Below are positions 1-64,000 of a stretch of DNA of 64,000 nt, piece by piece. The position numbers and the translations under genes are program-made. Within the stretch, counting starts at the first letter, position 1. Each line of letters opens with the position of its first letter. The notes under the pieces were generated by a model. That model ran no database searches and was not told the DNA's origin. It worked only from the letters and a program-made list of their open reading frames with translations. Source of the stretch: Conus ventricosus (taxonomy: Eukaryota > Mollusca > Gastropoda > Neogastropoda > Conidae); the NCBI GenBank assembly GCA_018398815.1, contig CM031595.1, positions 133,929,386 to 133,993,385 on the forward strand. Reading direction: 5' to 3'.

Positions 1-1730
1 TTTTCTTTCCTTTGACTTGTTACTCGGATAGATTGGGACGCCTTTACGTTTTCAGGATGCAGAGTACCACAAGTTCCTGGAAGACACAGAGTTCATCAGG
101 AGAAAGGCCACTGAACTAGACAACCAAAGCAGCGAATGGAAAACCGCAAGCTCTGTGGTGGTCAGGGCTGTGATGGAAGCCAAGGGCATTAGGCCAGCCA
201 GCAACAACCAGGCCAGCCTACATGTGTCATCCTGCCGTCAGTCAGTTGAGACGGACACAGAGGAAAACCTTCCAGCAGTGGAACAGCTGGTAAAGGACCC
301 AAGCCTGATTCATGATGATATCCTGGAGCCAAAGGGAGAACGGGATTGGTACCATCAGTAAAAGAGAGTGGAGGAGACTACAACTGGCTGACCCTACACT
401 GAACTGGGTGATTCAGGGGTTAGAAAAGGGCCACAGGTTGAGTGCCAATACACAAGCAGGTGTCTCACCTGAGATGAGGGTTTTCATCCGAGAACAAAAC
501 AAGCTAGTGATGAAAGAAGGTGTTCTCCACAGGAAAGTAGAGGGTGAGGAAGGGAGAGTGAAGTGGCAACTGGTCATTCCCACCTCAAAGCGCCAAAACA
601 GGCAATGTCAGGCGTGCACGAGGATGTATACCATCCACATCTGGAGAGTGCACTTCAACAGGCAAGACTCCGGTTTTTCTGGCCTTCATGGCCCGAGATT
701 TGGAGAGGAAGATCAGGCGATGTGGGAGGTGTGTACGGAGGGGAGCTGCCCAAGAGAAGGCTCCTATGGAGACCATCACCTCCAGTGTTCCCCTTGAGCT
801 CCTCTCCATTGACTACCTAACCATCGAGGTCAAGGGCCAGAAACAGAATATCCTGGTGATACTCAATCACTTCACCAAGTTCGGCGTTACAGTCTGCACC
901 AAAGATCAGAAAGCCAAGACTGTTGCTCAAGCCCTCTGACAGAACTTCTTCATGATCTACGGTTTCCCTCAGCGCATCCTATCAGATCAAGGAAGAGACT
1001 TTGAGTCTGAACTGTTGAAAGAAGTGTGCCGAGTAGCTGGCATCAAGAAATGCCGCACGACACCATACCACCCTGCAGGCTCACCTGTTGAACGCTTGAA
1101 CCGAGAGATCATCCACCGACTCCGCAGCCTTGAGGATGAACAGAAAAGGACTGGAGAAAAAGTCTACCCGCAGTGATGCATGCGTACAACTGCAGCATTC
1201 ATTCCAGCACAGGTTACAGCCCATATTACCTGTTCTTCGGACGCCATCCACGCCTACCGATTGACTTGGCATTTGGGATTGATTTAGAACGCTTCTCGGA
1301 GGGAATCGCCAAGGCAGTTTGTGCGAGACATGAAGAACCGACTCCAAGAGGCCTACACAACTGCCTCAAACAACTGGACAGGCGTGCCCTCAGAAACAAG
1401 GCACAGTACGAACACATCCGCCTATGCTGCTGAACTTGAGGTGGGAGACAGAGTCTTAGTTCGACGACTAGGCCCCAGGATCACCTCAAAAGTGTGTGAC
1501 CGTTGGGAGAAAGGGGTGTACGTAGTGGTCGACAAGCCTGGTGATATGCCCGTGTACTCGGTCAGACTGGAAGGGGGTATTGGGCCTGTGAGGACACTTC
1601 ATCGCAACCTGTTATTACCAATAGGCATGCTTTATGAAGAGACCAAACAAATCCGAGAGAAGGAAGGAGAGCCGAGGCCCAAAACCAAAACCGAAAGGAG
1701 CAGGACAGAGCTGCAGGATGTTGAAGAAGA
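1..1730 (+). pseudogene. Ty3/Gypsy pol 3' part: integrase and GPY/F-like C-terminus
   Basis: This is the integrase end of a Ty3/Gypsy retrotransposon polyprotein, which would join element cDNA to host DNA in the nucleus. From left to right I read the RNase H-integrase linker (about 310-450), a zinc-binding region ending in CGRC (about 620-745), the catalytic core with D in SIDY (about 810), D in LSDQGRDF (about 980) and E in GSPVER (about 1085), then a basic C-terminal module ending in HRNLLLP (about 1440-1620). The order and motifs are those of the family. Gag, protease and reverse transcriptase lie outside the window to the left. The reading frame changes near 360, 690, 940, 1175 and 1320, and there are in-frame stops at about 937 and 1174, so it is not functional as shown. 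Pol is cut at 1730 by a LINE and resumes at 7742. Confidence 0.9.
1719..1730. repeat. LINE target-site duplication, left copy
   Basis: TGTTGAAGAAGA, identical to 7730-7741. The pair brackets the Nimb-like LINE exactly and lies in the same codon phase of the Gypsy pol frame on both sides. Confidence 0.9.
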
Positions 1731-1923
1731 TTAGATAAGATAAGATAATGTTGCTTATAGCCCAGCCGACCGCAGAGGGCCACATCAGGGCTGTCACCAC
1801 TTTAAAATCAACTCACCAGTCATTAAAAAAAAAAAAAAAAAAAAAACTTTCACACATCTCGTTAAATGACATCGTCTACAAACGAACCAGAAACTTTGTT
1901 AAAAATCCTCCTTCCGTAAAATC

Positions 1924-4900
1924 TCAAATCAGATGAAAAATGTTAATTTCTCTCAAAAACCCAAGGATCACGTCAGGCGGGACATCCCTGAACAGGATCT
2001 TCATGGACTCCGCTGTAAAATGTTTGTGTCTCACATCGTGCAAGTCCCAACATTCTAAAAGAACATGTTTCATTGTGAGTGGTGCATGACATGGAATGCA
2101 CCACGGAGCTTCTTCACTCTTTAAAAGGTAAGAATGGGTAAAATACGAATGGCCGGTGTGCAGCCGGCACAGAACCGTTTCCTCTTTACGACCACCCGAC
2201 GTAGATGGGAGGAAGTCTTTAAGGTTTGGACGGATCTGAAAGAGTTTGTTATTCGTCTGTGTGTTCCAATCCTCCTGCCAGAGGTCTCTCACATAATCGT
2301 TAATTTTGGGTTTCACATCTGAGCAGGGGATATAAGTGTTGGACAGTTTCTCTCTTGTGGCGTTCTTGCTAAACGATCAACCATTTCGTTCCCGCCGATG
2401 CCACATGGCCAGGAACCCAAGCAAGAGTAATGTTGTAACCGTCCGCTTTCAACTTGCTAAAAAGTTCAAAAAAAAGTAAAAGTTCTGGATGCTGAAGGTT
2501 GCGGCCAGCTATGGCCTCCAAAGCTGACAGCGAATCCGACAGAACCAGAAAGTCCCTCCTCGAAGAATGGGAGATTATCTTCAAAGCCATTACTAGAGCA
2601 GTAAGTTCAGCAGAATAGACAGAAGCATCTGAATGTATATGTTCCAACAATATCTGAGAAGGAGCCCCAGGGCAGTAGGCTGCACAGGCCACTCCATCCT
2701 CAGACTTGGAACCGTCAGTGAAAACTTTTTGATAGGATGGGAATTTGGAACAGAGCTCGGCATACAAAGCCTTGTACGCCAGAGAGCTGGTAGACTCCTT
2801 ACGGAAAGCTGCGAGATCGAAACGAATCTCTGGTGTGAAAAAGGTCCATGGAGGTTGATCCGGAAACTTGGAAAAATCGGAAACTACTCCCAGGTCTATA
2901 CCTGCATTCCGCACGTGAGGCTGCATACGAAGCCCAAACGGCGGAATACATTTCGGGTTAATTTCAAACTTACTTTGGAACGGAGGGTCAAAAACACAGT
3001 CATAGGCAGGATTCTGTGGTTCCGAGAACAGTCGGATGTAATAATTCAAAGACAGTTTCAGCCTGTGATTGGACAGTGAAGGTTCACCTGCCTCTGCGTA
3101 CAGGCTGTACACAGGGTGGTGCGGAACGCTCCAAGACAGAGACGAAGCCCTTGATGGTGGATAGGGTCCAAGAGTTTGAGGTAAGATGATCGTGCGGAGC
3201 TGTACACAGCACAACCGTAGTCCAGTTTAGAACGGACCAGGGCTCTGTAGAGGTGCAACAAAGTTTTCTTATCAGCGCCCCAGTCGGTGTGTGCTACGAC
3301 CCGCAGAATATTCAGTGCCTTTTGGCAAGCAGTTTTGAGGTTTTTTAATATGGCTGAGAAAGTTAAGTTTTTGGTCAAAAATGACTCCCAGAAATTTGGC
3401 TTCTTTAACAGCTGGAATGGGAGATTTCCCTATTTGAAGTTCCGGATCTGGAAAAAACTGACGGAAATTATGGAAGTGAATACACTGGGTTTTTGTAGCA
3501 GAAAAGGTGAAACCGTTTTCATCCGCCCACTGATGGATTTTATCTACGCAAAGCTGGAGCCTGCGCTGGACACTCGGGTACAGGCTTCCAGTTGCGTAGA
3601 CAGCAAAATCATCCACAAACAATGAGCAGTCTGAACCCTGCTGAACTGATTGAACAATGTTGTTGATCTTAATACTAAAGAGGGCAGGAGATAGTATGCT
3701 CCCCTGTGGAACACCCAACCCCTGCTCGTGGACATCAGAGAGAGTGGTGCCAACCCGGACCTGAAAATGTCGTTCTGCCAAAAAATTTTGAATAAAAAGC
3801 GGAAGATGACCTCGAAACCCAGATCGTGGAGATCATGCAGTATCCCCGACTTCCAGGTGGTATCGTAGGCCTTCTCCAAGTCAAAGAAAATTGCCACTGC
3901 ATGCTGTCTGTTTAAAAAAGCGTTCCTAAGTGTAGATTCCAGACGAATCAAATGGTCAACTGTACTACGATGTTTGCGGAAACCCACACTGTTCTTTCCC
4001 CAAAAGGCCATCGGTTTCGAGTTTCCACATGAGCCTAGCATTGACCATTTTTTTCCATCAATTTACAGACACAGCTGGTCAAAGCTATGGGACGGTAGTT
4101 AGATGGATTAGAAAGATCTTTTCCAGGTTTGGGGATGGGAATAATGAGGGCTTTCCGCCAAGAGGGTGGAAAGCAACCTGTAGTCCACACGTGGTTGTAT
4201 ACCTGTAACAGGATGTTCAGACCTTCCTGCGGAAGATGTTTCAATAGTTGATAATGTATGTCATCTATACCTGGAGAGGAATCGCTGCAAGAGAGTAAGG
4301 CAGATTTCAGCTCGTTTAATGTAAAAGGAAGATTGTAGTCTTCCATGTTGTCGGATGAAAAGTTGCAGGGAGATTTTTCTTTTTGGGCTTTGTGTTTGAC
4401 AAAAGTGACTGATTTATTAGAAGAGGAGGAATTCTTTTCAATGGTTGAAGCAAGCAGATTAGCAACTGCTTTCTTTTCTGTTATTAAAGAATCCGAAAAC
4501 TTGAGATGGTTCACAGTGGGAAGGTGTTCTTCCCTTTGATTTTCTTAATGATGTTCCACACTTTTTTCTTAGAAGTTTTTGATGTCAACCTGGAGCAGAA
4601 GCTTCTCCAGGACCGACGTTTACTGATTTTAAAAGTGTCTCGATTTAGCACGGAGTTTCTGATGGGCTCGAGCGTTGGGACCCGAAGGTCGTTGGTATAC
4701 CTGACGCTGAGCCCGTTTTCTAACTTTGGAAATTTGTTGGCATTCTGAATCGAACCAGGGTGTTTTTGGCATTTGAAGTTTTATCGGAAGACACTGGAAT
4801 ACAGGCCTTAGCACATTTAATCATAGTGTTAGTCAGTGATTCAGCTGGGTCAGGACTCTGAAAAAAATCAGTGTCCTGGAACTCCTAGAAACAGTGGCTG

Positions 4901-5617
4901 CAAATAGACCCCAGTTTGCTTTCTTATAATTGAGATGTTGAGAGACAGAGGCGGGTTCAGTTAATATGGGCTGTAAAAGAACAGGGAAATGGTCACTTCC
5001 GTGCAGATCGTCATGGACAGACCACTCATAGTCCAGGACCAGCGAGGGGTCACAAACCGACAAATCTAAGCACGAAAGTGAACCTGTGGAAGAGTGGAGG
5101 TAAGTTGCAGATCCGTCGTTCAGACAACACAAATCCAAATCCGACAGGATATCCTCAATCAGCAGACCTCTGGATGACGTACCGGCACTACCCCAAGTGG
5201 GTTGTGACCGTTAAAGTCACCCAACAGCAAAAAAGGTCGAGGAAGTTCCCCTAACAGATTGACAAGGTCCTGACGACAAACCGGGACAGAAGGTGGAAGG
5301 TAAAGGGAACAGATCGTCACAGTCTTGTGGAGAGTGACTCTCGCAGCTACAGCTTGAAGGGAGGTAGACAGAGCGACAGGACTATACAACAAAGTTTTAT
5401 GTATGAGAAGGGCAACACCGCCCGACAGTCCCAACGTGGATGGTTGTGCAGGTTTTGAAAGAATATTAAAGCCAGAAAGAGTAAAGGTCTTCTGGCTTTG
5501 AATTTGAGTTTCTTGAAGAGCCACGACGGAAGGTTTTATAGACTGACACAGAAGCTGCAGCTCCTCAAAGTTGGAATTGAATCCACGGATATTCCAATGG
5601 AGTATGGTACTATCCAT
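1924..5617 (-). pseudogene. LINE ORF2: endonuclease, reverse transcriptase, RNase H
   Basis: This ORF would nick target DNA and reverse-transcribe the LINE RNA. It starts with MDSTILHWNIRGF at 5617, 25 nt after the ORF1 stop. The AP endonuclease covers about 5617-4840, with LQETQ and LLLGDFNGH motifs. The reverse transcriptase covers about 4450-3100: NYRPIAL, FFDLEKAYD (motif A), GVPQGSILSP (motif B) and a motif C reading FVDD instead of the usual FADD. RNase H (about 2800-2380) has FTDGS, SAELTAL, LSDS and WVPGH. A C-terminal Cys/His-like region reads CIPCHAPLTMKHVLLEC (about 2070-2120). The frame is broken at roughly nine places, mostly by small indels. The summed length, about 1,230 codons, fits a complete ORF2. 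Confidence 0.9.
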
Positions 5618-5642
5618 GGTGCAGAGGCGAAAAGGAGAGAGA

Positions 5643-6976
5643 TCAGGTCATCTCCTCCTCAACGTCTGCGTCCAATGGAGAGAATTTATTATTTAGTTTA
5701 ACTGGACTGTGTTGGTCTTTCGACCTGCTGGCAGACTTGCCCGCAGGTGACAAAGGCCTGGAGTTTGGAGATGGTGAAGGTCTGGATTTGGGAGATGGTG
5801 GAGGTTTCTTCCTCAACTCCACCATCTCCACACTGGGTTGATCTCCCTTGCCCGCACGGGCACTGGACAGAGGAGGTCGAGGGGGGATAGCTGGTTTTTT
5901 AATCTGCCCAGCAGCAGATGTTGTAGACTGCTGGGCAGTCTGAGGGGTGGCGGATTTTTTGCCTCCACCTGGGGCAGTCACCTTGGGTTGGAAGGTGGTG
6001 GACCTGCTTCCACCAGAGTTGACAGGTCTGACTTGCAGTGTCTTTGAAAACGTAAAGTCATCAGTCTGACAGCAGACTGATCGAGTGTGAACTGTTGGAA
6101 CCGTCTTTACAGCCGAAGCATATGAAACTGTTGGAGTCTGACTGCCCACAACCTGCTTGCGGGCTTCAAAAAAGGAGATCTTCTTTTCTGTTTTTATTCG
6201 TTGAATGGCGGATTCTTGAATCCAAAGAGGACAGTTTCTTGAAGAGGAGGGATGATCGCCACCGCAGTTAGCACAATGGGCCGGATCTTTGCACGGCCCA
6301 TCATGGATTGCCTTGCAGCACACACCGCACACCTCCTGCCCAGAACAGCGGTCTCTGACATGTCCAAACCTCTGGCACCTGAAGCATCTCAACGGCGACG
6401 GGACATACAGCAGAACGCGGACGTTCAGGTAGCCAACCTTGATGACCGGAGGTAACACAGGGTTGCAGAAGGTCAGAAAGAGGGTGTTGGTGGCCACTCT
6501 CTCTGCACCTTTCTTGACTGTCACCCTGTGCACCTCCGTCACACCCTGGGACGCCAGTTCCGTTTTATTTCTGCCTCTGAGACACCCGTTAGATCTCTGC
6601 AGCGAATCACACCTTTGGATGAATTTAACTGTTTATGGGGAGTCACCCTGATCTCCCTATCCACTAATTTTGTCGCCCTCAACAGCTGTTCAGATTGTTT
6701 TTCTTGATCGACATTGAACCAGAAACGATCCATTCCTCAACCTTTTAACGGACTGAGGGTCACCTGCTAAGCCTTGAAAGCCCTTTTGAATAGCAAAAGG
6801 GCTCAGAGCTGAAAGGGGTCTTTCCTGCTCCGTCCCTTCCACCACGAGCCAGGAAGCCAGAAACCTGTTCTCTGTCGTACCTCCGTGTCAGAATCGCTGT
6901 CAGAATAACGTTCCCCTGAAATAGGGGATGCCGCCTTCCTCTTCCTTTTGGGGGGGTTGTTTTTTGATAAAGCCAT
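5643..6976 (-). pseudogene. LINE ORF1, gag-like with three zinc knuckles
   Basis: This is the nucleic-acid-binding ORF1 of the Nimb-like LINE, expected to coat the element RNA. I chose the start at 6976 (MALSKNNPPKRKRK) because a basic N-terminus followed by an acidic Ser-rich patch suits an ORF1, and because longer upstream ORFs fall in the UTR. About 6300-6170 encodes three zinc-knuckle-like motifs: CFRCQRFGHVRDRC is a standard CCHC, and two variants follow (CGVCCKAIHDGPC and CANCGGDHPSSSRNC). The C-terminus is rich in Pro, Ser and Lys. Frameshifts near 6800 and 6540 divide the frame in three. It ends at 5643, just upstream of ORF2. Confidence 0.85.
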
Positions 6977-7729
6977 GTTTATTTTATTATATTTCATCCC
7001 TCCCTTACCCCCCCCACCTTGGAGTCCAACTAAGGGGCCAGGGCCAAGAAACCAATGTCTTGACCCCTTCCAGGCTTCGGGAGAGACATACGACAAACAG
7101 AAGCAACTAACCCCATCCCCCCTGATCATGCTCAACTCCCGGGACAGAGAGCTGAGCACTGCAGGGGTTCACATGGCCAGCAGGGGGAACTGCTTGTCTT
7201 GACCCAGCCCAAGAAGGGGGGCCGATTAGTACACCCAGGCCAAAGTGTACTCCCTGTCTAGGAGAGGTCCGAGCCAAAGTGATGTGTTGAGAGCACAGGC
7301 CTCCTCAAGCACTGGCCCTCTCAATCACCAGGACCTCATTCCCTCCGACACAGGTCGCACCGCACGGGAAACACGGCGGATCTTAAGGAGACCACAGAGA
7401 GAAAAGGAGTGTGAAAAAGAAGACTTGAAGGGGAGACGAAGATAGAAAAGGGCCAAATAAGGGAGGCAGAAAACAAGAAAAGGAGAAAGGCGGGTTACTC
7501 TTAGTCAGGATCCTCACCCTTAGCCTATCTGACATGGGAAGCCCTACCAGGGGCATCAACTCCTTACCACGTTACGCTTAGGCCAAACAGCATCTGCACC
7601 TCTCAGGCCTAGAAGCAGTATGAAAAAAACAGCCTATCTTCAAGTATTGATGCCCCCGCCAGCAGAGCCTAAGGGATCACTGGACACGCAAACCCTCCGA
7701 CCACGACAAGGTCGTAACCCCCCGGAGGG
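6977..7729 (-). promoter_or_regulatory. LINE 5' UTR, presumed internal promoter
   Basis: GC-rich sequence between the Gypsy junction and the ORF1 start. It has no convincing ORF. LINEs of this type carry their own internal promoter here, but I cannot point to defined promoter motifs. Part of an open frame (7620-8333, plus) runs through this segment only because the Gypsy pol frame beyond the junction happens to stay open into it. Confidence 0.6.
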
Positions 7730-7741
7730 TGTTGAAGAAGA
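7730..7741. repeat. LINE target-site duplication, right copy
   Basis: TGTTGAAGAAGA, the exact partner of 1719-1730. Confidence 0.9.
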
Positions 7742-8333
7742 GGACACGGCCTCTCTGCAGTTTGAATTAGCATGGCCCAATTCAGATTTGAGGCCAGAGG
7801 CACCTGTGTTTGTTACACCTGGTGAACCTCTGAGGACAGATGTGGGGGAGCTGTTGGGAGAACCACAGGAAGAAGATGAAGCATCTGAACCAGGAATGGG
7901 TTCCAGACAGGAACCCATGGAAGCAGTTGGTGATACACAGGAACCCAGCCAAGCCAGTGTGAACACGGGAGATCAGGCTGAAACGCAAGGCGTTACCGAC
8001 CCGGCAGAACCAGAGAAGGATCACGAGGATGGATCCGTGGAGGGGTCAGTTGATCTCAGCCACACCGAGTCTGACGAGGCAGTAGATTTTGATGCGGAGG
8101 GGGAAGAGCCTGCACCAAAACTTGGGAGGTCATTACGACAAAGGCGGCCTGTGGACCATTTGAACTTGGCACATAGAGTGCCAGCAGATCTTCCTGTTGA
8201 GTCTGTCACTGTTGGCAAATCCAGGGATCTGGGACCTTGGTTGAGACAGTTGGAGGAAAGTTTCGAAATCCTCTCCAAGTCCTTGTCAATGATAAAGGAA
8301 CATTATTTCATCTTGGCCAAGAAATGCGTGTAG
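7742..8333 (+). pseudogene. Ty3/Gypsy pol C-terminus, continued after the LINE
   Basis: An acidic Glu/Pro/Asp-rich tail leading to a basic GRSLRQRRPVDHL patch (about 8125-8160) and a short hydrophobic C-terminus ending at 8333. Such Arg-rich 'RRP' patches near the end of pol are common in metazoan Gypsy elements. The frame is open from the target duplication onwards and has the same codon phase as the pol frame that breaks at 1730, so it is the displaced end of the same gene. No similarity to a catalytic domain is visible. It could in principle be a separate accessory ORF, but the duplication makes that unlikely. Confidence 0.75.
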
Positions 8334-8466
8334 TTATACACCAAAGAGAATGTCTGGCAATGATTTATTGCTGGTTCAAGAAAATTTTGCCATTGTATGA
8401 AATGACCAGAAAATGAAGAGAAAAAAAATTATGTTTTTTTTTTAATTACTTTTTTGGCCGGGAAAG

Positions 8467-10119
8467 TGTAGACATCATGACAGAGGGCTGGTCTACACGA
8501 GCACAGTTCAAGGGAAATAACCGTAGTTTGAGTCTCTTGTTCCCTTGGAGAGTTGTTCCCCTTCAGTGGTAAAAAGAAGGTTGTGGAATTGAAGATAAAG
8601 TATTTTGATTTGGTTCTAGTTTACTATTTTCATTCTTTGTATATAAAAAATCTTGTTGTGAAGTTACTAGAAGTAATTATTTTGGTGGGTTGAAATTATT
8701 AATTTAGGGAAAGAAAACCAAGTTCCCCAACCTGCTTCCTGTTTCCTGACAAGTTTCTACATCCCATTTCCTGTTACTTGACATAGAAGTACTTTCCCTT
8801 TTTGACCGGCTGAGGAGAGGAGGAAACACGTTGACTCTCTAGAGGGAAAACACAGTTGGCAAGGTTAGTAAGCTGTAGTAAGATTATAAGCAGATTAGAC
8901 TAAAAACTAAGCCTGTATATTGTTACTGATCATATTATGAATTGGACTTGTCTAGATACTGGTCCAAGTTGGTATGTTGAACCGGTTGGGCTCACCATGT
9001 GCTTTTGGTAGGCATTTTGAAATTGGGGAAAGGATCCTGGCCATTCGGCAGGATATTTAGTAGGCTGTCTTGTTTGAAATAGTACTTAGGCATGTTAAAG
9101 AAATTAATAGATTTATTTTCTCTGTCATGCTTATTCAGTCTCTTGTGCTCTCCCTTCTCAAGTTGAACAGAGCTAAGAGTCTAATCTTAGTGACCAGTCT
9201 AAAATTTCTTTCTCAATTTGATTTACCCCAGTCTGTATATTTTCTCTCACCTTCTTTTAATGGTCATTGCTAACAATGTTGTGCCTAGGGCTAGGGTTCA
9301 TAATTTAGCCCAATACTCCTGACATTAATTATTACACTAATGGAAGATTTGTATAGTTAGGGCCTAGTTCAAGTGGAAAAAACCTTTGTATTCCTTTGTT
9401 CTTATGGAATGACCCCTGCAACTAAGAAGAGAGTTGTCTGGCTTTGTTAGCATGTATTGTGTTGCTACATTTGAGATCTTCTCAGTGCTAGTGGACTTGA
9501 GACAAATTGTTGTATTGATGTCGGAATTTTTAGGATGTTTGTTGGTTATTTCTGCGCAAGGGTTTGAATGTTTATGTATGGAAGAGTTTGTAAGAGTGTG
9601 TGAAAGGGCATAATGCTTCCACGCTAGTGGGTTAAGACTGCCGATTGGCTTGGGTATTTGTTGTGTGTGGTAAGATTGATGTGTTCTTTTATGTTCTGCG
9701 GTGTTGCTCTAGGTTGTAGTTTTTTAATAGTAGATTTCTTTACCGTATAAGGCTAATGTATTGTGTTATGTATTATTCCCAGGGCTATCTTTTCTTCGAC
9801 TTCGTCGTTTTTCTGCCACATTTTTCTTTCCCTCTTTACCCTTGCCTCCCTCCAACCTTGCCCAAATTACCCTCATTAACCCTGCACCCAAAGTTGTCCC
9901 TGGCCTAGTCCGTAAATACTCATACCCTGCTACCCGTCTCAATGTACCTGCGGAACCTTAGGGATGGGATGATGTTATGCTTGGCTGAACTTTGATGATT
10001 TACCTATGTTTAATGTTAACCTTAATGGTGGTTTTTCATAATCATTTGCCTCAAAATCAATGTGTTCTGGTTAAATAAACCAGTGGTTGATTGTCGAATT
10101 GATATTGTTCAGCGAGACA
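8467..10119 (+). repeat. Candidate 3' LTR of the Gypsy element
   Basis: A purine stretch GGCCGGGAAAG ends at 8466 and could be the polypurine tract. It is followed by TGTAGACATC, a typical LTR start (TG...). A polyadenylation signal AATAAA lies at 10074-10079, and a possible ...GAGACA end is at about 10119. No protein-coding signal is seen inside. The 5' LTR is outside the window, so neither the boundaries nor the flanking duplication can be confirmed; the right end is a guess. Confidence 0.5.
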
Positions 10120-10248
10120 AATTAAAATAGTAAGATCAATTGTAAGCCATTTGTTTTGTCTGCGTAAGCAAGAGCCTTCCTCGGCCCCTCCCTGTAGACA
10201 GAGTCAGAGTGACTCCCCTGTTCTATATCCTTTTGTTCTCTCTCTGTC

Positions 10249-10298
<50 letters not shown>

Positions 10299-10674
10299 AT
10301 CTTGCTCCTACTCTTTAGGTTGGGGATCAGTGTCTGTCTGTCTGTCTGCAATACCTCCATTATTATTCCGGCTGTTGCATTTTACTAAGCGAAACATCTC
10401 TTCAGCCAACTGTGAAGGTGAGGATGGGGGGAGGGGGGGGGGGCAGCAAAAGGTGAGGAAACTACAGAGATGGTAAACCCCGGGTGGAGGAGAGGGAGAC
10501 AGAGGGCGAGGGCACGGGCGGCATCGGGCATCCTTCAACAGGGGAAGCCTATCAGACGCTGAAGCTCACTCACTTCGACATCCAACAAACAGTCTGATAT
10601 CCTTCACACCCCCGAATAAAAAAAAAAGCTTATCAAAATGGAAATTTTACTTAGAGCACGCACGCTCGCATGTG
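10120..10674. other. No gene; (CT)n tract
   Basis: Holds a (TC)n microsatellite at about 10238-10294 with TGTC interruptions and a G-rich stretch near 10430. I see nothing else. Confidence 0.7.
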
Positions 10675-10689
10675 TGCGTGTGCGTGTGT

Positions 10690-10724
<35 letters not shown>

Positions 10725-11233
10725 CAGAGACAGACGAGAAAGCAAATGTGAGGGGGGAGAGAGAGAGACGAAGACAGACAGACAGACAGACAGACAGAGC
10801 CTAATTTTTAGGCAAAGGCTGAAGTCCAGGTGGACAACATCCTTCAAACACATACCCGCTTCCATCCTCCATTTCACTGATCACTGTGATTATAGATAAA
10901 GAAACATTTCCCCAGAAATGCACTCAGAAAAACAACAACAACCAGTCAATCAAATCACAATATGGTCATCTATAGCTAAATTTGTACTCATGCAAATGAC
11001 ACTATTCACAGTAATAGATAAAAAGGTATGTATATATCCGTCATGCACCCGTATTGCAAACGACCCCCACCAACACCCTCTCATCTGGAAATAACTGTTT
11101 CAACCAAAGTGAGGGTAAATTCGGTAACTAATCTATAAATAACAAGACAATGTACCCCGAGGAGTGACTAGCAGTAGCAATAGGAACAAAGAAGAAAGTA
11201 AGCGAGAACGCGCGCGCGCGCGGCGCATGTGTG

Positions 11234-11284
<51 letters not shown>

Positions 11285-11300
11285 GTGTGTGTGTGTGTCG
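10675..11300. repeat. Microsatellites (TG)n, (GACA)n, (CG)n(GT)n
   Basis: (TG)n at 10675-10723, (GACA)n at about 10770-10798, then (CG)n at about 11209-11221 running into (GT)n at 11228-11300. The sequence between them has no supported gene. Open frames here are repeat translations. Confidence 0.9.
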
Positions 11301-11919
11301 TGTGTGCAGGTGTTGAGACAGGACTGGACATAATTCCACCTTTAATTTTTAAAATTACACAGATGTTTTTTTTGCGACTCGCTCTTGTAAACACTTCATC
11401 AATGTTTAAATTGACTTTCGACGTTTGTCCATTTTTTCATTTTTGCCAAGATCTTCCATTTGAGGACCATGCCGAGTGGTCGCTGTCTCTTTTAGCAGTT
11501 TATAGTTGTGTTAAGTCAGATCCTCGCCGACAGAAATACCAGACCGTTTCAACTTACGTCTCTCCCAGCACCTGTCCACACAGTCTCCTAGAAAAGAATC
11601 GAACGATGATAGTCTTGTTCCACTACCCACTGGCTTACCTGTTGCGATGGGCGATTTCAATATCTTTGTCACTGACCGACATGACCGTTTTCTCCGAGAA
11701 GATATTGACACACTTTGAATACAGTTCTCCACAGTCTCTGTTTTCCCCCTCTCTCACCCAAAGCACACGTACATTCCAGAGTCTGTTATGCTGTTCCATA
11801 ACAGAACACTTGCTGATGATCCTCAAGTGCCGATTATTAGAAGAAAAAAAAATCCTCTGTTCTGAGCAAAGATTTCATTTTTTACAAAATCATAGATGTT
11901 AATAAGATAGAGAGAGAGA

Positions 11920-11982
<63 letters not shown>

Positions 11983-12120
11983 GAAAGATTGAAGTGGGGG
12001 AGGAGGGAGGGAGAGTACATTACCTGTGCTTCGAAATATTTAAAACCCAGGAACAACAGGGCTTAAAACGTTCCGCGTCTGGGTGGAATTCCGCGATTTA
12101 GGTTTGTAAAAAAAAAAAAA
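11301..12120. other. No supported gene; (GA)n tract
   Basis: A (GA)n tract with (CAGA) units lies at about 11907-11985, and a poly(A) run at about 12108-12124. The 223-codon plus-strand frame over 11231-11902 begins in (TG)n and shows no domain, so I do not call it. Confidence 0.6.
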
Positions 12121-12188
12121 AAAAGAACCGACAGGAGCAAGGTATCCGTGATCGGCTTGCAAGCGTTCATAGCAACTGCGCGCAAGTT

Positions 12189-12765
12189 ATGGCCCCTGAT
12201 TATTCTTGGAAGAAGTTTCCGGTCGGACTTCCGGAAAAAAACAAAATGGCGGAGCGCGCAGACATTGTTTATGCGGGTCGATCTTTTGACGAATCTGCCA
12301 TTAAAAACAAGTGGAAATGGGAGTGGACGCTTCAGAAAGTTGACGAAGAAGTCATTGGAGACTTTCTTCGCAAAGTTATTGCACCAGGTTTAGCTTGGTG
12401 CAAACTGTGCTTAAGGGAAGTGTTACGGTGGTCGCGGGAATAAAGCTCTTGAGGATCACATTCGTTCAGCGAAGCACGTGTCAAACGTCAAGGCGCTGAG
12501 TGGAACTACAAGAAAGGTCACTGAAGACACTTTAGCAGCAGTAAAACGTGCCAGGATAGAACATTACAATCCTGTGGGAAAAAAGAGGGTGATACAGAAA
12601 ATGTGGAGAGTGCAAGCCAGGCAGGAAAAAGAGAGGGTTCAAACTAATCAAAGTCAAGTTGTCAGCAAGAAGGTGGATGAGAATGAAATAAAAATTGTAG
12701 AGTGTGAAAGCCAGACAGGAGAAAGCAAGGAAACACCAGACAAAGATAGGTTGAAATTCAAGTAA
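12189..12765 (+). pseudogene. BED-like zinc-finger transposase remnant
   Basis: Two frames joined by a 1-bp slip near 12421 encode a Trp-rich N-terminus followed by a CxxC...HxxxxxH finger: WCKLC at about 12393-12407, then ALEDHIRSAKH at about 12445-12477. A Lys/Arg-rich segment follows. This U-BED-like arrangement is common at the start of hAT-type transposases and of domesticated genes derived from them. The catalytic domain is absent. It may be a fragment of an autonomous element or the first exon of a derived host gene; the frameshift favours a dead copy. Confidence 0.55.
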
Positions 12766-13432
12766 GCAAGAAGGTGGATGGCAAAGACAGTGCAGACAAT
12801 GCAAGCAGCAAGAAGAAACAGAGTTCCTTGCTATGTTTCTTTAATGCCTCCACCACCCAAACGACAAAGCTGTGTGTGTGTGTGTCCTTGTGAAATCCTG
12901 TATTTCAGTGTTTATTATAATTTAGGAACTTCAAAATTTGACTTTCAGTATGTGCTGATTCCACAAGTTTCTCATTTATCAAAATTTGGATATTGTGACT
13001 TTCAAAATGTGCTGATTCTACAAGTTGATCTCTGTTAATATGAGACTGAACTTTAAAGTGTTTGATGCAGGTACTGACTTTGTGTGCACCAACTTCAAAC
13101 TTGATATTGTGGGATCATTTAAACCTGAAAAGTGAAACTTATTGAGCAACCCCAGAAGTGAGATTTCATCCAAAGACTATAGTTGGTGAACACCTGTAAA
13201 ACACTCAAGTTAAAGGGGGAGTGTTCATTTTATTATGTGTTTAACCCCTTCTCCCCTTGTCCCAAATATATCTTCCTGTAATAATTATGTGTTTACAGCA
13301 GTTTTTATGCACTAAATAACTCTTGAAATTATGTCCAGAAAGCGCGAAATGGCATAGATTTACACTCGGTTAAAAAAAATTTTCCCGGGGGAGCGTGCCC
13401 CTGGACCCCCCTAGCTTCAGTGGTTTTTTCCT
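12766..13432. other. No gene seen
   Basis: AT-rich sequence containing two approximate repeats near 12930-12960 and 12990-13020 (each with a 'GTGCTGATTC..CAAGTT' core). I recognise no coding feature. Confidence 0.6.
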
Positions 13433-13544
13433 CCTCCTGTCGGTTGCATGTACAGACTTAGCGGACTCTAAGTTTGCTTAAAGTTAGGGATTTGCTTAGC
13501 GTGAAGGAATCCTGTTGCATGGCTTGCTTAGCAGCAAAGGATGC
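13433..13544. repeat. Possible Harbinger terminal sequence, left of the THAP element
   Basis: CGGTTGCATGTACAGACTTAGC followed by GCTTAAAGTTAGG. The latter motif recurs at 14695-14707, immediately beyond the inserted TTAA element, and sequence with the same CGGTTGCAT start appears reversed at 38810. This suggests the end of a Harbinger-type element interrupted by the THAP element. Moderate to low certainty. Confidence 0.4.
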
Positions 13545-13548
13545 TTAA

Positions 13549-14684
13549 AGGTCTACTTTAGAGGTTTTTGATAATTGGTCAGCTTATGCAGAAATATGAA
13601 ATGTTTGATAAATTGGTAAAATAAACATCCGATTCGCTCCCGATCACACGAAATCGATTCGCGAAAGTGGGCATTTTCACCTGTAATCAAGAAAACGGGA
13701 GGTAATCAACGAAATCTTGGCATGGCTTAACTGCTCTTGGATGTGACGTCACATGATGGTCAGCGACGGCGACAGAAAGCGATTCTGATGGTTCTTGCAC
13801 ATCTCGCTCGGTATTTTAATTTATCATGTAAAAGCAGTGACTATGATTGCGACAGCCAATGTGACTCTGGGGATGTTTCTACAAGGCCTGTATCATCAGT
13901 TTGAACGCTAAGTTCTTTTTACCACGTCAGTTCAGTTCCAGCTGGACGCCCGAACACAGCATTCCGAAGGCGTACGGACTTTACCGAAGTCTCGAGGGAG
14001 GCTACCGACTGACTTCTTGATGCGATCACGCGTGGACGGCGAGCGGAGATTCTCCTTCCTCAAGCCTTAACGTGTTCATTCAATTTAACAAATGTGATCT
14101 GTCCATAGATAAGAACAGAATAAACGTGCGGCTATCGTACTCATCTGTACGAGCTTACCACTCCGCCTTCAAAGTATACGCGCACAATGCAGACGAAGTT
14201 TTTGATCCACTCGAACGGGCTCGGCAATTGTCGGAATAGCTCGTTTCCGCGGTCCAGCTGGAACTGACGTGGTAAATAGAACTTTAGCTGCCCGGCATGG
14301 TTGCACGAACCGAATCCACTTCTTTCGAGTATCTGGATCAGATGGAAATGTATGCAAAGAATATCCGTCTCCTGCTGAGCTGCTGCACACGCCTACAGCA
14401 CAATATCTGCCACCCCCTCGTGACTTTTTAGGCTGTGGGGATCGCAACTCGTGTTGATTTCACTTCGCGTTGGCTTGTCGTGTAGGTCGCGGCTGACGTC
14501 CAGTCCATCAAGTGACGTCACGGTTTTCGGTCTACCGCGCGGGGTTTGAACGGGGTGTGCAAAAGTCGTTTTTTATCTATTAAATTCTTCCGGCGATTTA
14601 AAAAAAAAAATGAATACCACACTGTAGTTATATGACATGTAGACCTGTTTTTAACAAATTATCGAAAATCTCTAAAGTAGACCT
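13549..14684 (-). mobile_element. TTAA-inserting DNA element with THAP segment (Kolobok-like)
   Basis: A 1,136-bp element with terminal inverted repeats. The left end begins AGGTCTACTTTAGAG and the right end is its complement; 28 of 31 terminal bases match. TTAA is duplicated at 13545-13548 and 14685-14688. The only coding trace is half a THAP domain on the minus strand. THAP transposase plus TTAA duplication is the signature of the Kolobok superfamily, so this looks like a non-autonomous Kolobok derivative. An internal inverted repeat (13918-13945 against 14252-14275) shows further rearrangement. The piggyBac group also uses TTAA, but lacks THAP and its ends begin CCC. Confidence 0.75.
14169..14447 (-). 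pseudogene. THAP zinc-finger N-terminal half
   Basis: The frame holds the first zinc pair as CAVGVC (C-x4-C), then FPSDPDTRKKWIRFV, the central Trp segment of a THAP DNA-binding domain. The second zinc pair (C-x2-H) and the AVPTI-type end are missing; the sequence instead runs into the internal inverted repeat of the host element. It is probably the first transposase exon of the ancestral element, now truncated. Not functional as a zinc finger. Confidence 0.6.
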
Positions 14685-14713
14685 TTAACATCTTGCTTAA
14701 AGTTAGGACAGCT

Positions 14714-14739
14714 CCCCCCCCCCCCCCCCCCCCCCCCCC
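14714..14739. repeat. Poly(C) run
   Basis: An uninterrupted run of 26 C. Confidence 0.95.
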
Positions 14740-14789
14740 ACGCGTAAGTGCGAACTTAGCTAGGACAGAGCATACCGCAGTAAATAAAA

Positions 14790-15188
14790 ATGGCGAACCG
14801 CGTTGTGTATGGGCTTCTGTTGTGCCGAAATTTGAGGTGAGAGAGAATTTTCAGGGATCGGACGAACCCTTTTGATGTGTATGATGACGTAGAATTGTAC
14901 TCAAGATTCAAAATTTCGACGGCAGACATTTTAGACCTGTGTGATGTGATTGAGGATGACATTGATCACCCGTTTCAACGGCGAGGCTCGCTGACTCCGC
15001 TCTTGCAGCAAGGCCTACTGATCGCACTGCGTTTTTATGCCAGTGGGTCAGGAAGTGATTGGGATTTGTTTGGTGTCGACAAAAGCACAGTGTGTCGAGT
15101 AATAGAGGTTCTCGAGCATTCGCATACAGGCTGGATCACGGCAGTTCTGACTGCTGCATTAAGTCGCTTGAGTCAAAGTCTTCAATAG
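14790..15188 (+). pseudogene. PIF/Harbinger transposase N-terminal fragment (HARBI1-like)
   Basis: Encodes the N-terminal helical region of a Harbinger nuclease. After an initial MANRVVYG at 14790 and one slip near 14838, the frame carries RRGSLTPLLQQ, LIALRFYASGS and LFGVDKSTVCRVI (about 14970-15110), the conserved block that precedes the DDE domain in HARBI1 proteins. The DDE domain itself is absent. It stops at 15188, and the following 400 bases degrade into repeats. I read it as a transposon remnant, not the conserved host HARBI1 gene. Confidence 0.8.
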
Positions 15189-15559
15189 CGTGAGACGGAA
15201 AAAGCAGAAGAAACAAATTGTGCGCTGGGTCCGTTTACTGTTAGCGGTCTTGTGTCCGACCAAAGACTGTACGGCCTATGGAACCGACACCCTGGAGTGT
15301 CAGGAGATAAAAGTCTCGCGCTAGTACTGAAAGCATGGAGAATAGCGAAAGTTCTACACACTGTTTGGTCTTGTTCTGTATCGCGCAGTTAGTGACAATA
15401 TTTTACACAACGACTGACACAGCCAAGCCTGGTTACACGGAGAAAAAAGCGGAATTGTCTTTGTCCACACCTCGCTGTGAGACTATTTTCGCGTGCCGGA
15501 ACGAAGTATCTGTTCCGAAGCCGCTTGAAGTCTACACATACCTCGATCAATTCGCGTGC

Positions 15560-17010
15560 GCGGCGCGCGCGGCGCGCACACACACACACACACCACAACA
15601 TGCGCACACGCATGCACCATTGCGCGCTCACTCCAATATGTAATAAACGCAGAAACTTACGTCAATACCCTCATTATGATTATTAACATTACAGATGTGG
15701 GTTTAGGTATGAATTTTAAAACAGCCTGACTAATGGAAAAAAAACAAACAAAAAACAAGACCAGCGCTTGACGGGGAAATGCTCTGCCAACCCAAGTCGA
15801 ATTGTGTGTGTGATGTGGTGTGTGTATGTGTGTGTGTGTGTGTGTGTGTGTTGTGTGTGTGTGTGTGTGTGGTGTGTGTGTGTGTTGCATGCGCGCGCGT
15901 TGTGTGTCTGTGAGAGAAGAGAGAGAGAGAGAGACGAGGGAGACTGAGAGAGGACGAGAGAGAGATTGAGAAGAGAGAGAGAGGAATGGTTGAGTAAAAC
16001 CATGACTACACAAGACACTGAGCAAATGTTACCACTTATAAAATCAATAGGGAAGAAAGAAACATGCACAGTGTACACCGGCGCGCATGCAAAAACTGAG
16101 GAGAGAGAGGGAGAGAGAGAGTGAGAGGAGACAGAGTGAGAGAGTGAGAGAGCAGTGTGACATAGAGAGGAGGGGGTGAGAGAGTGGGGGTGGGGAGGAT
16201 GACTGATGAGGAATACATACATAAAGAAAAGACATGCAGGTTACCTTTGTTACACACTAAAATCAATACAAGCATGCGAGAGGAGAGGAGGAGGGAGGAA
16301 GAGTGGGAGGTGGGAGGGGAGGACTGATTAATAATACATATATGAAGAACTTGACATGCACGGATAGCTGTGTACATACAAAAATCACAATCAAGCATGA
16401 TCGAGAGAGAAAAGGTTTCACATGACAATGGCTTGCAACTCAATAATGAACAATCTTCTCTCTCTCTCTCTCTCTCTCTCGCTCTCTATCTCTCTCTTCA
16501 CACACACACACACTCTCTCTCACACACACACACACACACACCACACACACACCACACACACACACCACACTCTCTCTCTCTTCTCACACACACACCCACA
16601 CACACTAAAAATTACTTATACACGGCAACGGCTTAGTGTTGAGGCGGAGAGAGGAGGAGAGAGACCGCGGGAGAGGAGAGAGATGATGATGGAGAGAGAT
16701 GTGAGAGAGAGAGAGAGAGAAACTGAACTGAAACTGACGTGCAGGCATGATTCACAGAACAAAACAGGGATATCACACACACACACACACACATCACACA
16801 AACTATATCGGCACACGGCATCGAGACTGGAGGTGGGTCAGGGAAGGAGGGAGGGAGAGAGGAGAGACAGAGAGAGAGAGAGTGGGGGGGGAAAGAGAGA
16901 GTGGAGAGAGAGTGCGGTGGAGAGAGAGAGAGACGAGAGAGAGAGAGAGAGAAGCTGAATTGATAACTGGACATGCATGCAGGACTTAACAGAACAAAAC
17001 AGCTTCACAC

Positions 17011-17048
<38 letters not shown>

Positions 17049-17195
17049 ACAATGAACACACAACACACACACACACACAATAACACACCACACCACACAC
17101 ACCACACACACACACACACACACAAACGCACACTACACACACCCACACACACACGCACGCACGCACGCCACGCACGCACGCACACACACACACAC
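15560..17195. repeat. Composite microsatellite block, about 1.6 kb
   Basis: Alternating (CA)n/(TG)n and (GA)n/(CT)n tracts with short unique spacers. All long open frames here are translations of dinucleotide repeats and I call none of them. Several spacers resemble each other (for instance 16198-16235 and 16315-16350, 'GACTGAT.A..AATACATA.AT.AA'), so the block appears to have grown by local duplication. Confidence 0.9.
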
Positions 17196-18148
17196 TTGTG
17201 TACTCACGATTCGTGGATGGTAAGCCATGGGTCTGTGTCCAATATTCCTACTTCTCAGCACATAACTGCATTCACTATCACTTTTTACACAACACTAAAT
17301 GTGCTTGCTCTGCACTTGTCTCGTGGCTGTGTCATACACTTCTCCAGAGAAGCGGCTTTGGGTTTACAGAAGAGTGTGACCACGGACATGGGATTTTTGC
17401 TGTTGCCACTCTCCTCTCTCAAACCGCCCCCACCCCCTCACGGCCCCCACCCCCACACTTAAATGAAGTACACTGTGCACCGTTTGAATATAACAAATGT
17501 CGATATCAATAATTTAGGTATGTTCAGTAGTGACGTCTCCTTCATGTAATTTATTTTTAAACCGAGATTTATCAATTTGCATAATCTTGGTAATAAAGGT
17601 CATTAGTGCTAGCTAATATATACACCCATTACAAAATGGAAATATCACTATCAAGTCAGAGTTTGATTGGCACTTCGTTTTGCTGGTGGGAATACTGTTT
17701 GAGAACGGCCGATTTCTTTATCTTTTTCCTCTGGTCTCCCACCTTTACTCTGCTGTTTGAAAGTGAGTGCATGAGAGCACACGACTGGACAGATAATCTG
17801 GGGTCAAGACAGGGCCATATTTTGAGGCTTTTCAAATTCTGCCAAGCACGGCTCTTTGTAGTAGTTGAATGTTGACGGTTTTTGTCAGATTTTTTCAAAG
17901 TGTTTGCACAAAACACACAAACTATTTTGAATGTACTTCCTCCCTATCTTCCAGAACATTCACATTGAAGGATTACGTTTATTTCAGAAGCAACACTCAA
18001 CTCGTGTACTACTGATGTGTTTTTATCTTTCTTTGATCTCTTAGACCTTATCCCACACAGTCTACACAAGCACCTTTAAACGTTCAAATGTTCAGTGAGA
18101 GAGAGTGACCGTTTTGTTCTATAATCCTTTCGGCCATCCCCCCCCACC
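17196..18148. other. No gene seen
   Basis: Unique sequence without a supported feature. Short open frames show no recognisable motif. Confidence 0.6.
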
Positions 18149-18248
18149 CCCACTGCTCTCTCTCTCTCTCTCACACACACCCACACACACGCACGCACGC
18201 CCGCACGCTACCACGCACGCAAGCCCAAACACACGACACCCACACCAC
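18149..18248. repeat. (CT)n(CA)n microsatellite next to the viral element
   Basis: (CT)n, (CA)n and CACG units directly abut the left palindromic end of the virus-like element. The true integration junction may have been lost in it. Confidence 0.85.
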
Positions 18249-18347
18249 AGAGAACGGTAATATGACCGCTTTTGGCTCACCCGCTCTCAACCGGCCTTGG
18301 CCCGGTCTCTGGCGCGGGGCGACTCCAAGCGGCATAGACAGTTCTCT
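18249..18347. repeat. Left terminal palindrome of the viral element
   Basis: An imperfect palindrome of about 99 nt centred on GGCCTTGGCC (18293-18302). The outer arms AGAGAAC..GTAATATG..CCGCTTTTGG (18249-18274) and CCAAGCGGCAT...GTTCTCT (about 18325-18347) are complementary apart from a few mismatches and bulges. The inner part is GC-rich with mismatched 'CTCTC/TCTCT' stretches. It would fold into a long hairpin, as at closed linear DNA ends. Confidence 0.75.
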
Positions 18348-18635
18348 ACTAAGGCATGACTTTAATAACCAAAAAAATAACTACCTACAATCATACATAC
18401 TGTGTTTAAGGGTTATCTGTTTCAATACTAATTTACTAAACTTTTTAGATTTTTTAGTTTTCTGCTTAATCCTATGTTTTTCCTGGTTGTTTTCAATAAC
18501 AATCATTTTTACGCAAAATTCATCAAAGGATCTTGTCTTTCATGTGAAATAAAACTACAGTCTTTAACTGTTCTCTAAAAGTTTTTTAAAACCGAGATTT
18601 ATATTTTGACAATATCCACACCTACACACTGCAGG
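18348..18635 (-). pseudogene. Decayed copy of the packaging ATPase 3' end (inner terminal repeat)
   Basis: About 80-85% similar by eye to the reverse complement of 35220-35516, which contains the last third of the ATPase gene and its 3' flank. Similarity fades after about 18635. The frame is broken by many small indels and there is no Walker motif in this segment. Either the terminal inverted repeat of the element extends into the ATPase gene, or this is the edge of a second, inverted element copy. Confidence 0.7.
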
Positions 18636-19091
18636 TGAGAGTGATTGGCTTATGCAGGCTGTTTTTTTAAAGGCATGCCCAGTGAAGCGCGGCACTCCCC
18701 AGAGATTTCAATAGAAGCATTCAGAGCAAGCTAGGTGGTCTCCGCTCATGCACCGTTGGATTTGTAAGCAGTCAGCAGTTATGAATAGCGATCGTTTTTC
18801 TATGCCTTCAGTTCTGAAGCGCGAGCTTTTTATAAGTGGGTAGAGGATTTTGCTCAGTCATTCCGCCTGGGGTGTAAAAAGTTATAGACCATGTCTTACA
18901 TTCCCTATCATAAGATCAAGTTTAATCTGTGTTATTAAAAGACACGTCACATCGCCCAGCACTTAGTGTTGTTGAAACGGGCCTTAAGGTATCTCGTCAT
19001 TTGGTGTTGTGGTGCTGTGGTGATCGGTCGAAGTTTTCTGTGAGAGAAGTGTTTGCTGGTAATAAAGATTTTGCTTAAACGAAATATTATT
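18636..19091. other. No gene; upstream region of the left plus-strand ORF
   Basis: No supported coding region. Confidence 0.5.
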
Positions 19092-19522
19092 ATGTCTCAA
19101 GACAGCATTTCTCGAATATTAGCGAACTTTGGAATCGCAAGTGCTCATCAAAATCTATTTGATTTTCAAACACAGCCCTCAACTTTAATTCTACCTGCCA
19201 TGGATCAAGCTTCTACTTTTCAACAAGCTCAAACTCTCCCGTTACCACGCCAACACAACGAATTGGTGGCAGAGGAAGAAATGTTATTTTGCAAGAGAAT
19301 CAAGACATTAAAAAAATGACAGAATAATTGAAAAGATTAAAAGGAAGGACCGCAGGATTTGCCAAAGACGCCTAAAAAAGAAAGCTTGCGCAATTGTTAA
19401 AAGAAAGATAAGGAGACAAAAAGGAGAACAGATCTTTCAACGGCCCACAAGATTTACCATGACATCTTATGGCACAGGTCCTGCAGGCGACATTCAATCA
19501 GCTCTTTCCAGAGAGCTTTACT
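19092..19522 (+). pseudogene. Unknown viral-element ORF, charged and coiled-coil-like
   Basis: Starts MSQDSISRIL at 19092 and runs 75 codons to 19319. A further Lys/Arg-rich segment (RRQKGEQIF, then TRFTMTSYGTG) follows in another frame to about 19522. The composition suggests a helical, basic protein. I recognise no family. Its position just inside the left end and its plus orientation suggest a gene of the viral element, but this is inference. Frameshifts near 19316 and 19350. Confidence 0.4.
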
Positions 19523-19967
19523 GATCAGATATTTTTAAAACAGCAAATGAAGCTGACAAATTGTAGAAAGACTAAAAAAAAGGGATGAGAAATTTGGGAC
19601 GGCAAGATGCACAGTCCTTGTTAATTTACGTTCCGTTTGGTAACTTCTTGATTTTGTGTAAACTATGGCAGGAAATGAAAGGAACGAAGGCGAGAACGAA
19701 GGGAAACATGGGGCTGTTTGGTTGAAAGAAAAAACCGGGTATTTGATGTTCACGCACGAAAATTACGTGCCGTTTGTCAAGTGTTCTTTTTGGTAAACCC
19801 AGGGTTTTTATGTTGTATGGCCTTCCTTTCGTTTCATTTTTGGCAAGCTAACTGAAATCAAAGCTCATGCTGCAAGTGCAAAATTTGATGCAGTTCTGGA
19901 AACAAGATCCATGCATATTCAAAGCGAGTGCTCAAAACAGTACCAGTAAATAGAACCGTTTATGCGT

Positions 19968-20240
19968 GACGGCTGGATAGAATCAATATGCACATAGTAT
20001 AGACCTGGCAAGGTTCAGACGGTCAGTTACTAAAATACGAACGTTCACGCTGTGAACGCTAGCCTGACTGCCAACCTTACTTACTCATGTAATGACTTTT
20101 TTGTTCAAAGACGGCTGGATAGAATCAATATGCACATAGTATAGACTGGCAAGTTCAGACGTCGGTTACTAAAAATACGACCGTTACGCGGTGAACGCTA
20201 GCTCTGCTGCCAACATTCTAACTCCATGTAAATGACTTTT
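19968..20240. repeat. Two tandem copies of a ~142-bp unit
   Basis: The unit starts GACGGCTGGATAGAATC at 19968 and again at 20109. The copies share most bases and differ largely by single-base length changes. Function unknown. Confidence 0.85.
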
Positions 20241-20588
20241 TTGGCTGTTGTGGTCTGCCTGCCTTCTTTACCTCTACCCCACAACGCTCCGCCAACACCA
20301 TGCTACAAACTTTTTTAGGCTGCCTTTAGGCGGCGCGGGTGTTGTACTTTATACCAATTGTCTTGTTTTATTCAATCAGGCTTTTGTTAATGCACCTGGT
20401 GGCTGCTTGACTTGCGACAAAGAGCCAATGAATCACAAAAACGCAAGCGCCGTCTTGCACCAAGTGGTGTTACACTAACGGAATTAATAAAGCTCTGTGT
20501 TCACCACCACACACTCCTCCCCTTCTCACGCCAACACCCATGCACGCCTCCTCCCACTGTAGCCCGAGCTTTGAAAACACTTGACATC
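20241..20588. other. No recognised gene inside the viral element
   Basis: A short open frame (20248-20478) is hydrophobic at first and shows no known motif. A basic stretch QKRKRRLAPSG occurs in another frame near 20425. Confidence 0.4.
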
Positions 20589-20900
20589 TTTGCCCTAGGC
20601 ACCCCAAGTCCTTAATTAAGTTCTTAATCACAGTCGCCCAAGAAGTGGTCCTAGGTAGTGCTACTTTTTGGCTACCTTCCACTTTGAACACATGACGCCT
20701 TCACCCTAAGTCACCCCAAGTCACCCCAAGACGCCCCAAGTCCTTAATTGAGTTCTTGATCAAGTACACCAAGTCCTTAATTTTGTTATTAATCAAGTCA
20801 CCCCAAGTTCTTAATTAAGTTCTTAATTTATGTAACCTCACAGTTCTTAATAGCATCTTGATCAATTCATTCCACAAGTTTTACTCAGTCTTACTAATGT
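20589..20900. repeat. Degenerate minisatellite, CACCCCAAGTCCTTAATT units
   Basis: Repeated CACCCCAAGT(C/T)CTTAATT(A/G)AGTTCTTAATCAA-like units of roughly 38 bp, with partial units between. Visible at about 20597, 20702, 20767 and 20798 and decaying to 20900. AT-rich with nested TTAATTAA palindromes. Confidence 0.7.
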
Positions 20901-22560
20901 TACATCAAGATTGTAATTATGTCATCCCTCTAAGTTACAACTAAGTTCTTATTTATGTTATCTTATAATTATCAAAAAAAAAACAAAACAAGGACAAATC
21001 ATATGTTTTTATCTTAAATAGTAGATGTCTAATATAGTACACACACGCCTCAAAAACGCGTCATCGTGTGAGGATGTCCTTGCCTCAGCGTCCTCTGCGC
21101 GAAATCGGTCAGCATAGATCTTAATGACGTTCTTACCCATCCTAAGCAACCACATGATTACCTTTCTGGTCTTATGGTAATGTCTTTATAGACTTCCATG
21201 TCTTTATTTATTGACTCCCATTTTAAACAAATAATAAATCCGTCATGGCTCTATTTTTATCAAAAACATTTTAAAAATAAGTTTTTTAACATATTATTGC
21301 ATTTTAAATGGATCAAATGATTTTTTGTTAATGGCGGTGCTGCGTGCTGTTGTTTTCGGTATTTAATGGTTTCAGATTTTTTTGGCTGCTTTTGTTTTTG
21401 TTGCCTTCTTTATATATTTTATACCAGTAATAACCGCCCCAAGCTAGCAGAAAGGGCGCCAAAAATGACAACAAGCCCATGTTTTCAATATTCCATGAAG
21501 ACTTTGGTGCCCTTGAATCACCTGGAGTTTTATAGGCTGGCATTGAATCAACTGTTTCTGGCGTTGGTGGTGTTATGTTTTTTTATGAGTTATATTCTGT
21601 GATTGTAAACATTCAATTTTTTTTGTCTGTTCACTCTGCTAATTTTTTCCTGCTTTAACACGCCGGATGATGGATGACTTTTCATGTTCTCCACCTGGAG
21701 TTCAGTGTTTCTGATGATTTTTGGTGGTACTTTCTCCACCTGAGTCAGTGTTTTCTGATGTCTGCCTGATTTTCTGGGCTCGATCATTAATTTTGAAGGG
21801 AAATAAAATCTATATGATAAAAACTATATTAATACCATGATAGGCGATAACAATTGTTCCAAATCTGTAGTATAAACACATCCTAGAGACTCTAAAGACT
21901 TGTTAAAACTGGATCTGCGTTAAATCATACATAAAGTCTTGTTCAGATTCAATGGGAGCACTCTACTGACTAGTTTAGTGTACAAAAAGCAACCGGTTTG
22001 CCTACAACTTTTTACCATTTTGATCCAAGTGGCGCTTCATACCTGTTATGATACTTTAAAATGTCTTGCGGCGACACTCTGTTTTGAATCTGTTCTTGCT
22101 GAATTCATTTCCGAGGAACAGTTTTGTTTTTCCACATGCTGCCAAAGAATACAGTCTTTCTTTTTTTTTGGCATAATAGCTTGTACTCACCTGGTCATTT
22201 GTAATCATAAGTTCAGGAAGGTTTATTAAGGATTCACTCGGTGTTTCATGTTTTTCTTTAATTATAATTATTTATTTTAAAATGAGCACGAAAAAAAAAA
22301 AAACTGTCCCAACCTTGTATACCATTCTGCTGTTATTGGAGGTCTAAGTATAGGATACTCAGCTTGGTAAATGCCTGTTAAAATTAAAACCAGCAGATTG
22401 GCAAAACTAGACTTTGAGGATTTTGCAAAGTAATTGCTGTTATTGCGGCTTCGTTTGCCACGAAAGCTTTTCTCGTCAAGCAAGGAATATTCCAGCAGTA
22501 TAAATATGTAAAATAAAAATACATTTATTAAAAAAAGGCTTCATCGTAATGATGATAGGA
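20901..22560 (-). other. Decayed minus-strand ORF block of the viral element
   Basis: Several short minus-strand frames look protein-like. One (21328-21543) has a hydrophobic segment GLLSFLAPFLLAWGGYYWY followed by Lys/Asn residues, as in a small membrane protein. Others lie at 21590-21787 (basic, Gln/Lys/Val) and 22277-22483. I recognise none. They may be fragments of one or two real genes that accumulated frameshifts, but no motif proves it. Confidence 0.35.
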
Positions 22561-22882
22561 GGCGCCCTGTGGTGAATGCTGCTTGCCTTTTTAGCGGAAA
22601 AGTAATTACGCGTTTAGTAACTACGGGACGACAGCGAGAGGAAAAGACTAACAAAGCTGTGGAGCAATCGCAGCTGCACAAGATAACTATGAAAAGCAGA
22701 GAATTGAGCAGTTAGGATTTCATTAATAACACACTGACACACAAACAGAGGCCATGCGGCTTACACATTTAAAGATGTTGACCAGGCAATAAAAGAATAT
22801 ATTATCTTGTAAAGGCAAACCCAATCGAAACATTGCCCACAAAAATGCAGTGACTTTTATCAGCCATCAGTAAAACAAAAAG

Positions 22883-23241
22883 ATGCAAGAAATCGTGTTT
22901 GTTATCTTTGGTATTATTATGACAATTGTTGTATTTTGTTTGCGCATAATATTGGTGAATAAAAATGAACAAATCTATTATTCACCAAAAAGGATATTGG
23001 AAGGGAGAATCACGGCAATAAAAATGCTAAGCCAAGCAGCGGGATAGTCAGTGAACAAAACAGCGAAGAATGGTATCTAAACACGCGATTTGGCCAAATT
23101 TATTTACCTGCACCTAGACGCATACAGAGGCACACTTTGTTTCATACACTCCAAACGACACCCATCAAATGGACCTTCTATTATTTACACCATGATACGA
23201 TAGACGAAAAAAGATTTAAGTACGCCCTCACATGTCATTGA
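22883..23241 (+). pseudogene. Small membrane-anchored protein of the viral element, frameshifted
   Basis: Begins with a hydrophobic segment, VFVIFGIIMTIVVFCLRIIL, from the ATG at 22883. After a slip near 23030 it continues with WYLNTRFGQIYLPAPRR to a stop at 23241. The total is about 118 residues: one N-terminal transmembrane helix and a short soluble tail. No family recognised. Plus orientation, like the ORF at 19092. Confidence 0.4.
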
Positions 23242-24224
23242 CCATAGCTTCAAGATACAAAGATGCAGGAACCCATTAAACAAAGAGTGCTTCTGCTGTT
23301 GTGTTTGCCATACAACTGATATACAACGAGGTCCATTAAACATACTCCTGCATGAATTCACGTCGATGAGGGAAAGGAATTAAAGGCCAGAAGTGAATCA
23401 ATTATTGTTAAAACATGGAGTTGCTATTAAAAGAGGCATTCCAGGAGTTCACAGATCCCTGGCTTTAGTTTGAAACTTTAACAAAACAGTTAGCCGAAAA
23501 GACTTTCTCCTACCAGTATCACCAGAGAGCTGATTGACAATTCTCGCAACACAGAATGGGTTAGAAGACTGCCATTCAGTTTTTGCGCGCAATGAATAAT
23601 GAGAATTTAAAGGGCTAAAACCAGTACAAGCAATCAAAAGAAAAACATTAAATGTGCTGAAGGAGAGTCTTCATCCAGCAAACTATTAACGTTTGGTTTG
23701 AAAGTAAGGTACCTTTATTTACCGGGGGAAGCAGAAGGGGGAACTCGATCAGGGCAACCCCGATATCGGTTTGGACGTTTTGCTCCATATGAAATATAAA
23801 GAATGTAAAAATGAATCCGCCATGTATTATTTACGGAGAAAATGCACAACAAAACAACCAGCTCCTCAAAGATCTTTGTGTAAGGACAGAACTGCAGATA
23901 ATCCCACCAGACACAGTTCTCTTAATTAATTTACGTAAAATATATTTGAGTTAAAAATGGACGCTCAGCGACGAAGTGCGAACGAAACAGAACTGGTAAA
24001 GGAAGAGACCTTGGAAATGATAGGGATCCTTTGATGGTGTAATGCTATTAGGGGAACATTTTTGAGGATTAATCAATTGCATGCTAAACCATCCAGATCA
24101 CCCTAAAACTCAACCCCCAATGGGCAAAAGAATATCTTGAAATAATAAAAAAAAATTCGAACGCCATCAAGCAACACATGAGAAAAAAGATTTAAATGAA
24201 TTGGATGAAGGGCTATGATTGATC
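23242..24224. other. Decayed region, no confident gene
   Basis: Plus-strand fragments such as the one near 23410-23455 (EAFQEFTDPWL) and one near 23810-23935 look protein-like, but no frame stays open beyond about 45 codons and no motif is visible. A missing integrase or protease could be hidden here, but I cannot show it. Confidence 0.4.
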
Positions 24225-27200
24225 TATAAATAAAAGCTGATGAAAAATATAAACCCCTGTTTATGATGGTCCTCCAGAGCCCTATTGCATATGAAAAACT
24301 CTGGATTTACAAACACACGTTTTGTGTTTGTTCTATCTAATGACTTCTTTGTTACAACAGTTGTGTTGATACATGTAGATTAGAATCGCAGTCAGTTTTT
24401 ACGTTTTCTGATGAAAGTTTGATTGTCAAACATGCTCTTTGTAGTTGTCCTGCGATATGCTCGGACTGCACAACATGCGTGATTATTCCTTTTGCTTTCT
24501 TAATTGGTTTTATCCTGGCACGAAATACGGTACATTTTTTACCTTAATCCCCACATACTCCGGATCACCTTTCCATGAAATTCATCCTTATCTTTCCTAA
24601 AACCTTCATGTTAGGAAATGGAATGCAATGCGTGAATCTTTAGGGTAATTCGGATGTGTCGTACCATCCCGCTGTCTCTTAGCCACTTCGGTTTGCATGT
24701 CTTTATAGATGTGTCAGTAGGGATATCTATATCAAACTATCCTCGTATCTGGGTAAAGTACTCTGGGACGTGGATACAGGGGTTTAAAGTAGTCATAAAG
24801 AAATTCTAACATCAAAAAGCTTTTGCTTAATTCTAAATCACAGTAAACCCAATAAATAAGGTTTGTCCAATTTGCCTTTCTTTTTTTTCATCCTTATGCC
24901 AAAAAGTGATCATGAAACTTCCTAAAGTCATGATTAATTTGGTTTTGAAGTTAGCTTAATTGGGCCTCGTTCTCTTTTGTGACCAATCTGACATCTTTGC
25001 GCTTGTGCGGATTCTCCATAGTCTTTCCAAAAACAGATGTTGTCATCAGCTTGAAAAAGTCTTTTTTTGAAGATTGTGGATTTAGTTCTGAGATCAGTGT
25101 TCTTCATGATGTTATGGTTTTTCATGAAATGTTCTTGATCAAAAGCAATTATACGATGACAGTGTCACTTCAAACCATGTCTTAAATAGAAAATTGTAGA
25201 AGTCTGTAATGACAGACATAATTTTTTTTGCCTCGAGATTGGCACAAGTTTAGGCAGGTTCTGTTTTTGCCTCATTCTTTAGACTTTCTGCTGCTAATGG
25301 ATAGTCATTATGCAGGTCATGGAGTTCATTAGGAAATTCCATAAGTCAACTTCTAGAATAAGACCTATTTACGATTAGCTGTAAGATTATGCAGATGTTT
25401 ACAAATTCTTGAAAGTTTTTAATACCACCAGTGTACATTGTAAAGTTGCGTAATGAAGCGATTGCGCCATAGCCAACCATCAGAGATTGTTTGCATCTAA
25501 GTCATGAGAGAGTTAACGACCTTATACTCGGATCATATTTCGTCCAGTATTTGTTGTTTGTTTACAGTAATGGTGCGACGCCATACTAATTCCTCACGCC
25601 CAATGTTTTCAATCATCTGAAGCATTGGTAAAGCTGACAACAAATCAATCTGTACTCCAGTAAACTTTAAGAAAGCATCCCAACTCATCCCGGGCGCAGA
25701 AATATAATGCGCAGGATCCAAGCTGTAATGTTTCATGCAGGTCTTTCTATAATTTTCAAAGACATCCGCCAACAAACATGTATCTGCCATCAAGTATGAA
25801 TCATGATAGTCTCCATCGTTTTGCACTCTAACTTCTGCCATGCTTCTTGAGCATGCTGGTAATCAGAATCACTGATGTCCTTTCCTCTAAGACTAGAAAA
25901 GAACGCGCCTTTAGGAGGAAGTGTATCTTCATCAAACCTTTCCCAACTGTTCATGTACTCATAAGGGTAAACGCCCTTTCTAACGAGAGTTGGGTCAAAA
26001 TATTCTTCCGTTATTGGGCAGGACTTTAAGGACATAGCCAGCGACTCTAATGAACCCATCATGTGCTGCATAGAGTCATAAAAAGACATGTTATTTAAAG
26101 TGAAACACATGTACTTTTCTGATAATTGTGCAATGCATGCTACCCTGAAGGAGTTGGTTACTGCTTTCATTATAAGATGAGAGTCATAACCTCGCAAGTT
26201 ATGAAAGAAGATGGGCAGCTTCCATGTCTTTGGATCAAACTTTAGTTGAAGATTGCATTTACTATGTGCTGCTCCTCTGAACTTTCCGCTAATGTGATCA
26301 TGGTCTCTTACTTTTGGATTTTGTTGCTTCTTCACTGAGTTCTAAACCACAAATCCAACAATGTGTGGCCGAGTCATACTGTTCTGGTCTTCAGGCGTCA
26401 TTATGATTTCAGATAAATTCAGATTATTAGAACAGTCATTACGCACTTGCTGCATGCGCTGTAAAAATCTTCTAGCCGCATCTGGTCCTCTATATAATTC
26501 TGGCGTTGAATGAGCGCCATCCGACCTGACAATAACGAAGGCAAATGAACAAATCTGGTGATTACTCATTAAGACTGTTTTTCGAAGTTTTTGTGGCGCT
26601 GGCCCTTCATAAGGAACAATGAGCGATTCGAAGTCTGCGTAAACTAACGTATGGAGAATTTTGCAGTCGTTTTCAGTTCTTAAAACTAACTTTACTGCCT
26701 TCTGGGGGTGTAATTAGTTCTGTATTACAGTCAACTGGGCCGATACAATGTTTCTTATGTTCGCTTGCGGCTTGAGCAGATGGAATTCTTGTTAAACATT
26801 TTTCTGCAGAATTCTTGTTTATGGTAATGCTTTGAAGTATGCCGCAATAATCTACTCATTGTTCGTATCAATGTGTAATGCGGTACCCCCGCTGGTGAAA
26901 CATCAGCAGTAAGTCAACATGATTTTTGTCTGGTTCGCCATTGTTGGGCTGTTCTTGGACACTTTAATGGGTAGTAGATTTGTTTCCTCATCCCATGGTA
27001 GATATTGACAGTTATTGGTTTGTTTTGTTCTCAAACTGATCAATGGAATCCACGCTAACAGGAAAGGTCACCCCACTAAAGTTAAGATCATTGATGTAAG
27101 GGTGATAGTTAGACACTCTCTCTGCGTTTTTGCGGATATAATGCAGCCTTGCGAGAACACACCACATAAAACATTTGTTGTCTGTATTCTTTATGTTTAG

Positions 27201-27691
27201 AACTGCTCGTTTTGCTACTAATGCGGAGGTATTGGAATGTAAGACCTGCCTACAATCGGTGCATACTTAGACTGTTTTAATCTGATCTCTAAGACTTCGC
27301 CCTCTGACCAACAGAGCCTCTCATTTTGGCTTCTTCAGCAGCCACATCAAACTGTGTAAGTAGTTGGTCTGCCCAACCGGGTGTTAAGTCATTAGAGGAA
27401 AGAATAGTCTGTTGTTTAGTTGAGACCCAGACTTCTAGATTTTCTTCATTTATTGTTATATAGTCCTAGATTTTCTTCATTTATTGTTATATAGTCGATT
27501 AAAACAGCTAACATTACTTTAACTGGCGGGTCTATTGTTAGTTTACCCGGAACTTGAGAAATAGCATGCACAACACTTGCCTGTACGCTTGCTGGATCAA
27601 TGACTTCTAAATCAATATCATTCAGTGCTCTTGATAAATTTTCTTGCATTGCTTCAAAAAATTCGTCTGGTCCTTCATATAATTTATCCAT
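24225..27691 (-). pseudogene. Protein-primed family B DNA polymerase (pPolB)
   Basis: This enzyme would copy the viral genome from a protein primer. From the N-terminus (27691), an element-specific extension is followed by the family's N-terminal region (about 27250-26720). Exonuclease motif I reads YADFES (about 26650), then VRDHDHI with a CN pair (about 26300) and FFHNLRGYD (about 26200). Exo III is MADTCLLADVFE (about 25790-25755). The palm motif KLM..SVFGKTMEN lies at 25053-25011, and the catalytic YPDTDS-type motif lies at about 24740 but carries inserted bases. The C-terminal KVLGK..DEF and SLDR.NTKRVFV segments are at about 24600 and 24320. About 1,150 codons, a normal full length. It has at least ten frame breaks, including a 31-bp tandem duplication at 27435-27496, so it is inactive as written. 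Confidence 0.92.
27435..27496. repeat. Exact 31-bp tandem duplication in pPolB
   Basis: 27435-27465 is repeated without change at 27466-27496. Because 31 is not a multiple of three, it shifts the polymerase N-terminal frame and produces an early stop. Confidence 0.95.
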
Positions 27692-27810
27692 GCTGAGTTT
27701 CTTTTCTAACTCAAAATATTTATTTAAATTAAAAAAAATTAATTAATCAATATCGACGGTCTTTTTGTGCTTGGACTCATAAACTAAAGTATGAACACCC
27801 TTTGGCGTTG

Positions 27811-28437
27811 TTAATGTGAGCTGTTTAGAACAGAGTTTAATGTTTCGTTTACTTTTTTTAAGCATTCCTTTTTTATCTGCTCGGGGTCTGGCTGTTGAGA
27901 AAAACTTGTCCTCGCCTTTCTTTGAAGATCAAACTTTTGTCTTTTGTAGTCATCAAAATCGGCCTGTAAACGATTAAATTCTTCATCCGTGATGTTTGAG
28001 TCAGCTAGTGCTTTATTTATAATCAGCTTGAAGGAACTAAGTTTAGCTGTTATTAGTTGAACCATAGCTGTGTGCTTTTGGAGTTTAGTTTTTATTTTTT
28101 TGCTAGCAGCACCTACGGCTAATGAGCACAGGCCGAGAGCTAAAGACAAACCACCTAGAGGTAAAGCTGCTGGTGCACCTATGCCTGATGCTAAGAGACC
28201 AACACTTGTTCCTGCTGATAGAGCACTTACAGTTGATGCTCCAGTATTAACATAGGTAACAGCATTAAAGACAGCAGAATACCTTCGTTTGGCTTTGCTG
28301 TATTTTGAAAGGTCCTGCTCTAGTTTTTGTTGCATTTGTGTAATGTTTGTTAATCTAAAGGTTTTTATGCCGGGGGTTTCTACTATCTCTTCTTTTGGCG
28401 GCTCTGTAGGCACATTTGGATAAACTTGAACAGACAT
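27811..28437 (-). CDS. 208-residue membrane protein with Gly/Ala-rich hydrophobic core
   Basis: An intact ORF starting MSVQVYPNVPTEPP. Residues about 1-25 are Pro/Glu-rich and 30-55 helical and charged. About 58-112 is a long Gly/Ala/Leu-rich hydrophobic stretch with GxxxG-like spacing that could form two membrane segments or a membrane-inserting hairpin. The rest is a charged, probably coiled-coil tail. No enzyme motif. It lies 23 bp after the capsid gene stop and about 120 bp before the polymerase start, all on the minus strand, so the three could form one transcription block. I infer a virion or membrane-remodelling role. It is one of only two clearly open genes in the element. Confidence 0.7.
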   Translation of the reverse strand: MSVQVYPNVPTEPPKEEIVETPGIKTFRLTNITQMQQKLEQDLSKYSKAKRRYSAVFNAVTYVNTGASTVSALSAGTSVGLLASGIGAPAALPLGGLSLALGLCSLAVGAASKKIKTKLQKHTAMVQLITAKLSSFKLIINKALADSNITDEEFNRLQADFDDYKRQKFDLQRKARTSFSQQPDPEQIKKECLKKVNETLNSVLNSSH

Positions 28438-28460
28438 GCTTTTTTTAAAATAAAAATAAT

Positions 28461-30807
28461 TTAGTATTGTATATCTTTTAATCTGTTATCTTGAATATTC
28501 AGCTGCGCATCATATATTAAAAACAAATGTGCATTAAGCGGTTTATCGTCATCTTTTTCTTTGTCAATTTGAATGTTTATTACGTCTCTAACAGTTCTCC
28601 CCACTTCCATGCAACTGATTATCCTCTGTTGCCCTTAGGTCAATCCATAAACCGTATTTTGTTGTTAAATAATCATCGAGCCTAACACTGTGAAGGTGTA
28701 GATCTTTAGACGCAAGGTCTGCTGTTGGACTTCTATGCCTCCCACCACCAAACATTTTTCTTATTTCATCAAAATGCTGATAAGGTTTAACCCGTTCAGT
28801 GCCTCACAATAGTACAAAGAAAGGTGTTCCCAGGTGCCGGGGAAATCTCATGATTTGGGGGTCATAATTAACAAAAAATTCTAGCTCAGAAACTACAAAG
28901 ATAGAAAAATGAAATCTATATCATTTTTGAAGGAAATTGAATGAAGATTTTGAATCTGGCTTCTTTTGTTTTAATTTTGATAATACAAAAGTATTTAGGC
29001 TTGTAGATTTGGATAGATTTTTTTGCACGATCAAAAACATATGTATTTACCACATCCAAACAAGAACACACAGCAAAAAGTTGAAAATAAAGTTTGTATT
29101 GTCACACTACACCTGTAAATGAAAGTAAAACAGTTTGGAAGTCTATCAAGACGCTCACACTCGATGCAGACTGACCAGTCCACGACCACGCCCCCCCCCC
29201 TCCCCACCACACCCCCTTGCTCAACTTCAACCCTCTCTTTCACTCCTCATCTTCCCCTACCTTTTCGTCTGCACCGTGTCACGCCGCGAGCAGGCCACGA
29301 TCCCCTCTCGCACTGATTTCACAACCACTGGACACCAGCACGCAGTGCAGAGTACACACTTGGCTGGCTCGTTCGACTGACGCTGTCAGCTGAACGCACA
29401 CTGAGGTCACAGAGCCCTACTCAATAACTGACGAATATGGTCGGCAATTCCACCACTATCATCATCTCACCTTCATGCTCGAGTTTGTCGTTGAATAAAA
29501 GATTATTGTGTTTGTCAAAAATCATCAGCAGAGCCTGCTCAGCTGTGTAAATACGTTGACTTGGTCGCTGGTCGCTTCGACAACGAAGGTTGCGCCGCCA
29601 TCTTTGCAAGCGAGACACGAAGTGCTGGCTGGTCACCCAGTCAGTGATAAGGATAAATGGGCTTTCCCCTCACGTGTGGTCATTTACATATTATTTTAAG
29701 ACTACAGACATATAAGGCTTTCTACGCAAACTCTATTTGAGTCCGTTGATAGAAATAGTAACGAATGAAAACTCAAGAAAAATGCATGACGTCAGGGGAC
29801 TGCCCACAGGCACATGGAAAGCACTTTTATTTCCGCGTCAGCTGACTGACTAAAGGCGCTCAACGGGTTAAGCCCGCTAGCGTAGATTTGGTTAGGACTA
29901 CCTCAATTGTACATTGCACTTTCGTTATTTTAGGATTAAGAAACTTTTCAGTTTGTCTTTTAAATGGTTCTTCATCTTCGCACAGCAATAAAATACCTTT
30001 AAGCGATCTTGCTGCAGCACTAAAACTAAAATTCCATATCGTGTCTGCCCTGCTTTTAGGATATGTTGTATGATGAATCACTCTTTCGTAATATATTGCT
30101 AATTTTGACTGATATTGTTGCTCAATCAGCCTTGCTAAATTAGGGTTGCTAACAACGTCAAACTCTAACGAGATTCAGAAATGCTGTACTTTGCTTCGGT
30201 GTCTGATGATCTGATAACACGTTTGTATTCATTAAAAGTTAGTTCATATGACAATCTGTCTTTTAATGCTCCTTGATAGTACGGCGCATGCGCACTTAAC
30301 AACTCAAAATCCAAGGGGATGGAAAAGCGATTTCCATACGCATAACTTACAGCTACATACTTTTTGCCGTCTTTAGCATCTTCAGCGCCTATTCTGTGTT
30401 TTAGTGCTTCATTATTTTCGATTCCTTGAAAAGCAAGATCATTCCTTTCATTCCCGGTTAGCCATAGATCAGAATAGGTTAAAAATATGTCTGCATTGTG
30501 TAAAGAAATATTTCTTGCCCTCAAGTTTTATAGAAATTTTCTTAACAATTGCCCGCCCCAGATTCTGCACAACTGTCCTGTTTGTGTCTGTTGCTGCTTC
30601 GAGTTCTATTTTGAAAGTAAGTCGCGCAGAGCCTGGCACAACCACTTCATCTGCTCCTAGGTCTGGAAATTTGACAGTAAGAATTTGATCCGCATCAATA
30701 GTAGATGGATTATTTGGAACAATAATATTCCGTTTATTTCCCTTCACGCCAAAGGGCTCTTTCAGTCTTCTATGGGGGTCAAGAATTGAACCATATACTT
30801 GTGACAT
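28461..30807 (-). pseudogene. Capsid-like (putative double jelly-roll MCP) gene, interrupted copy
   Basis: Without the insertion the gene is about 421 codons. It starts MSQVYGSILDPHRRL at 30807 and ends ...NIQDNRLKDIQY at 28461. Beta-rich segments resemble Polinton/adintovirus hexons: a segment with ANNP-like PNNPSTID and VPGSARLTF, then NLGRAIVKKISIKLEG, IPLDFELL with YELTFNEY, and toward the end LKGILLLCEDE, NPKITKVQCTIEG and YQHFDEIRKMFG. I infer a double jelly-roll major capsid protein from this pattern and from its place beside pPolB and the ATPase; I have no structure or alignment. A 1,077-bp piggyBac-like element splits it at 28791-29867, and 1-bp indels break it near 29905, 30172, 30508 and 30520 relative to the second copy at 35586-36583. 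Confidence 0.62.
28791..29867 (-). mobile_element. piggyBac-like non-autonomous element inside the capsid gene
   Basis: 1,077 bp bounded by TTAA at 28787-28790 and 29868-29871. The ends are CCCGTTCAGTGCC (left) and, reversed, CCCGTTGAGCGCC (right), matching at 11 of 13 bases. CCC...GGG ends with TTAA duplication are the piggyBac hallmark. The copy at 35636-35639 has a single TTAA at the same place, the empty site. A minus-strand frame (29421-29636) with RIYTAEQALLMIF resembles the start of piggyBac transposases, so it may be an internally deleted derivative. No catalytic domain is present. Confidence 0.9.
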
Positions 30808-30847
30808 TTTTTATAAAACAAAAATAAAAAGTTAATTATTTAAAAAC
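30808..30847. promoter_or_regulatory. 40-bp divergent intergenic region, capsid / coiled-coil gene
   Basis: AT-only-rich gap between two start codons pointing away from each other. It must hold both promoters if each gene has its own. TTTTTTATAAAAC (minus side) and TTAATTATTTAAAA are TATA-like. The same gap is conserved at 36584-36623 in the second copy. Confidence 0.5.
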
Positions 30848-32044
30848 ATGGCAGGCATTGAAGATGAAGATTATGATTTTAATCCTGGAGACGACATGAG
30901 TGATTCCCCTTGGGAGCAGCATCGCTCGGGGCTCTCATTGCATGATGAATTAGCAGAAATCGGGAGTACATTACCAACAAGTCGGTATAAATTAACAGAA
31001 AGTAAGGTCAGATCATTATACCAAAGTTTAGGACAAATAACTTCCCGAAACTATATACCCTGATGATTTTGAACTAAAAGATAACCATTTGTATGTGAAA
31101 AACGACCAAGGACAACTTGTTCAGCTTACAACTAAACGAGACCCATCAAAGTTTGTAAGCATGAATACAATTAGACAAAGGCTCAGTGTGAGCGATCGAA
31201 GTCGCCTTGGCATTGTTAAACCAAAATTAAGGGGGGAGGCAGTTGCTAAACTTCAAAACACACTGCAAGAAACCCAACAGATACCCGGTACCAAATACAA
31301 AACATGGAACTTCAAGATTTAAATCAACCAACAGATGAAATAATAAATGCAATAGAAGCAGAAACCAGTCTTTCAGAAGAAACAGCATTAAAAACTATAC
31401 GTGACCCCCCAATACCCACGCGAGAATTAGAGGCCCTTGATCGTGCTTTAAGAACCATCAGAGGCGAATTAACAAACAATTTAGCAAAACTAGGTGAACT
31501 AGATGAGCATATAAAAAGAGAAAAAGAAAAACTCGTTGAGGCTGATGACGCCACTTAGGGCCTGGTGTTAAAGAAAGAATAACCCAAAGACTAAAAGATC
31601 ATGAACAAGAAAGATTGGCAAGACTAGAAGTGTTGTCTACTAACCGAGAACAATTGCGAACTCAAGTGAGCAGAAAAAGAGAAACTATCCAAAGAATTTT
31701 ATATGAAAACACAACGCTAGCAGAACGAATACGAACACTGTTTAGAGAGCAAGGAGTCACATTAGCAAGCGTTATAACGGCCTTAGGATTTGCAATAAGT
31801 ACACTGGTGATGGCTATTACAGGCGGCGGTGGTGCTGGGTCAGTGCCTCCACCACCATCGCCTCCATCGCCGCCTGATAAATCATGGGTAAAAAAACAGC
31901 TTGATCATCTTGCGGGTTTATTAAAAAAAATTAGCCAGTAAAGCCGGGGATGCTTTACCAGGTATATTAGGAGGTGTTGTTAGCTGGCTTTTGTCTACTG
32001 CAGGCAAAGTAGTTGGCTTTATGGCCGGCACTTATGGACATTAG
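30848..32044 (+). pseudogene. Coiled-coil protein with Pro-rich hinge and C-terminal membrane segments, copy 1
   Basis: Starts MAGIEDEDYDFNPGDD at 30848. An acidic N-terminus is followed by a soluble region (about 30980-31290) and a long heptad-like Glu/Lys/Arg/Leu region (about 31400-31740). A hydrophobic segment then leads through a Gly4 turn to PPPPSPPSPP (about 31770-31875). After one slip in an A8 run (about 31925) comes an amphipathic/hydrophobic end, LPGILGGVVSWLL. About 390 residues in all. No enzyme motif. Hydrophobic, coiled-coil and proline-rich parts suggest a fibre, spike or internal membrane-linked virion protein; this is inference. Further frame breaks occur near 31037, 31237, 31280 and 31556. 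Confidence 0.6.
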
Positions 32045-32061
32045 TTCTCTTAATAGTCGGG

Positions 32062-33277
32062 TTAATTTTTAGTAAAATAAAGACCAAGTAATCCTAGGCC
32101 AGTTAATCCAAGAACAAGTGCTGTCTTTTCATATTCATGGTCATTATTTTTTTTGACTTCGTGGACTTCAACGGTCTCTGGGCTTTGGACCATGGGGATT
32201 GGATGGCTTATTCTTGAGGGGTCATCTTGTTTGGTTACTGCTTGCAATATTACTGGCTCAGAATTTATTTCGTTTTTTCCGACCTTCTGTTCATTGCCTG
32301 CCACAAGGATTTCATTATTGTAGTTTATTATTGTGCCTATCTGGAGTCTGAGGTCAGAAGGCAGCATGTATAAACCAGTGCAACAGCAAAGTCTACTTTC
32401 GATCTTGCGTATTGTAAAACATTTTGGTACCTTTTTATACTTGAAGGTAAATCAACTGTAGAATTAATGGCGTCCTCTAAATATTGCTAAGTATTGTTTT
32501 TGAGCATCAAAACCAGTAGAAGGATCAGTTATGCTCGATCTCGTTTGTGCTTGCGAACCTAGCAAACACCAAACGTAAGTACGAACAGAGTCGTTTATTT
32601 CGTTCTATTCCTGCTTTAGTTAGGCCCTTAGAAGTGTCTAAGATAAATGTTGTCCATGCTGATTTATGCTCTTGCTCTATGGACCCTAGGTGAACAGTTG
32701 TGCCTGAAGAGAAAGATGTGTAAGGAGGATTCCAGTCTTTACTCATACTTTCTGTGCACGCCCCAAAAATAAGGGGTGCCTAAACCATGATTAAGATCTG
32801 ACTTTTGTCTAAAGTCTGTCTTAACATTAATATTGAATTCGTTACAAATCCTTTCAAAAGCCTTCATGTCTATTCTGTTGCTGAATGGATTAAACGGTTT
32901 GTCATTTGGTAATGGCGCTTGCAGTTCAGTCAAAATACGTCTGAAGGTGTAATAAAAATGAAATCTGTACACAGACCTCACCAAAGGATCAGGATGATTT
33001 AAATGATTAGCATACGATACTCCACACCCAGTTGATGCACAAAACACAGCAAAGTTTAACTGGTTCTGATAAAACTGCATCGGATGACTGAACCACACTT
33101 TTGCGATGTAGTCTTTTTTAATAGGGGGGTTAAGATATCTGCTTAATGGAGTACTCACCTTTACTTGAAAGGTGTCAGTCTGGGTCACAGAAATGTCAAG
33201 GGTGTCAGTTGTTATATTTTTAAGATTGTAGTGCGCCCAACAGAATATTTTGCATCAGTATATTTGAATGCACTCAT
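32062..33277 (-). pseudogene. Virion-type protein with C-terminal membrane anchor
   Basis: I join three frames (33188-32739, 32746-32525, 32367-32062) because each runs into the next with only small slips and no gap. The gene starts MSAFKYTDAKY at 33277 and ends after a C-terminal hydrophobic anchor TALVLGLTGLGLLGLYF. It has about 405 codons. Features include FSHPMQFYQNQLNFAVFC and FHFYYTFRRILTELQAPLP, aromatic segments with no known active site. It starts only 18 bp from the oppositely directed gene at 33296. Presumed structural; family not recognised with certainty. Breaks lie near 33195, 32745, 32560, 32490 and 32385. Confidence 0.55.
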
Positions 33278-33295
33278 TTTTATTTCGTTTAAAAA

Positions 33296-33990
33296 ATGTT
33301 TGTAACAATAACAACTCAAGACCGTCCTTCGTTTTTAGAACATGCTGTTAAGAACGATTGCGGAACAGAATGGTTGCACTTCATGAAATTTTTTACAAAG
33401 TTGTATGGTTTAAAATAAGTGAATCCAGAAGAATAATACGATTCTAAAGTTAACAAATCAGGGGTCAAAGTTAGCCAGTTAACAATACTGATGGTTATTA
33501 CGGGTTTTGCTCACTAAAAGAAGCAATGAGTAACTTTGACATTACTCTCAAACTTAACAATGCAAATCTAAAAACAATGTTATCATTCAACCTGAAGAAG
33601 ATGTAGTACATTACCTTTTAATGTAGAGCTAGCTAAAATGTTAGGCTTTGCAGATGACAATCATAGATTTGAGTTACACAAGACAAAACTACTTATGAAG
33701 GAAAAATCCGCTCGATCTTGCATTACATTCATTACTCTATGTTCATTTAGATGAGCTGAGCACTGATGAAAACTTGTATGATGGAAGGCCTCAATGTTTT
33801 AAGAGCTCTTCCGTCAGGGAAAGCTGCATATTGCGATTATGAAATTATACAATTTCCTAATTTACAGTTTAAAAGATTAGTTTGTGGGAGGGTTGGATCA
33901 TTTAATATAAAGATCACAGACAAAACAGGGAAAGTTGTGAAATGTGATAACCTGCACCATAGTTTGGAAATAAAATATACGTTGTTCTAA
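33296..33990 (+). pseudogene. Short virion-type (possible minor capsid) ORF, broken
   Basis: Starts MFVTITTQDRPSFLEHAV at 33296 and is interrupted by a stop at about 33417 and several slips. The last 60 codons (33790-33990) are open: NLQFKRLVCGRVGSFNIKITDKTGKVV, with alternating hydrophobic residues as in a beta-sandwich. In Polinton-like elements a minor capsid (penton-type) gene of similar size lies near the ATPase, which is my reason for the guess. No decisive motif. Confidence 0.45.
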
Positions 33991-33996
33991 AAAATA

Positions 33997-34854
33997 ATGT
34001 CGCGTGGGCCAGAAGAATCAGGAGTTACATTAGCACCTGTGAGGTGTATAACTTTAGAATTAAAAGACCCTTGCAGACGTTGAGGACTTTGAACAGAACG
34101 GTGAGATTAGGCGCTTTGTATGGTTTTGAGTACACTAAAGATGGTGATTATAAACGCAAAGAGGTTGGCGACAACAAAAGGTTTCCTAAACTAGAACCAA
34201 CTACGCAATGTAGAAGCAAATAATGCTGGCCAGTATGAATATAAAATAGTTCGAAAACCTGACCTCAAATGGCACTTAGAACCATATTTAGAATGGGACA
34301 TAAATTTAAATTCATAAGCCATTTACATTTTTTAGTCGTCAAAAAAGTTTCAGAAAAGCATTCAACTAGGTCCTTTACATGTAAGTCTTATGCCAGAGGA
34401 CAATAGTCGAAAGAGATTGAAATAAAGCCGTATGAGAATAAAACAGTACATCCTCCCCGAAGAGAAACGGTTTTGAAAGATGCTTCTACCCAAAATTACA
34501 GTTCATTCCACAAATGAAATTAGGAGAATGCGTTCACAATGATATTTGAAATTTCTGTCTTAAAAGATAGGGGAGGGATGGGGTTGTGGGCGTTAGTGAC
34601 GTCCTTCTAAAGGAATTCTAATTAGCTGGCAAAACTTAGACGTTGAAAAACTTAAAGTTACTGTCGTCATTCTTCACAATGGTGAGGATATTAAGGTCAT
34701 AACAACAAGCAACAAAATCAATATTAGTCTAAATAGAAACAATCTTACAGAACTGAATTGGATTAATCTTACACATTTAGACCTTATAGGATTTTATTAT
34801 ACTGAACAAGTTTTGACAGAGAGCATGATAAAAACAATAACTGGATTAGATTAA
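33997..34854 (+). pseudogene. Unknown viral-element gene before the ATPase, decayed
   Basis: Starts MSRGPEESGVTLAP at 33997, 6 bp after the previous stop, and ends at 34854, 16 bp before the ATPase start. It has about 285 codons in at least five frames. Segments such as EDFEQNGEIRRFVWF, KPDLKWHLEPYLEWDI and an Asn/Thr/Leu-rich C-terminus are readable. No known family seen. Its tight spacing suggests it belongs to a plus-strand block with the ATPase. Confidence 0.45.
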
Positions 34855-34870
34855 GTTCTGTTATAAAACT

Positions 34871-35479
34871 ATGGAGCAGTTAAACTTTATGACAAAAACC
34901 CCTCATTGTTCATTAATTTGTGGACAAACTGGTTGTGGAAAAACAATATTTATCCTCGACCTGTTACAAACAGTTTATCGTTATAATTTTGATCATATTG
35001 TGATTTTCTGCCCAACACTTAAATGGAACAAAGCATATCATGATAGGTTTATATGGACTGATGATAACATATTTTTAGTTGATCCCAGCAATAAACTGAG
35101 TGAATGTTTAGAACACTTTTATAGATTGTTTGAGGGAACGCAGACACTATTTATTATAGATGACTGTTCGGCAGAAAGAGACATAGTTAAAAAAAGAAAA
35201 ACTTTGTCAAAACTAGCCTTTAGTGGAAGACATGCTGGGATAAGTGTGTGGATTTTATGCCAGAAATATAACTCGGTTTTAAAAGACTTTAGAGAACAGT
35301 TAAAGACTGTAGTGTTATTTCACATGAAAGACAGAGACGCATTTAATGAATGTTTGCGCGAAAATGATGTTATTGAAAATAATCAAGAAAAACACAGGAT
35401 TAAGCAAAAACTAAAATCTGAAAAGTTTTGTAAATTAGTATTGAAAACGGACAACCCAACACAGTATGCATGTTTGTAG
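34871..35479 (+). CDS. FtsK/HerA-type (A32-like) genome-packaging ATPase
   Basis: An intact 202-residue ORF. It would hydrolyse ATP to drive viral DNA into the capsid. Walker A is GQTGCGKT (residues 18-25), Walker B is LFIIDD (93-98), and SGRHAGISVWILCQ (118-131) matches the sensor region of this family. The protein is slightly short compared with usual Polinton ATPases but has the whole core. The start MEQLNF at 34871 places Walker A close to the N-terminus, as is typical. It is the last gene before the right palindromic end. A diverged inverted copy of its 3' third lies at 18348-18635. It is the best-preserved gene of the element. Confidence 0.9.
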   Translation: MEQLNFMTKTPHCSLICGQTGCGKTIFILDLLQTVYRYNFDHIVIFCPTLKWNKAYHDRFIWTDDNIFLVDPSNKLSECLEHFYRLFEGTQTLFIIDDCSAERDIVKKRKTLSKLAFSGRHAGISVWILCQKYNSVLKDFREQLKTVVLFHMKDRDAFNECLRENDVIENNQEKHRIKQKLKSEKFCKLVLKTDNPTQYACL

Positions 35480-35516
35480 GGTCGTTATTTTTTTGGTTAT
35501 TAAAGTCATGCTTAGT

Positions 35517-35585
35517 AGAGAACTGTAATATGCCGCTTTTGGAGTCGCCCGCCCGAGACTGGCCAAGGCCGGTTGAGAGCGGGTG
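35517..35585. repeat. Right terminal palindrome of the viral element, partial
   Basis: Reverse-complement counterpart of 18279-18347. It runs AGAGAACTGTAATATGCCGC... to the centre GGCCAAGGCC (35561-35570), then about 15 nt into the other arm, and stops abruptly at GCGGGTG. Beyond that is the second capsid copy, so the outer arm is missing. Confidence 0.75.
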
Positions 35586-36583
35586 CCTCCCACCACCAAA
35601 CATTTTTCTTATTTCATCAAAATGCTGATAAGGTTTAAGCCCGCTAGCGTAGATTTGGTTAGGACTACCCTCAATTGTACATTGCACTTTCGTTATTTTA
35701 GGATTAAGAAACTTTTCAGTTTGTCTTTTAAATGGTTCTTCATCTTCGCACAGCAATAAAATACCTTTAAGCGATCTTGCTGCAGCACTAAAACTAAAAT
35801 TCCATATCGTGTCTGCCCTGCTTTTAGGATATGTTGTATGATGAATCACTCTTTCGTAATATATTGCTAATTTTGACTGATATTGTTGCTCAATCAGCCT
35901 TGCTAAATTAGGGTTGCTAACAACGTCAAACTCTAACGAGATGTCAGAAATGCTGTACTTTGCTTCGGTGTCTGATGATCTGATAACACGTTTGTATTCA
36001 TTAAAAGTTAGTTCATATGACAATCTGTCTTTTAATGCTCCTTGATAGTACGGCGCATGCGCACTTAACAACTCAAAATCCAAGGGGATGGAAAAGCGAT
36101 TTCCATACGCATAACTTACAGCTGAGCTACATACTTTTTGCCGTCTTTAGCATCTTCAGCGCCTATTCTGTGTTTTAGTGCTTCATTATTTTCGATTCCT
36201 TGAAAAGCAAGATCATTCCTTTCATTCCCGGTTAGCCATAGATCAGAATAGGTTAAAAATATGTCTGCATTGTGTAAAGAAAATATTTCTTGCCCCTCAA
36301 GTTTTATAGAAATTTTCTTAACAATTGCCCGCCCCAGATTCTGCACAACTGTCCTGTTTGTGTCTGTTGCTGCTTCGAGTTCTATTTTGAAAGTAAGTCG
36401 CGCAGAGCCTGGCACAACCACTTCATCTGCTCCTAGGTCTGGAAATTTGACAGTAAGAATTTGATCCGCATCAATAGTAGATGGATTATTTGGAACAATA
36501 ATATTCCGTTTATTTCCCTTCACGCCAAAGGGCTCTTTCAGTCTTCTATGGGGGTCAAGAATTGAACCATATACTTGTGACAT
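35586..36583 (-). pseudogene. Capsid-like gene, copy 2, 3'-truncated, uninterrupted by piggyBac
   Basis: Same product as 28461-30807, from the start at 36583 to the FGGGRH segment, about 332 codons. It is open except for a 5-bp insertion at about 36122-36126 that splits it in two frames. It shows the empty TTAA site at 35636-35639 and retains bases lost in copy 1. Confidence 0.62.
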
Positions 36584-36623
36584 TTTTTATAAAACAAAAA
36601 TAAAAAGTTAATTATTTAAAAAC

Positions 36624-37681
36624 ATGGCAGGCATTGAAGATGAAGATTATGATTTTAATCCTGGAGACGACATGAGTGATTCTCCTTGGGAGCAGCATCG
36701 CTCGGGGCTCTCATTGCATGATGAATTAGCAGAAATCGGGAGTACATTACCAACAAGTCGGTATAAATTAACAGAAAGTAAGGTCAGATCATTATACCAA
36801 AGTTTAGGACAAGAACTTCCCGAAACTATATACCCTGATGATTTTGAACTAAAAGATAACCATTTGTATGTGAAAAACGACCAAGGACAACTTGTTCAGC
36901 TTACAACTAAACGAGACCCATCAAAGTTTGTAAGCATGAATACAATTAGACAAAGGCTCAGTGTGAGCGATCGAAGTCGCCTTGGCATTGTTAAACCAAA
37001 ATTAAGGGGGAGGCAGTTGCTAAACTTCAAAACACACTGCAAGAACTCCCAACAGATACCCAAATACAAAACATGGAACTTCAAGATTTAAATCGACCAA
37101 CAGATGAAATAATAAATGCAATAGAAGCAGAAACCAGTCTTTCAGAAGAAACAGCATTAAAAACTATACGCGACCCCCCAATACCCACGCGAGAATTAGA
37201 GGCCCTTGATCGTGCTTTAAGAACCATCAGAGGCGAATTAACAAACAATTTAGCAAAACTAGGTGAACTAGATGAGCATATAAAAAGAGAAAAAGAAAAA
37301 CTCGTTGAGGCTGATGACGCCAACTTAGGGCCTGGTGTTAAAGAAAGAATAACCCAAAGACTAAAAGATCTTGAACAAGAAAGATTGGCAAGACTAGAAG
37401 TGTTGTCTACTAACCGAGAACAATTGCGAACTCAAGTGAGCAGAATAAGAGAAACTATCCAAAGAATTTTATATGAAAACACAACGCTAGCAGAACGAAT
37501 ACGAACACTGTTTAGAGAGCAAGGAGTCACATTAGCAAGCGTTATAACGGCCTTAGGATTTGCAATAAGTACACTGGTGATGGCTATTACAGGCGGCGGT
37601 GGTGCTGGGTCAGTGCCTCCACCACCATCGCCTCCATCGCCGCCTGATAAATCATGGGTAAAAAAACAGCTTGATCATCTT

Positions 37682-37682
<1 letters not shown>
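36624..37682 (+). pseudogene. Coiled-coil protein, copy 2, C-terminus replaced by (CA)n
   Basis: Same product as 30848-32044. It is open through the N-terminal and coiled-coil regions except for a frame change near 37010-37070, then reads into (CA)n before the C-terminal membrane segment. Confidence 0.6.

Positions 37683-37726
<44 letters not shown>
37683..37726. repeat. (CA)n microsatellite at the copy-2 breakpoint
   Basis: About 22 CA units that directly follow coding sequence of the viral element. Confidence 0.95.
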
Positions 37727-38396
37727 GCACCCTAATGGTACTTCCAACAATACACTTTAATTTGAATTTGCCGATAGAAATAGTAGTAGTGATTGGAAAT
37801 GAAGTATTATTTTAATTATAATAATTATTCACTTATTATTGTTATGCCTACTACCATTACTGTTATCAGTAGTATTATTTTGCTTGTAGTTTCCCTTTAA
37901 TTAGGCCTACATTGCTCTACATGCAACCATAGTACATATAAAATGCAGCAACAATGAAGAAATATGTATATATACAACGGTGTAAATACGGCCCCTTTAC
38001 AAATGCTAACTAACTTTTCATTCACAAAGATTTTTGCCAACGCCTGGCTGGCCTACTTCGGCCAAAGATAGTTCGCGCGCCAGTTCGCGCGCCCTCCACC
38101 TCCCCCGTCTTTGCTTCGGCTTACCAGGCCACGGCGCGCGCAGCACAGCCGGTCGCAAAGTTCTGTCAGAAAGTTTTAAACACGAACTTAATTATGGTAC
38201 TCACAGAGAAGACTGAAATGCCAGCTTTTGTCACACTCTCAAGTACTCACTGCGCCATTGCTTTCATACAGAAATTATAGTTAAAAAAACCTCTGTACAG
38301 TAAATATAACTTAAAGATGTTGCACCAGTCTCGAAGCGTCCAAACACACACAGCGTCTGGCCGTGCGGTGGCTGACTCGCTTCGGCCTCGCCAGAG
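37727..38396. other. No gene seen
   Basis: AT-rich to about 38030, then a GC-rich patch with repeated TTCGCGCGCC (38071-38090) and the related GGCGCGCGCAG (38133). No coding signal. Confidence 0.6.
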
Positions 38397-38820
38397 TCAA
38401 AAGGCAAAGCGTTGAGCACACTGAATGCAGTGGCTCTGAGTGTGGCGGCGCCGCCGTGGGATGAGTATGTTCACATGCCAACGGTGGAGACGGCCAACAG
38501 AATGGCCAACAGTGAAATTTGCTGTTCTCACACGTTTCTTCCCGTCGTTGTCCGCCATGCTGTCTTGTTGATTCTCATCTGCGGGAGTTACTTTCCATTG
38601 GTTCGTTTTGGTGACGTAAGCACAAACTGTGTACGATGACGGAGCCATGCTAAAAATAACCATCCTGACCGACAACTTAGTTAAGTCCGCGACAAAGACG
38701 GTATGTGCAACCGATTGACAAAAATGCGCAAAGGAAATCTTTACAAAGTTTGCTTTGGCTCTAAGCAAACTTTGCTTAAGTCAACTTTTAAGAATGTATA
38801 TGCAACCGCCCAACCAACAA
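38397..38820 (-). pseudogene. Possible Harbinger-type end with start of a Myb/MADF-like ORF
   Basis: The minus strand has an ATG near 38558 followed by DNDGKKRVRTANFT, which resembles the start of the Myb/SANT-like second protein of Harbinger elements. It breaks soon after. Upstream (38700-38820) are internally repetitive sequences with AAGCAAACTTTGCTTAAG and GCAACCG, matching the CGGTTGCAT...GCTTAAAG arrangement at 13433. Low certainty. Confidence 0.4.
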
Positions 38821-39065
38821 GGCAAATCCGATGTCTCTTGGCAACTGACTGTTCACATCGGACCACAGAAGGCGAAGAGAGGTACAGAAAGCAGCAGGCC
38901 ATGCCTAACACTACAAACGAGGAACATGAATTCTTACCAGGTGAAAAGAATGTGTCCTGAAGTTTTGTTGAGTACCTGCCAGGTGTATTCGCCGAAATGA
39001 GTTGGTTGACTTCTACCGCTTCTTTTATAGCTGCAATCCCTCTCCTACTCCCTCACTCCCCTTTA

Positions 39066-39089
39066 CCCCCCCCCCCCCCCCCCCCCCCC
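39066..39089. repeat. Poly(C) run
   Basis: About 24 C in a row. Confidence 0.9.
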
Positions 39090-39247
39090 TTCTCCTCTAC
39101 GTGTTCTTTGTTTTCGGAATTTGGGTCGAACAACGCCATATGTCTCAACCAGACGGAACGTGAGCTTTTTACTCTGCTCCCCACAGCTGCCTTCCACCAT
39201 CACCATCACCATCAGCACGCGTGTCTTATTTTTTCAGTCCGACAATA

Positions 39248-39259
39248 AACACACACACA

Positions 39260-39290
<31 letters not shown>

Positions 39291-39418
39291 GCGCGCACAC
39301 ACACACACATATACAGAGAGAGACAGACAGATAGACAGACAGACAGACAGTCAGAGAGAGAGAGAACGAACGAAACGAACAAAGAAATGAATGAATAAAT
39401 AAATAAATAAATAAATAA
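39248..39418. repeat. Composite microsatellite (CA)n(CG)n(CA)n(GACA)n(AAAT)n
   Basis: Successive tracts of different dinucleotide and tetranucleotide units. Only repeat translations are open. Confidence 0.95.
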
Positions 39419-39603
39419 AAAGGATAAAATGAAACATAAATGTAGGCCATGGTCCTATCTGATTGAGGTACAGTCTAGGAGTAACCATTGATACAAGTCA
39501 ATGTAATGTCGTTTGACAATAAGTAAATGACAGATAAACGTATGAAAAATGTACAGTGACTGTAACGTGTAAGTTCATTCAACTATTCAAAGTTGTGCAC
39601 CCC

Positions 39604-40150
39604 TTAAAGGCCCCTTAAAGTAGAAATACATGTGTATGTTCTGACGAACATTTTCGTTTTGATTTGCTTGAGCAAAGCAGCTCGAAATGAACAAGGGCCT
39701 TCACAAAATTTCCGAGGAATATCTTCACGCTGTGTATCCGTAAGTGCTGAACACAAAGTGAAAAATTCATTCATCTCCATTTGCCTTTTTACATACAGGA
39801 CACGGCATCTCGATGACTTTAGCTTTGCGTGCCGCTGCAGATACACATTGATGTCCGTAATTCCGAATCTGAATCTTGTCATATAGCTTTTAATATGCCT
39901 ATCAATTATCATGTAGAAGATGTTTTTTCAGAACTAATACAATTTTTTAAAGCTGTGTAGAAGACATATCGCTCACGATCACTGCTCTGAATGTTTTAGA
40001 GCTGGTTTGACATTGATTATCTATCGGCTTTTGACGTAACTGCTTCAGAAAAGTGTTTACATTTTCAACGCTCTGATTTATCCATATGAATCCAAATCTA
40101 TATACAACACAAAAAATCCCAAATACCAGAAATCCGTCACGTTTTACCAT
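39604..40150 (-). pseudogene. CR1-group LINE ORF2 C-terminal fragment, 5'-truncated
   Basis: Two minus-strand frames resemble the C-terminal end of the LINE at 43210-48683. GFIWINQSVENVN corresponds to GFVWDNQGVQNIS there, and MTRFRFGITDI with CRVLYVKRQ to LAKFRLGVSDI with CRLCGLAK. It is diverged from that element, so it comes from a related family or an old copy. No reverse transcriptase remains. Confidence 0.7.
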
Positions 40151-40559
40151 GTCAATCTAATCTTAATGGTATACTATGTGCTTTACGTGACAATCTTTCA
40201 TCATCAATTTGTAAAATATTTTAGTCAGTACACTGATAAACTGCACAGATGAATTGATGTAAATAGGATAACGGCTTGTTTCCCCATAAACACATTATTT
40301 CTTGTCTTTATGAACCTCCAAAGTTTCTAAAGAGTAACAGATGAACTTTTTCTACATGAATAGCAGATGTAGCTAAACCCCAACTCTCAGCACGATATTA
40401 TGCATCAGTAGAACATGGGCATTAAACAGTTTTAGAAACACTGTTAATGAATTGATAATTCAACACATATAATTTTTGCATGATTATAGGAAGGTATTTT
40501 TGCCCTGCTTGCTACATTATGGCAATAGACACACATTCCACAAAGACACATAGACACAC
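40151..40559. other. No gene seen
   Basis: AT-rich, without supported features. Confidence 0.6.
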
Positions 40560-40574
40560 GTAGACACACACACA

Positions 40575-40661
<87 letters not shown>

Positions 40662-40682
40662 CAGAGGGGGAGAGAGAGAGAG
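40560..40682. repeat. (CA)n then (GA)n microsatellite
   Basis: (CA)n at about 40560-40662 with two interruptions, then GGGGGAGAGAGAGAGA. Confidence 0.95.
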
Positions 40683-40760
40683 ATTATTCCACAACTTTCA
40701 TGTTATTTTTAAGTACGTAAGTGCGCGCTTTTCTGTTGTATTTTCGATATATTTTATTGG

Positions 40761-40840
40761 TTAAGCTAAGAGGTAGAGGTAATGTTGCTTGTTGCCCAAC
40801 CGACCACAAAGGGCCATATCAGGGCTGGATTAAGCTAAGA
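40761..40840 (-). mobile_element. 58-bp LINE 3' end with 11-bp target duplication
   Basis: TTAAGCTAAGA at 40761-40771 is repeated at 40830-40840. Between them (40772-40829) is only the terminal sequence of a Nimb-like LINE: GCCCTGATATGGCCC...GGTCGG..GGGC..AAGCAAC on the minus strand, as at 1731-1795. It ends in a TTACCTCTACC tail. A severely 5'-truncated insertion. Confidence 0.85.
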
Positions 40841-42605
40841 AGACAGTAACATCAGTACATAACAATAAGATGTAAAAATGTGTTCTACTTCAAAATCCTC
40901 TGCACGTACCTGTTCACCGTCAATCTAAATTCCCAGCTAAAGAAAGTTTTCTGTTACCAACGAAATGATTCATATCAATCAGAAAGATTTTTTTAAAAAC
41001 ACACAAAAGGTTTCTCCTTGTACAAAACCTAGTCTAGACCGAAACATGTTAAACAATAGTTGGAGCACAAGACTCAGCCTTAGCATACAGGTCATGGGCA
41101 ACTTTCTATAACTTTCTGCAATATTGGCGCCCCCTGTATATGATCGAATGCGTTTTCATAATCTATTGAGAAAGGGAACGATCGGTCATTTTGAAAAAGA
41201 AGTAATCAATGAATGCGTGTGGCGTAAAAATACATATCTGAAAAAAGCACTACGGAATCTACCTTATTATTATCATGTGTTTCGTTTCATTTCGAAACGT
41301 TTGATTAGTGGACATTAAATTTTGATGACCATGTCTATGATTTCCCAGAACAATATAGGAAGATAATTCCTCGATAAATACAAGGGTCTTTGTTACTGCC
41401 TTCTGTGGTACACTTATCAGGCACCTTTCTACTTGTCAATAATAAAGTTTATAAGATGTAAATATTCTTCGCATTTTTTGATGATGCCGATTTCAAGAAC
41501 TCTCAAAAGTTTATCTATATCACATGCCTGTTGTTGCTGTCCTTGTTGTTGTTGTTGTTGTTGTTGTTGTCGTTTTAAACTCAATATGGCGCTCTTCGCT
41601 TTATCTTCTGAAAAGAACTGTTTGAATAATATTCTCAGCATAATAATTATTCTCATCAGCATTTTCAATTGTGTCAGCAAGATCAGCGTTTACGGCAAGA
41701 TCTTCAAATGCCCTACAGACTCCCCACAAGGGCTCTTATGACAAGTTTTTTTCAAGTCTCTTTCCCCTGGTTTTGTATGCCAACGGACCTTGCAGCTGAC
41801 AGCATATGTGCAAAGCTTTTGGGGATTATTCGTAACACCATTTCGAGCATAGTGTTCGTAAATGGATGTTATTGTGTTAACCATATCAACAAAATTGCAT
41901 TCTTTATTATATGACAATTATAGACAAAACGCAATACTATCAATTTTGTCAATTTAAATATATCCATATCAGTAAACATCGTCCTTCTCTCATGTAAAGT
42001 CAGACCAGATTGCTAAAGAGACAAAACAGAAAAGGAATTCTCAAAAGTGGTCATGGCTTAGTGTACAATAAATCTCCATGGGAATAAATCAAATTAACGA
42101 TGAACAATGGAATCAGTTTAGTCCAGCAAATTTGAGTCTCAACCCCCCCCCCCCCCACCACCACCACAACCATCCTTCCCAAAGCATTCTTTGATCAGCA
42201 AAAGGATACCCCAAAGTTGTTTTTTTAAACTGTGATCTATTCTTCAAAACAGGGGAAAAAAAAACGAAATTTATCGCAAAGCTTGCTTTCAGTATCAATA
42301 ACAATGTCATAAAAAAAAATTTGTAAACAAAAAAATCAAGATTCAACTGCATAATTTTAAATCCATAAAAAGCAACGTAATCACCATGTTTCGCTTCACG
42401 TTCTATTTCATCATTCCTGACAGCATCGTCTACTCGCACAAACTGTCCCTTTAAAGAAATGATTGTAAATTAGCACTGCCACACTGTGCGAAATGCTGTT
42501 CAATTACAGGCATTATCTTATATATCCGTTTGTGCATGTACATAGTACATAAAGCTATTATTTCAAACATCCCACCAGAATATATGGATAGAAACTCAAA
42601 CCAAT

Positions 42606-42608
<3 letters not shown>
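40841..42608. other. No gene; (TTG)n and small tracts
   Basis: Holds (TTG)n at about 41536-41572 and a poly(C) run at about 42142-42156. A 64-codon plus frame at 41124 has no recognised motif. I support no gene here. Confidence 0.6.

Positions 42609-42661
<53 letters not shown>
42609..42661. repeat. (GA)n microsatellite
   Basis: About 26 uninterrupted GA units. Confidence 0.95.
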
Positions 42662-42663
<2 letters not shown>

Positions 42664-43171
42664 AAACAGCTACGGATGGCAGGCAATATGAAACGATAGG
42701 AGAGTAATATCTAGTCATATCATTAACGCACATTAACCGAGGAAAATTAAAACAAATTTAAAGAAAATCACAAATTATTTCCAAAAAACAATTTAGCTTT
42801 TCAAATATTCTACTATTTTTTATATCAAACAATGTGTGAAGTTTCAATGTGTGAAAATGAAACTTTTCTGAGTCATCTAATTATTTGAGAAAGTGGAGAT
42901 AACTTTTCCCAAGATCGGAAAACGTTGCAGCACTTTCAACAAGACTCAGTTCTCGGGGTTTTGGTCAGTTAGTTTGTTGTTTTGTTTATCCTGAGTGAAA
43001 TACATTGGCTGTTTATGGGATACATGTGCGATTTGTTTTCTATTTGGTGAATGTTAGGATGCAAGAGAGACGTGGGATGGGGAAGGGTGGCCTAGGGTGG
43101 AAAAGTGACTGGAGAAGGGCGGAGGAGATTCAAGCTCACATCTGTTAACTGCGGAACAAGCTGGCCCTACA
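42662..43171. other. No gene seen
   Basis: Unique AT-rich sequence. Confidence 0.6.
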
Positions 43172-43173
43172 CA

Positions 43174-43204
<31 letters not shown>

Positions 43205-43209
43205 TCTCC
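43172..43209. repeat. (CT)n tract at the LINE 5' boundary
   Basis: Interrupted (CT)n that ends where LINE sequence begins. A matching (CT)n tract starts directly at the LINE 3' end. Confidence 0.9.
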
Positions 43210-43383
43210 ATCACGTGGAAGTGGAGGTTGTGTTTCATGTGCTCTCCTCTCTCTCGTCGTTTTGCGTGATTAAAGGAAAAACTGTCACCTGTGGATTGTC
43301 AGCAACTTGTGTAGCCACCATGCCTCAGATTGCCCTCAAGTTTAGGCCAGTAGTGGAGTATTCGCTGCAGTATACCATCCTTC

Positions 43384-44322
43384 ATGTTGAAGCGAGCGAA
43401 ATTCAAAGCCGCCATGAGAGTGTCCATGTTAAAGTTGAGGACACGGACAGACAGTGTAACCCTTGGACTGTTACTCTCTTTACTTGTCTACGGAAATTTG
43501 TTACGGCGTTGCGGAGACGTGGAGCTGAACCCTGGGCCTGGCACGAAGGACAGCCTGCGCCAGTCCCGACTTGGCAGTGGAGGATCTACTCGACGAGACA
43601 GTGTCGGTGGTCAGGGATCTACCTCCGCGTCGTCAGTACTTCCTGACCCCTCTGTGAAGGATGTCATGGCTTCCCTGAACGAGGTGATGGGCTCATTGAA
43701 CGGACTGAACTGTAAGTTCGATCATATGTGTGGTGAAATGAAAGACATGAAAGATATGTGCAGTTCCTTACAGGGTGATGTTTCGAGTCTGATAAAAGAA
43801 ATTTCAGACCTCCAGCAAGAAAATTCAAGATTAAAGAGTGAAAATGAGAAACTGAGTGCAAAAGTGGAATCTTTGGATAAGAAAGTTGATGATTTGGAGG
43901 GTAGGTCAAAAAGAAATAACTTAATCATTCATGGTATTCCCCGGAACAAGAACGAGAGCTGGCAAGACTGTGAAGATGTGGTGAAGGACATGATAACTGA
44001 TGAACTGGAGTTAACTGATGATATTGTGTTTGACAGGCTCCATCGCCTTAACTCAAAGCCAGACTCTCCCATTGTTGCCCGTTGTACCTTTTTCAAAGAT
44101 AAGGACAAGATTTTGCGAACCAAACGGAAACTGAAGGGAAGTAGCATCTTCATTGGGGAAGACTTTTCTCTGAGAGTAAGGGAAATCCGGAAAAAGCTTT
44201 CCACTCATTTAAAGTCTGCAAGATCAAAGGACAGAAAGGCATATATGGTATATGACCACCTCGTCATTGATGGCAAAACATATGGGCTAGATGCAAGTGA
44301 TAATCTCGTTCACCTTGAATAA
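43384..44322 (+). CDS. LINE ORF1: 2A motif, coiled coil, L1-ORF1-like RNA-binding domain
   Basis: 312 residues, open. Residues 1-25 are basic and 26-38 hydrophobic. GDVELNPGP at 44-52 is the conserved 2A ribosome-skipping motif, with the expected break between Gly51 and Pro52. A Ser/Gly-rich linker follows, then a long coiled coil (about 100-175), then RSKRNNLIIHGIP with an RRM-like fold and a basic C-terminal domain (about 175-310), as in Transposase_22/L1 ORF1 proteins. It should trimerise and bind LINE RNA. An upstream ATG at 43320 (GCCACCATG, good context) is in another frame and overlaps, so scanning ribosomes may bypass or re-initiate. I chose 43384 because it gives the whole 2A region. 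Confidence 0.85.
   Translation: MLKRAKFKAAMRVSMLKLRTRTDSVTLGLLLSLLVYGNLLRRCGDVELNPGPGTKDSLRQSRLGSGGSTRRDSVGGQGSTSASSVLPDPSVKDVMASLNEVMGSLNGLNCKFDHMCGEMKDMKDMCSSLQGDVSSLIKEISDLQQENSRLKSENEKLSAKVESLDKKVDDLEGRSKRNNLIIHGIPRNKNESWQDCEDVVKDMITDELELTDDIVFDRLHRLNSKPDSPIVARCTFFKDKDKILRTKRKLKGSSIFIGEDFSLRVREIRKKLSTHLKSARSKDRKAYMVYDHLVIDGKTYGLDASDNLVHLE
43468..43539 (+). other. 2A-like ribosome-skipping peptide
   Basis: Codons 29-52 of ORF1: a Leu-rich stretch, then CGDVELNPGP at 43510-43539. All residues of the D-V/I-E-x-N-P-G-P consensus are present. Skipping would release a ~51-residue, basic/hydrophobic leader from the RNA-binding protein. 2A segments in some LINEs also act as signal sequences; the leucine-rich run would allow that. 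Confidence 0.9.
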
Positions 44323-44387
44323 TGGTGTGGCCCGCCCCAAACCGTGACAATGTCCCAGTCTCAAAATTTGACAGGTTTAAAATATAA

Positions 44388-47300
44388 GCTGACACCGGTT
44401 ACCAGTGTGTTTCTGTTTCACGAGGGGTCACGCCGAACAATGTTGTCAACTGTGTTGGTGTGCAAGAAACGTGTGATACAAATCCCGTGCCTGATGTCAG
44501 TGTAGGCGAGTTGTGCACGGATTTTTCCAACCATCAGGATGAATGTGTATATAGTGTTGTTGATGTGCTGTGTGCGAAAGAAGGGAAGTCTGAGATCAGT
44601 GATCACTCTGTCAACCAGCCGCATGTTTATGTTCGTCCACCCTGCAGTGATGACGTTGGGGATGAAGCGTGTATGAATGTTGCACGGGAAGAATGTGGGA
44701 GAGAATGTAGAGTGGACGGGGTGATGATGAAAGAAACTGGTGGCAGGGGTAAATGTCTGAACGTGTCTGAAATAAACAACGGTGATGATTGTGAGAATGT
44801 GAATGTTATAGACATCAATGGCAACTGTAAGATTAAAACTGATTGTTTCACTCATCCTGCATGTAAGAATGTTAGTGACTGTAATAATCACATAAGTAAA
44901 AGCAGCAGAGGTGAATATAGAAATTGTAATAACAAAGATGGTGACGATGTAAATGTGGATAGAAAAGATAAGAACAGCTGTGGAACTGACTCCTTAAAGC
45001 CGTTTGGGACGAATGAACAAAAAACCAATTTTACGAAAGGGTCAGGAAAAGAAAAAGATGATGGTGTGGATTTACAACCTGACAGCGGTTCCTGTTCTGG
45101 TCTGAATGTGGGGAGTGTGTACGGTTTTGTAAAAAACATATCTTTTCTTCACTGGAATATATGTGGATTGTCTAATAAATTAGAAGATAGATGTTTTATT
45201 CAATTTGTTTCCTCGTTTGATGTTGTTTGTTTAGTGGAGACGTTTACAGAAAAATTTGAATCGACTATTTTCATAAATCATAATCTCTACGTAAAGTCAG
45301 CGGTTAAGCTTACAAAACATGGAAGATGTTCAGGGGGATAATTTGCTTGGTACACAAAAGCTTAGTTCCTTATGTGCGTCTTATTGATTGTGAGATTCCT
45401 TGTTTGATTTTATTTTTGCTTGATAAAGAATTTTTTGGTCTTGGAAAAACAACCTTACTGGCTTGTACATACGTTCCACCTGAAAATTCACCTTATTATT
45501 CTGTAAATAATTTTGACAATGGCATTGACTTGTTAGAAGACTGTATTGTGAACAAAGTGATGTCTTTAGGTGATATTGATTTATTGCTCTGTGGTGATAT
45601 CAATGCGAGGACATCTAACCTGTCCCCGGAAATTATTAGTGAGCGTGATCTACATGTCTGTCACAACAATAACAAAAGTCCTGAAATGGTGAGATCTTCC
45701 CAAGATAAAGTACTCAACTTGTACGGAAAGAAAATGTTGAACATGTGTTCTGTATTAGGATTATGTATTTTAAACGGTGTATGTAATGGCGACTCAGAGG
45801 GTCGTTTCACATACATTTCTGACACAGGTAACAGTGTAAACGATTATTTCCTAGCATCTGTAGACCTTTTTGAATTATTAAGTAACGAGTTAACTTTGAG
45901 AGTACTAGAAAGATTTGAATCTGATCACCTGCCCCTTGTATTGTGCGTAAATGTCTGGAGTGAAAAGATGTATTCCAACATAAATATGCGTGTTCAAAAT
46001 AATGAATTTATTGTCAAATATTGTTGGAACCAAGACTACGCTCGGCAGTTTATTTTTTCCATGCGGTCAGAAGATATACAGAACCAGATATTAGTGGCTG
46101 AAGATCTGATACATGTGGATGTCAACAAGGCAATAGATCAATTCAATAAGATTGTTAAAGATCAACCTGAATGTATGGTGAAAAGAATACCAGTAAACAA
46201 ACATATTACTCAAAATAATTGGTATGACCAGGAATGTAAACTATATAAATGTAAAATGCGTAGACTATTCAGAAAATTTTGTAAAACGTTAGATAAAGAA
46301 GACGGAATTGAATTTTGTATTGCAAGGCGTGGATATAATAATTTAAACAAAAGGAAAAAGAAAGAACATAATGATAGCTTACTAAATGAACTCGTGAATT
46401 CCATTCAGTGTCAGAAATCCTTTTGGGAACATGTTCATAAAATATCTAGAAAGAGATCACAACTGTCAAATGATATTCCTGTGCATGAATGGTGCCAACA
46501 TTTCAAAAGTTTGCTAGACAAAGACGATGATGAGAGTGTCATTGTGGAGGAAATGTTAACAGATGAGGACAGAGAGGAAGTTTGTCTGCTTGACAGACCC
46601 ATATCTAAGGAGGAGGTATTACTTGCTGTACGAAAATTGAAAAATGGTAAATCTGCTGGACCAGATGGTATGATTGGCGAGTTTTTCAAGAATTCTGGAG
46701 AATGTAGTCTCAACTTTTTAGTAAAGCTATTTAATTTTCTGTTTGATTCTGGAATATATCCTGATGGCTGGAAAGAATCTATAGTTCTGCCTTTATTTAA
46801 AAGGGGAGAGGTCAATGACGTGAACAATTACAGGGGTATCTCCTTGAGTAATATTTGTAGTAAATTGTATAGTTCTGTTATTAATAGTAGATTGGGTGAA
46901 TGGGTACTCATGAATAATATAACTGGGAATATCAAGCTGGGTTTAGAAAAGGTTACTCAACAATTGATCATATATTCACGCTATTAGCTGCCGTGCAAAA
47001 ACAGTTAGTAAATAATCAGAAGTTGTATGTTGCCTTTGTTGATTTTGAAAAGGCTTGTGATTCAATCTCTCGTAAACTTTTATGGCCTATTTTGATAAAA
47101 AAAATGGAATAAAAGGTAAGCTATTTTGTTGCGTAAAAGTAAGTATAGTGAAGTAAAAGCAAGAATACGATCAGGAGCAAAATTATCTGATTCTTTTATG
47201 TGTTCTCGTGGTGTTAAACAGGGCGATGTTTCTAGCCCCGTGTTGTTTTCGTTGTTTATAAACGAACTAGCCCTGGAAATAATAGAAAATGGTAGGCATG

Positions 47301-48526
47301 GAGTGACTTTTGATTTTACAGAATTGTTTATTTTGCTGTTTGCTGATGATATTGTGTTATTGTCCACGACAGTAATTGGTCTCCAACGTCAACTTAATTC
47401 TTTATACTCTGCAGCCAAAGGACTTGAATTACATGTTAACATGAAGAAGACTAACATTATTGTTTTTCGTAAGGGTGGGTATTTGGCAAAAGTTGAGAGA
47501 TGGACCTATGGAAATGAGAGAGTCGTAGTGAATGCGTATAAATATCTAGGAATATACTTTACAACCAAACTCAGCTTTAATTATGCCTGTCAGGATATCG
47601 CAAACAAGCAAAGAGAGCAGTTGTAGTTATTCTTCATATTTTGTACAAACTGGACTGTAATTCATTTAGTATTTTTACGAAGCTGTTTGACTCACAAGTT
47701 CAACCAATTCTGCAGTATGGAGCTGAAATCTGGGCTTTTGAAAAAAAGTATGATCATAGAGAAAGTTCACTTGTATGCATTGAAGCGTTTCTTAAATGTT
47801 GATATGAGAACTCCAAACGATATGATTTATGGAGAACTCGGAAGATATCCAATTTACCTGAACTCCTGTGTAAAATGTATTAAATACTGGCTGAAGTTAA
47901 CTAGAATGCATGAAGATAGGTTACCCTTTAAGGCATATAAAATGTTGATGTTCTTGGATAATAATGGAAAGAAGACATGGGCTTCTAGTGTGCGACAATG
48001 TTTGAATTCTTATGGATTTGGGTTTGTTTGGGATAATCAGGGCGTTCAAAACATATCTGGATTTTAAAAATGTTTTAAAGACAGGATAATTGATTGCAGA
48101 TGGCAAAACTGGCATGATCATGTTAACTATAGTGATAGATTCTTACATTACAGACTCTTTAAGACAACGCATGAGTTAGAACCATATGCCAATGTTAAAA
48201 TGAATCGATACGTTATGAGCACACTAGCAAAGTTTAGACTTGGTGTTTCTGATATCGCTTGTCATCGTTTCAGATACTACAACTATGCCGAAAGTGAATT
48301 TGTATGCCGTTTGTGTGGTTTAGCTAAAGAGGATGAAGTTAACTTTTTGTTGTGCTGTCCTGTATTACATGACCTTGGAACCAAACTTATTCAACCTAAG
48401 TATTTTACTGAACCATGTCATTTCAAGGTAACATTACTGCTGTCGTCAAGAAAAGAAAACATTATCTGCAATCTGGCTATGTTTATTTATGAAGCACAAA
48501 AAAGACTGCGTGCTGTTGTGCATTAA
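44388..48526 (+). pseudogene. LINE ORF2: AP endonuclease and reverse transcriptase, frameshifted
   Basis: The frame is open from 44388 with no ATG before 44500, so its true start is unclear. An Asn/Asp/Cys-rich N-terminal extension of about 200 codons precedes the endonuclease: FLHWNICGLSNK (about 45145), LVETFTEK (about 45232), YVPPENSPYY, LLCGDINART (about 45588) and ESDHLPL (about 45918). RT motifs are GKSAGPDGMI (about 46648), NNYRGISLSN (about 46825), VDFEKACDS (47037, motif A), GVKQGDVSSPVLFS (about 47210) and FADDIVLLS (about 47338). The C-terminal finger CRLCGLAKEDEVNFLLCC (about 48306) has Asn in place of the usual His. Breaks near 45330, 46930, 47115, 47625 and 48066, mostly single-base. 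Confidence 0.9.
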
Positions 48527-48677
48527 CTTAATTCGATTTTGTATATTTTCATTATTGCTGTGGACAAGTTTATAATGTGTAATGTCTTAGGCGTAAGTTG
48601 CATTGTATGATTGTGTAATGCCCGCCCCCCTTCAGTATGGGGCCATGGCCTTAAATCTGAATAAATATTCGTATTCG

Positions 48678-48683
<6 letters not shown>

Positions 48684-48740
<57 letters not shown>
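48684..48740. repeat. (CT)n tract at the LINE 3' boundary
   Basis: About 28 CT units directly after the (TATTCG)n tail. Confidence 0.95.
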
Positions 48741-48741
<1 letters not shown>

Positions 48742-50179
48742 ACTCTCCTCTCCTCAAACATTGTCATTGTCTTTCTCAAAGCGTTCTAGAGAGAATTACG
48801 TTGCGTATTTGTGATGTCTGTGTATGTAAAAATCTGACGAAGACATATTAGGCCCTAATTGTCAAATGGCCCTAATCACTTGTCTGTTTAACATTGTGTG
48901 TTTGGAAGGAGAAAATAATTTCATATTAACTTCTCGTCGCACATTTGTGTGATCATAGACATCTAATAAAGATAACTATTTTAACATGAGATCGTGATTT
49001 TTCAAATAAAGAGAGAAAGAATCGGGGGGGGGGGGGGGGGGGGGGGGGGAATGGGGGGGGAGAGAAGGAGGGTGAGTGGGGAAAATGGGCATTAAATCAG
49101 CATTATTTGTACCTTTATGTGCGTTGTAGCTGCAATCTAAGAAAACCAAACTTAAGGAAAAAGAAAAAAAGGAGAAACAAACAAAATAATCACGTAGAAT
49201 CAGTCCATGCGATTATATCAATAGATCACAACATTAAAAAAAAAAACAAAAAAAAAACAATTGAAATCTTAATTCTGATTTACTGACGGACAGAGGGATC
49301 GGAGATGATGATAGTCATGACGACAAGAAGTTCATTTTGAAGCGATGCCCACAATACAATACGCCGATTTACATACAGTAGTATACTGAACAGCACAGTA
49401 CGATTCAATACAGTCTAATAACATACAATCCAGTGTTACACACTGCAATAGAATGTGATTCACTTTGTTTATCCATATGGTACAAAAATGCACTTTTTTT
49501 TCTGGACAGTTTAAGAAATAAGGGTCACAGACATTTTTGTACTATATGGCAAGCACACGGCAGGTATAGCCTACTCATGTAGACATGTGCGTAGAGAACG
49601 CGTGGTTTGAGGCATCTTCTCTCTGTCAGCGCACAAAGTTTGGAACAAACTGAAGAAAACCAAACGAGAGAAAATCAATACACAGTAAAACACGAATTTG
49701 GAACCAAACGGAAAGTAATTTTGACTTTTTAGACGAGCTTAATGTAAACGATGGGGGAAAAGTGTAGCGGATTCAACAGGCTTCTACGTTGAGGCCAGGC
49801 TGATGCAGAATGGGGGGACGGGGGGGAGGGGGGGATATTGATCCACTGTCAAGTCACTTTGCTTGCTTTGTGTTGCAGCTGTGTCTTGTGGTGGTCGCTC
49901 GCAGTGAGATTACACACACACACACACACGCACGCACGCACACAGATTCGGATGATTCACTCATTACGAGGCCTTGCCTCCTGATGAAGGGGTGTGCGAA
50001 AATTATAGAAAAGTAACAAAAAGCGAAAAAAATAGAACAAAAACGAAGTGACTGAGGGCGGAAAATAAAGCAAAATTTAGACAGAAAAGGGTTAGTTACC
50101 GACAAACAGATTATAGGACAAAACACAATGCATTTCGATCTCTGGGTCGTCTTCAGGCAAAACAGACATTTAGACCAGT
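48741..50179. other. No gene; G-run and small repeats
   Basis: Holds a run of about 26 G at 49024-49049, A-rich runs at about 49234-49260 and (CA)n(CG) at about 49913-49942. No coding region supported. Confidence 0.65.
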
Positions 50180-50622
50180 GAAAACTGATGAGAGGCTATC
50201 GTTGTTGGAGAAGAAAGAAAAGGGGGAGGGAGCAAGGGCAAGGGAAAGCTCATATCTCTGCCCACACATACGTATGCAACTGGAGGAGAGATGGAAACTC
50301 ATGCACACAGTGTCATTGGAAACGTAGACAGTACTTTTGGATGGTGTTCATTGTAGTGGGTGAAATATGTGTTGGCATAAATATGACAATGTTGGTTGAG
50401 GTGAAATGGAAATGATCAATGTGAAAAAGGGTATCAGTATCTTAGGGGAATAAAATTTCACGCAAAAAAAGGGGGGGGGGGGGGGGGGGGTTGTAGATGA
50501 ATGATGGTCGTAATGAGACTAATTATAAGAAGTGAGATAGTGTTAGTATTGGGACAATAGTGTAATAATACTGGTTGGAAATGAAATGAATGAGATAATC
50601 AATGGGAAATGTGTTGACATGC

Positions 50623-50694
<72 letters not shown>

Positions 50695-52258
50695 GGAGGT
50701 GTGTGTGTGTGGGGGGGGGGGGGGTAGCCATCGTGCATAACTAATGGGTGGTGGTCATAATGATAACAGTTATATGTGGGGATGTTTTTGTACTGTTAAT
50801 GATGGTCGGAAAGAGGATCGGGGGAGGAGGTTTAAAAAAAAAAGAAGAAGAAAACGGGGCACAGGGGTGGAGAGTGGAGAGATAAGAGTTGAGACGGGGG
50901 GGGGGGGGGGGATAGGAAGGAGAGGAGGGGAGGGAACGCTCATCTCTCTCTGCATACACAACGTGTGCATGGGTGGGGGGGGTGGGGGGGGGGGGAAGAT
51001 GGGAACCTCATGCCAACAGTATTATTGGAAAAGCCAACAATACTACTGAACAATGATCATTGTCATAAGTGAAATAATATTTCGGGATTTCCATCAAACA
51101 TAACTGCTAGGTGATGATCATAATGATAACTGTTGTATGTTGGGAATGCTTTGGTTTTTATGATAATGGTTGGAAAGGCAGACTGGCAGGGGGCGGAGGG
51201 AAATAAAAGAAACAGGGCAGTGGGGGGGGGGGGGGGGAGATCGGGAGGGGGGGGGGCGGGAGGAAGGAGGAAGGCAAAGCTATCTCTCTGCCTATACCTA
51301 TATGTGCAAAGGGACGGAGGGGGTGGGGTGGGGGAATAGGAAATGATCAATGACTGATGGATTATGATCATTGTCATAAGTGAGATCAACAGTGCCATAT
51401 GATGACGATCATTGAAATGGTGAGATCAACAGTACTACAGGATGATGATGATCAATGTCATAAGTGAAATAATGTGGTGGCATTAGTATAATGATGCTGG
51501 TTGGGGGTAAATAGGAAATGATCAATGACGGTGGATGATGATCATTGTCATAAGTAAAATCAACAGTACCATATGATGACGATCGTTGACACAAGTGAGA
51601 TCAACAGTACTACAGGATGATGATCAATGTCATAAGTGAAACAATGTGGTGGCATTAGTATAATAATGCCACTGGGGAAATATGGAAAGATAAATGACAT
51701 GGATGATGATCATTGTCATAAGTGAAATAATGCAATGGCATTAGTATAATAATGCAAGTTGGGGGGGGGGGGGGGGGGGGGGGGAGATGTGGATATGATC
51801 AATACGATGGATGATGGTCATAGTATCACCTTAGGTGAGATCAACAGTCCTGTGGGATGATGATCATTGTCGTAAGTGAAATAATGTGGTGGCATTAGTA
51901 TTATAATGCCGGTTGGGTGAAAATGGAAATGATCAATGACTGATGGATGGTGATCATTGTCATAAGTGAGATTAACAGTCCTGTAGGATGATGATCATTG
52001 TCATAAGTGAAATAATGTGGTGTCATTATATTATAATGCCGGTGGGGGTGGGTGGGGGGTGGGGGTGAAAATGATCAATGACTGACGGATGACGATCATT
52101 GTCATAAGTGAGATCAACAGTGCATTAGTATGATGATCGTTGTCATAAGTGAAATAATGTGGTGGCGTTAGTATTATAAATGCCAGTTGGGGGTGGGTGG
52201 GGTGGAAATGATCAATGACTGATGGATGATGATCATCGTCATAAGTGAGATCAAGTGA
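50180..52258. repeat. Complex minisatellite with long G-runs
   Basis: Two related unit types. In the left half (to about 51340) blocks of roughly 350 bp repeat, with GGAGGGA..GCTCATCTCTCTGC..TA, GATGG.AA.CTCATGC.(A)ACAGT and CATAATGATAACTGTT. In the right half (about 51340-52258) units of roughly 110-170 bp repeat, with GAAATGATCAATGACTGATGGATGATG, CATTGTCATAAGTGAGATCAACAGT and AATGTGGTGGCATTAGTAT. Each unit ends in a G-run of variable length (up to about 27). A (CA)n tract lies at 50628-50692. No genes. Confidence 0.85.
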
Positions 52259-52289
52259 GTGTAGTGCCTAGTGGCTGTGGCGTTCGCCA

Positions 52290-52322
<33 letters not shown>

Positions 52323-52388
52323 ACACACACACACACCACACACACACACGCGCGCGCGCGCGCGCGCGCGCGCGCGTGCGCGCGCGCC
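52290..52388. repeat. (CA)n(CG)n microsatellite
   Basis: (CA)n with ACC interruptions, then about 18 CG units. Confidence 0.95.
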
Positions 52389-53763
52389 ATGTTGAATCAA
52401 CAGCTTACTAGCGGCACAGGAAAATAATGTTAATATCTTTTGCAAGTGACCGAAAACCAATATTTCACCAATTTTCCTGGATCATCAGGACAGCTACCCT
52501 CGGAATAACGCTCTGTAAGCTCGCCCGCATTTTTATGCTCTCATCCCGAGGCGTTTCCAGACCTCAGATGTTTCCCCAGAGCTGTTCTGTGACACAAGCA
52601 TACATAGTTGGACCTATTAGCACACATATGTTACCAAGCTGATGACATATGCGCGCATACATGGATTGGTGACAATTATCATGTGCCCATCTGATGACAA
52701 TGTAAAATGCAGACACTATTGGACACGCATTAGTCAGCACTCCTGATAACACATTTACGTACACACACATGAAGATATTCATTACGACTCTTGATAACAC
52801 GAGCACTGTCTTTGCAGAATAGTACAAGGTACAGGCAATGTCAGTACTGACAAAAGACAACACTTCCGTCACAGACTGAGCAACATGATGAACTGCAAAT
52901 TTCAGTACTCCCCTTTTAAGACACTAACAATTAATTTGTTTTGGCTGTCAGAAAAGTACAGTCGTAGCTTTTGGCAACTATAAGTACAGCACATGGAGTG
53001 AGTATTTATTTGAAATGTCATCATTTTGATTTCGTTCTCCCAACCTCCTCTTTCTGAGAGCAGAAACTGACGGAAAATATAAATAACACAGCTGGCACAA
53101 ATGCTCTAGCCAGGATGCGGATGTCGGACTTTAACTTCCAGAAATGAAGCTGCACAACACTGTTCCTTTTTGTAAAGACCATCGTGGAGTGGAACCACCT
53201 GGAAGAAACAAGTCCAGGCCAGTACTGTCGCTGCATTCACAGCAGCGGTGGGCAGTTCTGCAGCCCTCCACTAAACTTATATTGTACATGAGTTAGGTTA
53301 GGTAGGTGGGGAAAGGGTGGGGGTCAGGCACCCCCCCCCCCTTTTTTTTTGGGGAGGGGGTGGGAGGGGGGGTGGCACTACCTTCTGCAGGGTCAGGGCC
53401 GGTAATGTACAGGCTTGCCTGTATGTGCAAAGCGAAAAGTAGTAGCGACCCGGCAGCTCCACACCTAGCTAGTCTTTAAAGGGTCATCACCCATAAATAG
53501 CATGTTAGGGTTTGTTCACAAGTATGATCGAGCCTGTTTCGATGTACGTGGTACTTTTCTTCTGAACCACTGCTATCCGTGTTTCGGGTCGTGCAAGTAC
53601 CAAATCGTGACTCGCCACGGAGATTGCCGAGCACAGTACGGAAAGAGACGAGAGTCGGGGATTCCGCAAGTGACGTATAAATGCCAAGACTACCGTGAAT
53701 GAAAGACATGTCCCTAAAAGCTTTCGCTATGAGGACGTAAAACTCAACTATTTTCCGGCGATA
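52389..53763. other. No gene seen; possible upstream region
   Basis: Unique sequence with short C and T runs near 53332-53350. A 66-codon plus frame (53502-53702) has no motif. The last 60 bases run into the candidate exon at 53764. Confidence 0.55.
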
Positions 53764-53937
53764 ATGGCAGATGCTGCCTGCTACGAGTCAAGTTCCAATG
53801 AAGAGGACATCGAACGTGAAATTTTTACTGAAGTGTATGGAGTTCAGCCGTACCAGTTTGAACCTACAGCTCCTTGTAGAGTACCACCTCCCTCGCCATC
53901 AGACGCTTCTGTTTCTTTCCAGGCAGTTCGACATTAG
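53764..53937 (+). CDS. Candidate first exon, acidic protein with PYQFEP motif
   Basis: The ATG at 53764 lies in the good context ATAATGG. It is followed by an acidic Ser/Glu-rich stretch and VYGVQPYQFEPTA. Similar 'QPYxFEP' motifs precede a Cys-rich P2X7-type intracellular domain in many invertebrate proteins of unknown role. Nothing of that domain is seen within the next kilobase. The frame stays open to 53937; an intron could begin before that, but I could not pick a donor with confidence. It could equally be a fragment of such a gene family carried by a transposon. Confidence 0.35.
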   Translation: MADAACYESSSNEEDIEREIFTEVYGVQPYQFEPTAPCRVPPPSPSDASVSFQAVRH

Positions 53938-54047
53938 TTTTACAGGCTGACCATATTATGTACATGTACACACATACGCACGACACAGATAGTACATGAT
54001 ATACACATGCACATACATACATCTGTTCACACACACACACACACACA

Positions 54048-54079
<32 letters not shown>

Positions 54080-54254
54080 TACCGTATAGTATGTAAATAA
54101 CTTTAAAATGATTATGTGATAAACCACATTTTCCTTCAGATGTTTAGATCCATCAATAATGCCTTTTCCTTTGAACAGGAGTTCGTCAGCTACTGCATCA
54201 TCACACTAATTCTCTCCCCTGCTGTAGAAATCTTTTCAATTGCTGTTCACTTTC

Positions 54255-54287
<33 letters not shown>

Positions 54288-54910
54288 ACCACAACACCCC
54301 CCTTTTTTTCATTCCTCATTTTTCAATCTCACTCTCTCCACTTACATTCTGAAGTTCCACAATAACAATTAGATTCTGAGGGTCTTTTACAATATACTGC
54401 AGTCAAAGATTCTGGCTTTTATTTTAAAAACTGATGCGTGACGTTCCGTACATCAGATCTAAGCTGCAGATCTAAGCTCATTATTCTCTTACTCACCAGG
54501 GCAGTTTTTTGCATACAGACATACCACACCTGCATATATCTTAAAATGCACACTAAGTCACCATCCTGTGTCCAAATACTGTTAAATAACTCACTTACTA
54601 AAAGCAAATGGTTGTTGGGCGGAAACTTGAACTTGCAGGGGTGCCTGATGTGGGGACATCCCGTAATCACTACGTGTCAATATCACTAACGGGCTAAAGC
54701 TCTACGGAACACTAATCTACATAATCCAAACGACTATTACCGATATCACTACAGTGTCATTCGCAAGACGATTTCCCTTCATAACTTGTACCTATGCAAC
54801 TATTTATGATTACCACTACGATTTACAGACACCGTCTTTATCGCTACGTCTCTATCTCACTCTATATCACTACGATTATAAAAAAAATGAAACAAATTAC
54901 GAAAGAATGT

Positions 54911-54911
<1 letters not shown>
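53938..54911. other. No gene; (CA)n and poly(C)
   Basis: (CA)n at about 54029-54076 and a run of about 30 C at 54258-54287. Nothing else supported. Confidence 0.6.
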
Positions 54912-54954
<43 letters not shown>

Positions 54955-54966
54955 TGTGTTTTGTGC

Positions 54967-55040
<74 letters not shown>

Positions 55041-55127
55041 GTGTGCGTGCGTGCGTGCGTGCGTGCGTGTGTGAGTGTGGTGCGTGTGGTGTGTGTGTGC
55101 ACGCGCGCACGTGCGCAATGTCTATCA

Positions 55128-55194
<67 letters not shown>

Positions 55195-55212
55195 GCCCCC
55201 CCCCCCCCCCCT
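54912..55212. repeat. (TG)n, (CG/TG) and (CT)n microsatellites, poly(C)
   Basis: (TG)n with interruptions at 54912-55110, (CT)n at about 55131-55194, then about 17 C. Confidence 0.95.
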
Positions 55213-55226
55213 TTTCTCTTCCTGTC

Positions 55227-56805
55227 ACCATATTGTATACGTAATTACTGGTAAGAAAAAGACGAAAAAGAAACACCCGAAGGTGCTGGGAGGACCCAGA
55301 GAAGCACTGTCTCCACCTGCCTTAGAGGGAGTCCTGTACCACCCTTGGAGGCCTGCGCTGTGTTGACGATGGGTACAGGCACGCACAGGACACTCCATTA
55401 AGATATCAAGGGACATAACTGCTCCTGAACAGAGGTAAATTAGACTACAGGATGCAGCTCATAACAGCCTTAAAGTAGCATCCCCATGGGTGTACCAGCC
55501 CGTATTTCATGACTGCAGAGCCCACCGGCGAAAAACACCACCCATCCAGCTGCCGAGCACACCCCACAGACCCAACCACCCCTGCCCACGGACAGATGAA
55601 GACAGTGCCACTCCAGACACAGCCAAGCTTTCGCCATACGGTTTTTATGTACCCTCAAGAAAGAAATCCAAAGTTGTAGTCTTTCCCACTGTCAACAGGA
55701 CTTTCCCTGTGGTCAGTGGGTCTTTCCTCACCGTCACTGGACCTTTCTCCAGGGTCAGCCTAGTTAAGGCAAAGAAGAAAAAGAAAACCCGAAGGTGCTG
55801 GGGAGGACCAGAGAAGCACTGTCTCCACCTGCCTTTAGAGCAGTCCTGTACCACCCTTGGAGGCCTGCGCTGTGTTGACGATTGGGTACAGGCACGCACA
55901 GGACCTCCATTAAGATATCAAGGGACATAACTGCTCCTGAACAGAGGTAAATTAGACTACATGATGCAGCTCATAACAGCCTTAAAGTAGCATCCCCATG
56001 GGTGTACCAGCCCGTATTTCATGACTGCAGAGCCCACCGGCGAAAAACACCACCCTCCAGCTGCCGAGCACCCCACAGACCCAAACCCCCCCCTGCCCAC
56101 GGACAGATAAAGACAGTGCCACTCCAGACACAGCCCAAGCTTTCGCCATACGTCTTATGTGCCCTCAAGAGAGAATCCAAAGTTGTAGTCTTTCCCACTG
56201 TCAACGGACTTTCCTGTGGTCAGTGGGTCTTTCCTCACCGTCAATGGACCTTTCTCCAGGGTCAGCCTAGTTAAGGCAAAGAAGAAAAAACACCCGAAGG
56301 TGCTGGGGAGGACCCAGAGAAGCACTGTCTCCACCTGCTTTAGAGCAGTCCTGTACCACCCTTGGAGGCCTGCGCTTGTTGACGATGGGTACAGGCACGC
56401 ACGGACACTCCATTAAGATATCAAGGGACATAACTGCTCCTGAACAGAGGTAAATTAGACTACAGGATGCAGCTCAAACAGCCTTAAAGTAGCATCCCCA
56501 TGGTGTACCAGCCCGTATTTCATGACTGCAGAGCCCACCGGCGAAAAACACCACCCTCCAGCTGCCGAGCACACCCCACAGACCAACCACCCCTGCCCAC
56601 GGACAGATGAAGACAGTGCCATCCAGACACAGCCAAGCTTTCGCCATACGGTCTTATGATTATTGGGCCTAAGATATCAAGGGACAGGACTGCTCTAAAG
56701 CAGGTGGAGACAGTGCTTCTCTGGGTCCTCCCCAGCACCTTCGGGTGTTTCTTTTTCTTCTTTGCCTTAACTAGGCTGACCATATAGTATACGTAATACT
56801 GGTAA
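55227..56805. repeat. Array of ~512-bp units with an inverted end and direct-repeat flanks
   Basis: Three units start at about 55275, 55787 and 56292 (ACCCGAAGGTGCTGG), periods 512 and 505. The third is cut at about 56660. From about 56685 to 56778 a segment of the same unit follows in inverse orientation. The whole is flanked by ACCATATTGTATACGTAAT at 55227 and ACCATATAGTATACGTAAT at 56779, extending to a ~28-bp direct repeat. No gene is seen. It resembles a composite or nested mobile element of unknown class. Confidence 0.8.
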
Positions 56806-56814
56806 AATATTAGT

Positions 56815-56818
<4 letters not shown>

Positions 56819-56885
<67 letters not shown>

Positions 56886-56918
56886 GTTTGGGATGGGGGT
56901 ATGTTTTTTGTTGTTTTT

Positions 56919-56981
<63 letters not shown>

Positions 56982-57036
56982 AATTTCTGTTTTGCTATTG
57001 TTGTATTGTTTTAAGGCATGACAGATACACATATAT

Positions 57037-57082
<46 letters not shown>
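56819..57082. repeat. Three (CT)n tracts
   Basis: (CT)n at about 56818-56883, 56921-56975 and 57041-57084, separated by short unique spacers. Confidence 0.95.
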
Positions 57083-57085
<3 letters not shown>

Positions 57086-57086
<1 letters not shown>

Positions 57087-57720
57087 GCCGAAAATCAATT
57101 TTCATAGTATGAAAATCGATTTTTTGTGCAAATTACTTACCAATAGGCCCAATAATCAATAACCAGGTGCAAATTACGCCGGTAATCAATAACAGGCCCC
57201 AACAATCAATAAAGGGCCGAAAATCAATTTTATGTGCAAATTATTTAACAAAATCAATGTTAGGTGTAAAAATCAATAACCGGCCCCGCTAATCGATTAT
57301 CAGACGTTATTTGCACCTGGTTATTGATTATTGGTCCTATTGGTCAGTAATTTGCTTATAAAATTGATTTTCATACTATGAAAATTGATTTTCGGCCGGA
57401 AAGTGAATTGTGTGCATTTCACGAAAATCGATTTTCATGGTACGAAAATCGATTTTATGTGCAAATTACTTACCAACAAACCCGATAATCAATAACCAGG
57501 TGCAAATTACGCCGGAAATTAATAACCGGCCCCGATAATCAATAACGGGCCAAAAATCAATTTTATGTGCAAATTATTTACCAAAATCATATAAAGGTGT
57601 AGAAATCAATAACCGGTTCGATAATCGATTATCAGGCGTTATTTGCACCTGGTTATTGATTATCGGGCCTATTGATCAATAATTTGATGAAAATCGATTT
57701 TCGGACGAAAGTGAATTTTT
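57086..57720. repeat. Two tandem fold-back elements rich in ATCGAT/ATCAAT
   Basis: Copy 1 is 57086-57397 and copy 2 57422-57693. Each has arms of about 90 bp that are inverted repeats (GGCCGAAAATC...CCAGGTGCAAAT against ATTTGCACCTGG...GATTTTCGGCC). The arms contain short palindromes such as GAAAATCGATTTTC. The spacer AAAGTGAATT..TGCATTTCAC follows each copy. Confidence 0.9.
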
Positions 57721-57730
57721 GCATTTCACA

Positions 57731-57734
<4 letters not shown>

Positions 57735-57803
<69 letters not shown>

Positions 57804-57959
57804 CCAATTGAGTGTCACAGAGGTCTAAATTTAAAAGTAATGCTTATGTTTCTTTTTGTTTGTTTTGTTTGTTTTTCTTTGTTTGTTTGTTTTGTTTTGT
57901 TTTGTTTTTGTTGCTCCATATAGAATTTTCATGAATATCCCATGAATAAATATCTAATG

Positions 57960-58021
<62 letters not shown>
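57735..58021. repeat. (CT)n and (GA)n tracts
   Basis: (CT)n at about 57735-57800, a T/G-rich stretch, then (GA)n at about 57961-58021. Confidence 0.95.
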
Positions 58022-58022
<1 letters not shown>

Positions 58023-58429
58023 TCTTCGCTTAGGCATGTAGAAGTAGCACTACGTATTCAAACCTCTACCTTGTTTTGGCACTACGAGAAGTAAGGAAAC
58101 GTAGCTAAAAAGCGACTGCCCTCTGTCACTAATGGACATTTTTGATTAGCTGTATATAGATGGCAAAAAAGGAGAAAGAAGCTCGAATGCTGACTTGCGA
58201 TCTCTATTGGCTACTGTCCTTTAGCACTACGTGGCAGTAGCTCTACATACTTTCGTGTGTTTTGTTTTCTATTTCTTTCTTTAGCACTACGTGACAATAG
58301 CTCTACATGATGAAATTTAGAACTGCTGCACTGGCAGCGCAGATTTTTGTATTGGACGGACTAGGCCTATTACTCATCAATTAAATACCGATACTGTTTT
58401 GAGCACAATGCCTTCTGCCCCCTTGTTGA
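58022..58429. repeat. Dispersed AGCACTACGT repeats
   Basis: TTAGCACTACGTGGCAGTAG at 58221 and TTAGCACTACGTGACAATAG at 58281 are near-identical and continue CTCTACAT. A shorter GTAGCACTACGT occurs at about 58046. No gene. Confidence 0.7.
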
Positions 58430-58585
58430 GAGAGAGAGAGAGGGAGGGAGGGAGAAAAGGAGAGAGAGAAGAAGAGAGAGAGAGAAGAGAGAGAGAGGAA
58501 GAGAGAGGGGAGGGGAGAGAGAGAGAGTTCTTAGATTATCTCTTTCTGTCTCTCTGAATCTCTGTCTCCGCATCTCTCTGTCTCC

Positions 58586-58634
<49 letters not shown>

Positions 58635-58766
58635 ATTATGGCTCTCTCTGTCTTTGTCTCTCTCTGATTATCTCTCTCTCATTCTCTCTCTCTCTCTCTC
58701 TCCTTTTCTCTCTTTCTCTCCTCTCTCTCTCTCCTCTCTCTCTCTCTCCCCTCTCTCTCTCTCTCT
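58430..58766. repeat. (GA)n and (CT)n tracts
   Basis: Interrupted (GA)n at 58430-58527, then (CT)n tracts to 58766 with short spacers. The switch of purine strand near 58528 makes a loose inverted repeat. Confidence 0.9.
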
Positions 58767-59249
58767 TGATTTCTGCATTTTGGTTATTTCAATTTATCGT
58801 AATTTAATACAACTCGGAACTCTGAACATTTTTTTTTTTTGTACTTGGCCTTAGGCCAGGGGCTTTTGGGCCCAAAAATGCGGAGGAGGGATGGAACTGG
58901 GAAAGAAAATGATTTACAAAAAATTTATATTTTGACGCACTAAACCATTCCATATACTCGGGGGACTCAGGAATTTTAACGTAAGGTCACCAACCCGTAT
59001 AGCTATGGAAACCCCGCGTGTATGACACTTTTAAATAAAGAACTGTAAATGAACACAAATTAATGGTAACAATGACTCCTGTCACCAAATACAGAGAAAA
59101 ATAAAGCAAAACAAAGAAAGGATCAATACCCAAACTTGTGACAATTAAATGTATTCCGTCTCTTATCTCGGGTTTTTTAAACAAAATATGAACATTGCAA
59201 CATATCTAGTCAGGATGCAACTTTTGATTCTGTAACAAAATATGACAAT
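58767..59249. other. No gene seen
   Basis: Unique AT-rich sequence containing a short palindrome, GGCCTTAGGCC, at about 58847. Confidence 0.6.
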
Positions 59250-59425
59250 CCGGTCACGTACGATACGAGATCACGTACGAGGACACGTACGGCCGAGGGC
59301 ACGTACGGCACGGTAGGTAGGTGGTGGAACATAGACCTGGGGAAATATGGAGGTGGGGGAACATAGACCTGGGGGAATATGGAGGTGGGGGAACATAGAC
59401 ATGGGGGAACATAGAGCGCCTCCCT
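59250..59425. repeat. Minisatellites: CACGTACG units and a ~32-bp G-rich unit
   Basis: CACGTACG recurs at about 59255, 59271, 59283 and 59299. It is followed by units GGGGGAACATAGACCTGGGG plus AATATGGAGGTG, repeated about three times to 59415. Confidence 0.85.
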
Positions 59426-60057
59426 AGTGGGGACCTACTGACATTATCCAGTAGTGATTGCGCTACACCATCGCCATACAAACGGGCCGTTGTCACTATT
59501 TTTCTTTCTTTCTGCTGTAGAGCAAACGGGCATAGCGATATAGACACGTAGTTCTAGAGAACGCGAACATGCATGGCTTTTTCGGTACATGGTCAATTGT
59601 AGTGATATAGACACGTAGTCTTAAAGGGTCGTATGGTTTACGACACGTAGATCTATTGGTCGTAGGGCTAATAACTGGTAGTGCTTTAGATACGTAGTGA
59701 TTGCGCTACGCACCCCCTGATGTTCAGCAATGTCCTGAAAAATAAAAACCCAAACTATTATTCACTGGAGTCCAACAAGTTGTTTTTTGTGGACATGGAC
59801 ACTTTCTTGTTAATAAGAATCGTGACTTCAGTTTTGTTGGAAACAGTAACAGCAGGGGAAAAAATCAATCACAAACATGCAACAGTTTCAGTGGCAGCAG
59901 GCAGTGTGACTGACTGACTGCCACTATGACAGTAACAATGTATGTTTCAGTTTGATGCCAAGACTCAACAAAAACCAACAACTATCTTTGCAACCAACCA
60001 TACACTGAGAATGAAATTAAACACAAAAAGATCAACCACCCATTCCACAAACCTTAC
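59426..60057. other. No gene; short GACACGTAGT repeats; possible intron of the THAP gene
   Basis: ATATAGACACGTAGT occurs at about 59540 and 59608, and TAGTGATTGCGCTAC at about 59452 and 59696. If the THAP exon at 60058-60462 is real, this would be its intron on the minus strand. Confidence 0.55.
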
Positions 60058-60462
60058 TTTCTTTACGTCTCTGAGTTTGGCTCTCTTGCTCCTGACAGAA
60101 TCTGTGTCACTGTTGCGTTTGAGGCTTGCACTTGCAGCTGGCGAATGAACAGAGAGTGCTTTAATACATTTTTCTGTTATAATTGTCGGCACAGCATCCT
60201 CTTTCAGCTGTCTTCGGACCCTAATTCTAGCTTCCACCATTACCTTTCAGGTGTGTTGGTCTTGGAAACTGTGCTCTTCGAAGTGACGACCGCAAATGCC
60301 ATGATAACTGTCCCGAAGAACAAAATCTTTCCTCGTTGTGGTGACAAAATTTATCCACAATCGCCTAAACTGGCTGAAGGCACCTGAAAAAGCATGAACG
60401 CTTACTCTTTGCTTATTTCCTGACGAAATTCCGCAACCAGACACAGTACACATTCGCACCAT
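60058..60462 (-). CDS. THAP-domain exon with one internal TGA
   Basis: A THAP zinc-finger DNA-binding domain fills the first ~93 codons: C-x4-C (CTVSGC), the Trp in RRLWINF, C-x2-H (CGRH), and RVRRQLKEDAVPTI at its end, all correctly spaced. Codon 72 (60247-60249) is TGA in the same frame. The exon ends at a good donor, AAAGTAAGG (60060-60052 on the minus strand), after a Lys/Arg-rich stretch. So it looks like the first exon of a THAP gene or a THAP transposase. The single stop is either a real nonsense change or a sequencing error. Start at the Met at 60462, one residue pattern (MVRMC) typical of THAP proteins. Confidence 0.6.
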
Positions 60463-60639
60463 CTCACTTCAGCCGAACACGAACAGCGACTTGGCTTTTC
60501 TGCGTCATCAATCGGGAAACCCCCTTTTTATCGAAATCGAGGCTCTCGTTCCTGTTTCAGCCTCTCGCTTTCCCAGTCTCTTCTTCTTCTCCTTCCTAAA
60601 ATACTGGTTCACTCAAAAATGAGCAGGTCACCAGCGCGC

Positions 60640-61495
60640 ATGTTAAAAAAAAAAAAAGTAGAATAAAATAACATAAAACAGTGCGACTCAGACTGTTGGC
60701 CCCTGGAGCAAACTTGGCAACAAGGGGTCGCACTCAATATTCAATAAAATATCTGGGGAAGTAAAAATAGAAAAACGTCAATATGCAGATCTCAAAACTG
60801 TCGAATCAATTTGTTTTTTGAATGAGATTGCACCTGTGGCAATCTTGATGGCACCCGGCAGTGAGTTCCACAGCCGTACAGAACTGGGATAAAAAGAATG
60901 CAAGTGGCTGTCAATATTTGATGCAGGTATGGTATAACATTGACCGCCACTCCTGGTGCTACTTTTATTCAATACTAGTTGTTCCATTGGAATATCAATT
61001 ACTTTAGCTCTGCCTTTGAAAAAGGTGTTAAGTTTAATAAAAGCTCTTCTCTCTTCTAAGGGTTTCCATTCTAATTTTCTCATGTTCTTCCTAGTATTCC
61101 CCTTTTCTCTGATGTGGTTCCCTGTTACGAACCGTGCTGCTCTCTTCTGAATCTTTTCAAGGTTATCAATGTCCTTTAGATGGTAAGGATCCCAAACTGA
61201 GCAACCATATTCCAGTACTGGTCTAACCAGTGTTTTGTAGCAGTCGTCTTTAACCTTTTGGGGGCAGTCATTGATATTCCTGTATAAGAAAGCTAAGATG
61301 TTATTTGCTTTCTTACATACTAAATTGTAATGTTCTTTCCATTTGAGACGACTATCTATAATCACGCCTAAATATTTTGCAGCATTAGTTTCTTTAAGAA
61401 TAGTATTATGGATAGAATAATCTGATCTAATTGGCGAGCGTTTGTTACATATACGCAACACTTGGCACTTTTGGGGATGAAATTCCAGGAAATGC
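60640..61495 (-). pseudogene. CR1-like LINE 3' fragment, 5'-truncated
   Basis: A 227-codon frame (61461-60778), with a few more codons upstream in another frame, encodes the C-terminus of a CR1-type RT: KYLGVIIDSRLKWKEH, LVRPVLEYGCSVWDP, IQKRAARFV and RLWNSLP. The polymerase core is missing, as usual for 5'-truncated copies. A 3' UTR with a T-rich end follows to about 60640. This family is distinct from the LINE at 43210. The frame itself is open, which suggests a fairly recent insertion. Confidence 0.9.
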
Positions 61496-61798
61496 TGCTC
61501 TCACTGCAAAATGAGAGCACAGGCAGCTGATTCGGGGCTGGGTTTCGCAATACGACCACATACTAAAACCGTGTATTTGGTCAAAACAGATTTGTAAAAA
61601 TGGGTGAGAACCCCTTTAAGAGAAAAAGAGAAGGAAAGAGAAATGAAGAAGTCCTCCTTTTTTTATTTTTTTTTTTATTGCGCTCTCCTGTTTTCCGTCG
61701 CTTTATAATCAAGTTGGTTCCAGCGACGTATGCATCCAGATCCACACGCGTGTGCACACGGTCAAACATAACTGTTAAGGAACATCAGAGACTCGGCT

Positions 61799-61801
<3 letters not shown>
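61496..61801. other. No gene seen
   Basis: Unique sequence between a LINE fragment and a microsatellite. Confidence 0.6.
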
Positions 61802-61847
<46 letters not shown>

Positions 61848-61868
61848 TGCGTGCGTGCGTGCGTGCGT

Positions 61869-61918
<50 letters not shown>
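61802..61918. repeat. (GT)n with (GTGC)n core
   Basis: (TG)n to 61845, GTGCGTGC units to about 61868, then (TG)n to 61918. Confidence 0.95.
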
Positions 61919-61922
<4 letters not shown>

Positions 61923-62223
61923 TCGAAAAGGCAGAAGAAAGACATCACACAAAATTTTCAGGAAATTTTGAATAGTCACAGGTGGCAGAAAGACAAGGGA
62001 GAATACTCTGGAATAGGCTATATCATTGCGATAGGTGCAAGTAGAGGAGTGTACCAGTGTTGATACTTTGGACCGCCGAAAACGTGTACGGAACTTTGTC
62101 GGGGTTTTGGTGGTTTGACAGTTTGTTTATAATAATTATTAATCTGCGAATATGAGCATATTTCAGAGTGTGAAATCACTTTACTAATATTTGTAACTTA
62201 TCATAAGGCAGTTGAGCTTCGTA
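61919..62223. other. No gene seen
   Basis: Unique sequence up to the MITE target duplication. Confidence 0.6.
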
Positions 62224-62518
62224 GCTCATTACGGTTACTTCCCATTTGGTCTACTCCCATTTCGCATACTCAGAAATGTGTGAGCACGACTTGGCCTAAC
62301 GGCCTTCGTTCATTCGTCCTTCGTCCTCTCTCGGGCTTCGCCCTACTCTAATCTAAAGACCATCGATTCTGCTTTGGAGTAGACTGGGACACTGGTTACG
62401 CCAGGGGGAGCCTTGCAGTATGGTCAGTATGGAAATAGACGAAATGGGAGTAGCCTAGTAGACGAAATGGGAGTAGACCAAATGGGAGTAGACCAAATGG
62501 GATGTCACCGCTCATTAC
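62224..62518. mobile_element. 277-bp MITE with 9-bp target duplication
   Basis: GCTCATTAC at 62224-62232 is repeated at 62510-62518. Between them the ends are inverted repeats: GGTTACTTCCCATTTGG.. on the left and, reversed, GGTGACATCCCATTTGG.. on the right, 24 of 26 bases alike. Tandem GGGAGTAGACCAAAT units lie just inside the right end. No ORF. A 9-bp duplication suggests a Mutator-like or similar superfamily, but the family is not identified. Confidence 0.8.
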
Positions 62519-64000
62519 ACCCATCACTTAGTGTTTACCAATATGTACACAACGCTGTTCAGTTTGCATGGTGCAGTGCAAGCCTACACCTCTAACACAG
62601 AGATATGGGCTCGTGACGACGAGTACCGTCATGTCTGACTCTCATTTGGCTATGACGTAGGCTAAGTCTTGATACTCGGTTGTACACACACACACACACA
62701 CACACACAACATAAAATCGATATCGCCATACACCAACACTTCCCCTGGCATTCACTTACCTGGTGACATGACGCAACTGCAGCCAGGGGACTGCTGGGCC
62801 AGGATTGTGTACCCTTTACTGTTATGGGGTTTGGCCCAGCTCAAGCCTTGCCTTTTGCAGAAAGTGCGCCGTCGTCATTACCATCTTCCAGTTGGGGAGA
62901 CAAACGTTTTACTCTGGACCTCAAAGAGAGCTATCACCTCCATCACTTCCACTTGGTGAGACAAATACAATGATTCCACTCCACCCTACAGCCTAGTACA
63001 GGATAGCTTTCACCTCTCTCCACCCCCCCCCCCCCCCCCCCACCCACCACCTCCCTTCCAATCCCCAGTACATTCCTGTCTATTTGCAATCAGAGTGAAG
63101 GTGGAGTCTGAAGTCTTTGACTGACTCCACAGTCAAGGCTTATTCACTCTGTTTCACCCCCTTGCAGTGTTTGGGTAAAACTGTTTCAGTCAATTTGAAG
63201 TGTGTTTGTGCTGCAGTGGCAGCTTTTGTTTCTTACCAGTCCTTGGATGGTGATTTGGGTTTTGCACCGCTTTTCATCGTTGGCTTGATAAGCCCTTCAT
63301 TCATGATTTGTTATAATTTCTTGCTTGGAGTCCAGGAAATTGCCCTGTGATGATATTGAATAAGAAAGGCAGACTGTGGTTTTTATATGCCCTTGTAGCA
63401 TGGAGGGTAGAGCTTATTAGAGGAGTTTGTCAGAAATACAGCCTAGATGATATGACCGGTACTCTTGTATAGAATATCTCCTTGGACACCTAGCTGTTCA
63501 GTTCCTGTTTGTAAGAGGTGTCCAATGTAACAGTACTGTAATCTGAGCAGGAACAAATAAGAGTGATCAATATGAGCTGACTTCCTGAAGACTTGATGCT
63601 TCCTTCTTATCAGTGCTCGACTGGAGTTTGCTTTTAAAAAATTTTTTTTTTAGTCATCCTGTTTATATGTTCAGACTAGAAGAGAAATTCATAATGATGA
63701 ATTTTTTTTAAAGAAATGAACAATCCATTTTCCTTATGATGTGATTACTTAGCTAGTAGAAATGCGATTTTTGGTTGTTTTTTTTTACACTGAACATGTT
63801 GCACTTTTTGGGTTAAAATTCATACCCCATTTCTCAGGTTTTGCATATTCATGTAATCTGCCTCCATTTGGATCTGTCTTTATTTATGTAGATTAAGAGA
63901 CAGTTCGATTTTGACCAACTGGACACAAGCAGGTTTATATATATGTAACATGGCAGAGAAGTAAGATTAGGCCCATGACTGTGTCTAGAATTGAGGGACT
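62519..64000. other. No supported gene; (CA)n and poly(C)
   Basis: (CA)n at about 62683-62708 and a poly(C) run at about 63024-63040. Short open frames (for instance 63117-63350, partly hydrophobic) show no family motif. The last kilobase is AT-rich with T-runs. Confidence 0.6.

What the first reader, a model, noticed from the sequence alone, without database searches (positions are those of the whole stretch)
18249..35585. A ~17.3 kb Polinton/adintovirus-like element with inverted palindromic ends
Seen: pPolB motifs in order, an intact packaging ATPase with Walker A/B, a capsid-like gene, four other compact genes, and matching inverted ends. Known: pPolB + ATPase + capsid in 15-20 kb is the Polinton/adintovirus plan. 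Inferred: this is an endogenous copy of such a virus in a mollusc-like host. What differs from the textbook plan is the absence of a recognisable integrase and protease, and a set of membrane/coiled-coil proteins I cannot assign.
Basis: partly seen in the sequence, partly recalled or inferred. Interest (0 to 1): 0.88.

Follow-up and report, generated by a model that had tools for sequence, protein, structure and literature searches.

The report
Broken Polinton-like virus with palindromic end
This stretch is a damaged copy of a small DNA virus lying in animal-like DNA, from a large and little-described Polinton-type family, and one of its ends could fold back on itself, which is not expected for this kind of virus.

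The parts
18249..18347 (.). left terminal palindrome (imperfect, 99 nt)
18278..18621 (.). left inverted repeat; carries a degraded antisense piece of the ATPase 3' end
24355..27266 (-). DNA polymerase of the protein-primed type, in many short pieces and frames
   Evidence: most motifs recognised by recall
27446..27742 (-). 98-aa ORF, no Pfam match
27811..28437 (-). 208-aa ORF, intact, with a long hydrophobic stretch; no Pfam match above cutoff
28464..30807 (-). capsid gene, copy 1, split by frame changes and by the insert
28791..29867 (.). 1,077-bp insert between TTAA sites, absent from copy 2; piggyBac-like by its TTAA target (recalled criterion)
30848..31941 (+). coiled-coil gene with a C-terminal hydrophobic and proline-rich stretch, split
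32062..33254 (-). conserved gene of unknown function, split; a partial homologue models as mainly helical
33760..34854 (+). pieces of one or two genes; unproven candidate for the minor capsid protein
   Evidence: role is a guess
34871..35479 (+). A32-type packaging ATPase, intact
35246..35585 (.). right inverted repeat, outer arm of the palindrome missing
35584..37683 (.). second partial copy: truncated capsid gene (-, about 35586-36583) and coiled-coil gene (+, from 36624), ending at a CA repeat

Best explanation
One integrated, now defective copy of a small linear double-stranded DNA virus of the Polinton-like kind, bounded by its terminal repeats, with a fragment of a near-identical second copy fused to its right end. 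By analogy with the families, an intact relative would copy its linear genome from the ends with a protein-primed B-family polymerase, pump it into a double-jelly-roll capsid with the A32-type ATPase, and enter host DNA from time to time (all inferred, none tested). Here the polymerase and capsid genes are split and the capsid gene took a later insert. Some frame changes may be sequencing error. That it is a Polinton-like endogenous virus at all I put at about 0.93; the figure below is for the single-copy arrangement.
For: Intact ATPase with Pox_A32 (22 of 22 homologues scanned match too); capsid homologues and a double-jelly-roll model of homologue P0004; polymerase pieces; inverted repeats at the two ends; left palindrome starting where low-complexity flanking DNA stops; the capsid of copy 2 ends where the right repeat stops. 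Eight contig lengths are shared by the listed capsid and ATPase homologues, so the two genes probably travel together.
Against: The right palindrome is incomplete, so no target-site duplication can be checked. The repeats contain part of a gene and differ at 23 of 329 aligned bases with 18 gaps. In a relative the capsid and ATPase seem to sit within one 1,962-bp contig, unlike copy 1 here. The 5.7 kb between the left repeat and the polymerase has no gene that Pfam knows (9 pieces, 3). No integrase was found.
Confidence: 0.65

Rival explanations
1. Two or more fragments of different Polinton-like copies lie side by side: a left part with polymerase, capsid and coiled-coil gene, and a right part with ATPase and capsid copy 2. 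The inverted repeats would then be two copies of one ATPase-end segment, not the two ends of one genome.
For: ATPase and capsid copy 2 face each other across 105 bp (35480-35584), and in relatives the two genes share contigs as short as 1,962 bp (lengths). Two copies of the capsid and coiled-coil genes exist.
Against: The left repeat starts with a full palindrome at the edge of low-complexity DNA and is inverted relative to the right one; copy 2 lacks the capsid's last part exactly where the right repeat stops.
Confidence: 0.25
2. An adintovirus in the strict sense, with integrase and protease lost or unreadable by decay.
For: General gene plan; a chromodomain-like stretch (Pfam Chromo, E 0.09, below cutoff) precedes the homologous gene in relative P0269.
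Against: No integrase or protease match in the pieces scanned; in BFVD an adintovirus capsid ranks only 17th.
Confidence: 0.06
3. A fragment of a large nucleocytovirus integrated in the genome.
For: Capsid fold ranks nucleocytovirus capsids first in the PDB list; ATPase matches Pox_A32.
Against: Polinton capsids also retrieve PBCV-1 VP54 best (Krupovic 2014, section 4); the polymerase pieces are of another type; relatives sit on contigs near 13 kb.
Confidence: 0.03

Closest known systems
Polinton / Maverick elements (Krupovic et al. 2014, PMC4028283)
   Same: pPolB-type polymerase pieces, FtsK/A32-type ATPase, double-jelly-roll capsid best matched by PBCV-1, inverted terminal repeats, about 17 kb
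   Different: no integrase, protease or penton found; a full palindrome at the left end; repeats overlap the ATPase gene
Adintoviruses (Starrett et al. 2021 not held; definition taken from Buck et al. 2024, section 16)
   Same: polymerase plus capsid plus packaging ATPase in a midsize linear genome of animals
   Different: integrase not found; hexon similarity could not be compared
Meldviruses, e.g. Meld23486 (Buck et al. 2024, PMC11071296; sections 16 and 18 and passages read)
   Same: adintovirus-like replication genes with a capsid resembling those of larger DNA viruses
Bidnaviruses and parvoviruses (PMC4061559, passages read)
   Same: bidnaviruses carry a Polinton-derived PolB and terminal repeats; parvovirus ends form hairpins
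   Different: bidnavirus repeats are reported not to form hairpins; here the capsid is a double jelly roll

Membership tests
[quoted passage not shown]
   DNA_pol_B_2 E 0.012, below cutoff, for one piece; motifs in order in raw frames by recall; pieces not joined
Polinton / Maverick | packaging ATPase of the FtsK/A32 type | tested here: met
   Pox_A32 3e-17, cutoff passed
Polinton / Maverick | double-jelly-roll major capsid protein | tested here: met
Polinton / Maverick | single-jelly-roll minor capsid protein | tested here: inconclusive
   33254-32062 modelled helical in a partial homologue; 33760-34854 not modelled
Polinton / Maverick | RVE integrase | tested here: inconclusive
   no match in the pieces scanned; not every frame was scanned and the copy is decayed
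Polinton / Maverick | adenovirus-type cysteine protease | tested here: inconclusive
   as for the integrase
Polinton / Maverick | terminal inverted repeats | tested here: met
   18278-18621 against 35246-35585; that both are true ends is inferred
Polinton / Maverick | 6-bp target-site duplication (recalled criterion) | not testable with these tools
   right outer end is missing
Adintovirus | hexon recognisable by BLASTp against adintovirus hexons | not tested
   no reference hexon sequence was fetched
Adintovirus | rve integrase with C-terminal chromodomain | tested here: inconclusive
   none found in the window pieces; weak Chromo hint in relative P0269, E 0.09
Adintovirus | PolB with N-terminal OTU-like domain | tested here: inconclusive
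   27015-27266 looks OTU-like by recall only; Pfam found nothing there
Meldvirus | adintovirus-like PolB and integrase with a pox/mega-like capsid | tested here: inconclusive
   capsid fold fits, integrase not found, polymerase class not placed by a tree

The most novel reading that the evidence does not exclude
A broad family of about 13-kb animal viruses, missing from a main virus catalogue, joins a protein-primed polymerase to palindromic, foldback telomeres whose repeats reach into the ATPase gene, and has no integrase, so that its many genomic copies arise without one.
Probability: 0.2. Interest if true: 0.75.

Novelty: new member of a known kind. Interest (0 to 1): 0.45.

Why it matters
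The capsid and ATPase belong to families with about a thousand database homologues each (959,098), yet seven IMG/VR scans gave no relative that I accept, so surveys built on that catalogue may miss the group. If intact relatives also have palindromic ends, it becomes testable how a protein-primed linear genome makes use of foldback termini.

Tried and rejected
IMG/VR was scanned seven times: ATPase, ATPase alignment (25), capsid alignment (26), 183-aa polymerase piece (36), 50-aa polymerase piece (53), a 30-base degenerate motif (55) and the alignment for the 33254-32062 gene (101). Six returned no locus. One search returned one, L001; its ORFs look to me like those of a tailed phage (recognised by eye, no family search), and I rejected it as chance. 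These scans use a few exact peptide patterns, so distant relatives can be missed. GTDB genomes with the ATPase alignment: none confirmed of 29 stretches. Phage records with the ATPase: none. PDB sequence searches gave only chance-level rows (and none in 91). Rfam: no match in the window.

Weak Pfam rows that I set aside as chance: TubZ_C 0.00029, under its cutoff, for 36624-37088; coiled-coil families for 37073-37732; DUF2471 0.016 for 19044-19316; FAIM1 0.027 and Capsid_N 0.18 for the capsid piece 36119-36586. Among 24 capsid homologues 15 match Capsid_N at E<=1, best 0.0024, but P0004 itself does not.

Full report
WHAT IS THERE. The packaging ATPase is a complete ORF, 34871-35479 on the plus strand, 202 aa, Pfam Pox_A32 at 3e-17. 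The capsid gene is on the minus strand and occurs twice: copy 1 in pieces at 30807-28464, and copy 2 at 36583-35586, cut after residue 332 of homologue P0004. The polymerase lies on the minus strand at about 27266-24355 in many short pieces and frames. Its motifs can be followed in order, but mostly by recall of the family. Pfam supports it weakly: of 10 pieces, 1 hit DNA_pol_B_2 (0.012, below cutoff), 1 gave a chance hit, 8 gave nothing. The last catalytic motif looks degraded in the raw frames.

ENDS. The inverted repeats match at 86.2% over 355 columns; without gaps 306 of 329 aligned bases agree, with 18 gaps. The right repeat contains the 3' part of the ATPase gene; the left carries a degraded piece of it, residues 127-156 being recognisable by tblastn. 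At the left edge an imperfect 99-nt palindrome begins at 18249: -24.1 kcal/mol against a shuffle mean of -14.6, z -3.92, 0 of 200 as good. I chose those bounds after seeing the arms; ending 7 nt earlier gave z -1.48, 17 of 200. The left outer arm against the reverse complement of the right inner arm scores 45, best of 2,000 shuffles 21. Against its own inner arm it scores only 22, which the best shuffle (28) exceeds, though the 99th percentile is 18. So the palindrome shows best when the two ends are compared. The right end has lost the outer arm (z +0.55).

DAMAGE AND DUPLICATION. Copy 1 of the capsid gene holds a 1,077-bp insert between TTAA sites, with similar short inverted ends, and copy 2 has a single TTAA there. 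I call it piggyBac-like from the TTAA target, a recalled criterion. The segment 35584-37683 matches 28736-28793 and 29865-31913. Over 2,041 aligned bases of the longer match there are 8 substitutions and 10 gaps, 5 of the 10 gaps in homopolymers. More gaps than substitutions suggest that some frame changes are sequencing errors. Whether the duplication is real, a second haplotype or a misassembly was not settled, because the genome search did not complete.

WHERE ELSE. Seven scans of IMG/VR and one of GTDB genomes gave no relative that I accept; one locus, was rejected. The relatives are known only from the protein database, mostly without names, so the host of this window was not identified.

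HOW IT MOST LIKELY WORKS. Shown: gene content, the repeats and the left palindrome. Inferred from the families: protein-primed replication from the ends, ATPase-driven packaging into a double-jelly-roll capsid, integration into host DNA. Guess: the palindrome folds back during end replication, as in some protein-capped linear replicons (recalled).

WHAT IS KNOWN. Krupovic et al. 2014 (PMC4028283: section 4 and passages) and Krupovic et al. 2024 (PMC11071308: abstract, sections 6 and 9, passages) describe Polinton capsids and polymerases. Bellas et al. 2023 (PMC10120064: passages) report that cnidarian capsids were the only metazoan ones outside the main Maverick-Polinton cluster. Buck et al. 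2024 (PMC11071296: abstract, sections 16 and 18, passages) describe meldviruses that pair adintovirus-like PolB and integrase with pox- or mega-like virion proteins; it was the only paper listed for 'meldvirus'. For 'polinton' with 'palindrom' 44 papers were counted and 15 listed, by title and abstract start only; I do not claim that palindromic ends are unpublished.

VERDICT. A real, damaged Polinton-like endogenous virus from a large and poorly catalogued family: a new member of a known kind. The palindromic left end is the point worth following.

Noticed in passing
28791-29867: 1,077-bp TTAA-flanked insert with similar short inverted ends inside capsid copy 1, absent from copy 2
   Followed up: partly
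2369-6632 (-), 43354-48526 (+): LINE-like retrotransposon ORFs: RNase_H, Exo_endo_phos and RVT_1 Pfam matches in 3 of the pieces scanned, plus a sub-cutoff Exo_endo_phos_2 match
   Followed up: partly
15563-18232: dense CA/GA microsatellites directly left of the element
   Followed up: no
19968-20243: two tandem copies of a 139-bp unit inside the gene-poor left part of the element
   Followed up: no
50328-52254: overlapping diverged repeats, with GC skew 0.44 at 50001-52000
   Followed up: no
55252-56781: near-tandem repeats of about 510 bp, 94-95% alike, followed by inverted pieces of the same sequence
   Followed up: no
57077-57740: self-inverted (palindromic) sequence of several hundred bases
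   Followed up: no
P0218, P0069: some homologue clusters stand for many member sequences (239 and 107), which may reflect high copy number in some genomes
   Followed up: no
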